Source of the DNA: Micromonosporaceae bacterium
Lineage (GTDB): Bacteria; Actinomycetota; Actinomycetes; Mycobacteriales; Micromonosporaceae
Direction: 5' to 3'
Assembly: GCA_016880465.1 (NCBI GenBank)
Contig: JAEHDK010000059.1
Coordinates: 1-42,836 of the forward strand
DNA length: 42,836 nucleotides
Shown: piece by piece, positions 1-42,836 of the stretch
Layout: each line of letters opens with the position of its first letter
Numbering within the stretch: the first letter of the stretch is position 1
The notes under the pieces: generated by a model
What the model was told of the DNA's origin: nothing
Databases searched by the model: none
The model's input: the letters and a program-made list of their open reading frames with translations, nothing else
Program-made: the position numbers and the translations under genes

Positions 1-478
1 GGCGACGAACCGCCACTGCGCCTCGAACCCCTCGTCCAGGCGGGCCAGCATCGCGTCGAACGTGTCGCCCAGCTCCTTGATCTCATCCCGCGGGCCGGGC
101 AGGTTCAACCGTCGACCCAGAGTGCTGGCACTGGCCGCCCGGGCCGCATCGGTCACTCGCCGCACCCTGGCCAGCAGCCGCCCGGACATCATCGCGCCCC
201 GCCGCTCCGGACAGCAGTGTCACGGCCGCCAGCCCGGCCGCGGCGTTCCACGCGAGCCCTTGCTCGGCGCGGCTTCGAAGCTGCTCGCGAGCCAGCTCGA
301 CGCCGCCCTCCCCGTCCTGTTTCAGCGCCGCCAGATCGGGCACCCGCGCGGAGATGTCGGCGAACAGCAGGTCCCGCATCGACCATTGCATGCCGGTCAC
401 CAGCAGGCTTCCGCCGACGAGGAACAGCGCAGCATACAGCAGCGTCAGCCGGGTCCGCACCCGCAACCCGCCGCTCAC
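1..478 (-). pseudogene. Sensor histidine kinase, frameshifted N-terminal part (runs off left edge)
   Basis: The reading begins at a GTG (476-478) whose bases overlap the TGA of the response regulator relic, the usual GTGA coupling of two-component operons. The first segment has a basic N-terminus and a membrane segment (LLYAALFLVGGSLLVTGMQW), an extracytoplasmic part (sensor loop), then a second hydrophobic stretch (AAAGLAAVTLLSG). After that the frame is lost. The neighbouring frame, starting near ATG ATG at 187-192, continues as a HAMP linker (RLLARVRRVTDAARA, then GPRDEIKELGDTFDAML) up to the window edge. A one-base indel at about 190-210 explains both halves. The kinase core lies outside the window. 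It could be a sequencing error, but its partner regulator is also damaged, so decay is more likely. Confidence 0.8.
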
Positions 479-588
479 CGGATCACGTACCCGACGCCGA
501 CCAGCGTCTCGATCAGCGGCGGATCGCCCAACCCCTCGGCCACCCGACGGGCCAAAGTCCGCTCGTCCTCGACAACCAGCACGCGCAC
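475..588 (-). pseudogene. OmpR-family response regulator with internal deletion
   Basis: A 37-codon ORF joins the first strand and helix of a receiver domain (VRVLVVEDERTLARRVAEGL, with the acidic pair of the Mg site) directly to the last residues of an OmpR/PhoB winged helix (LIETLVGVGYVIR, the C-terminal hairpin). About 180 residues expected between them, including the phosphoryl-acceptor Asp and the recognition helix, are missing, but the reading frame stays open. The GTG start at 586-588 has a GGAG motif six bases upstream. The stop overlaps the start of the histidine kinase. As it stands it cannot be a working regulator. The junction is near 525-530. Confidence 0.82.
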
Positions 589-861
589 AGCACGCTCCAA
601 GCGACCGCTGGACCCCCAGCCTGAGCCAACCCACCTAACAGCGAGGTAACAGACGCGCTGCAGTAGGTGCGGCCCCGATGGTCGGTACATGGGCGGTCAT
701 GTCCTCTACTCAACCTTCGCAGTCTTGTTGATCTAGGCGGCGGCTTCTGCCCAGGCCAGTTGGACGGCGAGGGTTTCGGGGGAGCCTCGGTTTCTTCGGG
801 GCTGGGCTGGTTGGGTCTACCGCCGCGACATCTGGCGGCGATAAGGGCGCATGATGTGCTC

Positions 862-1836
862 ATGTCGTTGTCCACGCCCTTTACCGACCTCGTGTCCATC
901 GAGCATCCGATTGCCCTTGCTCCGATGGGGGGCTCGGCCGGTGGTGCGCTGGCGGCAGCCGTGTCCGATGGCGGCGGCCTCGGTCTGGTGGGTGGCGGGC
1001 GTGGTGACCGGGGGTGGCTGGAGCGCGAACTAGCGATCGTGAGGGCGCGGACCGGAAAGCCATGGGGAGTCGGCTTTCTGACCTGGGCGATCGACATCGA
1101 CACGATGATGTGGGCGCTAGGTCAGCACCCGCATGCTGTCATGCTGTCCTTCGGCGACCCCGGTCCCTTCGCCGCACGGGTACGAGCCGCCGACGTCCCC
1201 CTGATCATTCAGGTCACCGACCTCGAAGAAGCGCAGCGTGCCGTGGACGTCGGAGCCGACCTGATCGTCGCGCAAGGCAGCGAAGCCGGCGGCCACGGCG
1301 GTCGACGAGCAACGCTGCCATTCGTCCCGATCGTCGTCGACCTCGCCGCGCCCACTCCGGTACTGGCCGCCGGCGGCATCGCCGATGGCCGCGGTCTCGC
1401 GGCCGTGCTCGCACTCGGCGCCGCCGGTGCCCTGATCGGCACCCGCTTCCAGGCCAGCCACGAAGCCATCGTGCCCGCCCAGGTCAGCAAGGCGATCATC
1501 AGCGGGCATGGGGCGGACACCGAGCGCACCCGTGTGCTGGACATCGCCCGCGGCTCCGGATGGCCGGCAAAGTACACCGCGCGCGTGCTGCGCAACGCTT
1601 ACGTCGACCGCTGGCGCGACCGGGAAGAGGAACTCGCCGACGACCACGAAGCACTCCGGGCCTACAACCGGGCCGTCGACGACATCGACACCGATGCGAT
1701 CTCGATATGGTGCAGCGACGCGATCGACCTCATCAACGAGGTCGACTCAGCCACCGATCTGGTGCGCCAGCTCGCCTCCGACGCCTCGGCCGCACTGGCC
1801 CGCGTCGCCGGCAGCGCACGCACCACCGGCTGCTAA
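862..1836 (+). CDS. Nitronate monooxygenase-like FMN protein (2-nitropropane dioxygenase family)
   Basis: A 324-residue TIM-barrel flavoprotein. It would oxidise alkyl nitronates such as propionate-3-nitronate to carbonyl product and nitrite using FMN and O2, in the cytoplasm. Seen: an N-terminal strand ending in LAPMGG (17-24), the family hallmark AQGSEAGGHGG (137-147), where the His is the usual catalytic base, and the FMN-phosphate loop region AAGGIADGRGL (169-180) followed by GAAGALIGTRF. The C-terminal helical part is typical in length. ATG at 862 was chosen because homology begins immediately after it (TPFTDLVSIEHPI); the upstream part of the open frame is not family-like. The ribosome binding site is poor. 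It stands alone, transcribed away from the broken two-component genes. Related enzymes include enoyl-ACP reductase FabK, so the substrate is not certain. Confidence 0.88.
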   Translation: MSLSTPFTDLVSIEHPIALAPMGGSAGGALAAAVSDGGGLGLVGGGRGDRGWLERELAIVRARTGKPWGVGFLTWAIDIDTMMWALGQHPHAVMLSFGDPGPFAARVRAADVPLIIQVTDLEEAQRAVDVGADLIVAQGSEAGGHGGRRATLPFVPIVVDLAAPTPVLAAGGIADGRGLAAVLALGAAGALIGTRFQASHEAIVPAQVSKAIISGHGADTERTRVLDIARGSGWPAKYTARVLRNAYVDRWRDREEELADDHEALRAYNRAVDDIDTDAISIWCSDAIDLINEVDSATDLVRQLASDASAALARVAGSARTTGC

Positions 1837-1980
1837 CGCGGCCCACGGCACACGGGGTCAGTTTCACGCGCCGTCGGAAGGCAAGAGCCTCGTCGACCAT
1901 CGGAGGACAGCACGTGCGGGCGGCCGGGCTGTACACCAGAATGAGGACCGCCAGGCGAGCGCCGTCGCGACTGAGTTCTC

Positions 1981-2080
1981 TTAGTAACCCGGACGTACGG
2001 CTCCTGGCGCCTGGCGCAGCCAGTTGATGCACGTCGGCGTCCAGAAGTCCACGAGGACGACGTGGCCCCTGCAGAGGTTC
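1981..2080 (-). pseudogene. Thioredoxin-like (TlpA/DipZ C-terminal type) fragment
   Basis: On the minus strand, immediately downstream of the epoxide hydrolase stop, about 30 codons read RGHVVLVDFWTPTCINWLRQ. This is close to the strand and active-site helix of thioredoxin-like domains found in DipZ/CcdA fusion proteins and TlpA-like redoxins, where the same W-T-x-x-C-I-N-W pattern occurs. Nothing recognisable of the domain precedes it, and the frame stops soon after (GAVRPGY). It is a relic of a larger gene, not a functional protein. The rest of 1837-2092 shows no recognisable coding. Confidence 0.6.
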
Positions 2081-2092
2081 AAACACGGGCAC

Positions 2093-3319
2093 CTAGCGAA
2101 GCGACCGGAAGCCGGCGCGAAGCTCCTCTGAAAATAGTTGCGGCTGTTCCCAGGCCGCAAAGTGCCCGCCCTTGTCGAGCTTGTTGTAGTGGATGAGATT
2201 GGGATACGCCTGCTCTGCCCAACTCCGCGGGGCCTGGTAGAGCTCATCCGGGAAGGCGCTCACGGCAACCGGGATGGAGACGCCTTTGGCGGCGAAGAAG
2301 GAGTACTTGTTCTCCGCATAGATACGAGCCGCGGAGATCGCTGTGTTCGTCAACCAGAAGAGCGTGATGTTGTCGAGCACATCGTCTCGCGTAAGGCCCC
2401 GGGGTTGTGCGGCAAACGACTGAGAGATCAGCTCCAGACTACGCGCGTCGTGGTCGAGCATGAAGGCTGCGAGACCGACGGGGGAGTCCGCTAACCCGGT
2501 TAGCGTCTGCGGGCGTGTTCCCATCATGAGGGCGTAGGCGATGTGCTTATAAAAGAAGTCCGCCTGCTCACAGGCGCGCTTTTCGTCGTCTGAGAGATTG
2601 GAAGGCAGTGAGCCGAGTGCGTTGTTCGCTCCGGTGATATCGCACTGGAGGAGCTTGTCAATGTCGGGTGGAATCGTACCAGGCATGTTGGTGTGGATGC
2701 CGACCAGCTCCGGAGGCGCCTGCAACCCCATCAGATCCGTGATAAGCGCTCCCCAGTCGCCGCCTTGCGCCACATATCGCGTATATCCAAGGCGTGTCAT
2801 CAGCTCTGACCAGGCACGTGCGATGCGGTCGGGGCCCCAGCCGGTGGTGGTCGGCTTGCCGGAAAAGCCAAAGCCGGGGATCGATGGAATCACCAGGTGG
2901 AAAGCGTCCGATGCGCTCGCCCCATGTGCCGTGGGGTTGGTAAGTGGGTCCACAATCTTCAGCTGCTCGATCACCGAGCCGGGCCATCCGTGCGTGACGA
3001 TGAGCGGCAACGCATCGTCATGTTTCGAACGAACGTGAATGAAGTGGATGTCCAGCCCGTCGATCTCGGTCACGAACTGCGGTAGGGCGTTCAGTCTCGC
3101 CTCGACCTTGCGCCAGTCGTACTCTGTCTCCCAATAGCGCGCGAGTGCCTGGATCGTCGCCAATTGCACCCCCTGCGACTGATCTGCAACGATCTCCCTT
3201 TCGGGCCAGCGCGTGGCCGGGATGCGCGCACGCAGTGCTTTGAGTTCCGCCTCGGGGATCTCTATCGTGAACGGCCGGATCCCCGCAACGCCCGCTGGCG
3301 CTTCGGTCTTGACAGCCAT
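2093..3319 (-). CDS. Epoxide hydrolase, alpha/beta hydrolase with N-terminal EHN domain
   Basis: A 408-residue soluble epoxide hydrolase that would open epoxides to vicinal diols by the two-step ester mechanism. Residues 14-120 form the EHN (epoxide hydrolase N-terminal) domain (PFTIEIPEAEL, RWPERE, YDWRKVEARLN). The alpha/beta core shows the oxyanion HGWPGS (110-115), the nucleophile elbow GGDWG with Asp188, and the general-base region GGHFAAWEQP with His386. Length is normal for the EHN subfamily. ATG 3317-3319 has a good purine-rich site (GGAAAGGGGG) just upstream. Base composition is somewhat AT-richer than its neighbours, which may indicate transfer. It sits alone between relics. Physiological substrate cannot be told from sequence; detoxification or secondary metabolism are both possible. 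Confidence 0.92.
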   Translation of the reverse strand: MAVKTEAPAGVAGIRPFTIEIPEAELKALRARIPATRWPEREIVADQSQGVQLATIQALARYWETEYDWRKVEARLNALPQFVTEIDGLDIHFIHVRSKHDDALPLIVTHGWPGSVIEQLKIVDPLTNPTAHGASASDAFHLVIPSIPGFGFSGKPTTTGWGPDRIARAWSELMTRLGYTRYVAQGGDWGALITDLMGLQAPPELVGIHTNMPGTIPPDIDKLLQCDITGANNALGSLPSNLSDDEKRACEQADFFYKHIAYALMMGTRPQTLTGLADSPVGLAAFMLDHDARSLELISQSFAAQPRGLTRDDVLDNITLFWLTNTAISAARIYAENKYSFFAAKGVSIPVAVSAFPDELYQAPRSWAEQAYPNLIHYNKLDKGGHFAAWEQPQLFSEELRAGFRSLR

Positions 3320-3640
3320 GTGGGCCCCCTTTCCGTTTTGAGCTCATTGGAGGTCGAGCCGGACTTTCTGCCCTCATACCGCGACAAACGGCATGCCCCG
3401 GCTCCTGCCTCGCGAGGGGCATCCTGGGTGAAGGCGCTGCCCGGACTTTGTGCCAGGTCGACAGCGGCACGCCGCCCCTCTTGCCTAGCCTAGAACGCTT
3501 TTCCCCGTGATCGCGGACCATACGCGCAATCCCGCACGGCCTTCCGGGACTGGCCCGGGCCCGCGCGGGTCAGGGACCGAGCACCACCGAGCTACTCCCA
3601 TCAGCGGTCTCATACGGCCACGTTCAGGGCCTTCGGTATA
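3320..3640. other. Gene-free stretch upstream of the epoxide hydrolase
   Basis: No protein homology was recognised on either strand. It should contain the promoter of the epoxide hydrolase on the minus strand, but no convincing -10/-35 pair was seen. The stretch ends where the ABC ATPase relic begins. Confidence 0.4.
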
Positions 3641-3669
3641 TACCTCCCAAGGCGGCACATGTCGGCTGG

Positions 3670-4100
3670 GACTCCGCCGGGCTGGACCTGATCGCCTGCA
3701 GTCCCGGGCGCTGCTGCGCGAGCTCGGTACCGACACCTGCGTGCTGGTCTCGACCCACCTGGTCGAGGACGTGGCGGCCGCCTGCACCGACGTGGTCCTC
3801 ATCGACGCCGGGCGGCTGGTCGTCCAGGGCGTGCCGGGCGACCTGGCCGCCGCGGCCGGCGACGACACCGGCGCCGGGGACAGCGCGGCCGAGCGCGGCT
3901 ACTCGGCGATCCTGCGCCGCCACCGCGAGACGGAGGCACCGGATCCTGCGCATCGAGCTGCGCCGGTGGCCATCGGGCCGGCGCCTGGCCGGCCGGCCGC
4001 GCGCGCCGCTCCCGAGTCGGCGAGCTGATGGCCACCATGCCCGGTCCTGGGCGGGGACCCGCGTGCCCACCCGGGCGCACCTGCTTTCGGGCCGCGATGA
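3670..4100 (+). pseudogene. ABC transporter ATPase C-terminal relic, with traces of the following permease
   Basis: From about 3690 the plus strand reads the end of an ABC ATPase: AGLD (the tail of the Walker B/D-loop), a one-base shift, then SRALLRELGTDTCVLVSTH with the H-loop His, VEDVAAACTDVVLIDAGRLV and the C-terminal helix. All N-terminal parts (Walker A, signature) are absent. After RGYSAILRRHRE the match continues only in another frame (LRIELRRWPSGRRLAG), which resembles the first residues of a permease usually encoded next. The gene is therefore truncated and twice frameshifted. It is not the partner of the intact exporter on the opposite strand. Confidence 0.7.
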
Positions 4101-4162
4101 TTCATCGACCCGAACCTCTTCCTACCTCGCCTCGTTCCGCGCTCGCCCGGCTCACCCATGGT

Positions 4163-4906
4163 TCAGGTACGGCGGCGTAGCGCGGGTACGGCGAGTGCCG
4201 ACGCGACGAGCAGGACTCCGGTCATGATCAGCGTCTCGGTCCAGTTGACGCCCCGGCCCAGCCAAGGGTCCTGGAGCGCGATGATGACGTGCTTGAGTGG
4301 CGTGGCGGTGGCGACCGCGCGCAGCGTTGCGCTGAGCACCTCGGGCGGTGGCCCTGCGCCGGACACCATCATCATGAGGAACCACAGCAGCATGCCGATA
4401 CCCTGCGCCGCCCGGGTGGTGGGCAGCGCGACCCCGAGCAGGAACCCAGTCGCTGCGAACGTCAGGATGCCAAGCATCAGGCTGAACGCCACGCCGAGCC
4501 AGCTGACCGGCCACGCCACGGCGTAGCTCACCCGAGCCAGCGCGACCAGAATGACCGAGCCGGCGACCACGCCAGCGAACAGGACGAACAGCTGCGAGGC
4601 GAGCAGCGCCGGTACCGACACGTGGGCAGCCTGGAACCGTCTCAGCACACCGCGTTCGCGGTACGCGGCCAGGTGCACCGGCAGCCCGATCAGCCCGAGG
4701 GACGCGGCGACCAGCCCGATGTACGCGGGCACGTAGTAGTTCACCGGGCCGGCGCCGCCGTACACCGCGGGGTTGGGCGTGTTGCCGAACACCTGCGCCA
4801 GGACGTAGAGCACGAGTGGCGGCAGCGCGAGGGTGAACACCACGGTCACCGGCTCGCGCAGGAACAGCTTGAGTTCGATCCAGGACAGCGCGCGTACGGC
4901 ACGCAT
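4163..4906 (-). CDS. ABC-2 type transporter permease
   Basis: A 247-residue integral membrane protein of the ABC-2 permease family (as in DrrB-type drug exporters). A cytoplasmic amphipathic start (WIELKLFLREP) precedes about six hydrophobic segments, including VFTLALPPLVLYVLAQVF near the N-terminus and LIMTGVLLVASALAVPALR at the C-terminus. The conserved mid-protein pattern PVHLAAYRERGVLRRFQAAHVS is the cytoplasmic coupling region of this family. A GTG lies one codon earlier (4907-4909); ATG 4904-4906 is preferred, with GGAGG seven bases upstream. It follows the ATPase gene by only a few bases, so the two are one operon and one transporter. The exported compound is unknown. Confidence 0.9.
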   Translation of the reverse strand: MRAVRALSWIELKLFLREPVTVVFTLALPPLVLYVLAQVFGNTPNPAVYGGAGPVNYYVPAYIGLVAASLGLIGLPVHLAAYRERGVLRRFQAAHVSVPALLASQLFVLFAGVVAGSVILVALARVSYAVAWPVSWLGVAFSLMLGILTFAATGFLLGVALPTTRAAQGIGMLLWFLMMMVSGAGPPPEVLSATLRAVATATPLKHVIIALQDPWLGRGVNWTETLIMTGVLLVASALAVPALRRRT

Positions 4907-4910
4907 CACC

Positions 4911-5822
4911 TCACCTCACCTCCGTCGCCGCGCCCACAATGGCCACGTAGGCGTCCTCGAGACTGGCCGGGTGTACGTGCAGCTCCACGTCGCCGTGGCC
5001 GTCGATGGTCAGCTGGTGTCCGAGCGCGGTGACGAGTGCGCCGTGGCCGCGTACCTCGCACACCTCACCGTGCCGGTCCACGCTGGTGGCGCCGGGCAGG
5101 ACGGCGAGCTTCGCGCGGTCCAGGTCTAGCGGCGCGGTGAACCGTACCCGCAGCCCGCCGCCGTACTGGCCGACCAGACCGGCGGGCGTGCCCACCGCGC
5201 GGACCCGGCCGTTGACAATGACCGCCACCCGGTCGCAGAGCCGCTCGGCCTCGTCCATGAAGTGGGTGACCAGCACCACCGTTGTACCCTCGCGCCGGAT
5301 CTCCTCGACCAGTCGCCACACCTCGCGCCGGGCACCCGGGTCCAGCCCGGTCGTCATCTCGTCCAGGAACACCAGACGGGGCCGGCCGAGCAGCGCCAGC
5401 GCGACGAACAACCGCTGCCGCTGCCCGCCGGACAGGCTGCCGAACTTGGCGCGGCGCTTGCCGGTCAGGCCCCACTTGACCAGTACCCGAGCCTCGTCCA
5501 CCGGGCCGCCTGCGACGGCGGCGAACAGATGCACCGCCTCGCCGACGGTGATCCGGTCCGGTAGCGCGGAGTCCTGCAACTGGGTCCCGACCAGCCGGCC
5601 GACCCGGTCGGGATCGGACTGCGGATCGGCGCCGAAGACCCGGATCCGTCCGGCATCAGCGGCTCGCAGCCCGTACGCGCACTCCACCGTCGTGGTCTTG
5701 CCGGAGCCGTTGGGGCCCAGGATGCCGAAGATCTCACCTTCGGGTACCACCAGATCGACGCCGTTCACCGCGGTGGTCGCGCCGTACCGCTTGTACAGCC
5801 CTTCGACGCGCAGCGCGTCCAT
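4911..5822 (-). CDS. ABC transporter ATP-binding protein (DrrA-like exporter subunit)
   Basis: A 303-residue ATPase that powers the adjacent permease. In order: Walker A GPNGSGKT (36-43), Q-loop region TQLQDSALP (80-88), signature LSGGQ (130-134), Walker B RLVFLDE (149-155), the D-loop, and the H-loop VTHFMDE. Walker B continues EMTTGLDP where the family usually has EPTTGLDP, a minor substitution. The C-terminal domain (about 220-303) is the extension typical of drug and natural-product exporters. ATG at 5820-5822 is chosen because homology starts there (DALRVEGLYKRYG); the open frame extends eight codons further. The gene order (membrane protein, ATPase, permease) on the minus strand suggests one transcript. 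Confidence 0.93.
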   Translation of the reverse strand: MDALRVEGLYKRYGATTAVNGVDLVVPEGEIFGILGPNGSGKTTTVECAYGLRAADAGRIRVFGADPQSDPDRVGRLVGTQLQDSALPDRITVGEAVHLFAAVAGGPVDEARVLVKWGLTGKRRAKFGSLSGGQRQRLFVALALLGRPRLVFLDEMTTGLDPGARREVWRLVEEIRREGTTVVLVTHFMDEAERLCDRVAVIVNGRVRAVGTPAGLVGQYGGGLRVRFTAPLDLDRAKLAVLPGATSVDRHGEVCEVRGHGALVTALGHQLTIDGHGDVELHVHPASLEDAYVAIVGAATEVR

Positions 5823-5915
5823 GATGTCAGCCCGCCCACTCGCCAAGGTGGTACGGCCAGAACACGTCAGCCAGGGTCGGCGTGCCGACCTCCTCTTTCG
5901 GCCCGGACCGTGAAC

Positions 5916-6383
5916 TCAACGCCCTGCCCCGCGTTCGGCCCGCGCTGCGCGGTCGAGGAGCCGACGTACCAGCGTCACGAACTGGACGACCACCCCCACC
6001 GCGGCGCCGGCCATACCGACGACCAACACGACCCGGACGAGCAGGACCCAATCGAACGAGGAGTCGTCGAAGTCGAACGGGAACACCTGCGTGACCCGTA
6101 CGAGTACGGCCAGACCGATGCCCGTCGTCACCAGGTCACCGAGCGCCTTCACCGGCGGAAGGTCGGAGACGAGGAAGATCATGTTGATGATGAGGCTTGC
6201 CGCCAGCGAGAGGTTGACCAGGCCCAGCACCCGGTGGGTGTCTTCGGTGAGGAACGGCGCAGCCTGCCAGCCTGGCCAGACGTTGATGGCACACATCAGC
6301 GCCGCGTTGATCGCGGCGGCGATGACGTAGCCGACGCGTCGAGCGGCGACGAGTGGGCGGCGCGCCGGCGCGATGACTGTCAT
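5916..6383 (-). CDS. Four-helix integral membrane protein, unknown function
   Basis: A 155-residue protein with about four hydrophobic helices: RVGYVIAAAINAALMCAIN, the segment around GLVNLSLAASLIINMIFLV, LGDLVTTGIGLAVLVRVTQV, and WVLLVRVVLVVGMAGAAVGV. The last ends in a basic tail. No enzymatic motif is seen, and I do not recognise a named family. Two adjacent ATGs occur; 6381-6383 is preferred because GGAGG lies five bases upstream of it. It is 93 bases upstream of the ABC ATPase and in the same direction, so it may be an accessory membrane component of that exporter or simply a co-transcribed gene. Confidence 0.75.
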   Translation of the reverse strand: MTVIAPARRPLVAARRVGYVIAAAINAALMCAINVWPGWQAAPFLTEDTHRVLGLVNLSLAASLIINMIFLVSDLPPVKALGDLVTTGIGLAVLVRVTQVFPFDFDDSSFDWVLLVRVVLVVGMAGAAVGVVVQFVTLVRRLLDRAARAERGAGR

Positions 6384-6544
6384 CATGGCCTCCATTGCAG
6401 GCATCCGACACGAGATGGTGCTCCTGTCTCGACCGTCCCAGACCTGCGCCGAGCGCCACAGGGACGAACGACCCGCCGCCACGCGCCGATCGGCAGTTCG
6501 GCCGTGATTCCGCTCCTTGCCAATGTTTCCTACAACCCGCCAGC

Positions 6545-6690
6545 TTGATCCGAGCCCGTACCCTGTCCATCAACGCGAGGTGGCCGATCGTGTCGAGACA
6601 GGCCTGGATATCTAGCACCCACTACTGGCCTCGGGTTGTCATGTGCTGGATCTCGGCGACCGCGTCCTGGTAGGGCCGACTGCGTCGATT
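6545..6690 (-). pseudogene. Group II intron reverse transcriptase/maturase fragment
   Basis: On the minus strand the codons read QDAVAEIQHMTTRG, an in-frame TAG, then WVLDIQACLDTIGHLALM and DRVRARIK. This matches the part of group II intron reverse transcriptases in which the palm strand carrying the first catalytic Asp (normally a D-I-x-A-C-F-D type motif) is followed by the D-H-x-x-L-M helix. The motif is degraded (the usual aromatic residue after AC is Leu) and there is an internal stop. About 48 codons survive; no intron RNA domain was recognised nearby. It is a dead mobile-element fragment. Confidence 0.7.
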
Positions 6691-7006
6691 AGGAGCTGCC
6701 CGCGTCGATCGACATCGTCAAGAACGCGATGCTGTAGATGCTGGGTATGGACCTGGCGGCCCTGTCGCTGCGTACCTGATCCGACCGGGGCGTTGCGCCG
6801 GAGCACTCGCGCCGGTGACTCTCGGCCGCAACGGCCGGAGGCGAGATCGTGGTGACGACGCCGCTGCGCCCGGCCCGGGTCGTCGGGCGTACGGTACCGC
6901 CGCTCGATCGGGCCGGGGCGACCGCTGCGGCCGGCATGACGTCTGGTTCGGCATCGCGGACCGCCGAGGGGTCGACACCCTTAGGTGGTTGCACGGCGGT
7001 CTGCGG
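6691..7006. other. Gene-free stretch, nothing identified
   Basis: Between the reverse transcriptase relic and the sigma-like gene. Open frames here have no recognisable homology and overlap each other in all frames, as expected for GC-rich noncoding sequence. Confidence 0.35.
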
Positions 7007-7468
7007 TCAGGTGGTGAGGTCCAGGTTGAGGTGGTCGACGCGGGTGAAGGTCGCGGGGCCGATTCGGATCGTGGCGTGGCCAGCGCCCAGCAGCGCGGCG
7101 AGTTCGCGGTGCGTGTGGCTGTCGTAGTCGCCAAGGACTGGGCATGGCGTGGTGGAGGTGCGGAGCCGGTCGTCGACCCGACGGGCGGCAATCGCCGCGA
7201 TCCAGGCACGCGTGTCGATCCCGGAGTGGTCGACGTGGTGGCCGGCCAGGTGCCACACCTCGACGAACGTCGACCGCGTCACGGCTCTGGCGTCGGCTGG
7301 CTGGGGCAGTGCGCGGACGGCCTCGCGCCAGACCGGCATGGCCAGAAAGGCGTACAGACATCGGAAGGCCGCTCTGTCGCCGGTCGCGATCCGAGCGACG
7401 AGTTCGTGCAGACGATCGCCACCGTTGGCCGTGGTGGCGGTACGCGCAGGCGCCAATGCCTCGATCAT
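7007..7468 (-). CDS. Sigma-70 region 2-like protein lacking region 4
   Basis: A 153-residue protein. Residues 20-100 resemble region 2 of ECF sigma factors: LHELVARIATGDRAAFRCLY, then a middle helix pair with VTRSTFVEVWHLAGHHVD in the place of the core-binding/-10 recognition helix, and ARAWIAAIAARRVDDRLR-like end (TRAWIAAIAARRVDDRLR here). The expected region 4 helix-turn-helix is absent; the remaining 50 residues instead contain HTHRELAALLGAGHATIRIG, a short helix-turn-helix-like pattern that might be a reduced region 4. ATG 7466-7468 has GGAG six bases upstream. It could be a regulator derived from a sigma factor or an eroded one. Region 2 assignment is moderately sure, function is not. 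Confidence 0.6.
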   Translation of the reverse strand: MIEALAPARTATTANGGDRLHELVARIATGDRAAFRCLYAFLAMPVWREAVRALPQPADARAVTRSTFVEVWHLAGHHVDHSGIDTRAWIAAIAARRVDDRLRTSTTPCPVLGDYDSHTHRELAALLGAGHATIRIGPATFTRVDHLNLDLTT

Positions 7469-8039
7469 GTGCCGCTCCGGTGCGTCTCAGTGGCCGGTGG
7501 ACGCGCCGCCGGGGACCGGAGCGGCAATCTTCGACAGACTACCATTCCGCGACGGTGCCGGCGGCTGCCCGGGCGGCGATCAGCGAACGGTTCGCAAGTG
7601 TCGATTCCGCCGCCCTGGCCATCGCCAGCACCGAACACGGCGACCAGCTCGACCTCCTCGTCGTCCCACCCCGCACTACCGAGAGCCGCAGCGCCCAGCG
7701 CGATGGCGTGGGCGGTCGATCCGACCGACCCGATGCGGCGCACGGGGCACTCTTGCCGCCATCCCCGCGGCGCCCCCCGCGCGGCGTCACCGGGCCAGGC
7801 GGTTGACGACGCCCGACGGGTGGTCTGCTCGGCTGTGCGGGATTCGGGTTGCTGCTTGGCGGCTGTCCGCAGCACCTGGGCCGCACGGCCCGACGTCCCC
7901 CGGGTGCGGACCTCGGAACGGGTTGCCTACTGGTCGGTCTCCTGACCGCGTCGCCCCAACGCGCGTTGCCTGACCACGGGGCCCCTCAAGGGCAGTGCGC
8001 GGCGACGAGGCGATCGCTGTCTGCTTCGATTGGTGGTCG
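7469..8039. other. Gene-poor stretch with possible degenerate coding
   Basis: The only suggestive segment is on the plus strand at about 7545-7680, reading AAARAAISERFASVDSAALA and ending LDLLVVPP, which has protein-like composition but no start, no continuation and no family I can name. The remainder shows only overlapping GC-rich frames. It may hold the promoter of the sigma-like gene at its left end and the transcript end of the GAF-ANTAR gene at its right end. Confidence 0.35.
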
Positions 8040-8768
8040 TCAACCCGAGTGGTCGGCATCGCTCGCCTCTGAGATCCGTTCGGAGCCGTCGACGATGGCC
8101 TTGGCGAGTTCGGATAGTCGACGGTTGCGGTTGCGGGCCTCGCTCCGGAGCACCATGAATGCCTTGTCCATGTCCAGTTGGAGGCGTTCGGCGAGGACAC
8201 CCTTGGCCTGTTCGATCAGGACGCGGCTGTTCAGGGCCGTCTGGAGTTGCTCGGTGAGGACGTCGCGGCGGTGGATGGCGCGCTGCTGCAGCAGTCCGAT
8301 CGTGGCCACGTCCGCCAACGCCTGACCGATCCGCACCTTGTCGCCATCAAGCGGACCGCGGCTGGTGTCGAAGAAGTTCAATGCGCCGATGACCTCGGTG
8401 CGTAGTCGCATGGGTAATGCGTGGACCGAGGCGAAGCCCACCTCGGCGGCGGCGACGGCGAACCCTGGCCAGCGGCCGGCGGCCGTGAGGTCGGCGACGG
8501 ATACCGGTTGGCCGGTGCGGAAGCAGTCCACACACGGTCCCTGGTCGGTCTGCAGCTGGAACAGCTCCAGCAGCCGGGTCCGTTCGGAGGAAGCGGCCAC
8601 TACCTGCAACGTGTCCTGCTGGTCGGTCAACAAGAGCCCGGCCGCCGAGACGCCGAGCAGTTGCACGCACCGCTGGGTCAGCACGTGCAGGAAGTCGATC
8701 ACGTCGAATTCGTCGACGAGAGTGTCGGCCATCTCTACGAACACGTCGGCTAGTTGGACCTCGGCCAT
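8040..8768 (-). CDS. GAF and ANTAR domain-containing transcription antiterminator
   Basis: A 242-residue cytoplasmic regulator. Residues about 10-165 form a GAF sensor domain (FLHVLTQRCVQLLGVSAAGL, then GPCVDCFRTGQPVSVADL, WPGFAVAAAEVGFASVHALP). The C-terminal 60-65 residues form an ANTAR domain (LQTALNSRVLIEQAKGVLAE, then a second helix and RRLSELAKAIVDG), the RNA-binding module that remodels terminator hairpins in nascent transcripts. The GPCVDC pattern holds two Cys that are common in this actinobacterial subfamily. ATG 8766-8768 has GGGGG about eight bases upstream; a GTG at 8786 is an alternative. A second GAF-ANTAR gene lies immediately upstream in the same direction. Confidence 0.93.
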   Translation of the reverse strand: MAEVQLADVFVEMADTLVDEFDVIDFLHVLTQRCVQLLGVSAAGLLLTDQQDTLQVVAASSERTRLLELFQLQTDQGPCVDCFRTGQPVSVADLTAAGRWPGFAVAAAEVGFASVHALPMRLRTEVIGALNFFDTSRGPLDGDKVRIGQALADVATIGLLQQRAIHRRDVLTEQLQTALNSRVLIEQAKGVLAERLQLDMDKAFMVLRSEARNRNRRLSELAKAIVDGSERISEASDADHSG

Positions 8769-8843
8769 CTCATTCACCCCCGGCACACATTAGTCCTGCG
8801 GTACGGGGCCGCCGATAGCCGCGCTGGGATCAGGCCGGTGGAA

Positions 8844-9581
8844 TCATCCACCTCGTTCGTCCGCGGCGCCCTCTGGTTCGGGGTCGAAGCGCAGGCGGCG
8901 GGCGACGACGTCGCCGGCCACGTCGTGCAGGCGGCGGTCATGGGCGTAGGCGTAGGCCCTCAGCCGGATCAAGGCCACCGCGGCGGTCACCCCCAGCTGT
9001 ACGGTGATCATGCCGGTTGCCTGGTGGACCTCGGGGTGCTCGGTCCCGGCCCGGGCCGGCCACCGTCCGGCCACTTCGGACCCGCCGGGTCGCGCCGCGT
9101 CGAGCAGCAACGCGCATGCCGTGTCCGCTAACAGCAGCGCGTCGGCCAGTCGCCTGCGCTGCAACTCTCCGGGCGTGCCGTGGTACAGGTCCATGACGCC
9201 GAGCCGCACGGCGCCGACCTGCAACGGGAACGCGAACACCGCCCGGACCCCGGCATCTACCGCCGCGGGCGCGAACATCGGCCAGCGGGCCAGACACTCC
9301 GCGGCGGTCAGGTCGGCGACCAGCGTTGGGCCGTTGGCGAGTGGGTCCAAGCCCGGGCCCTCGCCGACGGTCATCGCCAGCTCCCGCAGTTCCAAGGCGA
9401 TCTGATCGCTGGCGTACAGCGTCTCCCAGGGTGTGGCGGCCAGTTGCACCGCCACGGCGATCCGGTCGACGCCGACCGCCGACCTGACCGCGGCGCACAC
9501 GTCCTCGACCGCGACCTGCCGACCATGGGCGTGTTCGGCGACCAGCCTCCACAGCCGCATCCGGCGATCGGCGTTCATCAT
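8844..9581 (-). CDS. Second GAF and ANTAR domain-containing regulator
   Basis: A 245-residue paralogue-like regulator. The GAF part spans about residues 20-165 (VCAAVRSAVGVDRIAVAVQL, VGEGPGLDPLANGPTLVADL, WPMFAPAAVDAGVRAVFAFP, then VMDLYHGTPGEL). The ANTAR part is HPEVHQATGMITVQLGVTAA followed by RLRAYAYAHDRRLHDVAGDV and VARRLRF, with the usual conserved A-x-G-M-I and R-x-R-A-x-A/Y pattern. It differs clearly from the downstream GAF-ANTAR gene, so this is not a recent duplication. Two adjacent ATGs (9579-9581 and 9576-9578) are possible; neither has a strong ribosome binding site. The gap to the next gene is 75 bases, so co-transcription is plausible. Confidence 0.92.
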   Translation of the reverse strand: MMNADRRMRLWRLVAEHAHGRQVAVEDVCAAVRSAVGVDRIAVAVQLAATPWETLYASDQIALELRELAMTVGEGPGLDPLANGPTLVADLTAAECLARWPMFAPAAVDAGVRAVFAFPLQVGAVRLGVMDLYHGTPGELQRRRLADALLLADTACALLLDAARPGGSEVAGRWPARAGTEHPEVHQATGMITVQLGVTAAVALIRLRAYAYAHDRRLHDVAGDVVARRLRFDPEPEGAADERGG

Positions 9582-9874
9582 GACGCCTGATCCGGACACC
9601 GCGCCGTCAGCGACGACACCATGGGCGGCCGCCTCCGATACCTGAACGGTCCGTGAGGCCGCGACGGCGGGTGACGTAAGACAGAGACCGGGTCGAACGC
9701 AACTGCTGGTCGGCGGCTGGTCACCAAACACCCTACTCCGGCGATCCGCCGCGCACTCCCAAGGAGTGGTCCAGCGCACGGACGCCGCGGTCGCTGCCGT
9801 CGGCGATGGCCGTCGCACCCGCTTCATTCGTCCGGCCGCCGCGGACAGGGCGCCGAGCACGACGTTGCGTTGGT

Positions 9875-10025
9875 CGCCTTCTTGACTGCCGTCTTCATCA
9901 CCGACACCGATTCGCCCTGGCGCAGCGCGATCGTGTTGTTGACCCCGGTGACGCCGGTGATGTACATGACTGACCGGGCAGCGGCGTCGCGCTGGTAACC
10001 GAGGCGGCCCGCGTTGGGTAAGCTC
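9875..10025 (-). pseudogene. BON-domain protein fragment
   Basis: The minus strand reads YQRDAAARSVMYITGVTGVN followed by NTIALRQGESVSVMKTAVKKA. This fits the end of one BON domain (the R-D-A-A-x-R-x-V helix and the G-V-x-x-V strand) and the linker into the next in actinobacterial BON-repeat stress proteins. There is no start codon with a ribosome binding site, and the frame ends soon after. Such genes often sit near stress regulators, which fits the ANTAR neighbours. The rest of 9582-9875 is open in one frame but shows no homology I can name. Confidence 0.6.
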
Positions 10026-10099
10026 CATCCGCTGACGGCCCTAGGCTTAGAGCGGGCCGGGTCTCAGCCGGTTTGATTTGCCCGCTGAGAGGAGCGGCC

Positions 10100-10456
10100 A
10101 TGACGAGGACAACTACGAAGGTGCTGGCGGGCGTTGCCGTCGCTGCTCTCGCGGCTGCAGGGGTGGCAGCCGTGGTGAACTATCGGCTGGGGCACAAGCC
10201 TGATCCCGAGGAGCATGCCCATCTGGATGAGCTCGACGCCCGACTGAATGTGGCCGAAGAACCGCGCCGCGACATCCCACCTGGTCGCGTCGGGCGCATC
10301 CTCGATGACCTGCAGCGAAATCAGGGTATCTCGGTGGGGCGCTTACGGAGTTGGATCGCCGGCGTGCGGCATGGCACGTTGAGCCCAGAACAGGCGAATC
10401 TGGCCGAGAGCGACTTTGGTGCCCTTGAGAGGCAGGCGGATCAGGGCGGAGCATAG
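10100..10456 (+). CDS. Small membrane-anchored protein, unknown function
   Basis: A 118-residue protein. ATG 10100-10102 has a strong site (GAGAGGAG) with good spacing, so the upstream ATG at 10073 is not preferred. Residues 8-27 (VLAGVAVAALAAAGVAAVVN) form one hydrophobic helix with a short basic N-terminus, a signal anchor with the rest probably outside or, by the positive-inside rule, cytoplasmic depending on YRLGHK. The remainder is charged and helical (HAHLDELDARLNVAEEPRRD, then a second helical part RVGRILDDLQRN and SPEQANLAESDFGALERQ). No catalytic motif is seen and I do not recognise the family. It stands alone, divergent from the BON relic. Confidence 0.75.
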   Translation: MTRTTTKVLAGVAVAALAAAGVAAVVNYRLGHKPDPEEHAHLDELDARLNVAEEPRRDIPPGRVGRILDDLQRNQGISVGRLRSWIAGVRHGTLSPEQANLAESDFGALERQADQGGA

Positions 10457-10849
10457 GACCTAGGCGGGACACGACGAAGCATCCTCACCTGTGCGGGAGG
10501 TCCAGGCCGACCAGTCGGACCGCGGTCGCCAAGCCCGTCACGGTCACGTCGAACTCGCCTCAGCGCAAGGATAGGTTCTCCGGCACCGCCCGCTGCATTT
10601 CAATCGGAGCACGGTCGCCAGCGCCTCTCGGCACGCCGCGCTGGGTCGCGGTGTCGATCGCGCCGGCCGGGGCGAGGTTAGCTGGGGGAACGAAGGTACC
10701 GGCCCACGCGTCGTGCGTTGCCTTGGGTAGCCGCTCGCCACCTCTTGCCAGCTGCTAAGACGGAAAAGGTTCGCCCCTGGTACGTCCCGATGAACTTACC
10801 GGCGATCGCAACAACGGGCACTCCACGGCGGCGAGGGCGATGTCGGGCC
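10457..10849. other. Stretch without an intact gene
   Basis: On the minus strand about 10490-10690 there is one open frame with protein-like composition (GEFDVTVTGLATAVRLVGLD then LPHR and a stop), interrupted by a TGA just before it. It looks like the tail of a decayed gene, but I cannot name the family. The plus strand of the right half may be the degraded N-terminal part of the IstB relic that follows. Confidence 0.35.
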
Positions 10850-11080
10850 GAGCCAAGCGCCGTAAGGTCCATCCGCAACCCGGCGGTGGCCGGGAACAGC
10901 GGAATGGAGCGGGCGAAGAACGTTGCCGTGGCCGGGCCGTCACAGGCAAGTCCCACTTCGTCGAAGCACTGGCACGGACCGCGATCGAGGCCGACCTTGC
11001 CGGTCGGATGGTTCGCCCTCGAGACCTCCATGCCACTGTCGGCCGGGCTAGTCACCACGACCACGATCAACCCGGCCTGG
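10850..11080 (+). mobile_element. IS21-family IstB helper ATPase relic
   Basis: The plus strand alternates between frames but the pieces together match the Walker A region of IS21-type IstB proteins: MERAKNVAVAGPS in one frame, then TGKSHFVEALARTAIEAD (at about 10942-10990) in another, then LPVGWFALET back in the first, then HATVGRA. Known IstB proteins read G-P-x-G-T-G-K-S-H in this place followed by W-F-x-L-E-x-L. At least three frameshifts are needed. No IstA integrase and no terminal repeats were recognised, so only a core fragment of the element survives. Confidence 0.65.
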
Positions 11081-11182
11081 GCCTACCGGTGACCGTGACC
11101 GATCGGAACCTGAAGGTCACCACCGCCGCGATTGCAAGATCATCAGTGTTGCCCTGGGGGCGAGGTGCTATACGGTGAGCTG

Positions 11183-11401
11183 GTGAGAATCGAGCGCCAC
11201 TGGTGGAACGGAAATCGGACGGTGTTCGGGCGCCGCGACGTCTATATACGCACCGACGGCCAGCTGTGGGAAGTAGAGGCGCAGGCGGGCGGGAGCGGCG
11301 GTCGCTCGACGGTACAGCAGTGCCCTGGGCAGGCGTCGGCGGTGATCCTTGCGACGGCGTGGCTGGGTGGTCGTCCGGAGTGGCGGGAGCTGATGCCTTG
11401 A
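11183..11401 (+). CDS. Small conserved-type hypothetical protein
   Basis: A 72-residue soluble protein. GTG at 11183-11185 is chosen because the protein-like sequence begins there (VRIERHWWNGNRTVFGRRDV); upstream codons in the same frame look noncoding. Its composition is typical of small actinobacterial proteins with paired Trp and an alternating strand pattern (YIRTDGQLWEVEAQAGGSGG) followed by one helix (ASAVILATAWL). There are no metal or catalytic motifs. I believe related short proteins occur widely in actinomycetes but cannot give a function. It converges on the DUF4193 gene with a 46-base gap. Confidence 0.55.
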   Translation: MRIERHWWNGNRTVFGRRDVYIRTDGQLWEVEAQAGGSGGRSTVQQCPGQASAVILATAWLGGRPEWRELMP

Positions 11402-11447
11402 CGATGCCGGCGCTGGCCGGGCCGTGCTCGGGCCTGGGCGGTGCTGG

Positions 11448-11744
11448 TCATCGGCCGGAGCACGTGTCACAGATGTCGTGGCCGGTGGCGCGCTGAGTGC
11501 GGTGGTAAATCAGGAAGCAGCGCGAGCATCGGAACTCGTCGGAACGCATCGGCATGACTGCCGCGGTAAGTTCCTCGCCGGAAGGGTCCGGCGTACCCGG
11601 CTCGAAACTGCCGGCGGCCTCGGCTTCGTCTGGGTCGTCGGAGGACGGGACCGAGGGGGTGCGGATCTTGAGTTCATTCGGGCTGTCCTCGTCGAGGTCG
11701 ACCGTAGCCCGGCGCGGCGCGTCGTAGTCGATCGGCTTGCTCAT
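11448..11744 (-). CDS. DUF4193 family zinc-ribbon-like protein
   Basis: A 98-residue acidic protein of the DUF4193 family, conserved in actinobacteria with unknown role. It has the family layout: N-terminal YDAPR (7-11), an acidic middle with DEDSPNELK and a variable spacer, then GEELTAAVMPMRSDEF, and a C-terminal metal site with Cys73, Cys76, Cys92 and Cys95 (CSRC and CDTC). ATG 11742-11744 has GGGGAGG six bases upstream. The four-Cys arrangement implies a bound zinc ion and perhaps contact with RNA polymerase or nucleic acid, but that is inference. Confidence 0.9.
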   Translation of the reverse strand: MSKPIDYDAPRRATVDLDEDSPNELKIRTPSVPSSDDPDEAEAAGSFEPGTPDPSGEELTAAVMPMRSDEFRCSRCFLIYHRTQRATGHDICDTCSGR

Positions 11745-11863
11745 GTGGTGCCTCCCCGGATCGGTTCACCGTGCCACGAACCTAGACCATGACCGGTGTG
11801 TTCACACTGGTGGTGTGACGGACTCTCGCGGCAGGTAGGGTTCCTCTCATTCAAGGTGATCAG

Positions 11864-12841
11864 GTGCAGATGGGCCGTCGAGGGCAGCTCGGTGTCGGGG
11901 AACGCGCCGCCGACTTCGTCCTGAACGGTCCGGCTGGCGTTCCTGCGCGTTTCTACGCCCACGCCGGTGGTCGCCCCACGGCGGTGGTCTTCAACGGCGA
12001 TCGCTTCGACCCGCGACTGGTCGACCTCGCCGACCGGCTCGCCGGGCGTGCGGACGTCGCGCTGTTCTGCGTCATGTCGAAGGAGCCGGCTGGAGGCATC
12101 GGGCTTCCGGTGTGGTCCGACCCCGAGAGCACGGTCGCCGCCGTCTACGGGGTGACGGCTGGCGAACTAACCGCGGTCGTGCTCGACCCGAACCTGCGCG
12201 TCGTTGGCGTCGTGCTGGGCGACCGCCTCGCAGAGCAGGTTGTCGCGCTGCTCGACGGCGCGGTGTACCGCGGTCCTGCGGTGGAGGTGGTGGCGCAGGC
12301 GCCGGTGCTGTTGCTCCCTCGCGTCCTCAGCGCAGCCCACTGCGAGCGGCTGATCCGGGTGTGGGAACAGGAAGGCGGCATCGACACGGGCGTGGCCCGC
12401 GGGTCCGGTGAGGTGCTTGATGCTGGCTACAAGCGGCGTCGCGACCACACGGTCGGCGACCCGCGGCTGCTGCGCGAGCTTTCGTCGGTGGTCGGGCGCC
12501 GCGTACTGCCGGAGGTCACCAAGGCGTTCGCGTTCCGGGCGACCCGCTTCGAGGGATTCAAGATCGCCTGCTACGACGCCGCTGCCGGCGGCTTCTTCCG
12601 GCCGCACCGCGACAACCTGACGCCGTCCACGATGCACCGGGTGTTCGCGCTCACGCTCAACCTTAACGACGGCTATGAGGGCGGACAGCTTCGCTTCCCG
12701 GAGTACGGCAACCAGCTTTACCGGCCCGATGCAGGCGCAGCGCTCGCCTTCTCTTGTGCGCACTTGCACGAGGTGCTCGACGTGACGGCAGGTCGGCGCT
12801 TCGTGCTGCTGTCGTTTCTGTACGGCGAGCCGGCCGCGTGA
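11864..12841 (+). CDS. Redoxin-like domain fused to 2OG-Fe(II) (prolyl 4-hydroxylase-type) oxygenase
   Basis: A 325-residue two-domain protein. Residues 8-132 follow the AhpC/TSA peroxiredoxin fold (LGVGERAADFVL, then strands VALFCVMS, VAAVYGV, AVVLDPNLRVVGV), but the position of the peroxidatic Cys has none (VVFNGDRFDP), so this domain cannot act as a normal peroxidase. Residues 145-322 are a double-stranded beta-helix dioxygenase with the iron site FRPHRDN (His248, Asp250) and the distal His302 (AHLHEV), and Arg311/312 for 2-oxoglutarate. GTG 11864-11866 has AAGGTGA upstream with good spacing. Likely role is hydroxylation of a protein or small molecule, with the redoxin part perhaps binding a partner; the substrate is unknown. 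Confidence 0.88.
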   Translation: MQMGRRGQLGVGERAADFVLNGPAGVPARFYAHAGGRPTAVVFNGDRFDPRLVDLADRLAGRADVALFCVMSKEPAGGIGLPVWSDPESTVAAVYGVTAGELTAVVLDPNLRVVGVVLGDRLAEQVVALLDGAVYRGPAVEVVAQAPVLLLPRVLSAAHCERLIRVWEQEGGIDTGVARGSGEVLDAGYKRRRDHTVGDPRLLRELSSVVGRRVLPEVTKAFAFRATRFEGFKIACYDAAAGGFFRPHRDNLTPSTMHRVFALTLNLNDGYEGGQLRFPEYGNQLYRPDAGAALAFSCAHLHEVLDVTAGRRFVLLSFLYGEPAA

Positions 12842-12939
12842 CGGACAGCGTGTGTGTGCCTGCCCGGCGGCGCCGGCAGGGCATCGGCAGCCACCTAATC
12901 GAGACGGTGCTGACGGTGGCGACTGCGAGCTCTAGATAA
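12838..12939 (+). pseudogene. GNAT acetyltransferase fragment
   Basis: A 33-codon frame starting at a GTG that overlaps the stop of the oxygenase gene. It reads VCVPARRRRQGIGSHLIETV, which matches the acetyl-CoA pyrophosphate-binding motif A (R/Q-x-x-G-x-G/A) of GNAT enzymes and the helix after it. Nothing of motifs C, D or B is present. It is a relic; the GTGA overlap is probably accidental or a trace of a former operon. Confidence 0.6.
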
Positions 12940-13534
12940 TTGATGCGTTGAAGATCAGTCGTCGTACGGGGACACCGTACTCACGCGCGTGGGCCGCCGG
13001 CCCTGGCTGAGCGGCGCCTGAAGGTCAGCGACGACCACGCCGATGCTCCGTGGACTTGGCGATCGCACCGGGCTCCCATTACAGGTGCGGCGCGACTTGG
13101 CCGCGAGCCCCTGCGCGAACGCACCGTTGAGCTGCTCATGACGGGCGTTACAGCGGCTTTGGCTGGACTACGACCAGCTCGGCGACGCCGCGGTCACGGC
13201 GGGCAGTGGCGCGGTGGTGGGGGTGACCCAGGCCATGACGGCCGGGTCGGTGAGGCATCGGACGGCGGTTCAGGCGGTCACATACACGCCGTCTCTGGTT
13301 TCGGGTGCGCCGCGTCGCCCGGCCGAGTAGGGATCGGGCGGGCCCGCGGGAAGCCGGCGGAGCGCAGCAGGGTGATCGGTTCGCGGCTGGTCTCGGCGGC
13401 CGGGAAACCGGTCGCTGAAGGTGATCGAGGACGCGTTCAGCGCTGGCCAGCCCGCACCGCGGCAACAGCAACAGTGCCAGCGACGTGCCAAGTACTGTTC
13501 CGGCCGCTTCGATCGAGGGCGCCTCGCGCTTGCC
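12940..13534. other. Stretch without a recognisable gene
   Basis: Several frames are open on both strands but none has a ribosome binding site, a continuous protein-like composition or a family I recognise. A plus-strand segment near 13145-13220 (LWLDYDQLGDAAVTAGSGAV) has protein-like composition and may be a decayed gene. Confidence 0.35.
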
Positions 13535-14500
13535 TCACACGGAGATGACGACCTTCCCCCTGGCGTGTCCTTCCCCGAGGTACCCGAGAGCGTCGGCTGC
13601 CTCGCTCAGCTGGTAGTTCTTGTCTATGACCGGTCTCACCTTTCCGGCCTCGAGAAGCTCACGCAGGACTGCGAGATCCTCTTTCGTGCTTTTCGACACG
13701 AAGAAGGTCACTGTCTGGCTACGGCCACGTGACGTCAGAAGCGTTCCGAGGACGTGGGGCAGAGGTCCGAGCCCTCGATACGTCATCCGACCTCCGACCA
13801 GCACGACGGTCGCCTTTGGAGTCAACGCCCGTCTGAAATCGAAGAACGAGCGGCTGCCGGCGATATCGAGCATCAAGTCGTGACGGTCCCCCCGCTCCGT
13901 GAAATCCTCCTGCGTGTAGTCGACGACGCGGTCTGCTCCGAGTGACCGGACCAGTTCCACGTTCCTCGTGCTGCATACGCCAGTCACCTCCGCTCCGAAC
14001 GACTTTGCGATCTGCACCGCGAAGGTGCCGACACCTCCGGACGCGCCGTTGATCAGAACCTTTTGCCCCGGCTGGATCCGCCCCTTGTCGCATAGAGCCT
14101 GGAGCGCGGTGAGCGCCGCCACCGGTACGGCTGCCGCCTCCTCGAACGACAGGTTGGCTGGCTTCGACACGAGCCGATCTTCGCGGGCGCACGCGTATTC
14201 GGCCCAAGCGGCGCCCGACGTGCCGAAAACGTCGTCTCCCGGTTGAAACTCCTTGACGTCTTTCCCGACGGCTTCGACTCGCCCCGCCAAATCGGCTCCC
14301 ACGGTCTTCTGCTTAGGGTTGCGCAGCCCGTTGCCAATCCGTGAGAAGTACAGCCCGGTCACCTGATACCATTCGACTGGATTGACGGAAGACGCGTGCA
14401 CACGCACGAGCACCTCATGGTCCCCGACGACCGGTTTGTCGACCTCGCTGAGCTTCAGTACGCCGGGCGGACCGTATCGGTCGCGGATGATCGCCTTCAT
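13535..14500 (-). CDS. MDR-superfamily NAD(P)-dependent oxidoreductase (quinone reductase type)
   Basis: A 321-residue zinc-independent medium-chain dehydrogenase. The GroES-like domain (1-120) carries VRVHASSVNPVEW, GADLAGRVEAVG and the F-x-P-G-D-x-V-F-G motif; the structural and catalytic zinc Cys/His of alcohol dehydrogenases are absent. The Rossmann domain begins with VLINGASGGVGTFAVQIAK, GASGGVG at 152-158, as in quinone oxidoreductases. C-terminal HARGKVVISV is normal, so the gene is full length. It probably reduces quinones or enones with NADPH. ATG 14498-14500 has only a weak site (GCGAG). Base composition is AT-richer than the neighbours. It is alone, flanked by decayed sequence. Confidence 0.93.
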   Translation of the reverse strand: MKAIIRDRYGPPGVLKLSEVDKPVVGDHEVLVRVHASSVNPVEWYQVTGLYFSRIGNGLRNPKQKTVGADLAGRVEAVGKDVKEFQPGDDVFGTSGAAWAEYACAREDRLVSKPANLSFEEAAAVPVAALTALQALCDKGRIQPGQKVLINGASGGVGTFAVQIAKSFGAEVTGVCSTRNVELVRSLGADRVVDYTQEDFTERGDRHDLMLDIAGSRSFFDFRRALTPKATVVLVGGRMTYRGLGPLPHVLGTLLTSRGRSQTVTFFVSKSTKEDLAVLRELLEAGKVRPVIDKNYQLSEAADALGYLGEGHARGKVVISV

Positions 14501-14800
14501 CGTGACTCGCTTGGTTGTGTCGGGCCTAGGGTGCTACGGCCGACGCTCGTGGCGTCGTATGCCGACGAAGGCTCCGGGCTTGGGGCGATTGGTGACTCCA
14601 CGTGTCTCTCTCCTCTATGGGATGTGTGTGACGAGCCGATGTCGGAGCCGGTCGTCACACCGAATGTCAAGCGCCAATGTATGCCTGCCACGTCGTTTGG
14701 GACAATTGGCATCGTGCCCAGGATTGGACACTGCTTGTCGACCGCGGTATCAGTCTGGACACACCGGTCGGTGCGCTGAGAGCCGTCGCGGTGTCCACCG
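14501..14800. other. Stretch without a recognisable gene
   Basis: Lies between the MDR gene start and the integrase tail relic. It should carry the promoter for the MDR gene on the minus strand. No clear promoter motif or homology was recognised. Confidence 0.3.
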
Positions 14801-14870
14801 GTACGCGACGCGTGTCGAACGCGTCGACGTCCTCGGCGGTCTGATCCACGAATACCAACGCGCTGCCTGA
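14800..14870 (+). mobile_element. Integrase-type transposase C-terminal relic
   Basis: The last 20 or so codons before a TGA read RVERVDVLGGLIHEYQRAA. This ending (R-x-L-G-G-L-I-H-E-Y) is characteristic of the C-terminus of a group of actinobacterial rve-core (IS3/IS481-like) integrases. Nothing upstream in the frame is recognisable. A larger relic of what may be the same family lies at 16.26-16.64 kb on the other strand. Confidence 0.5.
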
Positions 14871-15215
14871 CCACACCCATCGATTCTGCTCCTGCTTACG
14901 AGCGACAGCTCCCTCGCTTGTTGCTCAACCAACGCCGGCAGTCGCGGCGTGGCGATCGGCCTCCGCGGCGTCCTTCGGGCTGGGCGGTGTCCGTCCTGAT
15001 CAGGAACCGCCCCACTCGTCGAGCGGGTGCGCAGCGTCGGGCCGGCCGACCGGACTGGAGGTTCTCGGTCAGGTACTGGCGGGGTGGCAGTTCCGGCCGC
15101 GCGGTGCGCGGCCGGCCCCCGGAAGCCCGGGGACACGATGCCCGCCCGATAGTCGTACGCGTCCGCGCCCCGGATACGACGTCGGCGGTTGGTCCTGTGT
15201 TATTCGGTTGCCTCC
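14871..15215. other. Stretch without a recognisable gene
   Basis: GC-rich open frames overlap on both strands with no family match. Probably includes the promoter of the tandem GNAT gene at its right end. Confidence 0.3.
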
Positions 15216-16184
15216 GTGCGTACTGTCCGAGGTGTGGAGCTGTTACGGCGCCCGTACGCGCCTTCCGATGCACAGGCCCTGACCGACCTGGTCAATATCA
15301 TCGAGGCGGACGCCGGCGGGCACGCCGGCTTCACGGTCGACGACACCACGTCCCTCATGTCCGCCCTGATACCCGACCTCGCCAGGGACACCCGCCTGGT
15401 GATCGCTCCGGACGGGATGCTCGTCGGTGCGGCCGCGACGACGACACCGCCGAAGGGCGGCTTCCGGATCGACCTGTTTGGTGGGGTCCATCCGCAGTGG
15501 CGTGGCCGCGGCATCGGTCGCGAACTATTGGGCCGCCAGTTGGCGAGGGCCGCCGAGATCCATGCGGCCGAAGCGCCGGATGCCGATTGGGAAGTGCACG
15601 CGGGTGCCGTTCTCGGCGACCACGAGGCGATACGGCTGTACGAGCGCTACGGCATGACCCCGGTGCGGTACTGGTTCGAGATGGCCGCGCCCACCCTCGA
15701 CGCGCCGGCCTTGACCCTGCCGGAGGGCATGTGCGGGCAGACCTACACCCCGGCCTACGAGACCGCGCTGTACGCCGCCCACTGCGAGTCTTTCCGGGAC
15801 CACTGGGGCTATCAGGAGCGCAGCTTCGAGGCGTGGACGACGCTGTCGGTCCGGTCGGAGAGCTTCCTTCCCGAGTTGTCGCGGCTCGCGTTCGACGGGG
15901 ACGAGCTGGCCGGGTACGTGCTGTCGTACTCGGACGCTGACCCGAAGCGCACCTACATCGGGCAGGTCGGGGTACGGCGGCCGTGGCGGCGTCGCGGTCT
16001 CGCCGGTGCCCTGCTGGCCGAGGTGCTTATGGCGAGCCACGGCGCCGGCTTCACTACCGCGTCGCTCGGTGTCGACTCGGAGAGTCCCACCGGCGCCGTC
16101 GGCGTCTACGAGCGGGTCGGCTTCAGAACCGAGTACCAGGCCGTCACGTACCGCTCGTGGCTCGGCACCGAGGTACCGATCTAA
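15216..16184 (+). CDS. Tandem-GNAT N-acetyltransferase (mycothiol synthase-like architecture)
   Basis: A 322-residue protein with two GNAT domains. The first (about 1-150) has the beta-bulge strand FRIDLFGGVHPQWRGRGIGR with the motif A R-G-R-G-I-G loop, and an ending AIRLYERYGMTPVRYWFEM. The second (170-320) has TYIGQVGVRRPWRRRGLAGA with R-R-R-G-L-A, then SPTGAVGVYERVGFRTEYQ. Mycothiol synthase MshD has this double layout, but many actinobacterial paralogues share it, so a specific MshD assignment is not supported. The start is uncertain: GTG 15216 or GTG 15234, neither with a good site. An acyl-CoA-dependent N-acylation of an unknown amine or thiol precursor is the likely activity. Confidence 0.88.
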   Translation: MRTVRGVELLRRPYAPSDAQALTDLVNIIEADAGGHAGFTVDDTTSLMSALIPDLARDTRLVIAPDGMLVGAAATTTPPKGGFRIDLFGGVHPQWRGRGIGRELLGRQLARAAEIHAAEAPDADWEVHAGAVLGDHEAIRLYERYGMTPVRYWFEMAAPTLDAPALTLPEGMCGQTYTPAYETALYAAHCESFRDHWGYQERSFEAWTTLSVRSESFLPELSRLAFDGDELAGYVLSYSDADPKRTYIGQVGVRRPWRRRGLAGALLAEVLMASHGAGFTTASLGVDSESPTGAVGVYERVGFRTEYQAVTYRSWLGTEVPI

Positions 16185-16259
16185 CCGCGGAAACCCCTGA
16201 TCTGGGACGGCGGCGTAGCCCCGGACTCCGGCGGCCGGCCTCGCCGGGCGGGGCCGCGA

Positions 16260-16640
16260 ATGTGGACGGGCGATAGTGTAGTGCCTGATCCGGTGGGCGT
16301 GCTCGTCGAGGTCCATCAACAGGTTCCGGGCCACTTGGCTCACCCACGCGCCGGTGGGGGTGGGCGGTGATCCCGGCCAGGTGCACCCGGCGATGGTCAA
16401 GTTCGATCACGAACAACCCGTACATCGTGGTCAGCCCGAGCGTCTCGACGGTCAGGAGGTCGCACGCGAGCATCCCCGCGGCTTGGCTGCGCAGGAACTG
16501 TGTCCAGCTCGGGCCGCCGCGCCGTGGTGCCGGCCCGAGATGGTGGCGGTGCAGGATCGTGCGTACCGAGGTCGCTGATGCTCGTACGCCGAGCTCGGCC
16601 TGCCCGGCTCAAGATCTTCGTACAGCGCTTCTCGGATCAC
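16260..16640 (-). mobile_element. rve-core integrase/transposase relic
   Basis: The minus strand holds a broken integrase in three frames: a linker with RRGGPSWTQFLRSQAAG, then MLACDLLTVETLGLTTMYGL (the first catalytic Asp region), then FVIELDHRRVHLAGITAHP, a frameshift, and PTGAWVSQVARNLLMDLDEH. This is the core of actinobacterial IS3/IS481-like integrases, where A-C-D-F-F-T-V-D/E-T and R-R-V-H-x-A-G-V-T are conserved. Catalytic residues beyond the first Asp are lost and no terminal repeat was found. It is a dead element adjoining the polysaccharide locus. Confidence 0.75.
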
Positions 16641-16699
16641 GGCACGCTAGCGGCGAGCGGCGCTCCGGTGTACCTGCGCCCCGCGGGTGAGCGTCACAC

Positions 16700-17833
16700 C
16701 TAGCGCGCGAGCCAGGCGGACATCCGCTCGTCGAAGGCCGCCTTGCTGAACCCGGTCGCGTGCTTGGCGATGGCGTCCCGCGAGAGATCGTCGACGCGGG
16801 GGACGACCGCGGTGTACCCGGCGGGGTCGAGCCCGGAGACGAGAAAGCCCGTCTCGCCGTCCACAACGGTCTCCCGCAGGCCCCCCCGATCCAACCCGAT
16901 GACCGGCGTACCGCACGCCTGCGCTTCGACGGGGACGATGCCGAAGTCCTCGTGGGCCGGGTACAGCAGCGCCCTCGCGCCCCAGTACAGCTGGCGCAGG
17001 CGTTCGCGGTGCGGCTGTACCTCGAACCGGACCGGCACGCGCACCTTTGCCGCGGCGCGCCTCATCGCCGCCTCCTCCGGCCCGGATCCGGCGAGCACCA
17101 GAGGTACTCCGGCACGCTCGGCGATCTCGATCATGAGATCGAAGTTCTTGTAGCCGATCCAGCGCCCGACGCCGAGCAGGTAGTCGCGCGGCTGCGCCTG
17201 CTGGTCCAGCGGCATACCGGAGAAGTAGTCGGTATCGACCGGGGGATAGATGACCTCGGCGTCGCGGCTCCAGAACCGGCGGATGCGTTCGCGTACCTCG
17301 ATGGAGTTGGCCGCGTACGCGTGCACGTGCCGACTCATCCTCACGTCGACGCGCTGGAGCACGCTTCGCGGCCCGGACAGCAGTGCACCCGAACCACGAC
17401 CATCGAAGTCTGGACTCCACAGGTACCGCGCGGGCGTGTGCACGTAGCTCAGGTAGCGCGTGCGCTCGGGCGAACCGATCCTGACCGTATGCGCGAAGGC
17501 GTGGCTGGACGAGATGACGACATCGAACCGTTCGCGAGTCAGCGTGCGCCAGGCGAGCGGCATGACGGCTAGTGCCAATGCCTTCGTCCGGCGCAACGGC
17601 GTACGCGCCATCCACGACTGGCGCAGGTCTGTCCGGTCGACGTCCCGGTCGCTCCACAGCACGAAGCGCGTCGACTGTGGGACGAGGTCCGCGATGCTCA
17701 GGAAGACCGTTTCCGACCCGCCGGTCGCACCGAACCATTCGTGCACCACGGCTACGGATCGCCCGGCGAGGAGGGTCGAACCCACCCGGGCGGCCCCCTC
17801 GGGCACATGGATGTCCGTCATGCCCGTACTCAT
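16700..17833 (-). CDS. GT4-type glycosyltransferase
   Basis: A 377-residue GT-B fold enzyme. The N-terminal domain begins VAVVHEWFGATGGSETVF (donor/acceptor glycine loop), typical of GT4 mannosyl- or related transferases in polysaccharide loci. The C-terminal Rossmann domain has LLGVGRWIGYKNFDLMIEIA, then the nucleotide-sugar motif with EDFGIVPVEAQACGTPVIG, the E-x7-E pair, and ETGFLV. ATG 17831-17833 has GGGGG just upstream; the frame is open far beyond it but without homology. Divergent from the broken aminotransferase gene, with about 330 bases between. It is likely to add one sugar to the lipid-linked repeat unit in the cytoplasm. Donor sugar is unknown. Confidence 0.92.
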   Translation of the reverse strand: MSTGMTDIHVPEGAARVGSTLLAGRSVAVVHEWFGATGGSETVFLSIADLVPQSTRFVLWSDRDVDRTDLRQSWMARTPLRRTKALALAVMPLAWRTLTRERFDVVISSSHAFAHTVRIGSPERTRYLSYVHTPARYLWSPDFDGRGSGALLSGPRSVLQRVDVRMSRHVHAYAANSIEVRERIRRFWSRDAEVIYPPVDTDYFSGMPLDQQAQPRDYLLGVGRWIGYKNFDLMIEIAERAGVPLVLAGSGPEEAAMRRAAAKVRVPVRFEVQPHRERLRQLYWGARALLYPAHEDFGIVPVEAQACGTPVIGLDRGGLRETVVDGETGFLVSGLDPAGYTAVVPRVDDLSRDAIAKHATGFSKAAFDERMSAWLAR

Positions 17834-18164
17834 CCCCCAACGTCGCCGGTTAACTATTTGCGCGTTCTGCGGGTGGCCGGTGGCCCTGTGGTCGGCCAGC
17901 GCGGCCTCGCCGCGATGGACAGGTAGCAGAAGCGGCCCACCAACGCTGAACAATAGCCACGCGGGCACCTGCGTGTGACCCCGGGTGTTTGCTGCGGCCG
18001 AATGCGTCGCTATGCTTTCGGACGCCGGGTGGACAGCGGCGTGCGCCACCTACAGCGGGCGTCGGAAACGGGTGACGTCCCGTACGCTTTCGGAGCGCCC
18101 TGGGCAACCGCCGAGTGCGAGCCGCGTAGGCGTTCACCTGAAACCGTTCAACGGAGGTACGGGC

Positions 18165-19173
18165 TTGTCTACGGCGACCATCTCAGGAGAAATCGGCGAG
18201 CCGGCAGGCGCACCTACGCGTGGTATCCGATTCAGCGTGCCTCCATTCACCGATGGGGCGATCGCTAGCGCCACCCGGGTGCTCAGCTCGGGATGGGTGA
18301 CGACCGGTCCCGAGTGCCTGGCGTTCGAGGAGGAACTCAGCGAGTATCTCGGCCAGCCTCATGTGGTTTCGGTCGCGTCGTGCACCCACGCGCTCGAGTT
18401 GAGCTTGCGGGGTCTGCGCCTTGACCCAGGGTCGGTGGTCTTCACGCCCGGCCTGACGTTCTGTGGAGCGGTGGCCGCCATCATCCACGCCGGCTACCGA
18501 CCGGTACTCGTGGATGTCGATGCGAGCACGCTCACCCTGAGCGCACAAACCGTCGTCGAGGCGGTACATCATCATGGCAAACCCGCCGCTATGGTGCTCT
18601 GCGACATGGCGGGCTATCCGGTCGACAGCGCGGCGCTGGCCCGGGCGGCGGGGATTCCCGATGCTCGGGTAGTGGTGGACGCTGCGCACGGTCCAGGCGG
18701 AGAGGTCGGCCGCCACGCAGCCGCCAACACACCCTTCGCTGAGCTTCTACTCCACGAAGAACCTTCCGGTCGGCGAGGGTGGCGCGATCGCGACTCATGA
18801 TGAAAAGTTCGCCACCTGGGCACGCTCCGCGCGCCTCCTCGGAATGAGCCGCGATGCGTGGCGCCGCTACCTACCTGGCGGATCGTGGCGCTACGATGTG
18901 CCGGAGGTCGGGTTCAAATGCAAACTCTCGGACCTGCAAGCGGCCATCGGTCGCGAGCAGCTGCGCGGGCTGCCGGGCTGGCGGCCCCGTCGGGCGGAAG
19001 TCTTCGGCCGGTACGACGCGGCCTTCGCGGACCTGGTTACTTCGGGTGACATCGTGATGCCAGACCGTCATCCTGGACACCCGCTACACCTCTACCAGAT
19101 CCGCGTACGCCAGCGCGACGGCACGACGTGCCAGCGGCATGAAATGCTAGCCTCGGTCTTCGCTAACTGTTGA
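18165..19173 (+). pseudogene. DegT/DnrJ/EryC1-family sugar aminotransferase, frameshifted and C-terminally truncated
   Basis: A PLP-dependent enzyme that would transaminate a keto-sugar nucleotide. TTG 18165-18167 is the start, with GGAGG eight bases before. The first frame covers IRFSVPPFTDGAIASATRVL, the T-G-P loop, FEEELSEYLGQPHVVSVASC and the PLP-phosphate region VVDAAHGPGGEVG. Around 18715-18742 the frame shifts; the second frame continues LSFYSTKNLPVGEGGAI with the internal aldimine Lys in STKN, and YDVPEVGFKCKLSDLQAAIG. It then stops near 19171 instead of running another 60 or so residues. The end abuts a transposase tail, so an insertion cut the gene. Not functional as sequenced. Confidence 0.85.
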
Positions 19174-19430
19174 TCAAGGCTTTGCCCACGCTTATAGATC
19201 TTCACCGGTTGGTCGATTTCGGTGAGGCGTGGCGATGGCCCGAAGCGGTGGTCGGGTTCCTCCGTGGCGTGCTCGTCGGGGCGTGGGGTGGCGACTCAGG
19301 TAGCGAGTTGGGTAGTGCGGCGAGCCGGTTGAACGCGGTGACGAGTTGGTCGGCCCAGGGCCAGCCCTCGGCGATGCGCAGCCGGGTGCGGCGGGCTGGG
19401 TGGGTGGGGCTCGGCGTCGAGCCCGACGAT
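19165..19430 (-). mobile_element. DDE transposase C-terminal relic at the aminotransferase break
   Basis: The minus strand reads HPARRTRLRIAEGWPWADQL then VTAFNRLAALPN. A tail of this form (R-L-R-I-A-x-x-W-P-W, then a helix and A-L-P) is found at the end of several actinobacterial DDE transposases; the exact family is uncertain. On the plus strand, TTGATCAAGGCTTTGCCC at about 19169 may be the outer end of the element. It directly follows the truncated DegT gene, and the next glycosyltransferase stop codon lies only two bases or so beyond its other edge. Confidence 0.5.
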
Positions 19431-19431
19431 A

Positions 19432-20574
19432 TCACTGAGTTCCGACACGATTGATCACAGCGAGAAGCTTGACCGCACTCTGTTCCCACGTAAACGCCCT
19501 AGCCCGCTCGAGCCCCTTGCGGCGCAGCTCATCGGCCAGGGCGGGGTCATAGAGGACCTTCTCGATATGAAGGGCGAGCGCAGTAGAATCATGTGCGTCG
19601 ACCAAAATCCCGGCATCCCCCACCACCTCCGGGAGAGACGAGTTATCGGACACAATCACCGGAGTATTGCACGCCATTGCCTCCAATGGCGGCATCCCGA
19701 AACCTTCATATAGCGACGGATAGACAAACAGCGACGCGCCACTGTAGAGAGCCGGTAGATCCTCGTCCGGCACGTACCCGGTCACGATGATATCCAAGTG
19801 TTCGAGTGCGTCCAGCTGAGCCTTGATCTCGCGGTCGAGCCAGCCCTTGCCCCCGGCGAGCACCATCGAGAACGAGTCACGTACCTTCGGCGACAGCTCG
19901 GTGTAGGCGTTCAGAACACCCGCGATGTTCTTTCTCGGCTCCAGTGTCCCTGTGTACAAAATATAGGGCTTGACAATGGTGTATTTCTTCGCGACCGCAT
20001 CAATCTCGTGCTGCGGCCTAGGGTTGAAGAAGTCGTGATTGATCGCTGGGTTGATAACGGTAATCTTGTTGGGATCGGCGCCATAATACGATACTATCTC
20101 GTCCTTTGCGTTCTGGGAGACAGCAATGATGTGCTGCGACTTCTTGATCGTCGCCGGCACGTAGCGAGTGAGGAACTGGCGATTTCTGCGGGCTGTGTAC
20201 TGGCCATGGAGCACGAAAGAGAGGTCGTGAATAACCGCCACCGATCGGCTGCCCAGCGGCAACGGATAGCGCACGAAGTTGGGGAAGAAGAACACGTCAG
20301 GGCGGCTTCCCAGCATGACATCTATGGGTGGCGCCGCTAACTTGCGAACGATTGCGTTGAACAGTTTCGAGGGCAAGTACCGTATGAAGCGGTAGCCGAG
20401 CCGCGGGCTCTCCGGGATTGGCGTTTGTTTTGTCCTGCCTAGGAACAGAAAGCCGAAGATCGTGTAGTGGTTGGTCTTATCGAGGCGAAAGAGCGCTTCT
20501 AGCAGATTCTTGGTGTAGCGGCCCACACCGGTGTGCTTCCGGAAGATGGGCGTTCCTTCAACAAACACCTTCAT
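19432..20574 (-). CDS. GT4-type glycosyltransferase
   Basis: A 380-residue GT-B enzyme. N-terminal MKVFVEGTPIFRKHTGVGRY with the G-V-G-R-Y acceptor loop, and VAVIHDLSFVLHGQYTARRN. The C-terminal domain shows YILYTGTLEPRKNIAGVLNA, VTGYVPDEDLPALYSGASLF and YEGFGMPPLEAMACNTPVIV, the E-x7-E motif, then SLPEVVGDAGILVDAHD. This is the WbaZ/mannosyltransferase type common in O-antigen and EPS clusters. The ATG at 20572-20574 is used because homology starts there; the longer frame (TTG 20643) would overlap the upstream gene. It is markedly AT-richer than the flanks, so transfer is likely. It is co-directional with the next gene, 43 bases apart, and probably one operon. Confidence 0.93.
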   Translation of the reverse strand: MKVFVEGTPIFRKHTGVGRYTKNLLEALFRLDKTNHYTIFGFLFLGRTKQTPIPESPRLGYRFIRYLPSKLFNAIVRKLAAPPIDVMLGSRPDVFFFPNFVRYPLPLGSRSVAVIHDLSFVLHGQYTARRNRQFLTRYVPATIKKSQHIIAVSQNAKDEIVSYYGADPNKITVINPAINHDFFNPRPQHEIDAVAKKYTIVKPYILYTGTLEPRKNIAGVLNAYTELSPKVRDSFSMVLAGGKGWLDREIKAQLDALEHLDIIVTGYVPDEDLPALYSGASLFVYPSLYEGFGMPPLEAMACNTPVIVSDNSSLPEVVGDAGILVDAHDSTALALHIEKVLYDPALADELRRKGLERARAFTWEQSAVKLLAVINRVGTQ

Positions 20575-20617
20575 GGTTATAGAACTGCTCCCGTCATATG
20601 TTCTGATTGACGCATGC

Positions 20618-21748
20618 TCAGGTTTGGACACATCTTTTTCCAACGTCCATATACAGCTGGTGGGTGGCCTCCGCCGTCTTCCGCCACGAAAACATCTTTA
20701 TACGCTCCCGCCCCCTAGCAGACAGCTCGGACAACAGTCCGGGCTGTTCGAGAAGGTCGATGATATTGTGCGACAAGTCGCCGGCGCTAAGAGGCTCGAA
20801 GTATACCGCAGCATCCCCGTATACCTCGGGCAGGCAGCTCGCTCTCGAGGCGATGACCGGTAATCCTTGGGACATGGCCTCGAGGCCTTGCAACCCGAAC
20901 CCCTCGGATAGCGACGGGTTGACGAATATCTTGCAGTTGCGGTAAAGCCACTTGAGTTGTCCGTCGGTAACGAACCCAGGCATGACCACCCGGTCGGACA
21001 GCCCCAGTGTCTGTATTAACGCGACCAGGTCGGCTTTGAACTCATCCGCTTTGCCGGCCAGCAACAGTTTCAGATCCGGCCAAGCTTGAGCGACAAGGCC
21101 TAGCGCCTCGATGACAGTTCTCACATTCTTGTACGGATAGTAGTTGCCGACATAGAGCAGGCACATGTCGGGGGCGCCGAGATCCGGCATGCACTCCTCC
21201 TTGGCCTCAGTCAAATGGTCTGAGTCGGCGGCAAGCCACGCAGTGCAGATCTTTGCACGATCGATCTCGAAACGCTCGACGAGCTGCTGCTTCACGTATT
21301 CGGTGACCGTGACGACACGCGTGGCCGTGGCGATTTGTATAACGAGGATAAGCCGGAACGGGATTCGCTTTAACTTCGTAAACAGGCGCCTTCGCAGAGA
21401 GCCGCGGCTGGTGTCGTATTCGAGCAGCGTCAAGTCATGGACGGTCACAACCTTGCGCCCCATGTAAAGAGCGGCGGCATTTGGAGTCAAGAGGTGGACG
21501 ACATCCGGCGACAGTCTATTGAGGAGTCTGGGTAGTTTCGTTTGCTCGGCCAAGGAATACGGCTCAATATTGCATTCGACGCGGGCAAAATTGCTCGCCT
21601 GCGGCTTCCATTTGGACCAGTCGGAACGGCGCACCAGTACAATGTAGTCGTTGTTCTTATCGATCGCCTCTAGCCCTTCCAGCAAGGAAAGGGTGTACCG
21701 GCCGACACCGGTCCAGGAGAGCATTCTCCCGTCGACCACGATCTTCAT
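20618..21748 (-). CDS. GT4-type glycosyltransferase
   Basis: A 376-residue GT-B enzyme. N-terminal MKIVVDGRMLSWTGVGRYTL, then VVHLLTPNAAALYMGRKVVT and VHDLTLLEYDTSRG; the C-terminal domain has LLYVGNYYPYKNVRTVIEAL and SEGFGLQGLEAMSQGLPVIA (E-x7-E), followed by SCLPEVYGDAAVYFEP. It is a full-length relative of the neighbouring gene but clearly not a duplicate. A TATAAT element is only nine bases upstream of the ATG, which implies a very short or absent leader. AT-rich composition as in the neighbouring gene. It probably heads a two-gene unit for consecutive sugar additions. Confidence 0.93.
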   Translation of the reverse strand: MKIVVDGRMLSWTGVGRYTLSLLEGLEAIDKNNDYIVLVRRSDWSKWKPQASNFARVECNIEPYSLAEQTKLPRLLNRLSPDVVHLLTPNAAALYMGRKVVTVHDLTLLEYDTSRGSLRRRLFTKLKRIPFRLILVIQIATATRVVTVTEYVKQQLVERFEIDRAKICTAWLAADSDHLTEAKEECMPDLGAPDMCLLYVGNYYPYKNVRTVIEALGLVAQAWPDLKLLLAGKADEFKADLVALIQTLGLSDRVVMPGFVTDGQLKWLYRNCKIFVNPSLSEGFGLQGLEAMSQGLPVIASRASCLPEVYGDAAVYFEPLSAGDLSHNIIDLLEQPGLLSELSARGRERIKMFSWRKTAEATHQLYMDVGKRCVQT

Positions 21749-21756
21749 GGCTCGCC

Positions 21757-21762
21757 ATTATA
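21757..21762 (-). promoter_or_regulatory. Possible -10 element just upstream of a glycosyltransferase
   Basis: A perfect TATAAT on the minus strand ends eight bases before the ATG at 21748. A start site about seven bases downstream of it would give a nearly leaderless transcript, which is common in actinobacteria. No good -35 was seen at 17 bases, so support is weak. Confidence 0.3.
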
Positions 21763-22029
21763 GGGCGTCGTGATGTAGTGCCCTACCCGGGCGGCCGCAG
21801 GGAGGCCTCGATACTCCTCTTGGCGCGGAGGCCGTTGACCCAACACCAGGGAGTTAAGCGTTGGCCCAGGTCAGCCGGCCTGGCGTATCGACGATAGTCG
21901 TGGCGTGCCCCGGCTCATCGAAGATCTTTGGATCGCCTTGTCGGCCTCTTGATGAGTTCGTCCGATTTGCGCGTGGCAGGCGTCGATGGCGTCGATAACA
22001 TCTACCTGGACCGGTTGGACCAGTACATC

Positions 22030-22265
22030 GACCGGACCCTAGTGCAACGGCTCCTGGCCAACGCCTGCGAACTATGCAGGTCGACGCAACGACGCAACAG
22101 GTGGACGTGCACCACGCGCGCGCCCTGAAAGACCTCGGCCCCATGGGGCCGCCAGCACCCACCGGAATGGGTCGTGCGGATGGCCGCCCGCCGCCGCAAG
22201 GCGCCCTGATGGTCTGCCGCGTTTGCCACGAGAACGTCCACGCCGGACGTCCTACACGGCGCCCA
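22030..22265 (+). pseudogene. Group II intron maturase C-terminal (HNH) relic
   Basis: The plus strand carries the C-terminal endonuclease end of a group II intron reverse transcriptase in three frames: LVQRLLANACELCRSTQ with the first Cys pair, VDVHHARALKDL with the HH of the HNH motif, PEWVVRMAARRRKA, and MVCRVCHENVHAGRP with the second Cys pair. Known proteins of the family have C-E-x-C, V-H-H-x-R-x-L, M-A-x-R-x-R-K and C-x-x-C-H-x-x-I/V-H in the same order. At least two frameshifts separate them. The intron RNA 3' end follows directly. Confidence 0.8.
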
Positions 22266-22279
22266 CGGTGAGCACTGGA

Positions 22280-22315
22280 GAGCCGGATGCCACGGAATTC
22301 GGGCACGTCCGGTTC
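22280..22315 (+). ncRNA. Group II intron domain V (3' end of intron relic)
   Basis: The sequence begins GAGCCGGATGCC and ends GGGCACGTCCGGTTC, pairing to form the short hairpin of group II intron domain V with the catalytic AGC near its 5' side. Canonical bacterial domain V is GAGCCG-stem-loop-CGGTTC of about 34 nt; here it is 36 nt. It lies just downstream of the maturase relic, as in real introns. Following bases to about 22350 include CCCTGC..GCAGGG, a possible domain VI stem. Confidence 0.75.
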
Positions 22316-23274
22316 GGCGGGGGACCATCGGAAAAGGCCCTGCCTAGCAGGGACCTCGTCGGCGGCATACCCGACGTTTACGTACGGATCTGTGGGGCGG
22401 GTGAGACTCCAGCGCCTACCCGGCGGCCGTTACCCTCGTGGTGGACGTCGTGAAATGCACTGAAAACGTCGAGTGGGGATCAACAGGACGTCGGCGAGTG
22501 GGTCGCTGCCGAGTGTCATTGTCCGGTTCAGGCCACATCGAAAAGTGCTGACCTCTGCACTGCTCCGTCGTGCGCGGCCGCACGCGCCGGCCTTGCCTTC
22601 TCAGCACGGTCGGTTCACGTCTGATTACGAGACGTGATGGGGTTGGTTATACAGCGTCGGACTGGTAGCTGTGCAGCACGAACCATAGGCAAGGGCCGCC
22701 ATGGCGTCGAAACTACGCGAGTGGCCGCAAACCGGCGGGCGAGGATCATGATTCAGGTGAACCGTACCACGTCAAGGTGGCCATGGAGGCCGATCCGCAT
22801 CGCAGCCGACGCGTCGGTGCATTCGGTCTCATGACCACCGGATAATCCGATACCTTCGACCCGACCGAGGTGGCCTGGCGAACGATGCACTCGAGGCGCC
22901 ACCAGCGCCTTTGGTGATCGGGTCCTCCGCCACACGACGCCTGCGCGAATGCCCGCGGGCCTCCGTCGGCGATACAGATGCCGTACCGTATCATGCCACG
23001 GTCACTGATCGTAGCGGTCACACCTGATGTCGCCCTGACGTGGGCGGCCCAGGTCAAGCCCATCATCGTAGATAACGATGGGATCGTTCCGTACAGCCAT
23101 GGTTCTCATCAAGGAGCACTGCATGCCAACCGCGACCACCTCGACCAGGCGCTCCCTGGTCGTCGTCACGGAACCTCGACCGGTGCGGCGCTCCGGTCTT
23201 GGGTCATACACTCGACTCCGCCAAACCCAGGCCGACTAGGGCAAACGCCACAGAAGATCGGGGCGGTAGTAGTG
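22316..23274. other. Stretch without an intact gene inside the polysaccharide locus
   Basis: The left end is the putative domain VI and 3' boundary of the group II intron (near 22350-22380). Beyond it, open frames on both strands show no family match. The ORF that leads into the polymerase gene is open from 22978, but its first 99 codons look noncoding. Promoter of the polymerase-flippase-glycosyltransferase unit should lie in the right part. Confidence 0.35.
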
Positions 23275-24708
23275 ATGGCCACGGTGCAACACCTATTCTC
23301 TGCGGTACGGTCGTCCGACCACCGTCGGACGACGGCCCTCTCAGACGCTCTGTTTGCGGCGGGCCTCGTGTTGACCGCACTGATAATGCCCCTCGACAGG
23401 GTGCAGAACCTGGCCACCCGTCCCCCGTATCTTTCGCTCATCGCTCTGTTGCTGCTGTTGCAGCGCGGGCTCGTTTTGGCATGGGACTGGTTTCGCAACA
23501 AGAATCGCTTTCGGCCGCGAGCCGACCTCGCGGCGGCGTTCTTCTTACCGGCGATAGCGGCGGGTGTGGCGTCCGTCACGGCCTACGACAGCAACGTGGC
23601 AATAGCCGCGACCATTCTCTTCTGTTTCGTGCTACTGCGGGGCTGGGCCTTGGCTCAATATGTTCGTCAGAACGACCTTGAGCTGTTTGAGGACATTCTG
23701 CCGTGGGTGGCCGGGGTGGTAGTCGGGTTTGGTTACTACCAGTACATAGGCGATGTCCTTGGTCTTCCGCAGTCGTGGACCCTGCTCAGGGGGTCCTACA
23801 GCTCCATCGCGACCTACCCGTTCCCGAGGGTCCAATCGTTTGCGCTTGAGCCGCTCTATCTGGCCCACTACCTCTTCTTGCCGATCGGCGTGCTACTGAT
23901 TCGCTTCCTGCGCAGAAGGAGGGCGCCACTCGTAGAGCAGATCGTACTGATCTTCACTCTCGCGCTGTTCATGTTGAGCTTGTCCCGTGGCGCGATCCTG
24001 GGCCTCCTTCTCGCTGTGGTCCTCATGCTGGTCGTGGGGCGCTCCTGGCGCCTGCTCGGGTACTTCGCAAAGACCACGGGACTCGCGCTCGTGATCGTCT
24101 TCGCGATGCTCTTGTTGGCGGGAGTTGCCCAGAATGCACGGACGTCCGTCACGCCGAGCACCGAAGGGTCGGCGGGCACGACCGGAACAGTTGGTGCCTT
24201 TACCTCACATGCCGTTGACCTGAATGATGGTTCTGCTCGCACCAGATTCGATCTCTGGCCGCCGACGATCAAAATATTCACTGAACACCCACTCACCGGG
24301 GTGGGTCCCAACAATTCGCGCTTGCTATTGCACGATGGTGCCAACTCGATCTCGACCGGCGAGGCCAATAAGCTGCAGCCAGTGAACAACGATTACCTGG
24401 CGTATCTCAGTGAAATGGGCCTGGTGGGTTTGCTACTGACCCTGCCCCTGATCTGGTTCGTTCTGCGAGCGTTGTGGGGTGTCGTACGTGCTCGGCTCGA
24501 CCATCCGTCCAGCCCTTACGCATTCGCGCTCCTGGGAATGGCCTTTGAGGCAAACGCGTTTCATTCGCTCCTGCTGTTGAGGACCTGGGTGGTCATTGCG
24601 CTGCTTGTCGCGGGGGCACGGTTGGTCAGCGAAAACCACCAGGACCAACAACTGGGTGGTCATCTCGTACCGTCTCGGGAAGGCCTCGCGGGGGCTCGGC
24701 AACTATGA
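23275..24708 (+). CDS. O-antigen ligase/polymerase (Wzy-like) membrane protein
   Basis: A 477-residue polytopic protein. About a dozen hydrophobic segments include LSDALFAAGLVLTALIMP near the start, LSLIALLLLLQRGLVLAW, LLIRFLRRRRAPLVEQIVL and the pair around LALFMLSLSRGAILGLLLAV. The stretch LSLSRGAILGLL and the periplasmic HPLTGVGPNNSRLLLHDG are the two hallmark regions of the Wzy_C/O-antigen ligase family (R and H residues in the large loop). It would link lipid-carried repeat units into a chain outside the membrane. Start ATG 23275-23277 is preceded in frame by GTG and a GGGGCGG site. Downstream flippase 102 bases away is the usual partner. AT-richer than flanks. Confidence 0.88.
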   Translation: MATVQHLFSAVRSSDHRRTTALSDALFAAGLVLTALIMPLDRVQNLATRPPYLSLIALLLLLQRGLVLAWDWFRNKNRFRPRADLAAAFFLPAIAAGVASVTAYDSNVAIAATILFCFVLLRGWALAQYVRQNDLELFEDILPWVAGVVVGFGYYQYIGDVLGLPQSWTLLRGSYSSIATYPFPRVQSFALEPLYLAHYLFLPIGVLLIRFLRRRRAPLVEQIVLIFTLALFMLSLSRGAILGLLLAVVLMLVVGRSWRLLGYFAKTTGLALVIVFAMLLLAGVAQNARTSVTPSTEGSAGTTGTVGAFTSHAVDLNDGSARTRFDLWPPTIKIFTEHPLTGVGPNNSRLLLHDGANSISTGEANKLQPVNNDYLAYLSEMGLVGLLLTLPLIWFVLRALWGVVRARLDHPSSPYAFALLGMAFEANAFHSLLLLRTWVVIALLVAGARLVSENHQDQQLGGHLVPSREGLAGARQL

Positions 24709-24810
24709 CCGGGCTGCATACTGCGGCGAACTCAGCCGACACGGCGGTACTGGCGTCAACCATGACACCTCGGCTCGGTGGGACTCGTGACCTAGGCCGC
24801 TTTGGCGCTT

Positions 24811-26115
24811 ATGAGCACTGATCAAATGGAGCGGGTGCGACAATTCTGCGGCAGGGTAATTGCGCTGGTAGGCACGAGGACTGCCCGCTCCTCTATGGTG
24901 ATCTTTGCCGCCAGTCTGTTCTCGGCAGCCATGGCTTTCGTAGTGGCGTACTTTGCCACGAGGGTCCTCGGCCCCGAAGACTACGGTCGTTTCGCCACGA
25001 GCAACGCCATCGTGGTTATCATGGTTGGTCTGACCGACTTCGGAGTTTCCACCGCGCTTGTCAGGTTCACCAGCTGGCAGCTCAGCAACAAACCGCGCGT
25101 GGCCCCGTACTTCCAGGGCGCCTTCCGTCTTGAGCTGGCGGTCGGGTTACTGATCTTGGTAACCACTCTGTTCACTCCGCAGATTGCAGACTTCCTGGGC
25201 GGCCCCGACATGAGGCTGCCGACATACATAGGACTCATCTCCAGCTTCTTCCTGTCGATTGGGGCCTACGCCAACGCAATATTGCAAACGTACCAGCGCT
25301 TTAAGCTCATGGCCTCCCTCAATGCCGTGTTCTCTGCATTGCGCACGGTACTGTTCATATCCTTAGTCATGACATCCGCCCTCGCGCTTGCGACCGCCCT
25401 GTTCGCGAACCTCGTCGTGGCGGTGTTGACGCTCATGGTCGGCCTCATCGTGATACCAAGAACGGGCGTTCGTGCGTCCTGGGCCGATCAGAAACACGCT
25501 CTCGGGGAGATGTACGGCTTCGGCAAGTGGCTGATCGTTTCGTACTCACTCAACGCCGTGCTGTCTCGGCTCGACCTCGTTCTACTGTCTCACTTCCGCC
25601 CCGCCCTGGAAGTAGGGCAATACGCGGCTGCACTCCAGCTCGCTAGTTTTATGCCCCTGCTGATGTCGTCGCTGACGACGGTCTTGATACCGAAGATATC
25701 GGTTCTTTCGGACAGGGAGGTCCGGTCGTATCTGCGTAAGACACTGTTCGGTGCGACTGTGGTCGGCGTGCTTCTCGTGCCCATTGTTCTTCTGGCTGGG
25801 CCGCTCATCGACATCGTCTTTGGTGGCCATTACGCGAACGCGGTCTTGCCCTTCCAGTTGATAATGGCAAGCTTCATCCTCACGCTCTTCATCAATCCTC
25901 CGAGTCTACTGTTCTACAAGTGGAATAAGCCGAGCATCCTTACATACATGAACGTGACAACCGGCAGCACCATGGTGTTGCTCATGTGGGTGCTGACCCA
26001 AGGATTTGGTGCCGTTGGTGCGGCATCAGCACTCCTTATAAACACCGCCTTTGCTGGGTGCGTGTTCACGATCTTGTTACGCTACCATCTCCGAAGGATT
26101 GAAGTTGCGCATTGA
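24811..26115 (+). CDS. Wzx-type polysaccharide flippase (MOP family)
   Basis: A 434-residue, about 12-14 helix transporter of the polysaccharide-transport MOP superfamily. It starts with a cytoplasmic basic part, then SMVIFAASLFSAAMAFVVAY and the family-typical ATRVLGPEDYGRFATSNAIV. Later FGKWLIVSYSLNAVLSRLDL, VGQYAAALQLASFMPLLMSS and the second-half helices end at VFTILLRYHLRR. It would flip lipid-linked repeat units from inner to outer leaflet. ATG 24811-24813 is chosen; a TTG nine bases upstream is the alternative. The stop overlaps the next gene's start, so translation is likely coupled. Confidence 0.92.
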   Translation: MSTDQMERVRQFCGRVIALVGTRTARSSMVIFAASLFSAAMAFVVAYFATRVLGPEDYGRFATSNAIVVIMVGLTDFGVSTALVRFTSWQLSNKPRVAPYFQGAFRLELAVGLLILVTTLFTPQIADFLGGPDMRLPTYIGLISSFFLSIGAYANAILQTYQRFKLMASLNAVFSALRTVLFISLVMTSALALATALFANLVVAVLTLMVGLIVIPRTGVRASWADQKHALGEMYGFGKWLIVSYSLNAVLSRLDLVLLSHFRPALEVGQYAAALQLASFMPLLMSSLTTVLIPKISVLSDREVRSYLRKTLFGATVVGVLLVPIVLLAGPLIDIVFGGHYANAVLPFQLIMASFILTLFINPPSLLFYKWNKPSILTYMNVTTGSTMVLLMWVLTQGFGAVGAASALLINTAFAGCVFTILLRYHLRRIEVAH

Positions 26116-27217
26116 CAGGGCCCTTCGCGTTCTGCTGGTTTCCACACCTTCCGAAATCGGTGGCGGCGAACGCTATGTCGAACTGCTGGTGAGGCATCTG
26201 CCAGCGACGTTCGCCCTATTCACTCAGCACAAGGAATTCAGGTCCCTGGCGTTAGGGTGGGGGATTCCGGCGTGGCACCTCGTTGGTAGTGTGAAGCTCT
26301 ACAGCAGATGGCATCTCCGGTTCTTTGCTCTGCTGTTACCCCTGTATTGGCTCCAATACTGCGTACTCTTCCTTCGATGGAGACCGGACATCGTGCATGT
26401 TCAGTCGAACGAGGAGAAGATATCCGTTGCGCTGCCGGCAAGAGTATTTAAGATACCCGTGATATGGACTATGCACGGCCCGATTGACGTCACCGGAAGC
26501 CGACTATACGCGGGATTGTTCGAACGGTCCGCTGCCCACGTCCGTTCCGTTGTCTGTATCTCAGAGTACGTCAAGAGGTCTTTGCTGGAGACCGGACTTG
26601 ACGCTCGAAAGGTTCTCGTAATTCCCAATGGAGTCGACCTGACGACGCATGAGTTTGGGCACCACGGAGGCCGGTATGTGACCTTCTTGGGAAGACTCGA
26701 GGAGGTCAAGAACCCTAGGCTCTTTGTCAATTCGTGTGTTGCTGTGGCAGCTCACTACCCGCAAGCCCGGTTCCGTATCATTGGTAGCGGAACCCTGGAA
26801 CCTGAGCTTCGGGCCATGGTTCGGCAGGCTGGCATGGAACGATCGTTTTGTTTCGAGGGTTGGCTGTCTAACCCCCGCCCGCTCCTTCTTGAGGCTTCCG
26901 TCTTGGTTGTATCTTCTGATGTCGAGGGTCAAGGTTTTTCCGCGATAGAAGCGATGGCTCTAGGAGTGCCGGTAGTGGCCACGGCTGTCGGGGGCTTGGT
27001 AGAGGTTATTGATGACGGTTCTACGGGCATCCTGTGTCAGCCCCGAAGCGTCGAGTCGGTCTCTGCGGGCATAGCGCGCGTCTTGAGCGACGATAAGCTC
27101 GCCCAACACTTGGCCCGCTCCGCACGAATTAAGGTTGAAGCCAAATACTCCCTAACGAGCATGATCGCGGGTACGGAACAGGCATACGCGGAGGCGGTTC
27201 GTGCGAAAGCCCACTAG
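26105..27217 (+). CDS. GT4-type glycosyltransferase
   Basis: A 370-residue GT-B enzyme. N-terminal LLVSTPSEIGGGERYVELLV with the glycine-rich acceptor loop; C-terminal VTFLGRLEEVKNPRLFVNSC, FCFEGWLSNPRPLLLEASVL and SDVEGQGFSAIEAMALGVPV, with E-x7-E, then EVIDDGSTGILCQP. TTG 26105-26107 is taken as start because AAGGA lies six bases before it and homology begins a few residues later; the frame is open further upstream inside the flippase gene. The 11-base overlap with the flippase and the 17-base overlap with the next gene point to one coupled operon. Confidence 0.9.
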   Translation: MRIDRALRVLLVSTPSEIGGGERYVELLVRHLPATFALFTQHKEFRSLALGWGIPAWHLVGSVKLYSRWHLRFFALLLPLYWLQYCVLFLRWRPDIVHVQSNEEKISVALPARVFKIPVIWTMHGPIDVTGSRLYAGLFERSAAHVRSVVCISEYVKRSLLETGLDARKVLVIPNGVDLTTHEFGHHGGRYVTFLGRLEEVKNPRLFVNSCVAVAAHYPQARFRIIGSGTLEPELRAMVRQAGMERSFCFEGWLSNPRPLLLEASVLVVSSDVEGQGFSAIEAMALGVPVVATAVGGLVEVIDDGSTGILCQPRSVESVSAGIARVLSDDKLAQHLARSARIKVEAKYSLTSMIAGTEQAYAEAVRAKAH

Positions 27218-28307
27218 CATACTGTATGTCCGGCCCAACCAGGGCGGGGTGCGCATTTATAGCGACCTGATGCTTCGGCCCTTAAATCAGAGCGCAGAGT
27301 TGGACGTCGAGAGCCTCCTGGTCGAGGAACGCACATCTTTGGGAATCATGCAGGGCCTGCTTCTTGGGTTGCGGCTTGCTTGGAGCCGACAGGACGCGCT
27401 CTACATTGAACTCGGCGCTCACGGTACTCGTACAGCCTGGGCGATGTTGGTTGTCGGGGCCTTAGGAAAGAAATACTTCCTGACGGTGCACGATGGCGCG
27501 ATCGTCGTCGAGACGATGTTTCCCTTTACCGTCCTAAGGAGTCTTCCGAAACCAATCTGCAGTGTCGCCAATCGCTTGTCCCGACTCGCAGACGCGATGT
27601 TTAGGCGCCGTCTCCTGAACCGTGTGATCGATCAGGCATCGGCCGTGTTCTCCTTAGCGCCCGCCCAGGTGGTGTTTGGTCGACGGGCCAAGTATCTGCC
27701 GCCTCCTTCGTACGTTAAGCAACAGCACACCTACGTTCAGCCGATGACTCCGGTTGTCGGATTTGTGGGGTTCTGGGGCGGCGCCAAGGGCATCGAGACC
27801 CTGACACGCGCACTGGCGTACCTCCACGACGAGGGTTTGACGTGCCGCGCGATCATCGGCGGGTCGACCGGGGATATCGGGGATTCCTATTCGAGGGCGA
27901 TTCGGAAGTCGGCCTCACAGTTGAGCCTTGATGCGGAGTTCCCTGGGTTCATCCCCGATGATCGCATGGAGTCTTTCGTCGGTGGCTTGAGCGTACTCGT
28001 AATTCCCTATTTACGCGAGCATCCGGCCAGCTCGAGCGGGGTCGCTGTGTGGGGCTTGTCGCTGGGTGTTCCTGTGGTTGCTTCGGATATACCTGCGCTG
28101 AGGCGGCAACTAGGTAACAGCGCGGTCTACTTTGAGCCGGGCAATTCCATGGAGTTGGCCGCAGCGTTGAGGTCCGTCCTGAACGACCGGGAGGTCGCTG
28201 TTAAGCGCGCCCGGGACGGCCAAGCGCGGTTCCATCATGAGCACAGCGATGAAGCCATAGGCCGGTTGGTAGCTGAGTACATTACGGACTCAATGGCGGC
28301 GCCATGA
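27201..28307 (+). CDS. Divergent GT-B glycosyltransferase
   Basis: A 368-residue GT-B-like protein. The N-terminal half (LYVRPNQGGVRIYSDLMLRP, YFLTVHDGAIVVETMFPFTV) and the C-terminal Rossmann half (VVGFVGFWGGAKGIETLTRA, FPGFIPDDRMESFVGGLSVL, GLSLGVPVVASDIPALRRQL, AVYFEP) follow the GT4 plan. The usual E-x7-E pair is altered: the position reads EHPASSSGVAVWGLS, so the second acidic residue is missing. It may use a different donor contact or be inactive. GTG 27201-27203 overlaps the previous gene by 17 bases. It is the last intact gene of the operon. Confidence 0.85.
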   Translation: MRKPTSILYVRPNQGGVRIYSDLMLRPLNQSAELDVESLLVEERTSLGIMQGLLLGLRLAWSRQDALYIELGAHGTRTAWAMLVVGALGKKYFLTVHDGAIVVETMFPFTVLRSLPKPICSVANRLSRLADAMFRRRLLNRVIDQASAVFSLAPAQVVFGRRAKYLPPPSYVKQQHTYVQPMTPVVGFVGFWGGAKGIETLTRALAYLHDEGLTCRAIIGGSTGDIGDSYSRAIRKSASQLSLDAEFPGFIPDDRMESFVGGLSVLVIPYLREHPASSSGVAVWGLSLGVPVVASDIPALRRQLGNSAVYFEPGNSMELAAALRSVLNDREVAVKRARDGQARFHHEHSDEAIGRLVAEYITDSMAAP

Positions 28308-28387
28308 TCGCCGCCGACAATCAGGTCGTCGGATGAGGGTGCCCCGCTCGGCGCTGGGTGATCCGGCGGGCCGCTATACGAGTCGAT

Positions 28388-28480
28388 TCGCGAACTCACC
28401 CCCAATACCTGACCTTCCTAAACGACCTCGCCACCGTAGTCCGCTCACAGGGAGAACTCACAAATGCGATCGACCTTCGC
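28388..28480 (+). pseudogene. Possible TPR-repeat protein fragment
   Basis: About 30 codons on the plus strand read HPQYLTFLNDLATVVRSQGE followed by LTNAIDL, similar to a single repeat of actinobacterial tetratricopeptide proteins (H-P-x-x-L-x-x-L-N-x-L-A-x-V ... Q-G-x-L-x-x-A-I-x-L). No further repeats follow and no start is present. The match is short, so support is modest. Confidence 0.4.
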
Positions 28481-28571
28481 TGGCGCTCCTACGCCGAGGT
28501 CGACGCCGACGAGCGCGACCCGGTGAACCAGCCCGATGGCGGCAAGCTGTTCGGCGACCTGAAGTACAGGT

Positions 28572-28854
28572 CATCAGTACAGGTCGGCCGGTACCGCAGC
28601 AGAGATAATCTCGTAGGCAACGTAGCTTTCGCCGACGTTGCGCCTGGACAGCTCAACGAGCAGCTCCCGCCGCCGCGGCCCAGCTCGACCACGCTTGCCG
28701 CGGGCTTCCTCCCGCATTGCCGGAGCAGTCGAGCGATCTTGCCAGCGTTCACCTCCGCCAGGAGCGCGCGCCAGCGCCGCCAGCCATCATTGGCCTCGTA
28801 GTCGGAGTAGTAGTCGTCGAAGAACTGCTGAATCGATTCGCCGGATTGCGTCAC
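28572..28854 (-). pseudogene. SAM-dependent methyltransferase N-terminal relic
   Basis: GTG 28852-28854 opens a frame reading IQQFFDDYYSDYEANDGWRR then ARLLRQCGRKPAASVVELG, which is the N-terminal helix and motif I beginning of class I methyltransferases. After VVELG a frameshift is needed; the other frame gives RELLVELSRRNVGESYVAYE and stops at 28572. The usual remaining 150 or more residues are absent. It lies 42 bases after the LCP stop on the same strand, so it was once its operon neighbour, perhaps for sugar O-methylation. Confidence 0.65.
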
Positions 28855-28895
28855 GCGGGCATCATGGGCCTGGGACGCGCGGCCGAGCCGCCCGC

Positions 28896-29993
28896 TCATT
28901 TCCCGCCGGCCGCGGCTATTTCGGCAGTGCTGTCCCGGCGGACGGCGTCGTAGAAGAGCTTCGCCTTCTCGACGTCGGCCAGAACCACGCTCTCGGTGCC
29001 GATCATGCCGATGCCCTTTGTCGGGCTGGTGTAGAAGGCCAGATTCTCGCTCCTCAGGTGACGCAGCTGCATCGCCATATCGAAGATGTTAAGAGTGCCA
29101 TCCACGGCCACCGCGTTTGCGGTCGCCCTGAGGAAGGAGTTGAGCCGCACCGGGTTGGCGAGCAGGCCACCTGACGCGGCCTTGTTCAGGATCGCCTTGA
29201 TCACCTGCTGTTGGTGCCGGATCCGCGTGAAGTCGCCATCACGGAACGCGTATCGCTCGCGCGCATAGTCCAACGCGGCAGCCCCGTTCATCACCTGTGG
29301 TCCCTTGCGGAACTCGCGTATGCCGTTGGTGTTGAGGGAATGCGTCGAAGTGAAGGCTTCCTCGACGTTGATCTCTACACCACCGAGTGCGTCGATGATC
29401 TCCTTGAATCCAGAGAAGTCCACCATGGCGACGTGATCGATGCGAACGCCGGTGAAGCTTTCCACCGCCTGAACGGTCAGCGGGATGCCACCCCAAGCGA
29501 ACGCCGCGTTGATCTTGGCATCCGTGTCGCCGTACCGGCCGTTCTTCGACTTGGGCACGTGCACCCAGGTATCCCGTGGGATTGACATCATCTGGGCGCT
29601 CGATCGGTCCTTCGCCACGTGGAGGATCATGATCGTGTCACTTCGCGACCCGGACGTATTCGCCGGGTCCCGGGTATCGCTGCCGAGCACGAGGAAGTTC
29701 AACGCATCCTTGGCCGATTCCGCCTTCCCGGGACGCGCCGCCTCGGGCACGTCCTGGAAAGCGTCGACGCGCTTCACACCGGACTCGACGGACCTCAGGT
29801 AGAGGCTTACGCCGATGAGGCCGCCGCCGCCGAACAGCGCCAACGTCGCCGCCACCATGAGTGCGATCCGCCGTCCACGGCGGCGCCGACGACGTCGGCG
29901 AGTTTCCTCGTCGACCCCGCCATACTGGCGGTGGTGGACCGTCTCGAAGATCTGCGTGGCGTCGCGATCGACGAGCCGCTGTCGGGATGGCAT
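28896..29993 (-). CDS. LytR-CpsA-Psr (LCP) family ligase
   Basis: A 365-residue membrane-anchored enzyme that transfers lipid-linked polymers onto peptidoglycan outside the membrane. A basic cytoplasmic stretch (DEETRRRRRRRRGRR) precedes one helix (IALMVAATLALFGGGGLIGV), then the catalytic domain with NFLVLGSDTRDPANTSGSRS and DTIMILHV (the Asp and Arg pyrophosphate contacts), MSIPRDTWVHVP, KINAAFAWGG and DYARERYAFRDGDFTRIRHQ, all LCP hallmarks. Start ATG 29991-29993. Host-like GC composition. Divergent from the sugar transferase, so the two share a control region. It probably attaches the polymer made by this locus to the wall. Confidence 0.95.
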   Translation of the reverse strand: MPSRQRLVDRDATQIFETVHHRQYGGVDEETRRRRRRRRGRRIALMVAATLALFGGGGLIGVSLYLRSVESGVKRVDAFQDVPEAARPGKAESAKDALNFLVLGSDTRDPANTSGSRSDTIMILHVAKDRSSAQMMSIPRDTWVHVPKSKNGRYGDTDAKINAAFAWGGIPLTVQAVESFTGVRIDHVAMVDFSGFKEIIDALGGVEINVEEAFTSTHSLNTNGIREFRKGPQVMNGAAALDYARERYAFRDGDFTRIRHQQQVIKAILNKAASGGLLANPVRLNSFLRATANAVAVDGTLNIFDMAMQLRHLRSENLAFYTSPTKGIGMIGTESVVLADVEKAKLFYDAVRRDSTAEIAAAGGK

Positions 29994-30089
29994 GACGTCG
30001 AGCGTACTTACTCAAACAAAGTTGCGAGTGCGAGGAGTGTCTTTCGGGATGGGTCCTGTCGTCGTGTACTCGATCAGTTACCCACAGTG

Positions 30090-30118
30090 TTGAACACGGC
30101 TAAAGACTCCAATATCAC
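30090..30118 (+). promoter_or_regulatory. Possible promoter of the sugar transferase gene
   Basis: TTGAAC (30090-30095) and TATCAC (30113-30118) are separated by 17 bases in the divergent gap between the LCP and sugar transferase genes. Both hexamers are close to sigma-70 consensus. This is suggestive only. Confidence 0.3.
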
Positions 30119-30266
30119 TATCTAGCCTGACAAAGCACCCGGATGGACTTTCGAACCCGGATCGAAACGGCCAGCACCTAGTCGAAGTGGGTCGCGGAGC
30201 CGTACGATGCACGTGCTCTGACGGCTGGCGGCCAGCTGGCCCTAAGGGACCAAGACGGGGATGGTC

Positions 30267-31826
30267 ATGGACTCTTCGGATCAGTCCGCCACAACCTACG
30301 AGGCAACCAAGGAACGACCAGTCGCAGGCGCCGTCAACAGTACGTCCGCCGACAGGCCAATCATCGACGTTGCGATCAACACCGGGCAACCACCGCACCA
30401 CGTCAGCAGCCATCGGCGCGAGGACCGCGAGAAGGATAACCGCGCGGATACCACGGTTGTCCTGCCCTATGTCGGCTCCCGGAGGTCCAAGCGAACACGC
30501 CCGCTGCGTGCCTGGATGCTGACGCTCCCGGTTGACCTGGCCGCCATGCTGGCGCCGCTGCTGTGGACCAGGCAGTACTGGAAGGGCACACTGTTCACCG
30601 CTGGGCTGACAGCCGCCATCTTCGCCGTCGGCGGGCTCTACAGCGGACGCCGTCACCTCAGCATCCTCGACGAGCTGCCCAGCCTGTGCGGGCGGCTGTT
30701 CGCCTCGGCGGCCGTGGTCGCCATCATCGCCGCCGAGCGGCACGACTCGGTGGCCTATGTCGCCCCGTTCCTGGAGGGCGTCGCGGCCTCGGCCGGCCTC
30801 GTGATCGTGGGTCGGGCGCTCACGAGGATGGCGGTTGTCTTCGCCCGCCGCCGGCGATGGGTCGAGCACGGCGCCATCATCGTGGGCGGCGGTCCGGTCG
30901 CCACCGAGCTGGCTCGGCTTCTGCGGCGCTATCCGGAGTACGGGCTGCGGTTCACCGGGTTCGTCGACGTGGAGAGCGCACAGCACCGAACCGCAGAGCT
31001 GCAGCCGCTGATCGGGCACCTCGACGACATCGAGATGATGATCGCGATAACGCAGACGGACGTGGTGATCATCGCCGACGTCGAATGCTCCGATTCGAAG
31101 CTCGTCGAGATCGCCCGGCGGCCGGCATTGATGCGCTGCGACCTCTGGGTTGTTCCCCGGCTTCGCGAGTTCCAGGCGCATCACACGGTACCGGACCATA
31201 TCGGGGCGATTCCCGTCGTCCGTGCCCGCCGTGCGACGTTGAGCGGCCCGAAGTGGGCCGTCAAACGCACCTCGGACATTGTGTTCGCCTCAGTCGCGCT
31301 GGTCGTGCTCAGCCCTGTGCTGTTGCTGTGTGCGTTGGCGACGTTCATCGAAGGCGGGCGCGGAATCTTCTTCCGACAGCAGCGGATCGGGCGGTACGGC
31401 AAGCCATTCGACGTCATCAAGTTCCGCTCGATGCGCCCACGCGACACGAACGAGTCCGATACCAACTGGTCCGTCGCGGGAGATCCGCGTATCGGCCCGG
31501 TCGGGCGGTTCTTGCGTCGCACGTCGCTCGACGAGCTGCCTCAGCTGTGGAACATCCTGCGCGGCGACATGACGATCGTCGGCCCGCGTCCGGAGCGCCC
31601 GTTCTTCGTCGACCAGTTCACCGCGGAAAACCCTGACTATGCGCTGCGTCACCGGGTGCCCGCCGGCCTCACCGGGCTCGCACAGGTGAGTGGTCTTCGT
31701 GGGGACACGCCGATCGCCGACCGGGCCCGGTTCGACAACTACTACATCGAGAACTGGTCGCTCTGGCTGGATTTGAAGGTATTCCTGCGTACGGTGGCCG
31801 AGGTGTTCCGCGGCGGCGGCAGGTGA
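30267..31826 (+). CDS. Polyprenyl-phosphate sugar-1-phosphate transferase (initiating sugar transferase)
   Basis: A 519-residue enzyme that starts repeat-unit synthesis by moving a sugar-1-phosphate from a nucleotide sugar to the lipid carrier. After a disordered 80-residue N-terminus come membrane helices (MLTLPVDLAAMLAPLLW and others) and a CoA-binding-3-like Rossmann region (HGAIIVGGGPVATELARLLR). The C-terminal third is the bacterial sugar transferase domain: KRTSDIVFASVALVVLSPVL, IFFRQQRIGRYGKPFDVIKF, RTSLDELPQLWNILRGDM and TIVGPRPERPFF, RVPAGLTGLAQVSGLRGDT. ATG 30267 fits GGGG spacing better than ATG 30261. Host-like composition. Confidence 0.94.
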   Translation: MDSSDQSATTYEATKERPVAGAVNSTSADRPIIDVAINTGQPPHHVSSHRREDREKDNRADTTVVLPYVGSRRSKRTRPLRAWMLTLPVDLAAMLAPLLWTRQYWKGTLFTAGLTAAIFAVGGLYSGRRHLSILDELPSLCGRLFASAAVVAIIAAERHDSVAYVAPFLEGVAASAGLVIVGRALTRMAVVFARRRRWVEHGAIIVGGGPVATELARLLRRYPEYGLRFTGFVDVESAQHRTAELQPLIGHLDDIEMMIAITQTDVVIIADVECSDSKLVEIARRPALMRCDLWVVPRLREFQAHHTVPDHIGAIPVVRARRATLSGPKWAVKRTSDIVFASVALVVLSPVLLLCALATFIEGGRGIFFRQQRIGRYGKPFDVIKFRSMRPRDTNESDTNWSVAGDPRIGPVGRFLRRTSLDELPQLWNILRGDMTIVGPRPERPFFVDQFTAENPDYALRHRVPAGLTGLAQVSGLRGDTPIADRARFDNYYIENWSLWLDLKVFLRTVAEVFRGGGR

Positions 31827-32283
31827 CCGTCGCCGCCTAAAGAGAGCTGTCGGGTCGGCCGCTGGAAACTCGACGCTCGGTAGCCCGCGGACGGGTGAGC
31901 AATCCAGCCGCCCTCGCCGATCGCCGGCGCGATGCCCAGGAACGCTCGCCGCCACCGCACCGGCAGCGTGCAACAGACGTTGCGCAGCGACCGGAACCGG
32001 CGCTTCAATCACGCAAGACCGAGGTCACTCTTCCCCGCTCGCTGTGGGTGTCAAGGCTCTGCCGGTGGTGCTCGACGACGCGTTCGCGTGTCGCCGTTCT
32101 GATCAGGATGGCGTCTGGTTGACACCCCATCAGGACGACGTCCCGCAAGCACATCAGGACCCACCGCAGTGCGCCGCGCTGTTCTCCGGACGACGCGGGA
32201 CCGACAGATCCAGTTGCGGCTGCCGACGTATCCTGCTGATGGCGGTTCACGCGGTGTTGGATTCGGGTTGACGGTGAGGGCAG
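31827..32283. other. Gene-free stretch between the sugar transferase and the LuxR-type gene
   Basis: No protein homology or clear terminator was recognised. The right end holds the ribosome binding site and probably the promoter of the TPR/LuxR gene. Confidence 0.35.
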
Positions 32284-33939
32284 GTGGCTAGCATCGGTGG
32301 GACCGGAGAGCGGCAGTCCGACTTGGTTCGGGGCCGCGACGCGGCGCGGACATATGCATGGGCCGACGCATTCGAGGCGCTGTCCCTAGCAGATCGATCG
32401 GCTTTGCTGGACGCTGATGATCTTCACTTGCTGGCCACGGCGGCATATCTAGTGGGCCGCGTGCCCGAGTGCGTGGCCGCACTCCGGCGGGCCTGTGAGT
32501 TGCACGTCCAGGGCGGCCGGCCACGGGAGGCCGTCCGCGCGATGTTCTGGATCGCGTACGCGTTGGGCAACCAGGGCGACGTCGCGCAGGCCGGTGGTTG
32601 GCTGGCCCGGGCCGGACATCTGTTGGAGGGTCAGCCGCCGGGGTGTGCCGAGCAGGGTCTGGTGCTAGGAGCAATGGCGTTCCGGCACATGATGGCCGGC
32701 GACTTCACGCAGGGCCATGCCCTGGCGGAGCGGGCCGCGGAGATCGGCCGGGCAACGGGTGACCCGGACGCACTGGGCTTGGCGTTGACCCAGTGCGGTG
32801 GCGCGCTGCTCAAGCTGGGCCACCCGGCTGACGCGATGGCGTTGTTCGATGAGGCGATGGTGGCGGTGGTCTCGGCGGAGATCTCGCCGATCGCTGCCGG
32901 AACGGTCTACTGCTCGGTGATCTCGATGTGTGGGGAGCTGGCCGAGCTGCGGCGGGCGCGGGAATGGACCGAGGCGCTCGACACCTGGTGTGCCAAGCAG
33001 CCGGACCTGGCTGCTTTCACCGGGCAATGTCTGGTGCACCGGGCGGAACTGTTGCAGCTGCGCGGGCACTGGCCCGAGGCGATCGCTGAGGCCGAGCGGG
33101 CGTGCGTGCGACTGGCCGGGTCTATCGACTCCCTCGCGACCGGCGCGGCCCGTTACCGGCAGGCGGAGATCCACCGTGTCAGCGGTGATCTCGCTGCCGC
33201 CGAACTGGCATACCGGCAGGCAAGCGAATGGGGACATGAGCCGTTCCCCGGCCTGGCGCTGCTGCGCCTGGCTCAGGGCGACACGGGCGCGGCGCAGGCG
33301 GCGATGCGCCGGGTCCTCAGCGAGACCACCGACCCGTTGCGGCGCGCCAGGTTGCTGCCTGCCCAGGTCGAGATCGCGTTGGCGGCGGGGGACCGGCCGG
33401 CCGCCGACCAGGCCGCGCGGGAGCTGACCGACGTTGCGGGCCGATTCGCGACGGCGGCGCTGTGCGCCGCAGCCGACTACGCGCGAGCGGCGGTCCTGCT
33501 CGACCAGAGCGAGCCCGCCGGCGCATTGGTTGCCCTACGCACTGCGGTCAACCGGTGGCGAGATCTCGACGTGCCCTACGAGACCGCCCGCACCCGGGTA
33601 TTGATCGCGCTTGCCTGCCGCCAGATGGACGATCAAGATACGGCGACGCTGGAGCTGGATGCAGCCGCACGGACCTTCGCGGCGCTTGGCGCAGGGCCAG
33701 ACCGGGCCCGTGTCGGCGCACTGGCCACCGAGCAGCCGGCGCCATCGCACGGCCTGACCGCGCGGGAACTGCAGGTGCTGCGCCTAGTCGCCACCGGGAA
33801 GACAAACCACGCGATCGCCAACGAGCTGGTGTTGTCGGAGAAGACGGTCGAACGGCACCTGAGCAACCTGTTCACCAAGATCGGTGTTTCATCGCGGGCG
33901 GCCGCGACCGCATACGCGTACCAGCACCAGCTGGTGTAG
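32284..33939 (+). CDS. TPR-containing LuxR-family transcriptional regulator
   Basis: A 551-residue regulator. Most of the protein (20-470) is alpha-helical in TPR-like pairs, for example ALRRACELHVQGGRPREAVR, ALTQCGGALLKLGHPADAMA, LRGHWPEAIAEAERACVRLA and YRQAEIHRVSGDLAAAELAY. The last 65 residues are a LuxR/GerE helix-turn-helix (LTARELQVLRLVATGKTNHA, IANELVLSEKTVERHLSNLF, then TKIGVSS). It lacks the N-terminal AAA ATPase of LAL/MalT regulators, so it is the shorter TPR-only type. GTG 32284-32286 has GAGGG upstream. A flavin monooxygenase gene begins about 140 bases after its stop in the same direction and is a plausible target or partner. Confidence 0.92.
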   Translation: MASIGGTGERQSDLVRGRDAARTYAWADAFEALSLADRSALLDADDLHLLATAAYLVGRVPECVAALRRACELHVQGGRPREAVRAMFWIAYALGNQGDVAQAGGWLARAGHLLEGQPPGCAEQGLVLGAMAFRHMMAGDFTQGHALAERAAEIGRATGDPDALGLALTQCGGALLKLGHPADAMALFDEAMVAVVSAEISPIAAGTVYCSVISMCGELAELRRAREWTEALDTWCAKQPDLAAFTGQCLVHRAELLQLRGHWPEAIAEAERACVRLAGSIDSLATGAARYRQAEIHRVSGDLAAAELAYRQASEWGHEPFPGLALLRLAQGDTGAAQAAMRRVLSETTDPLRRARLLPAQVEIALAAGDRPAADQAARELTDVAGRFATAALCAAADYARAAVLLDQSEPAGALVALRTAVNRWRDLDVPYETARTRVLIALACRQMDDQDTATLELDAAARTFAALGAGPDRARVGALATEQPAPSHGLTARELQVLRLVATGKTNHAIANELVLSEKTVERHLSNLFTKIGVSSRAAATAYAYQHQLV

Positions 33940-34080
33940 CACCGGCTGCGGGAAATCCCTCACGGCCGTCGCCGGGCGAATGCGGGATTCGCCCGACGCA
34001 TGCCAGCCCGCTCACCTCCTACCGTCCCTCCCAGGGCAAGGTCGATCGACCGCCCGGACGTCACGACAGGGGTGAGTGAG

Positions 34081-35217
34081 ATGGCCACCGTACCTGAGCA
34101 GCATGTCGAGACCATCGTCATTGGCGGCGGGCAAGCCGGCCTGTCGGTGGGATACCACCTGGCCCGACGGGGTCGTCCATTCCTCATCCTTGATGCGGCC
34201 GAGCGGATCGGCGACTCGTGGCGCCAGCGATGGGACTCGTTGCGGCTCTTCACTCCGGCGCAGTTCGACGGGTTGGACGGAATGCCGTTTCCGGCGCCTG
34301 CGCATTCGTTCCCCAGCAAGGACGAGATGGCGGACTACCTGCAGGCGTACGCCGACCGCTTTCGCCTGCCGGTGCGAACCGGCGTGCGCGTGGACGCGCT
34401 GTCCCGTGCCGGCAAGGCGTTCGCCGTCCACGCGAGCGAGCACCGGTTCACGGCGGATAACGTCGTGGTTGCGATGTCGAACTTCCAGCAGCCGCGGGTG
34501 CCGGACTTCGCTGACGTGCTGCACTCCGGCATCGTCCAGCTGCATTCCGCGCAGTACAACCGTCCCGCACAGCTCAAGCCTGGCAGCGTATTGATCGTCG
34601 GTGCCGGCAACTCCGGCGCCGAGCTCGGTATGGAACTAGTTCGCGCTCATCCTGTCTGCCTGTCTGGCCGCGACACCGGCCACATCCCGTTTCGTATCGA
34701 GGGGCGGGCGAGCCGGGTGATTCTTGGTCGCGCTGTGCTGCGGGGGATGTTCCACCGCGTACTTACCGTGACCTCGCCGATAGGCCGCAGGGTTCGCCCC
34801 AAGGTGCTCACCGCTGGCGGACCACTCATTCGCGTCAAACCTAAGGATCTCACCGCGGCCGGGATCGAGCGCGTCGCCCGCGTCGTCGGCGCACGCGACG
34901 GGTTGCCGTTGCTGGCCGACGGCCGGACCCTGCAGGTATCCAACGTCATCTGGTGCACCGGGTTCAATCCGGGATTCTCCTGGATCCGTCTTCCCGTTCT
35001 CGACGGACACGAGCCGCGCCACCGGAGCGGACTCGTGCCCAGCGCGCCCGGCCTGTACTTCGTGGGTCTGCACTTCCTGCACGCGATGTCGTCCGGCATG
35101 ATCCACGGCGTCGGTCGCGACGCCCAGCGTATTGCGGACGCGATCGGAGCGCGTGGTGGGCAGACCAGATCTGAGAGGGCCTCGCTGGGCCGGCATCTGC
35201 CGGTCCGGACCACGTAA
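34081..35217 (+). CDS. FAD-dependent monooxygenase-type oxidoreductase
   Basis: A 378-residue flavoprotein of the flavin-containing monooxygenase/Trk-like NAD(P)/FAD family. FAD motif VIGGGQAGLSVGYHLARRGR, G-x-G-x-x-G at 15-20; a W-R-x-R-W/D-S-L-R-L-F-T-P pattern after it is typical of FMO-like enzymes. NADPH motif VLIVGAGNSGAELGMELVR with GAGNSG at 174-179. Near the C-terminus IWCTGFNPGFSW and GLYFVGLHFLHAMSSGMIHG match the ATG/FAD C-terminal loop. ATG 34081-34083 has a GGGG site eight bases upstream; the GTG at 34072 is the alternative. Likely hydroxylates or sulfoxidises a small molecule. The LuxR-type gene next to it may regulate it. Confidence 0.92.
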   Translation: MATVPEQHVETIVIGGGQAGLSVGYHLARRGRPFLILDAAERIGDSWRQRWDSLRLFTPAQFDGLDGMPFPAPAHSFPSKDEMADYLQAYADRFRLPVRTGVRVDALSRAGKAFAVHASEHRFTADNVVVAMSNFQQPRVPDFADVLHSGIVQLHSAQYNRPAQLKPGSVLIVGAGNSGAELGMELVRAHPVCLSGRDTGHIPFRIEGRASRVILGRAVLRGMFHRVLTVTSPIGRRVRPKVLTAGGPLIRVKPKDLTAAGIERVARVVGARDGLPLLADGRTLQVSNVIWCTGFNPGFSWIRLPVLDGHEPRHRSGLVPSAPGLYFVGLHFLHAMSSGMIHGVGRDAQRIADAIGARGGQTRSERASLGRHLPVRTT

Positions 35218-35399
35218 GGCGGCACGGGACGGCTGCACTGAGGGTGTTCAGCCGAGCTTGTCCCGCCCGGCAAGCCAGCCGCGAGGTTCGGGCCGGCCGA
35301 GTCGACCGTCGCGCGCTGCGACCATCGCCTGGTACAACGACGGCGGGCTCCACCGACGCCCGGACACCGTCACGGGAGGGCGACGGTTGTCTCGTCGCG

Positions 35400-35759
35400 G
35401 TGGAAGCACAGTTGACCGAGGCTATGCGTCAGTACGCCGACGGGATCCGGTTGACCAACGACATCCTGCACAAGGCCCGGCGGCGGGTGGTCGCCGGCCC
35501 GGCCACGACCAACACGGCGCCGGATGGCCGGCCCGCAACCACGCTGACCGTGGCTGCGCACGTGGATGCTGCGATGGCGGAGACCGCGGACATGACTGAG
35601 TGCGTCGTCGTGCGGTTCAACGCACCGGTTGTCACCTTCCACCACGAGGTGTGGCTCGACCCGACCAGCGGTTCAGATCATCGCAAGACCATCGTCGAGA
35701 CGCCTCCGAAGCCGATGACCGAGACCTGGGGGACACGTCCGCGTTTCCGTGGAGGGTGA
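35400..35759 (+). CDS. Small hypothetical protein with two recognisable halves
   Basis: A 119-residue ORF. The first half (QLTEAMRQYADGIRLTNDIL then HKARRR) resembles the N-terminal cytoplasmic part of actinobacterial proteins that normally continue into a transmembrane helix. The second half (TECVVVRFNAPVVTFHHEVW then LDPTSGSDHRK) resembles an extracellular beta-domain seen in such proteins. The membrane segment expected between them is absent, so this may be an internal-deletion product or a different protein altogether. GTG 35400 is the assumed start, with a weak ribosome binding site. No function is assigned. Confidence 0.45.
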   Translation: MEAQLTEAMRQYADGIRLTNDILHKARRRVVAGPATTNTAPDGRPATTLTVAAHVDAAMAETADMTECVVVRFNAPVVTFHHEVWLDPTSGSDHRKTIVETPPKPMTETWGTRPRFRGG

Positions 35760-36067
35760 CGCCGGCTCCGACGACTTCTGGGTGAACGCCGAAAGGTACC
35801 GGGTCGGCCGGGTACACCCGCATCCCCGCGCCGTCGCCGGAGCCGAGTACCGGCCGCTGAGAACCTCACCGTCGAAGCCTGCTGGGCACCGTGCCAGATG
35901 GCGCGGAAACGGGCACGCCGCGGACTCATCGCACGGCCGGCCCGGCCAGGTCAGTGCCGGTCGACAGCACTGGGGGGCGGATGGTCCTCGACCACCTGGG
36001 CAGCATTAGCACGCGGTCTTCCAGTGCGGCTCGAGCTGGTCGGTGGTTGCTTGGCTAGTCTGACGCG
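35760..36067. other. Gene-free stretch upstream of the phosphotransferase
   Basis: No coding homology was recognised; presumably carries the promoter of the phosphotransferase, but no clear elements were seen. Confidence 0.3.
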
Positions 36068-37072
36068 GTGGCTGATCTGATTGCGTACGTACGGGCCGCG
36101 TTCGCGCTCGACGCGACGGCACCCGCGTCGCTCTCGCCCGGCGGTCGCGGCGCGCTGGGCCAGGTCTTCCGGTTGGAGGTCGGGTCGCGGCGGTACGCGG
36201 TGAAGGAGATCTTTCGCGTGGGCGCGCCTGATCCATTGCTGCTCGCGGCTGAGCGGGAATTCACCCGGCGGGCGGCCGGGGCAGGTGTGCGGTTGCCGGC
36301 GAGCCATCCCACCGCGGATGGTCGCCTCGTGGTGCCGATGCCGGATGGCGGCGGATGGCTGCGGCTCTACGACTGGCTGGACGCCGGGCCGGCCGATCTG
36401 ACTGCGCCGGACCTGCCGACTCGTCTGGGCGACCTGCTTGGCCGGCTGCACCGGTGCGCACTCCCGTGCCATTGCGAACCGGACGGCTCGCCGCCCGACG
36501 ACTGGTTCGACAAGCCGCCTGTGGCGTCGGTGTGGTCGGCTCTCGCCGAGGCGGCGTCCGCCGCTGGTGCCGGATGGGCGCCGGTGTTGGCCGCTCGGGT
36601 AAGCCTTATCGAGGCCATCACGGCGTTGGCGAATTCGGCGGACTCGGCCGCGATGTTCACCTGTCACCGCGACCTGCATCCGGAGAACGTACTGGTTACC
36701 GGCGAGGGGGAGTTGGCCGTCGTCGACTGGGACAACCTCGGCCCGGCAGAGCTGAGTCGTGAGCTCGCCAAAGTCGTCCTCGACTGGTTCTACGACAACG
36801 ACACGCTCGCAACTGGCGCGGTGTGCGCGATGCTCGCCGCGTACCGCGCTGCCGGGGGCTCCGGCAGGCTGACCGGCACCGACACGTTCGGGTTCGCCGT
36901 CGCGGCCCGCCTCAACTTTCTGAACCGCCAGGTCGACATCGCACTGGATCCGGCGACGGAGGATCGGCACAGGGCATGGGCGGTGCGTGAGATCGACGAG
37001 GCGCTACGCATCCTGCCGACGCCGGCCGTCTTCGCCGAGCTGGTCGCGATCGACGAGCGGATCGGTCGCTAG
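36068..37072 (+). CDS. Aminoglycoside-phosphotransferase-family kinase
   Basis: A 334-residue APH/choline-kinase fold protein that would transfer the gamma-phosphate of ATP to a small-molecule hydroxyl. Seen: the nucleotide lobe with RRYAVKEIFRVG (Lys46 as the ATP contact), an inter-lobe stretch GGGWLRLYDWLDAG, the catalytic loop CHRDLHPENVLV with Asp202 as base and Asn207, and the metal Asp in VVDWDNLGPAEL (220-222). Length is typical. GTG 36068-36070 is the start with a weak site. Resistance to an aminoglycoside is only one possibility; many actinobacterial members phosphorylate other metabolites. The gene stands alone with a 245-base gap before the convergent ABC exporter. Confidence 0.9.
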   Translation: MADLIAYVRAAFALDATAPASLSPGGRGALGQVFRLEVGSRRYAVKEIFRVGAPDPLLLAAEREFTRRAAGAGVRLPASHPTADGRLVVPMPDGGGWLRLYDWLDAGPADLTAPDLPTRLGDLLGRLHRCALPCHCEPDGSPPDDWFDKPPVASVWSALAEAASAAGAGWAPVLAARVSLIEAITALANSADSAAMFTCHRDLHPENVLVTGEGELAVVDWDNLGPAELSRELAKVVLDWFYDNDTLATGAVCAMLAAYRAAGGSGRLTGTDTFGFAVAARLNFLNRQVDIALDPATEDRHRAWAVREIDEALRILPTPAVFAELVAIDERIGR

Positions 37073-37317
37073 CTCATCCGGCGTTCACCGGGTCGCATCA
37101 GCTGTACTGCCTGCGGCTCGGCTGCTTGCCCAGCAGCTCGCACACCAGGCGCCGCAGCGCGTACGCCGGCTGGTCCTCGCCGCCACCAGGCCGGGGCTCG
37201 GCGGCATACCGGGCTCGCCCCGTGTCCTGCTCGCACTGGCCACGCCACGCCGGTACACCCAGCCCGACCCGGGCGGTGGGCGTCCAACGGTCACCAGTAG
37301 CTGGCCTCAGTCGAGGA

Positions 37318-39240
37318 TCAACGACCGGCGTGGGAACGGAGCGGCACGTCGTCATGCTCCGCGCCGTCCGCCTCGACACCGAGGAAGCCACCGGACTGCC
37401 GGGCCCACAGCGCGGCGTAGAGACCGCCACGGGCGAGCAGGGCCGCGTGCGTACCCTCCTGGACGATCCGTCCCGCGTCGAGGACGACGATCCGGTCCAT
37501 CCGCGCGATCGTCGAGAGCCGGTGCGCGATCGCGATGACCGTCCGACCCTCCATCACCTGGTCGAGCGTGTCCTGGATCGCCGCCTCGACCGCTGAGTCC
37601 AACGCCGAGGTGGCCTCGTCCAGAACGAGAATGGGCGCGTCCTTGTAGATCGCCCGGGCGAGCGCGACCCGCTGCCGCTGGCCGCCGGAGAGCGTGACGC
37701 CGCGCTCACCGACGTGGGCGTCGTAGCCGCTGCGACCGTCCAGGTCTCGGAGTACGGAGATGAACCCGTCGGCCGCGGCCTTGCGTGCCGCCGCCTCGAT
37801 CGCGGCATCGGTGATCGGACTCGTCGGGTTGGTCGCGTCCTCGAAGGCCCGACTGCCGTATGCGATGTTGTCGCGGACAGAGCGGTGCAGGAGCATCGCC
37901 TCCTGGGTCACCATCGCGATCTGCCGGCGCAGGCTCTCTTGGGTCACGGTGGCGATGTCCTGGCCGTCGATCTCGATCGTCCCCGCCTCCGGCTCGAAGA
38001 ACCGGAGCACCAGGTTGACCAACGTCGACTTGCCCGCGCCGGACCGCCCGACCAGGCCGACCTTCTCGCCGGCCGCGACGTCGAGCGAGACTCTGTCGAG
38101 GCCGCCCTCGCCCTTGCCGTAGTGGTGCATGACTTCGGTGAGCCGGATCCGACCGCCGCGTACGACGAGGGCGTCGGCGCCGGGGCGATCGGCGATGACC
38201 AACGGCTGCGCGATCGTGCGCAGCGCCCGCCGGAGCGCGCCCACCGAACCGAACAGCGACGAGACCCCGTCGAGCAGCCACTCGGCCATCGAGCTGATGC
38301 GGAAGCTCAGGGCCAGCGCGGCCGCGATCAGGCCGAGCGGCGCCGCACCGGCGTGCCACAGCGCGACGCCGTAGCCGATCAGCCCGACCATCAGCACTCC
38401 GCCAAGGGCCATCACCCCGACGTTCATCGTCACTTCGACGCGTTGGACGCCCAAGTGCGCCTGGCGCGCCGCGGCGAAGACCCGTCGGCTTTCCCGGTCC
38501 TCCTCGGCCCGGTTGGCGAACAGCGCGAGCGTATCGATGTTGACGTACGAGTCGACCAACATTCCGGTAAGCGCCGAGTTCGCGTCCTGCAACCGTTCGG
38601 AGGCGCGGCGATAGCGCGGCACGACGTACACCATCAGGCCGGCGTACAGGGCGATCCAGACTCCGAGCGGCAACACCATGCGCGGGTCAATCGAGGCCAG
38701 CAGCCAGACCGAGCCCACGATGTAGGCGACGACGAACGCGAGCGTGTGTATCACGTTGTACGCCGATGTGCTGGCCGCGGCGCCACCGTCGCGGACCCAG
38801 GTGGCGATCCTGCCGGCGAGGTCGTTCCGGAACCACCCGATCGACTGCCGCGAGACGTACCGATGCGCCCGCCAGAGCGCGAGAGTCTGCGCGTTGGGCC
38901 GGAAGGCGATGTCGTCCAGGCCCTCGCTCAGCAGGTGGACCAGTGGCCGGACGACGAGGACCAGGGCCGCGATGGCGAGCAGTTCGACGCCGTGGGTTTC
39001 CCAGAGCCTCGCGGGGGAGGTCGCGGCGAGCGTGTCGACCAGCCGACCGGAGTACCCGATCAGCCAGACCTCGATGCCGGCGCTCACGACGGTGAACGCG
39101 AGGCTGGCTGCCACGACGATGCGCAGCGGCCGGAACTCACGGACCAGAAACGACCAGACGCCTCCCGGCGGCGTACCCACCTCGGGGGTATCGAAAGGAT
39201 CGACCGTATTCTCGAGGAGACGGAAGAGGAGACGAAACAC
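37318..39240 (-). CDS. ABC exporter, fused transmembrane and ATPase domains
   Basis: A 640-residue half-transporter of the type I exporter (MsbA/MDR-like) kind. Six helices in residues 35-335 (FRPLRIVVAASLAFTVV, LLAIAALVLVVRPLVHLL and others) are followed by the nucleotide domain: Walker A GRSGAGKS (398-405), Q-loop MVTQEAMLLHRSVRDNIAYG, signature LSGGQ (517-521), Walker B ILVLDEATSALDS (537-549) and H-loop IAIAHRLS. GTG 39238-39240 has GGAGG about eight bases upstream. Probably a homodimer, exporting an unknown lipid, peptide or drug. A tiny ORF with a strong ribosome binding site lies directly upstream on the same strand. The C-terminal tail (GAEHDDVPLRSHAGR) is not conserved. Confidence 0.94.
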   Translation of the reverse strand: MFRLLFRLLENTVDPFDTPEVGTPPGGVWSFLVREFRPLRIVVAASLAFTVVSAGIEVWLIGYSGRLVDTLAATSPARLWETHGVELLAIAALVLVVRPLVHLLSEGLDDIAFRPNAQTLALWRAHRYVSRQSIGWFRNDLAGRIATWVRDGGAAASTSAYNVIHTLAFVVAYIVGSVWLLASIDPRMVLPLGVWIALYAGLMVYVVPRYRRASERLQDANSALTGMLVDSYVNIDTLALFANRAEEDRESRRVFAAARQAHLGVQRVEVTMNVGVMALGGVLMVGLIGYGVALWHAGAAPLGLIAAALALSFRISSMAEWLLDGVSSLFGSVGALRRALRTIAQPLVIADRPGADALVVRGGRIRLTEVMHHYGKGEGGLDRVSLDVAAGEKVGLVGRSGAGKSTLVNLVLRFFEPEAGTIEIDGQDIATVTQESLRRQIAMVTQEAMLLHRSVRDNIAYGSRAFEDATNPTSPITDAAIEAAARKAAADGFISVLRDLDGRSGYDAHVGERGVTLSGGQRQRVALARAIYKDAPILVLDEATSALDSAVEAAIQDTLDQVMEGRTVIAIAHRLSTIARMDRIVVLDAGRIVQEGTHAALLARGGLYAALWARQSGGFLGVEADGAEHDDVPLRSHAGR

Positions 39241-39316
39241 GAATGCCCTCCAGGCATGCAGGATTGGGATCGTCAGAGGAAGGGCCCGAACACGAGCTCC
39301 GCATCGGCACCGGCGT

Positions 39317-39346
39317 TCAGCGCGGGAAGGTGCCGAGTGTCCTCAT
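39317..39346 (-). CDS. Very short ORF with strong ribosome binding site upstream of the ABC exporter
   Basis: ATG 39344-39346 is preceded by AAGGAG with a seven-base gap, the best Shine-Dalgarno match in this part of the window, yet the frame encodes only MRTLGTFPR and stops (39317-39319). The overlapping minus-one frame continues for 16 codons as ALNAGADAELVFGPFL to a stop at 39273. One inserted or deleted base would give a 24-residue peptide MRTLGTFP-ALNAGADAELVF-GPFL. The exporter GTG is 32 bases beyond that stop. Possibilities: an upstream regulatory peptide, a decayed or frameshift-made small peptide that the exporter handles, or a chance site. Undecided. Confidence 0.4.
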   Translation of the reverse strand: MRTLGTFPR

Positions 39347-39429
39347 GAGTCGATCTCCTTCGCGTCTCGTCGCTTGCCGGCGAGCCTAGCCAGGAGCGCC
39401 GACCGTGGCACCCGGATTTCGGGTGGTAC

Positions 39430-39463
39430 GCCTCGCCGGGTGCTGCTCGGTACCCGGCGAGGC
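39430..39463 (-). repeat. Perfect 12-bp inverted repeat upstream of the short ORF
   Basis: GCCTCGCCGGGT (39430-39441) and ACCCGGCGAGGC (39452-39463) pair perfectly with a ten-base loop. It sits about 85 bases upstream of the short ORF start on the minus strand. There is no following T-run, so it is not a standard terminator. It may be an operator, an mRNA hairpin, or an unusual terminator. Confidence 0.55.
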
Positions 39464-39758
39464 GCCACACCCCAGACATCATGCATCTCGTGGCTGGCCG
39501 CGCCCCGACACGACCTCATCAGCCGATAGACTGCTGCGGCCTGGCCGACCTGCGGTTCGGGCTGCAGGTCGGCATCAGCGGCGGCACGGCCAAACTTCGC
39601 CCTGTCGACATCATCTGATCCGGCCGCGACCACCGCTCCTCGTTCTGCTTGCGCCTCCTGCGATCCGACGACCGATGACGGCAGGACACTGCACCAAGGA
39701 ATCCGTCAAGGTGAGAGGCTCTCCGGACAGGCCGGTCGCGTAGTGACGCGGCGCCGTT

Positions 39759-39783
39759 GTCTGCGGAGGAGGACGACGCAGAC
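39759..39783 (-). terminator. Possible terminator hairpin downstream of the GH3 gene
   Basis: GTCTGCG (39759-39765) and CGCAGAC (39777-39783) form a seven-base stem with an 11-base loop, eleven bases beyond the GH3 stop on the minus strand. No U-run follows, so it would be the U-less type often proposed in actinobacteria. Confidence 0.35.
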
Positions 39784-39793
39784 CGGTCACTTC

Positions 39794-41647
<1,854 letters not shown>

Positions 41648-42537
41648 GGTGTCATCCCTGTCGCAGTGTCGGCATTGGAAAGAACCCGATCTAATTGTGA
41701 AGGTTCGATGGAGCGCCGGTCAATGGGACCACCAGGTGGCACGGCCGTGGTCGGCGGCCTCCCACTGCCGCCGACGGCGGCTCCCAGTCGCACCAGCCGC
41801 CGGGCCCGTGTGCGCGGAAGCGGCTCCGGTACTCAACGGCCGAGGGGGTAGATGTGCCGGATAACGAGCCGCACAAGCAGGCCGAACAGATGCGGAGCCA
41901 GGCATCCTCGACCGCGCCGCTCGGACGACAAAGCGGTCCGGTCCTACAAGCAGACGCTGGAGTCGGCGGAGTGGGCCTCGACCGGGTCGAACTCGTCCGG
42001 CTCCACCCGCGGAGCACCCGGCAGAGCGGTACGGCGCACATCGGTGCGCCGTACCGCGATCCATAGTGGATAGTGCGGCCGGGCCGCACTGCGGCAGCCG
42101 TCACGGGGTGCGAGTCACGCTTGCGTGGTCCATGTAGTATTCGCGGGCGAACTCCCAGGTGCCGGCGAGCCGCTGGACGCCATCGGCGCGGGCTCGACGA
42201 GCGATGCGGCACTGTGCCAGCCGGACAACGGTGACTGTTCGGGGTTGGCGTGGCATGGTGAACGGCGCGTCGCTGGCCGGAGAGGGTCGGCCCGCTGACG
42301 GCCGGGATGCGGGTGCGGTCGTCGCCGTACCACTGACCGCCCTGGTGTGCCCGTGTCTGGCAGGTGCCCCGTTCTTGGCTGACGGCGCGGTCTCCACCGC
42401 GGAATCCCAGTTCGATGCATGGGCGAATGCGGCCGGGTGGCGCGCCACCGACCCCTCGACCGGCTGACCTCGACTGTTAGGATCGGCCGCCATGACGGCG
42501 GGTACACGTCGACGGCGACCTCGGCCCGGGTCCTGGG
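41648..42537. other. Long stretch without a recognisable gene
   Basis: Several GC-rich frames overlap on both strands; none has a ribosome binding site with matching homology. The left end must carry the GH3 promoter. A short minus-strand segment near 42105-42200 (RLAGTWEFAREYYMDHASVT) has protein-like composition and may be another relic. Confidence 0.35.
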
Positions 42538-42831
42538 CTACGGCCTGCTCGAGGCGACGTATTTGGTAGCCGCGTTCATGTGCGTGGTAACCGGGTTGCC
42601 GTCGGTCAAGCGTCCCCATGCCGTGATGAAGTCCTGCCAGGTGCGGCGGCCGAACAGCATGTCCCCCGGCTTGGCCATGGCCTTGGCCATCTCGCGGCCC
42701 ATCACCCCGTCGTTGTACCGCTGGCCCCAGCCGCCGTGCGTGAAGCCGCCGCGGGTGTCCTCGTCCGGGCGGCCGAGGCCCTGCACGACGCCGTCGAGGG
42801 TGACCCACATCGTGACCGTGATCGAACGCAT
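42538..42831 (-). pseudogene. Dihydrofolate reductase/RibD C-terminal-like protein, truncated
   Basis: A 97-residue ORF starting MRSITVTMWVTLDGVVQGLG, followed by DMLFGRRTWQDFITAWGRLT and HMNAATKYVASSRP, then stops. This matches the first half of the actinobacterial DHFR/RibD-like reductase family (D-G-V-x-Q-G, L-L-F-G-R-R-T-Y-x-x-F, N-x-x-x-K-Y-V-A-S). Full members have about 190-200 residues, with the NADPH loop after the K-Y-V-A-S strand; here that half is absent. The downstream sequence does not continue the match clearly in other frames. The start (ATG 42829-42831) is just inside the window edge, so its ribosome binding site is not visible. Confidence 0.7.
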
Positions 42832-42836
42832 GGACC

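Follow-up and report, generated by a model that had tools for sequence, protein, structure and literature searches.

What does a peroxiredoxin fold that has lost its catalytic cysteine do in front of an intact oxygenase? The question is raised by a single gene (11864..12841, +) on a stretch of 42,836 nucleotides from a Micromonosporaceae bacterium, the whole of which is referred to here as the window; the source genome is a draft assembly of 808 contigs and 5.5 Mb. The ORF begins with GTG, encodes 325 amino acids and has a coding-like GC3. Based on the ORF list, Pfam, a structural model and orthologues, the product consists of a degenerate peroxiredoxin domain followed by an Fe(II)/2-oxoglutarate (2OG) oxygenase domain. 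A preliminary description had recognised the fusion of an oxygenase with a redoxin domain that lacks its peroxidatic Cys, and had proposed that the two are coupled in a redox-linked protein hydroxylation. The fusion of a Cys-less redoxin to an intact 2OG oxygenase is borne out by model, profiles and alignment; the redox link finds no support.

The gene is patchy within the window's own family, where a full or split copy is found in about 7 of 355 genomes. Named orthologues belong to Micromonosporaceae and other actinobacteria (Rhizocola, Virgisporangium), and in other actinobacteria they are 66-78% identical to the window protein. The fusion itself is present in Actinomycetota, Latescibacterota, Gemmatimonadota, Cyanobacteriota and Pseudomonadota. 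Matches at E<=1e-15 were obtained in 19/244 genomes of a Cyanobacteriota sample and 20/398 of a Pseudomonadota sample, these being raw tallies in which a few matches are partial or cover a single domain. On viral contigs the best match spans the oxygenase domain alone, and there was no redoxin-oxygenase fusion among the matches listed. Tandem fusion genes (L064, 1492-2535 and 2346-3620) lie in a genome from the Pseudomonadota sample (G648), and six other genomes (G380, G379, G381, G405, G528, G536) carry two distant copies each. The redoxin-oxygenase fusion is thus a real and widely distributed bacterial enzyme family. It is apparently unstudied so far: a literature search, which did not extend to subscription papers, found nothing relevant on fusions of a redoxin or peroxiredoxin with a 2OG oxygenase.

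The N-terminal domain (residues 9-137; 11888..12274, +) has a Bcp/AhpE-type (AhpC/TSA) fold without catalytic residues, as judged from the Pfam matches of relatives, profiles and structure matches. With the window sequence alone, Pfam and NCBIfam report only the oxygenase domain, the redoxin part being too weak, and it became recognisable because relatives were brought in. The Pfam family AhpC-TSA matches the N-domains of 12 of 13 relatives at E<=1 (best 5e-14), and a profile of N-domains finds Bcp, AhpE and ResA structures in the PDB (best 9e-11). An AlphaFold2 model of the full chain, for which the input comprised 34 homologues, has a pLDDT of 88 and a pTM of 0.84; comparison of residues 9-137 of this model with known structures gives Z 16.9 for Bcp1 and Z 16.1 for AhpE. 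Modelled in isolation, the N-domain is predicted to be fully folded and resembles Bcp1 (3drn; Z 17.1, rmsd 1.9 A over 129 residues) and M. tuberculosis AhpE (Z 15.8), and structure prediction therefore agrees with the redoxin-like fold proposed earlier. The domain has the fold of Bcp/PrxQ and AhpE peroxiredoxins (3drn, 5id2, 5epf; Z 15-17), but it lacks their peroxidatic Cys and the Thr of TPxC and has a shorter loop at the active-site Arg. Judged by these residues, it is not a peroxidase.

In the motif FYPxxxTPxC the peroxidatic Cys comes nine residues past the FF/VF strand, as in FF-YPAAMTPGC of BcpB. The ninth residue past F43 in the window protein is Leu52, with no Cys there or nearby, and Asp49 takes the place of the Thr; in the alignment D49-P50-R51-L52 (12008..12019, +) replaces TPxC. 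The active-site Arg loop of Bcp/BcpB, ahead of the tFxID strand, faces a gap in the profile alignment, where the register comes from the profile only, and residues 95-106 of the window protein contain no Arg. The peroxiredoxin-site Arg is apparently gone as well.

The alignment comprises 76 full-length homologues, among them the window copy; the counts exclude the row L038, which is frameshifted, and hence have n=75. The peroxidatic-position Cys is missing in 69 of these 75, which come from five phyla, so that its loss is more general than a single sequence could reveal and concerns most of the whole family. The close relatives in actinobacteria also lack it, and since orthologues of 66-78% identity share the absence, it is neither chance nor error. 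Cys is the rule in peroxiredoxins, which gives the change its polarity, and six homologues keep the residue at the exact position; loss from an active-type ancestor is therefore the natural reading. Five of the six come from the cyanobacterial sample (L090-L094), one of these having a canonical TPDC, and one from the Pseudomonadota sample (L070). A maximum-likelihood tree calculated with the trait columns removed implies a minimum of two Cys changes, the tree being unrooted and its deep branches weakly supported. Only G12, G36 and D86, the last of which looks structural, are conserved at >=85% in the N-domain (n=75), and thus nothing visible stands in for the lost chemistry.

The C-terminal domain (residues 143-323; 12290..12832, +) is a double-stranded beta-helix (DSBH) 2OG oxygenase according to Pfam and structure matches. 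Residues 233-319 match 2OG-FeII_Oxy_3 (E 1.2e-12, 49.1 bits against a cut-off of 27), and in the VIA comparison residues 143-323 reach Z 17-19 with an algal prolyl 4-hydroxylase (P4H), Pseudomonas P4H-EF-Tu, Shewanella PKHD, PiuC, PHD2 and LH3. Both folds of the chain are thus supported by prediction and profile. The complete 2OG-Fe(II) site noted in the preliminary description holds across the family. The Fe ligands H248 and D250 of the HRD motif (12605..12613, +), which aligns with the PKHD HxD, and the third ligand H302 (12767..12769, +) are found in 75/75 homologues; R312 (12797..12799, +; H+10), the Arg binding the 2OG C5-carboxylate, aligns with the PKHD Arg and is found in 74/75, one row being truncated. 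R259 (12638..12640, +), present in 75/75, corresponds by sequence to the Arg that prolyl hydroxylases have at the mouth of the active site (PHD2 Arg322). A loop of low confidence (residues 171-190; 12374..12433, +; pLDDT 57-59) lies ahead of strand 193-196. PHD2 and the Chlamydomonas P4H (CrP4H) have a mobile finger loop (PMC4396695), and in the model residues 171-190 would occupy the place of this beta2-beta3 loop, a position that hints at a peptide or protein as substrate. Two cysteines of the oxygenase domain, C160 (12341-12343) and C236 (12569-12571), are conserved in 69/75 and 62/75 homologues, respectively, and would be a likelier site for any thiol-based regulation than the redoxin domain.

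The window protein is thus an uncharacterised variant of an enzyme kind that is already known. We suggest, with middling confidence, that it is an Fe(II)/2OG hydroxylase of the PKHD/prolyl-hydroxylase superfamily in which the dead peroxiredoxin fold helps with the binding or placement of the substrate, this probably being a protein or peptide. The oxygenase domain would use O2 and 2OG, bound via H248/D250/H302 and R312, to hydroxylate this substrate and release succinate and CO2. The peroxiredoxin fold would serve as a rigid companion, most likely binding or positioning the substrate over the oxygenase pocket, which the flexible loop 171-190 would close. The hydroxylase chemistry is what the family leads one to expect; we likewise infer the docking role of the N-domain and the macromolecular nature of the substrate. 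Since the reactive Cys is lost, the redoxin domain is probably a scaffold or docking part and not a redox device, and this is the best-supported account of the fusion. It is favoured by the invariant 2OG site, the hydroxylase matches at Z 17-19 and the dead site in most of the family. Counting against it are the lack of an operon partner, a glycosyltransferase (PF11397) fusion seen only once, Phe245 and a stand-alone oxygenase, all of which are considered below.

By sequence and Foldseek, the closest solved catalytic domains are PKHD-type (YbiX/PiuC). The PKHD hydroxylases YbiX, PiuC and Sbal_3634 (3dkq, 9qn0, 9ghl) have the same fold, the HxD...H plus Arg site, a Phe at H-3, and the GGxL..xxYGxQ and LHxVxPVxxGxR stretches of the window protein; unlike the latter, they have no peroxiredoxin domain. 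All members of alignment A1 (34/34) match the YbiX/PiuC NCBIfam models, whereas the window protein, at 31.2 bits against a cut-off of 143 for the equivalog PRK05467, falls far short. For PiuC the proposed substrate is an imported siderophore monosulfactam (summarised in PMC12004943). These relationships favour a different substrate for the same chemistry, namely a small molecule, for instance a siderophore or some other secondary metabolite; the redoxin domain would then be either a structural relic or a platform for oligomerisation. The active site offers a further point in this direction. All P4Hs have a conserved Tyr at H-3, counted from the first His (Tyr310 in PHD2, Tyr140 in CrP4H; PMC4396695), where the window protein has Phe245 and 74/75 homologues have Phe; by this criterion it is not a canonical P4H.

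The genomic context speaks against the small-molecule substrate. ybiX and piuC adjoin TonB receptor genes (PMC12004943), but translations inspected by eye revealed no TonB-dependent siderophore receptor near the gene in the window or at eight actinobacterial orthologue loci. Outside the actinobacteria, a Niveispirillum homologue has a TonB receptor 2.4 kb away. A Gnt1-type fusion in one homologue, described below, also points to a protein. We regard action on a small molecule as a genuine though doubtful possibility.

Protein hydroxylation by the window protein is possible, at the level of a guess, its fold family having protein hydroxylases among its members. The prolyl hydroxylases (P. putida P4H acting on EF-Tu, 4iw3; Chlamydomonas P4H, 3gze; PHD2) have the same DSBH fold (Z 17-19) and, apart from the Tyr that is replaced by Phe245, they have in common with the window protein a flexible loop ahead of the HRD strand and the pocket-mouth Arg, the latter being shared by prolyl 4- and 3-hydroxylases (PMC4396695). 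OGFOD1/Tpa1 similarly pairs a metal-binding catalytic oxygenase domain with a second domain against which it packs (PMC4396695), and OGFOD1 matches at Z 16.6; its partner, however, is a C-terminal second DSBH, whereas that of the window protein is an N-terminal peroxiredoxin fold.

A lead towards a protein substrate comes from a genome of the cyanobacterial sample, in which a 753-aa ORF (L100, 1363-3621, -) joins a PF11397 GlcNAc transferase (204 bits), at the N-terminal side, to the AhpC-TSA and 2OG oxygenase pair. PF11397 is the family of Skp1 Gnt1, whose substrate is the hydroxyproline that a prolyl hydroxylase has formed. The fusion suggests that a protein residue is hydroxylated and then glycosylated, and the chain is possibly an enzyme for both steps in succession. 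In combining a GlcNAc transferase with the redoxin-oxygenase pair, the L100 homologue resembles the Skp1 hydroxylation-glycosylation pathway (PhyA, Gnt1), and LH3 too couples hydroxylase and glycosyltransferases; the window protein, in contrast, has no glycosyltransferase domain. PF11397 was found in 2 of 51 family-bearing genomes and fused in one; the search covered these 51 and two phylum samples, and because a single fusion appeared overall it is a hint, not a pattern. Speculatively, and with rather little likelihood in our estimate, the family might perform bacterial protein hydroxylation with the dead peroxiredoxin fold as substrate recruiter, joined in at least one cyanobacterium by a GlcNAc transferase of the Gnt1 type, which would add its sugar to the new hydroxyl, in parallel with the oxygen-dependent Skp1 hydroxyproline-GlcNAc pathway.

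The actinobacterial genes look monocistronic and were found to have no conserved neighbour or operon partner; a promoter scan, uninformative for actinobacteria, detected no promoter. In the window the gene lies between those for a DUF4193 protein (11448-11744, -) and a zinc-type dehydrogenase (13535-14500, -). The dehydrogenase was rejected as a partner: it is near only one orthologue (L006, 36% identity) and too common to weigh. Recurrent neighbours do exist in Latescibacterota (an extracellular solute-binding protein, an M42 peptidase and an aldo-keto reductase), and a DUF6785/DUF6784 protein recurs beside the gene in Latescibacterota and Gemmatimonadota. These are lineage-specific and missing from actinobacteria, and were taken as shared regional ancestry, not as a functional operon. 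In Rhizobium leguminosarum WSM1325 (L105, 9989-13763) the gene is about 0.4 kb from a DoxX/DUF692/DUF2282 cluster on the other strand, which looks like a copper-type peptide-modification (bufferin-like) operon. Elsewhere in the window, translations indicate an exopolysaccharide-type cluster (16700-31826) with several glycosyltransferases, O-antigen ligase-like and flippase-like membrane proteins, a LytR-CpsA-Psr-like protein and a sugar transferase, as well as two adjoining GAF-ANTAR type regulators (8040-10028, -), the second confirmed by Pfam.

Is the redoxin domain needed at all? It might be a dispensable remnant, the protein being in effect a lone 2OG oxygenase. The N-domain is short, indel-rich and diverges fast, with a mean pairwise identity of 26% compared to 50% for the oxygenase domain, and one genome (L071) codes for a stand-alone oxygenase domain lacking the redoxin, so that the N-domain is not strictly required. 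Nevertheless, nearly all homologues across the five phyla retain it, and a fully folded domain is predicted. Comparison of the window copy with seven orthologues from actinobacteria gives a dN/dS of about 0.2-0.4 for the N-domain and 0.14-0.21 for the oxygenase, which indicates purifying selection on both domains although the N-domain evolves faster. Lower conservation combined with purifying selection fits an accessory, non-catalytic role, and a mere remnant seems unlikely.

Along the lines of the preliminary description, the redoxin part could be a sensor that links redox state to the hydroxylation of a protein; this view fares worse. The fold is truly redoxin-like, and the six Cys-keeping homologues would suit such a role. 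However, Cys, Thr and apparently Arg are gone from the window protein, the redoxin domain has no conserved redox residue, the alignment of 75 homologues shows no compensating conserved Cys in the N-domain, and no conserved redox partner gene was seen next door at the loci inspected. We consider redox sensing very unlikely.

Sequencing error or a pseudogene has a practically negligible chance and was rejected, as the window ORF is intact, its close orthologues also lack the Cys and dN/dS is well below 1, the only precedent being frameshifted homologues in other draft assemblies (L038, L073/L080) and nothing at the window locus itself. Such draft copies (L038, L073/L080, L103) are broken by frameshifts or stops, through either error or decay.

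In plasmid records members of the family are annotated as '2OG-Fe(II) oxygenase', a name that conceals a fusion kept across phyla. The rare members that keep the Cys provide a direct test of the conversion of a redox enzyme domain into a scaffold. If the dead peroxiredoxin domain does recruit the substrate, then the N-domain would be a handle for finding new targets of hydroxylation in bacteria.
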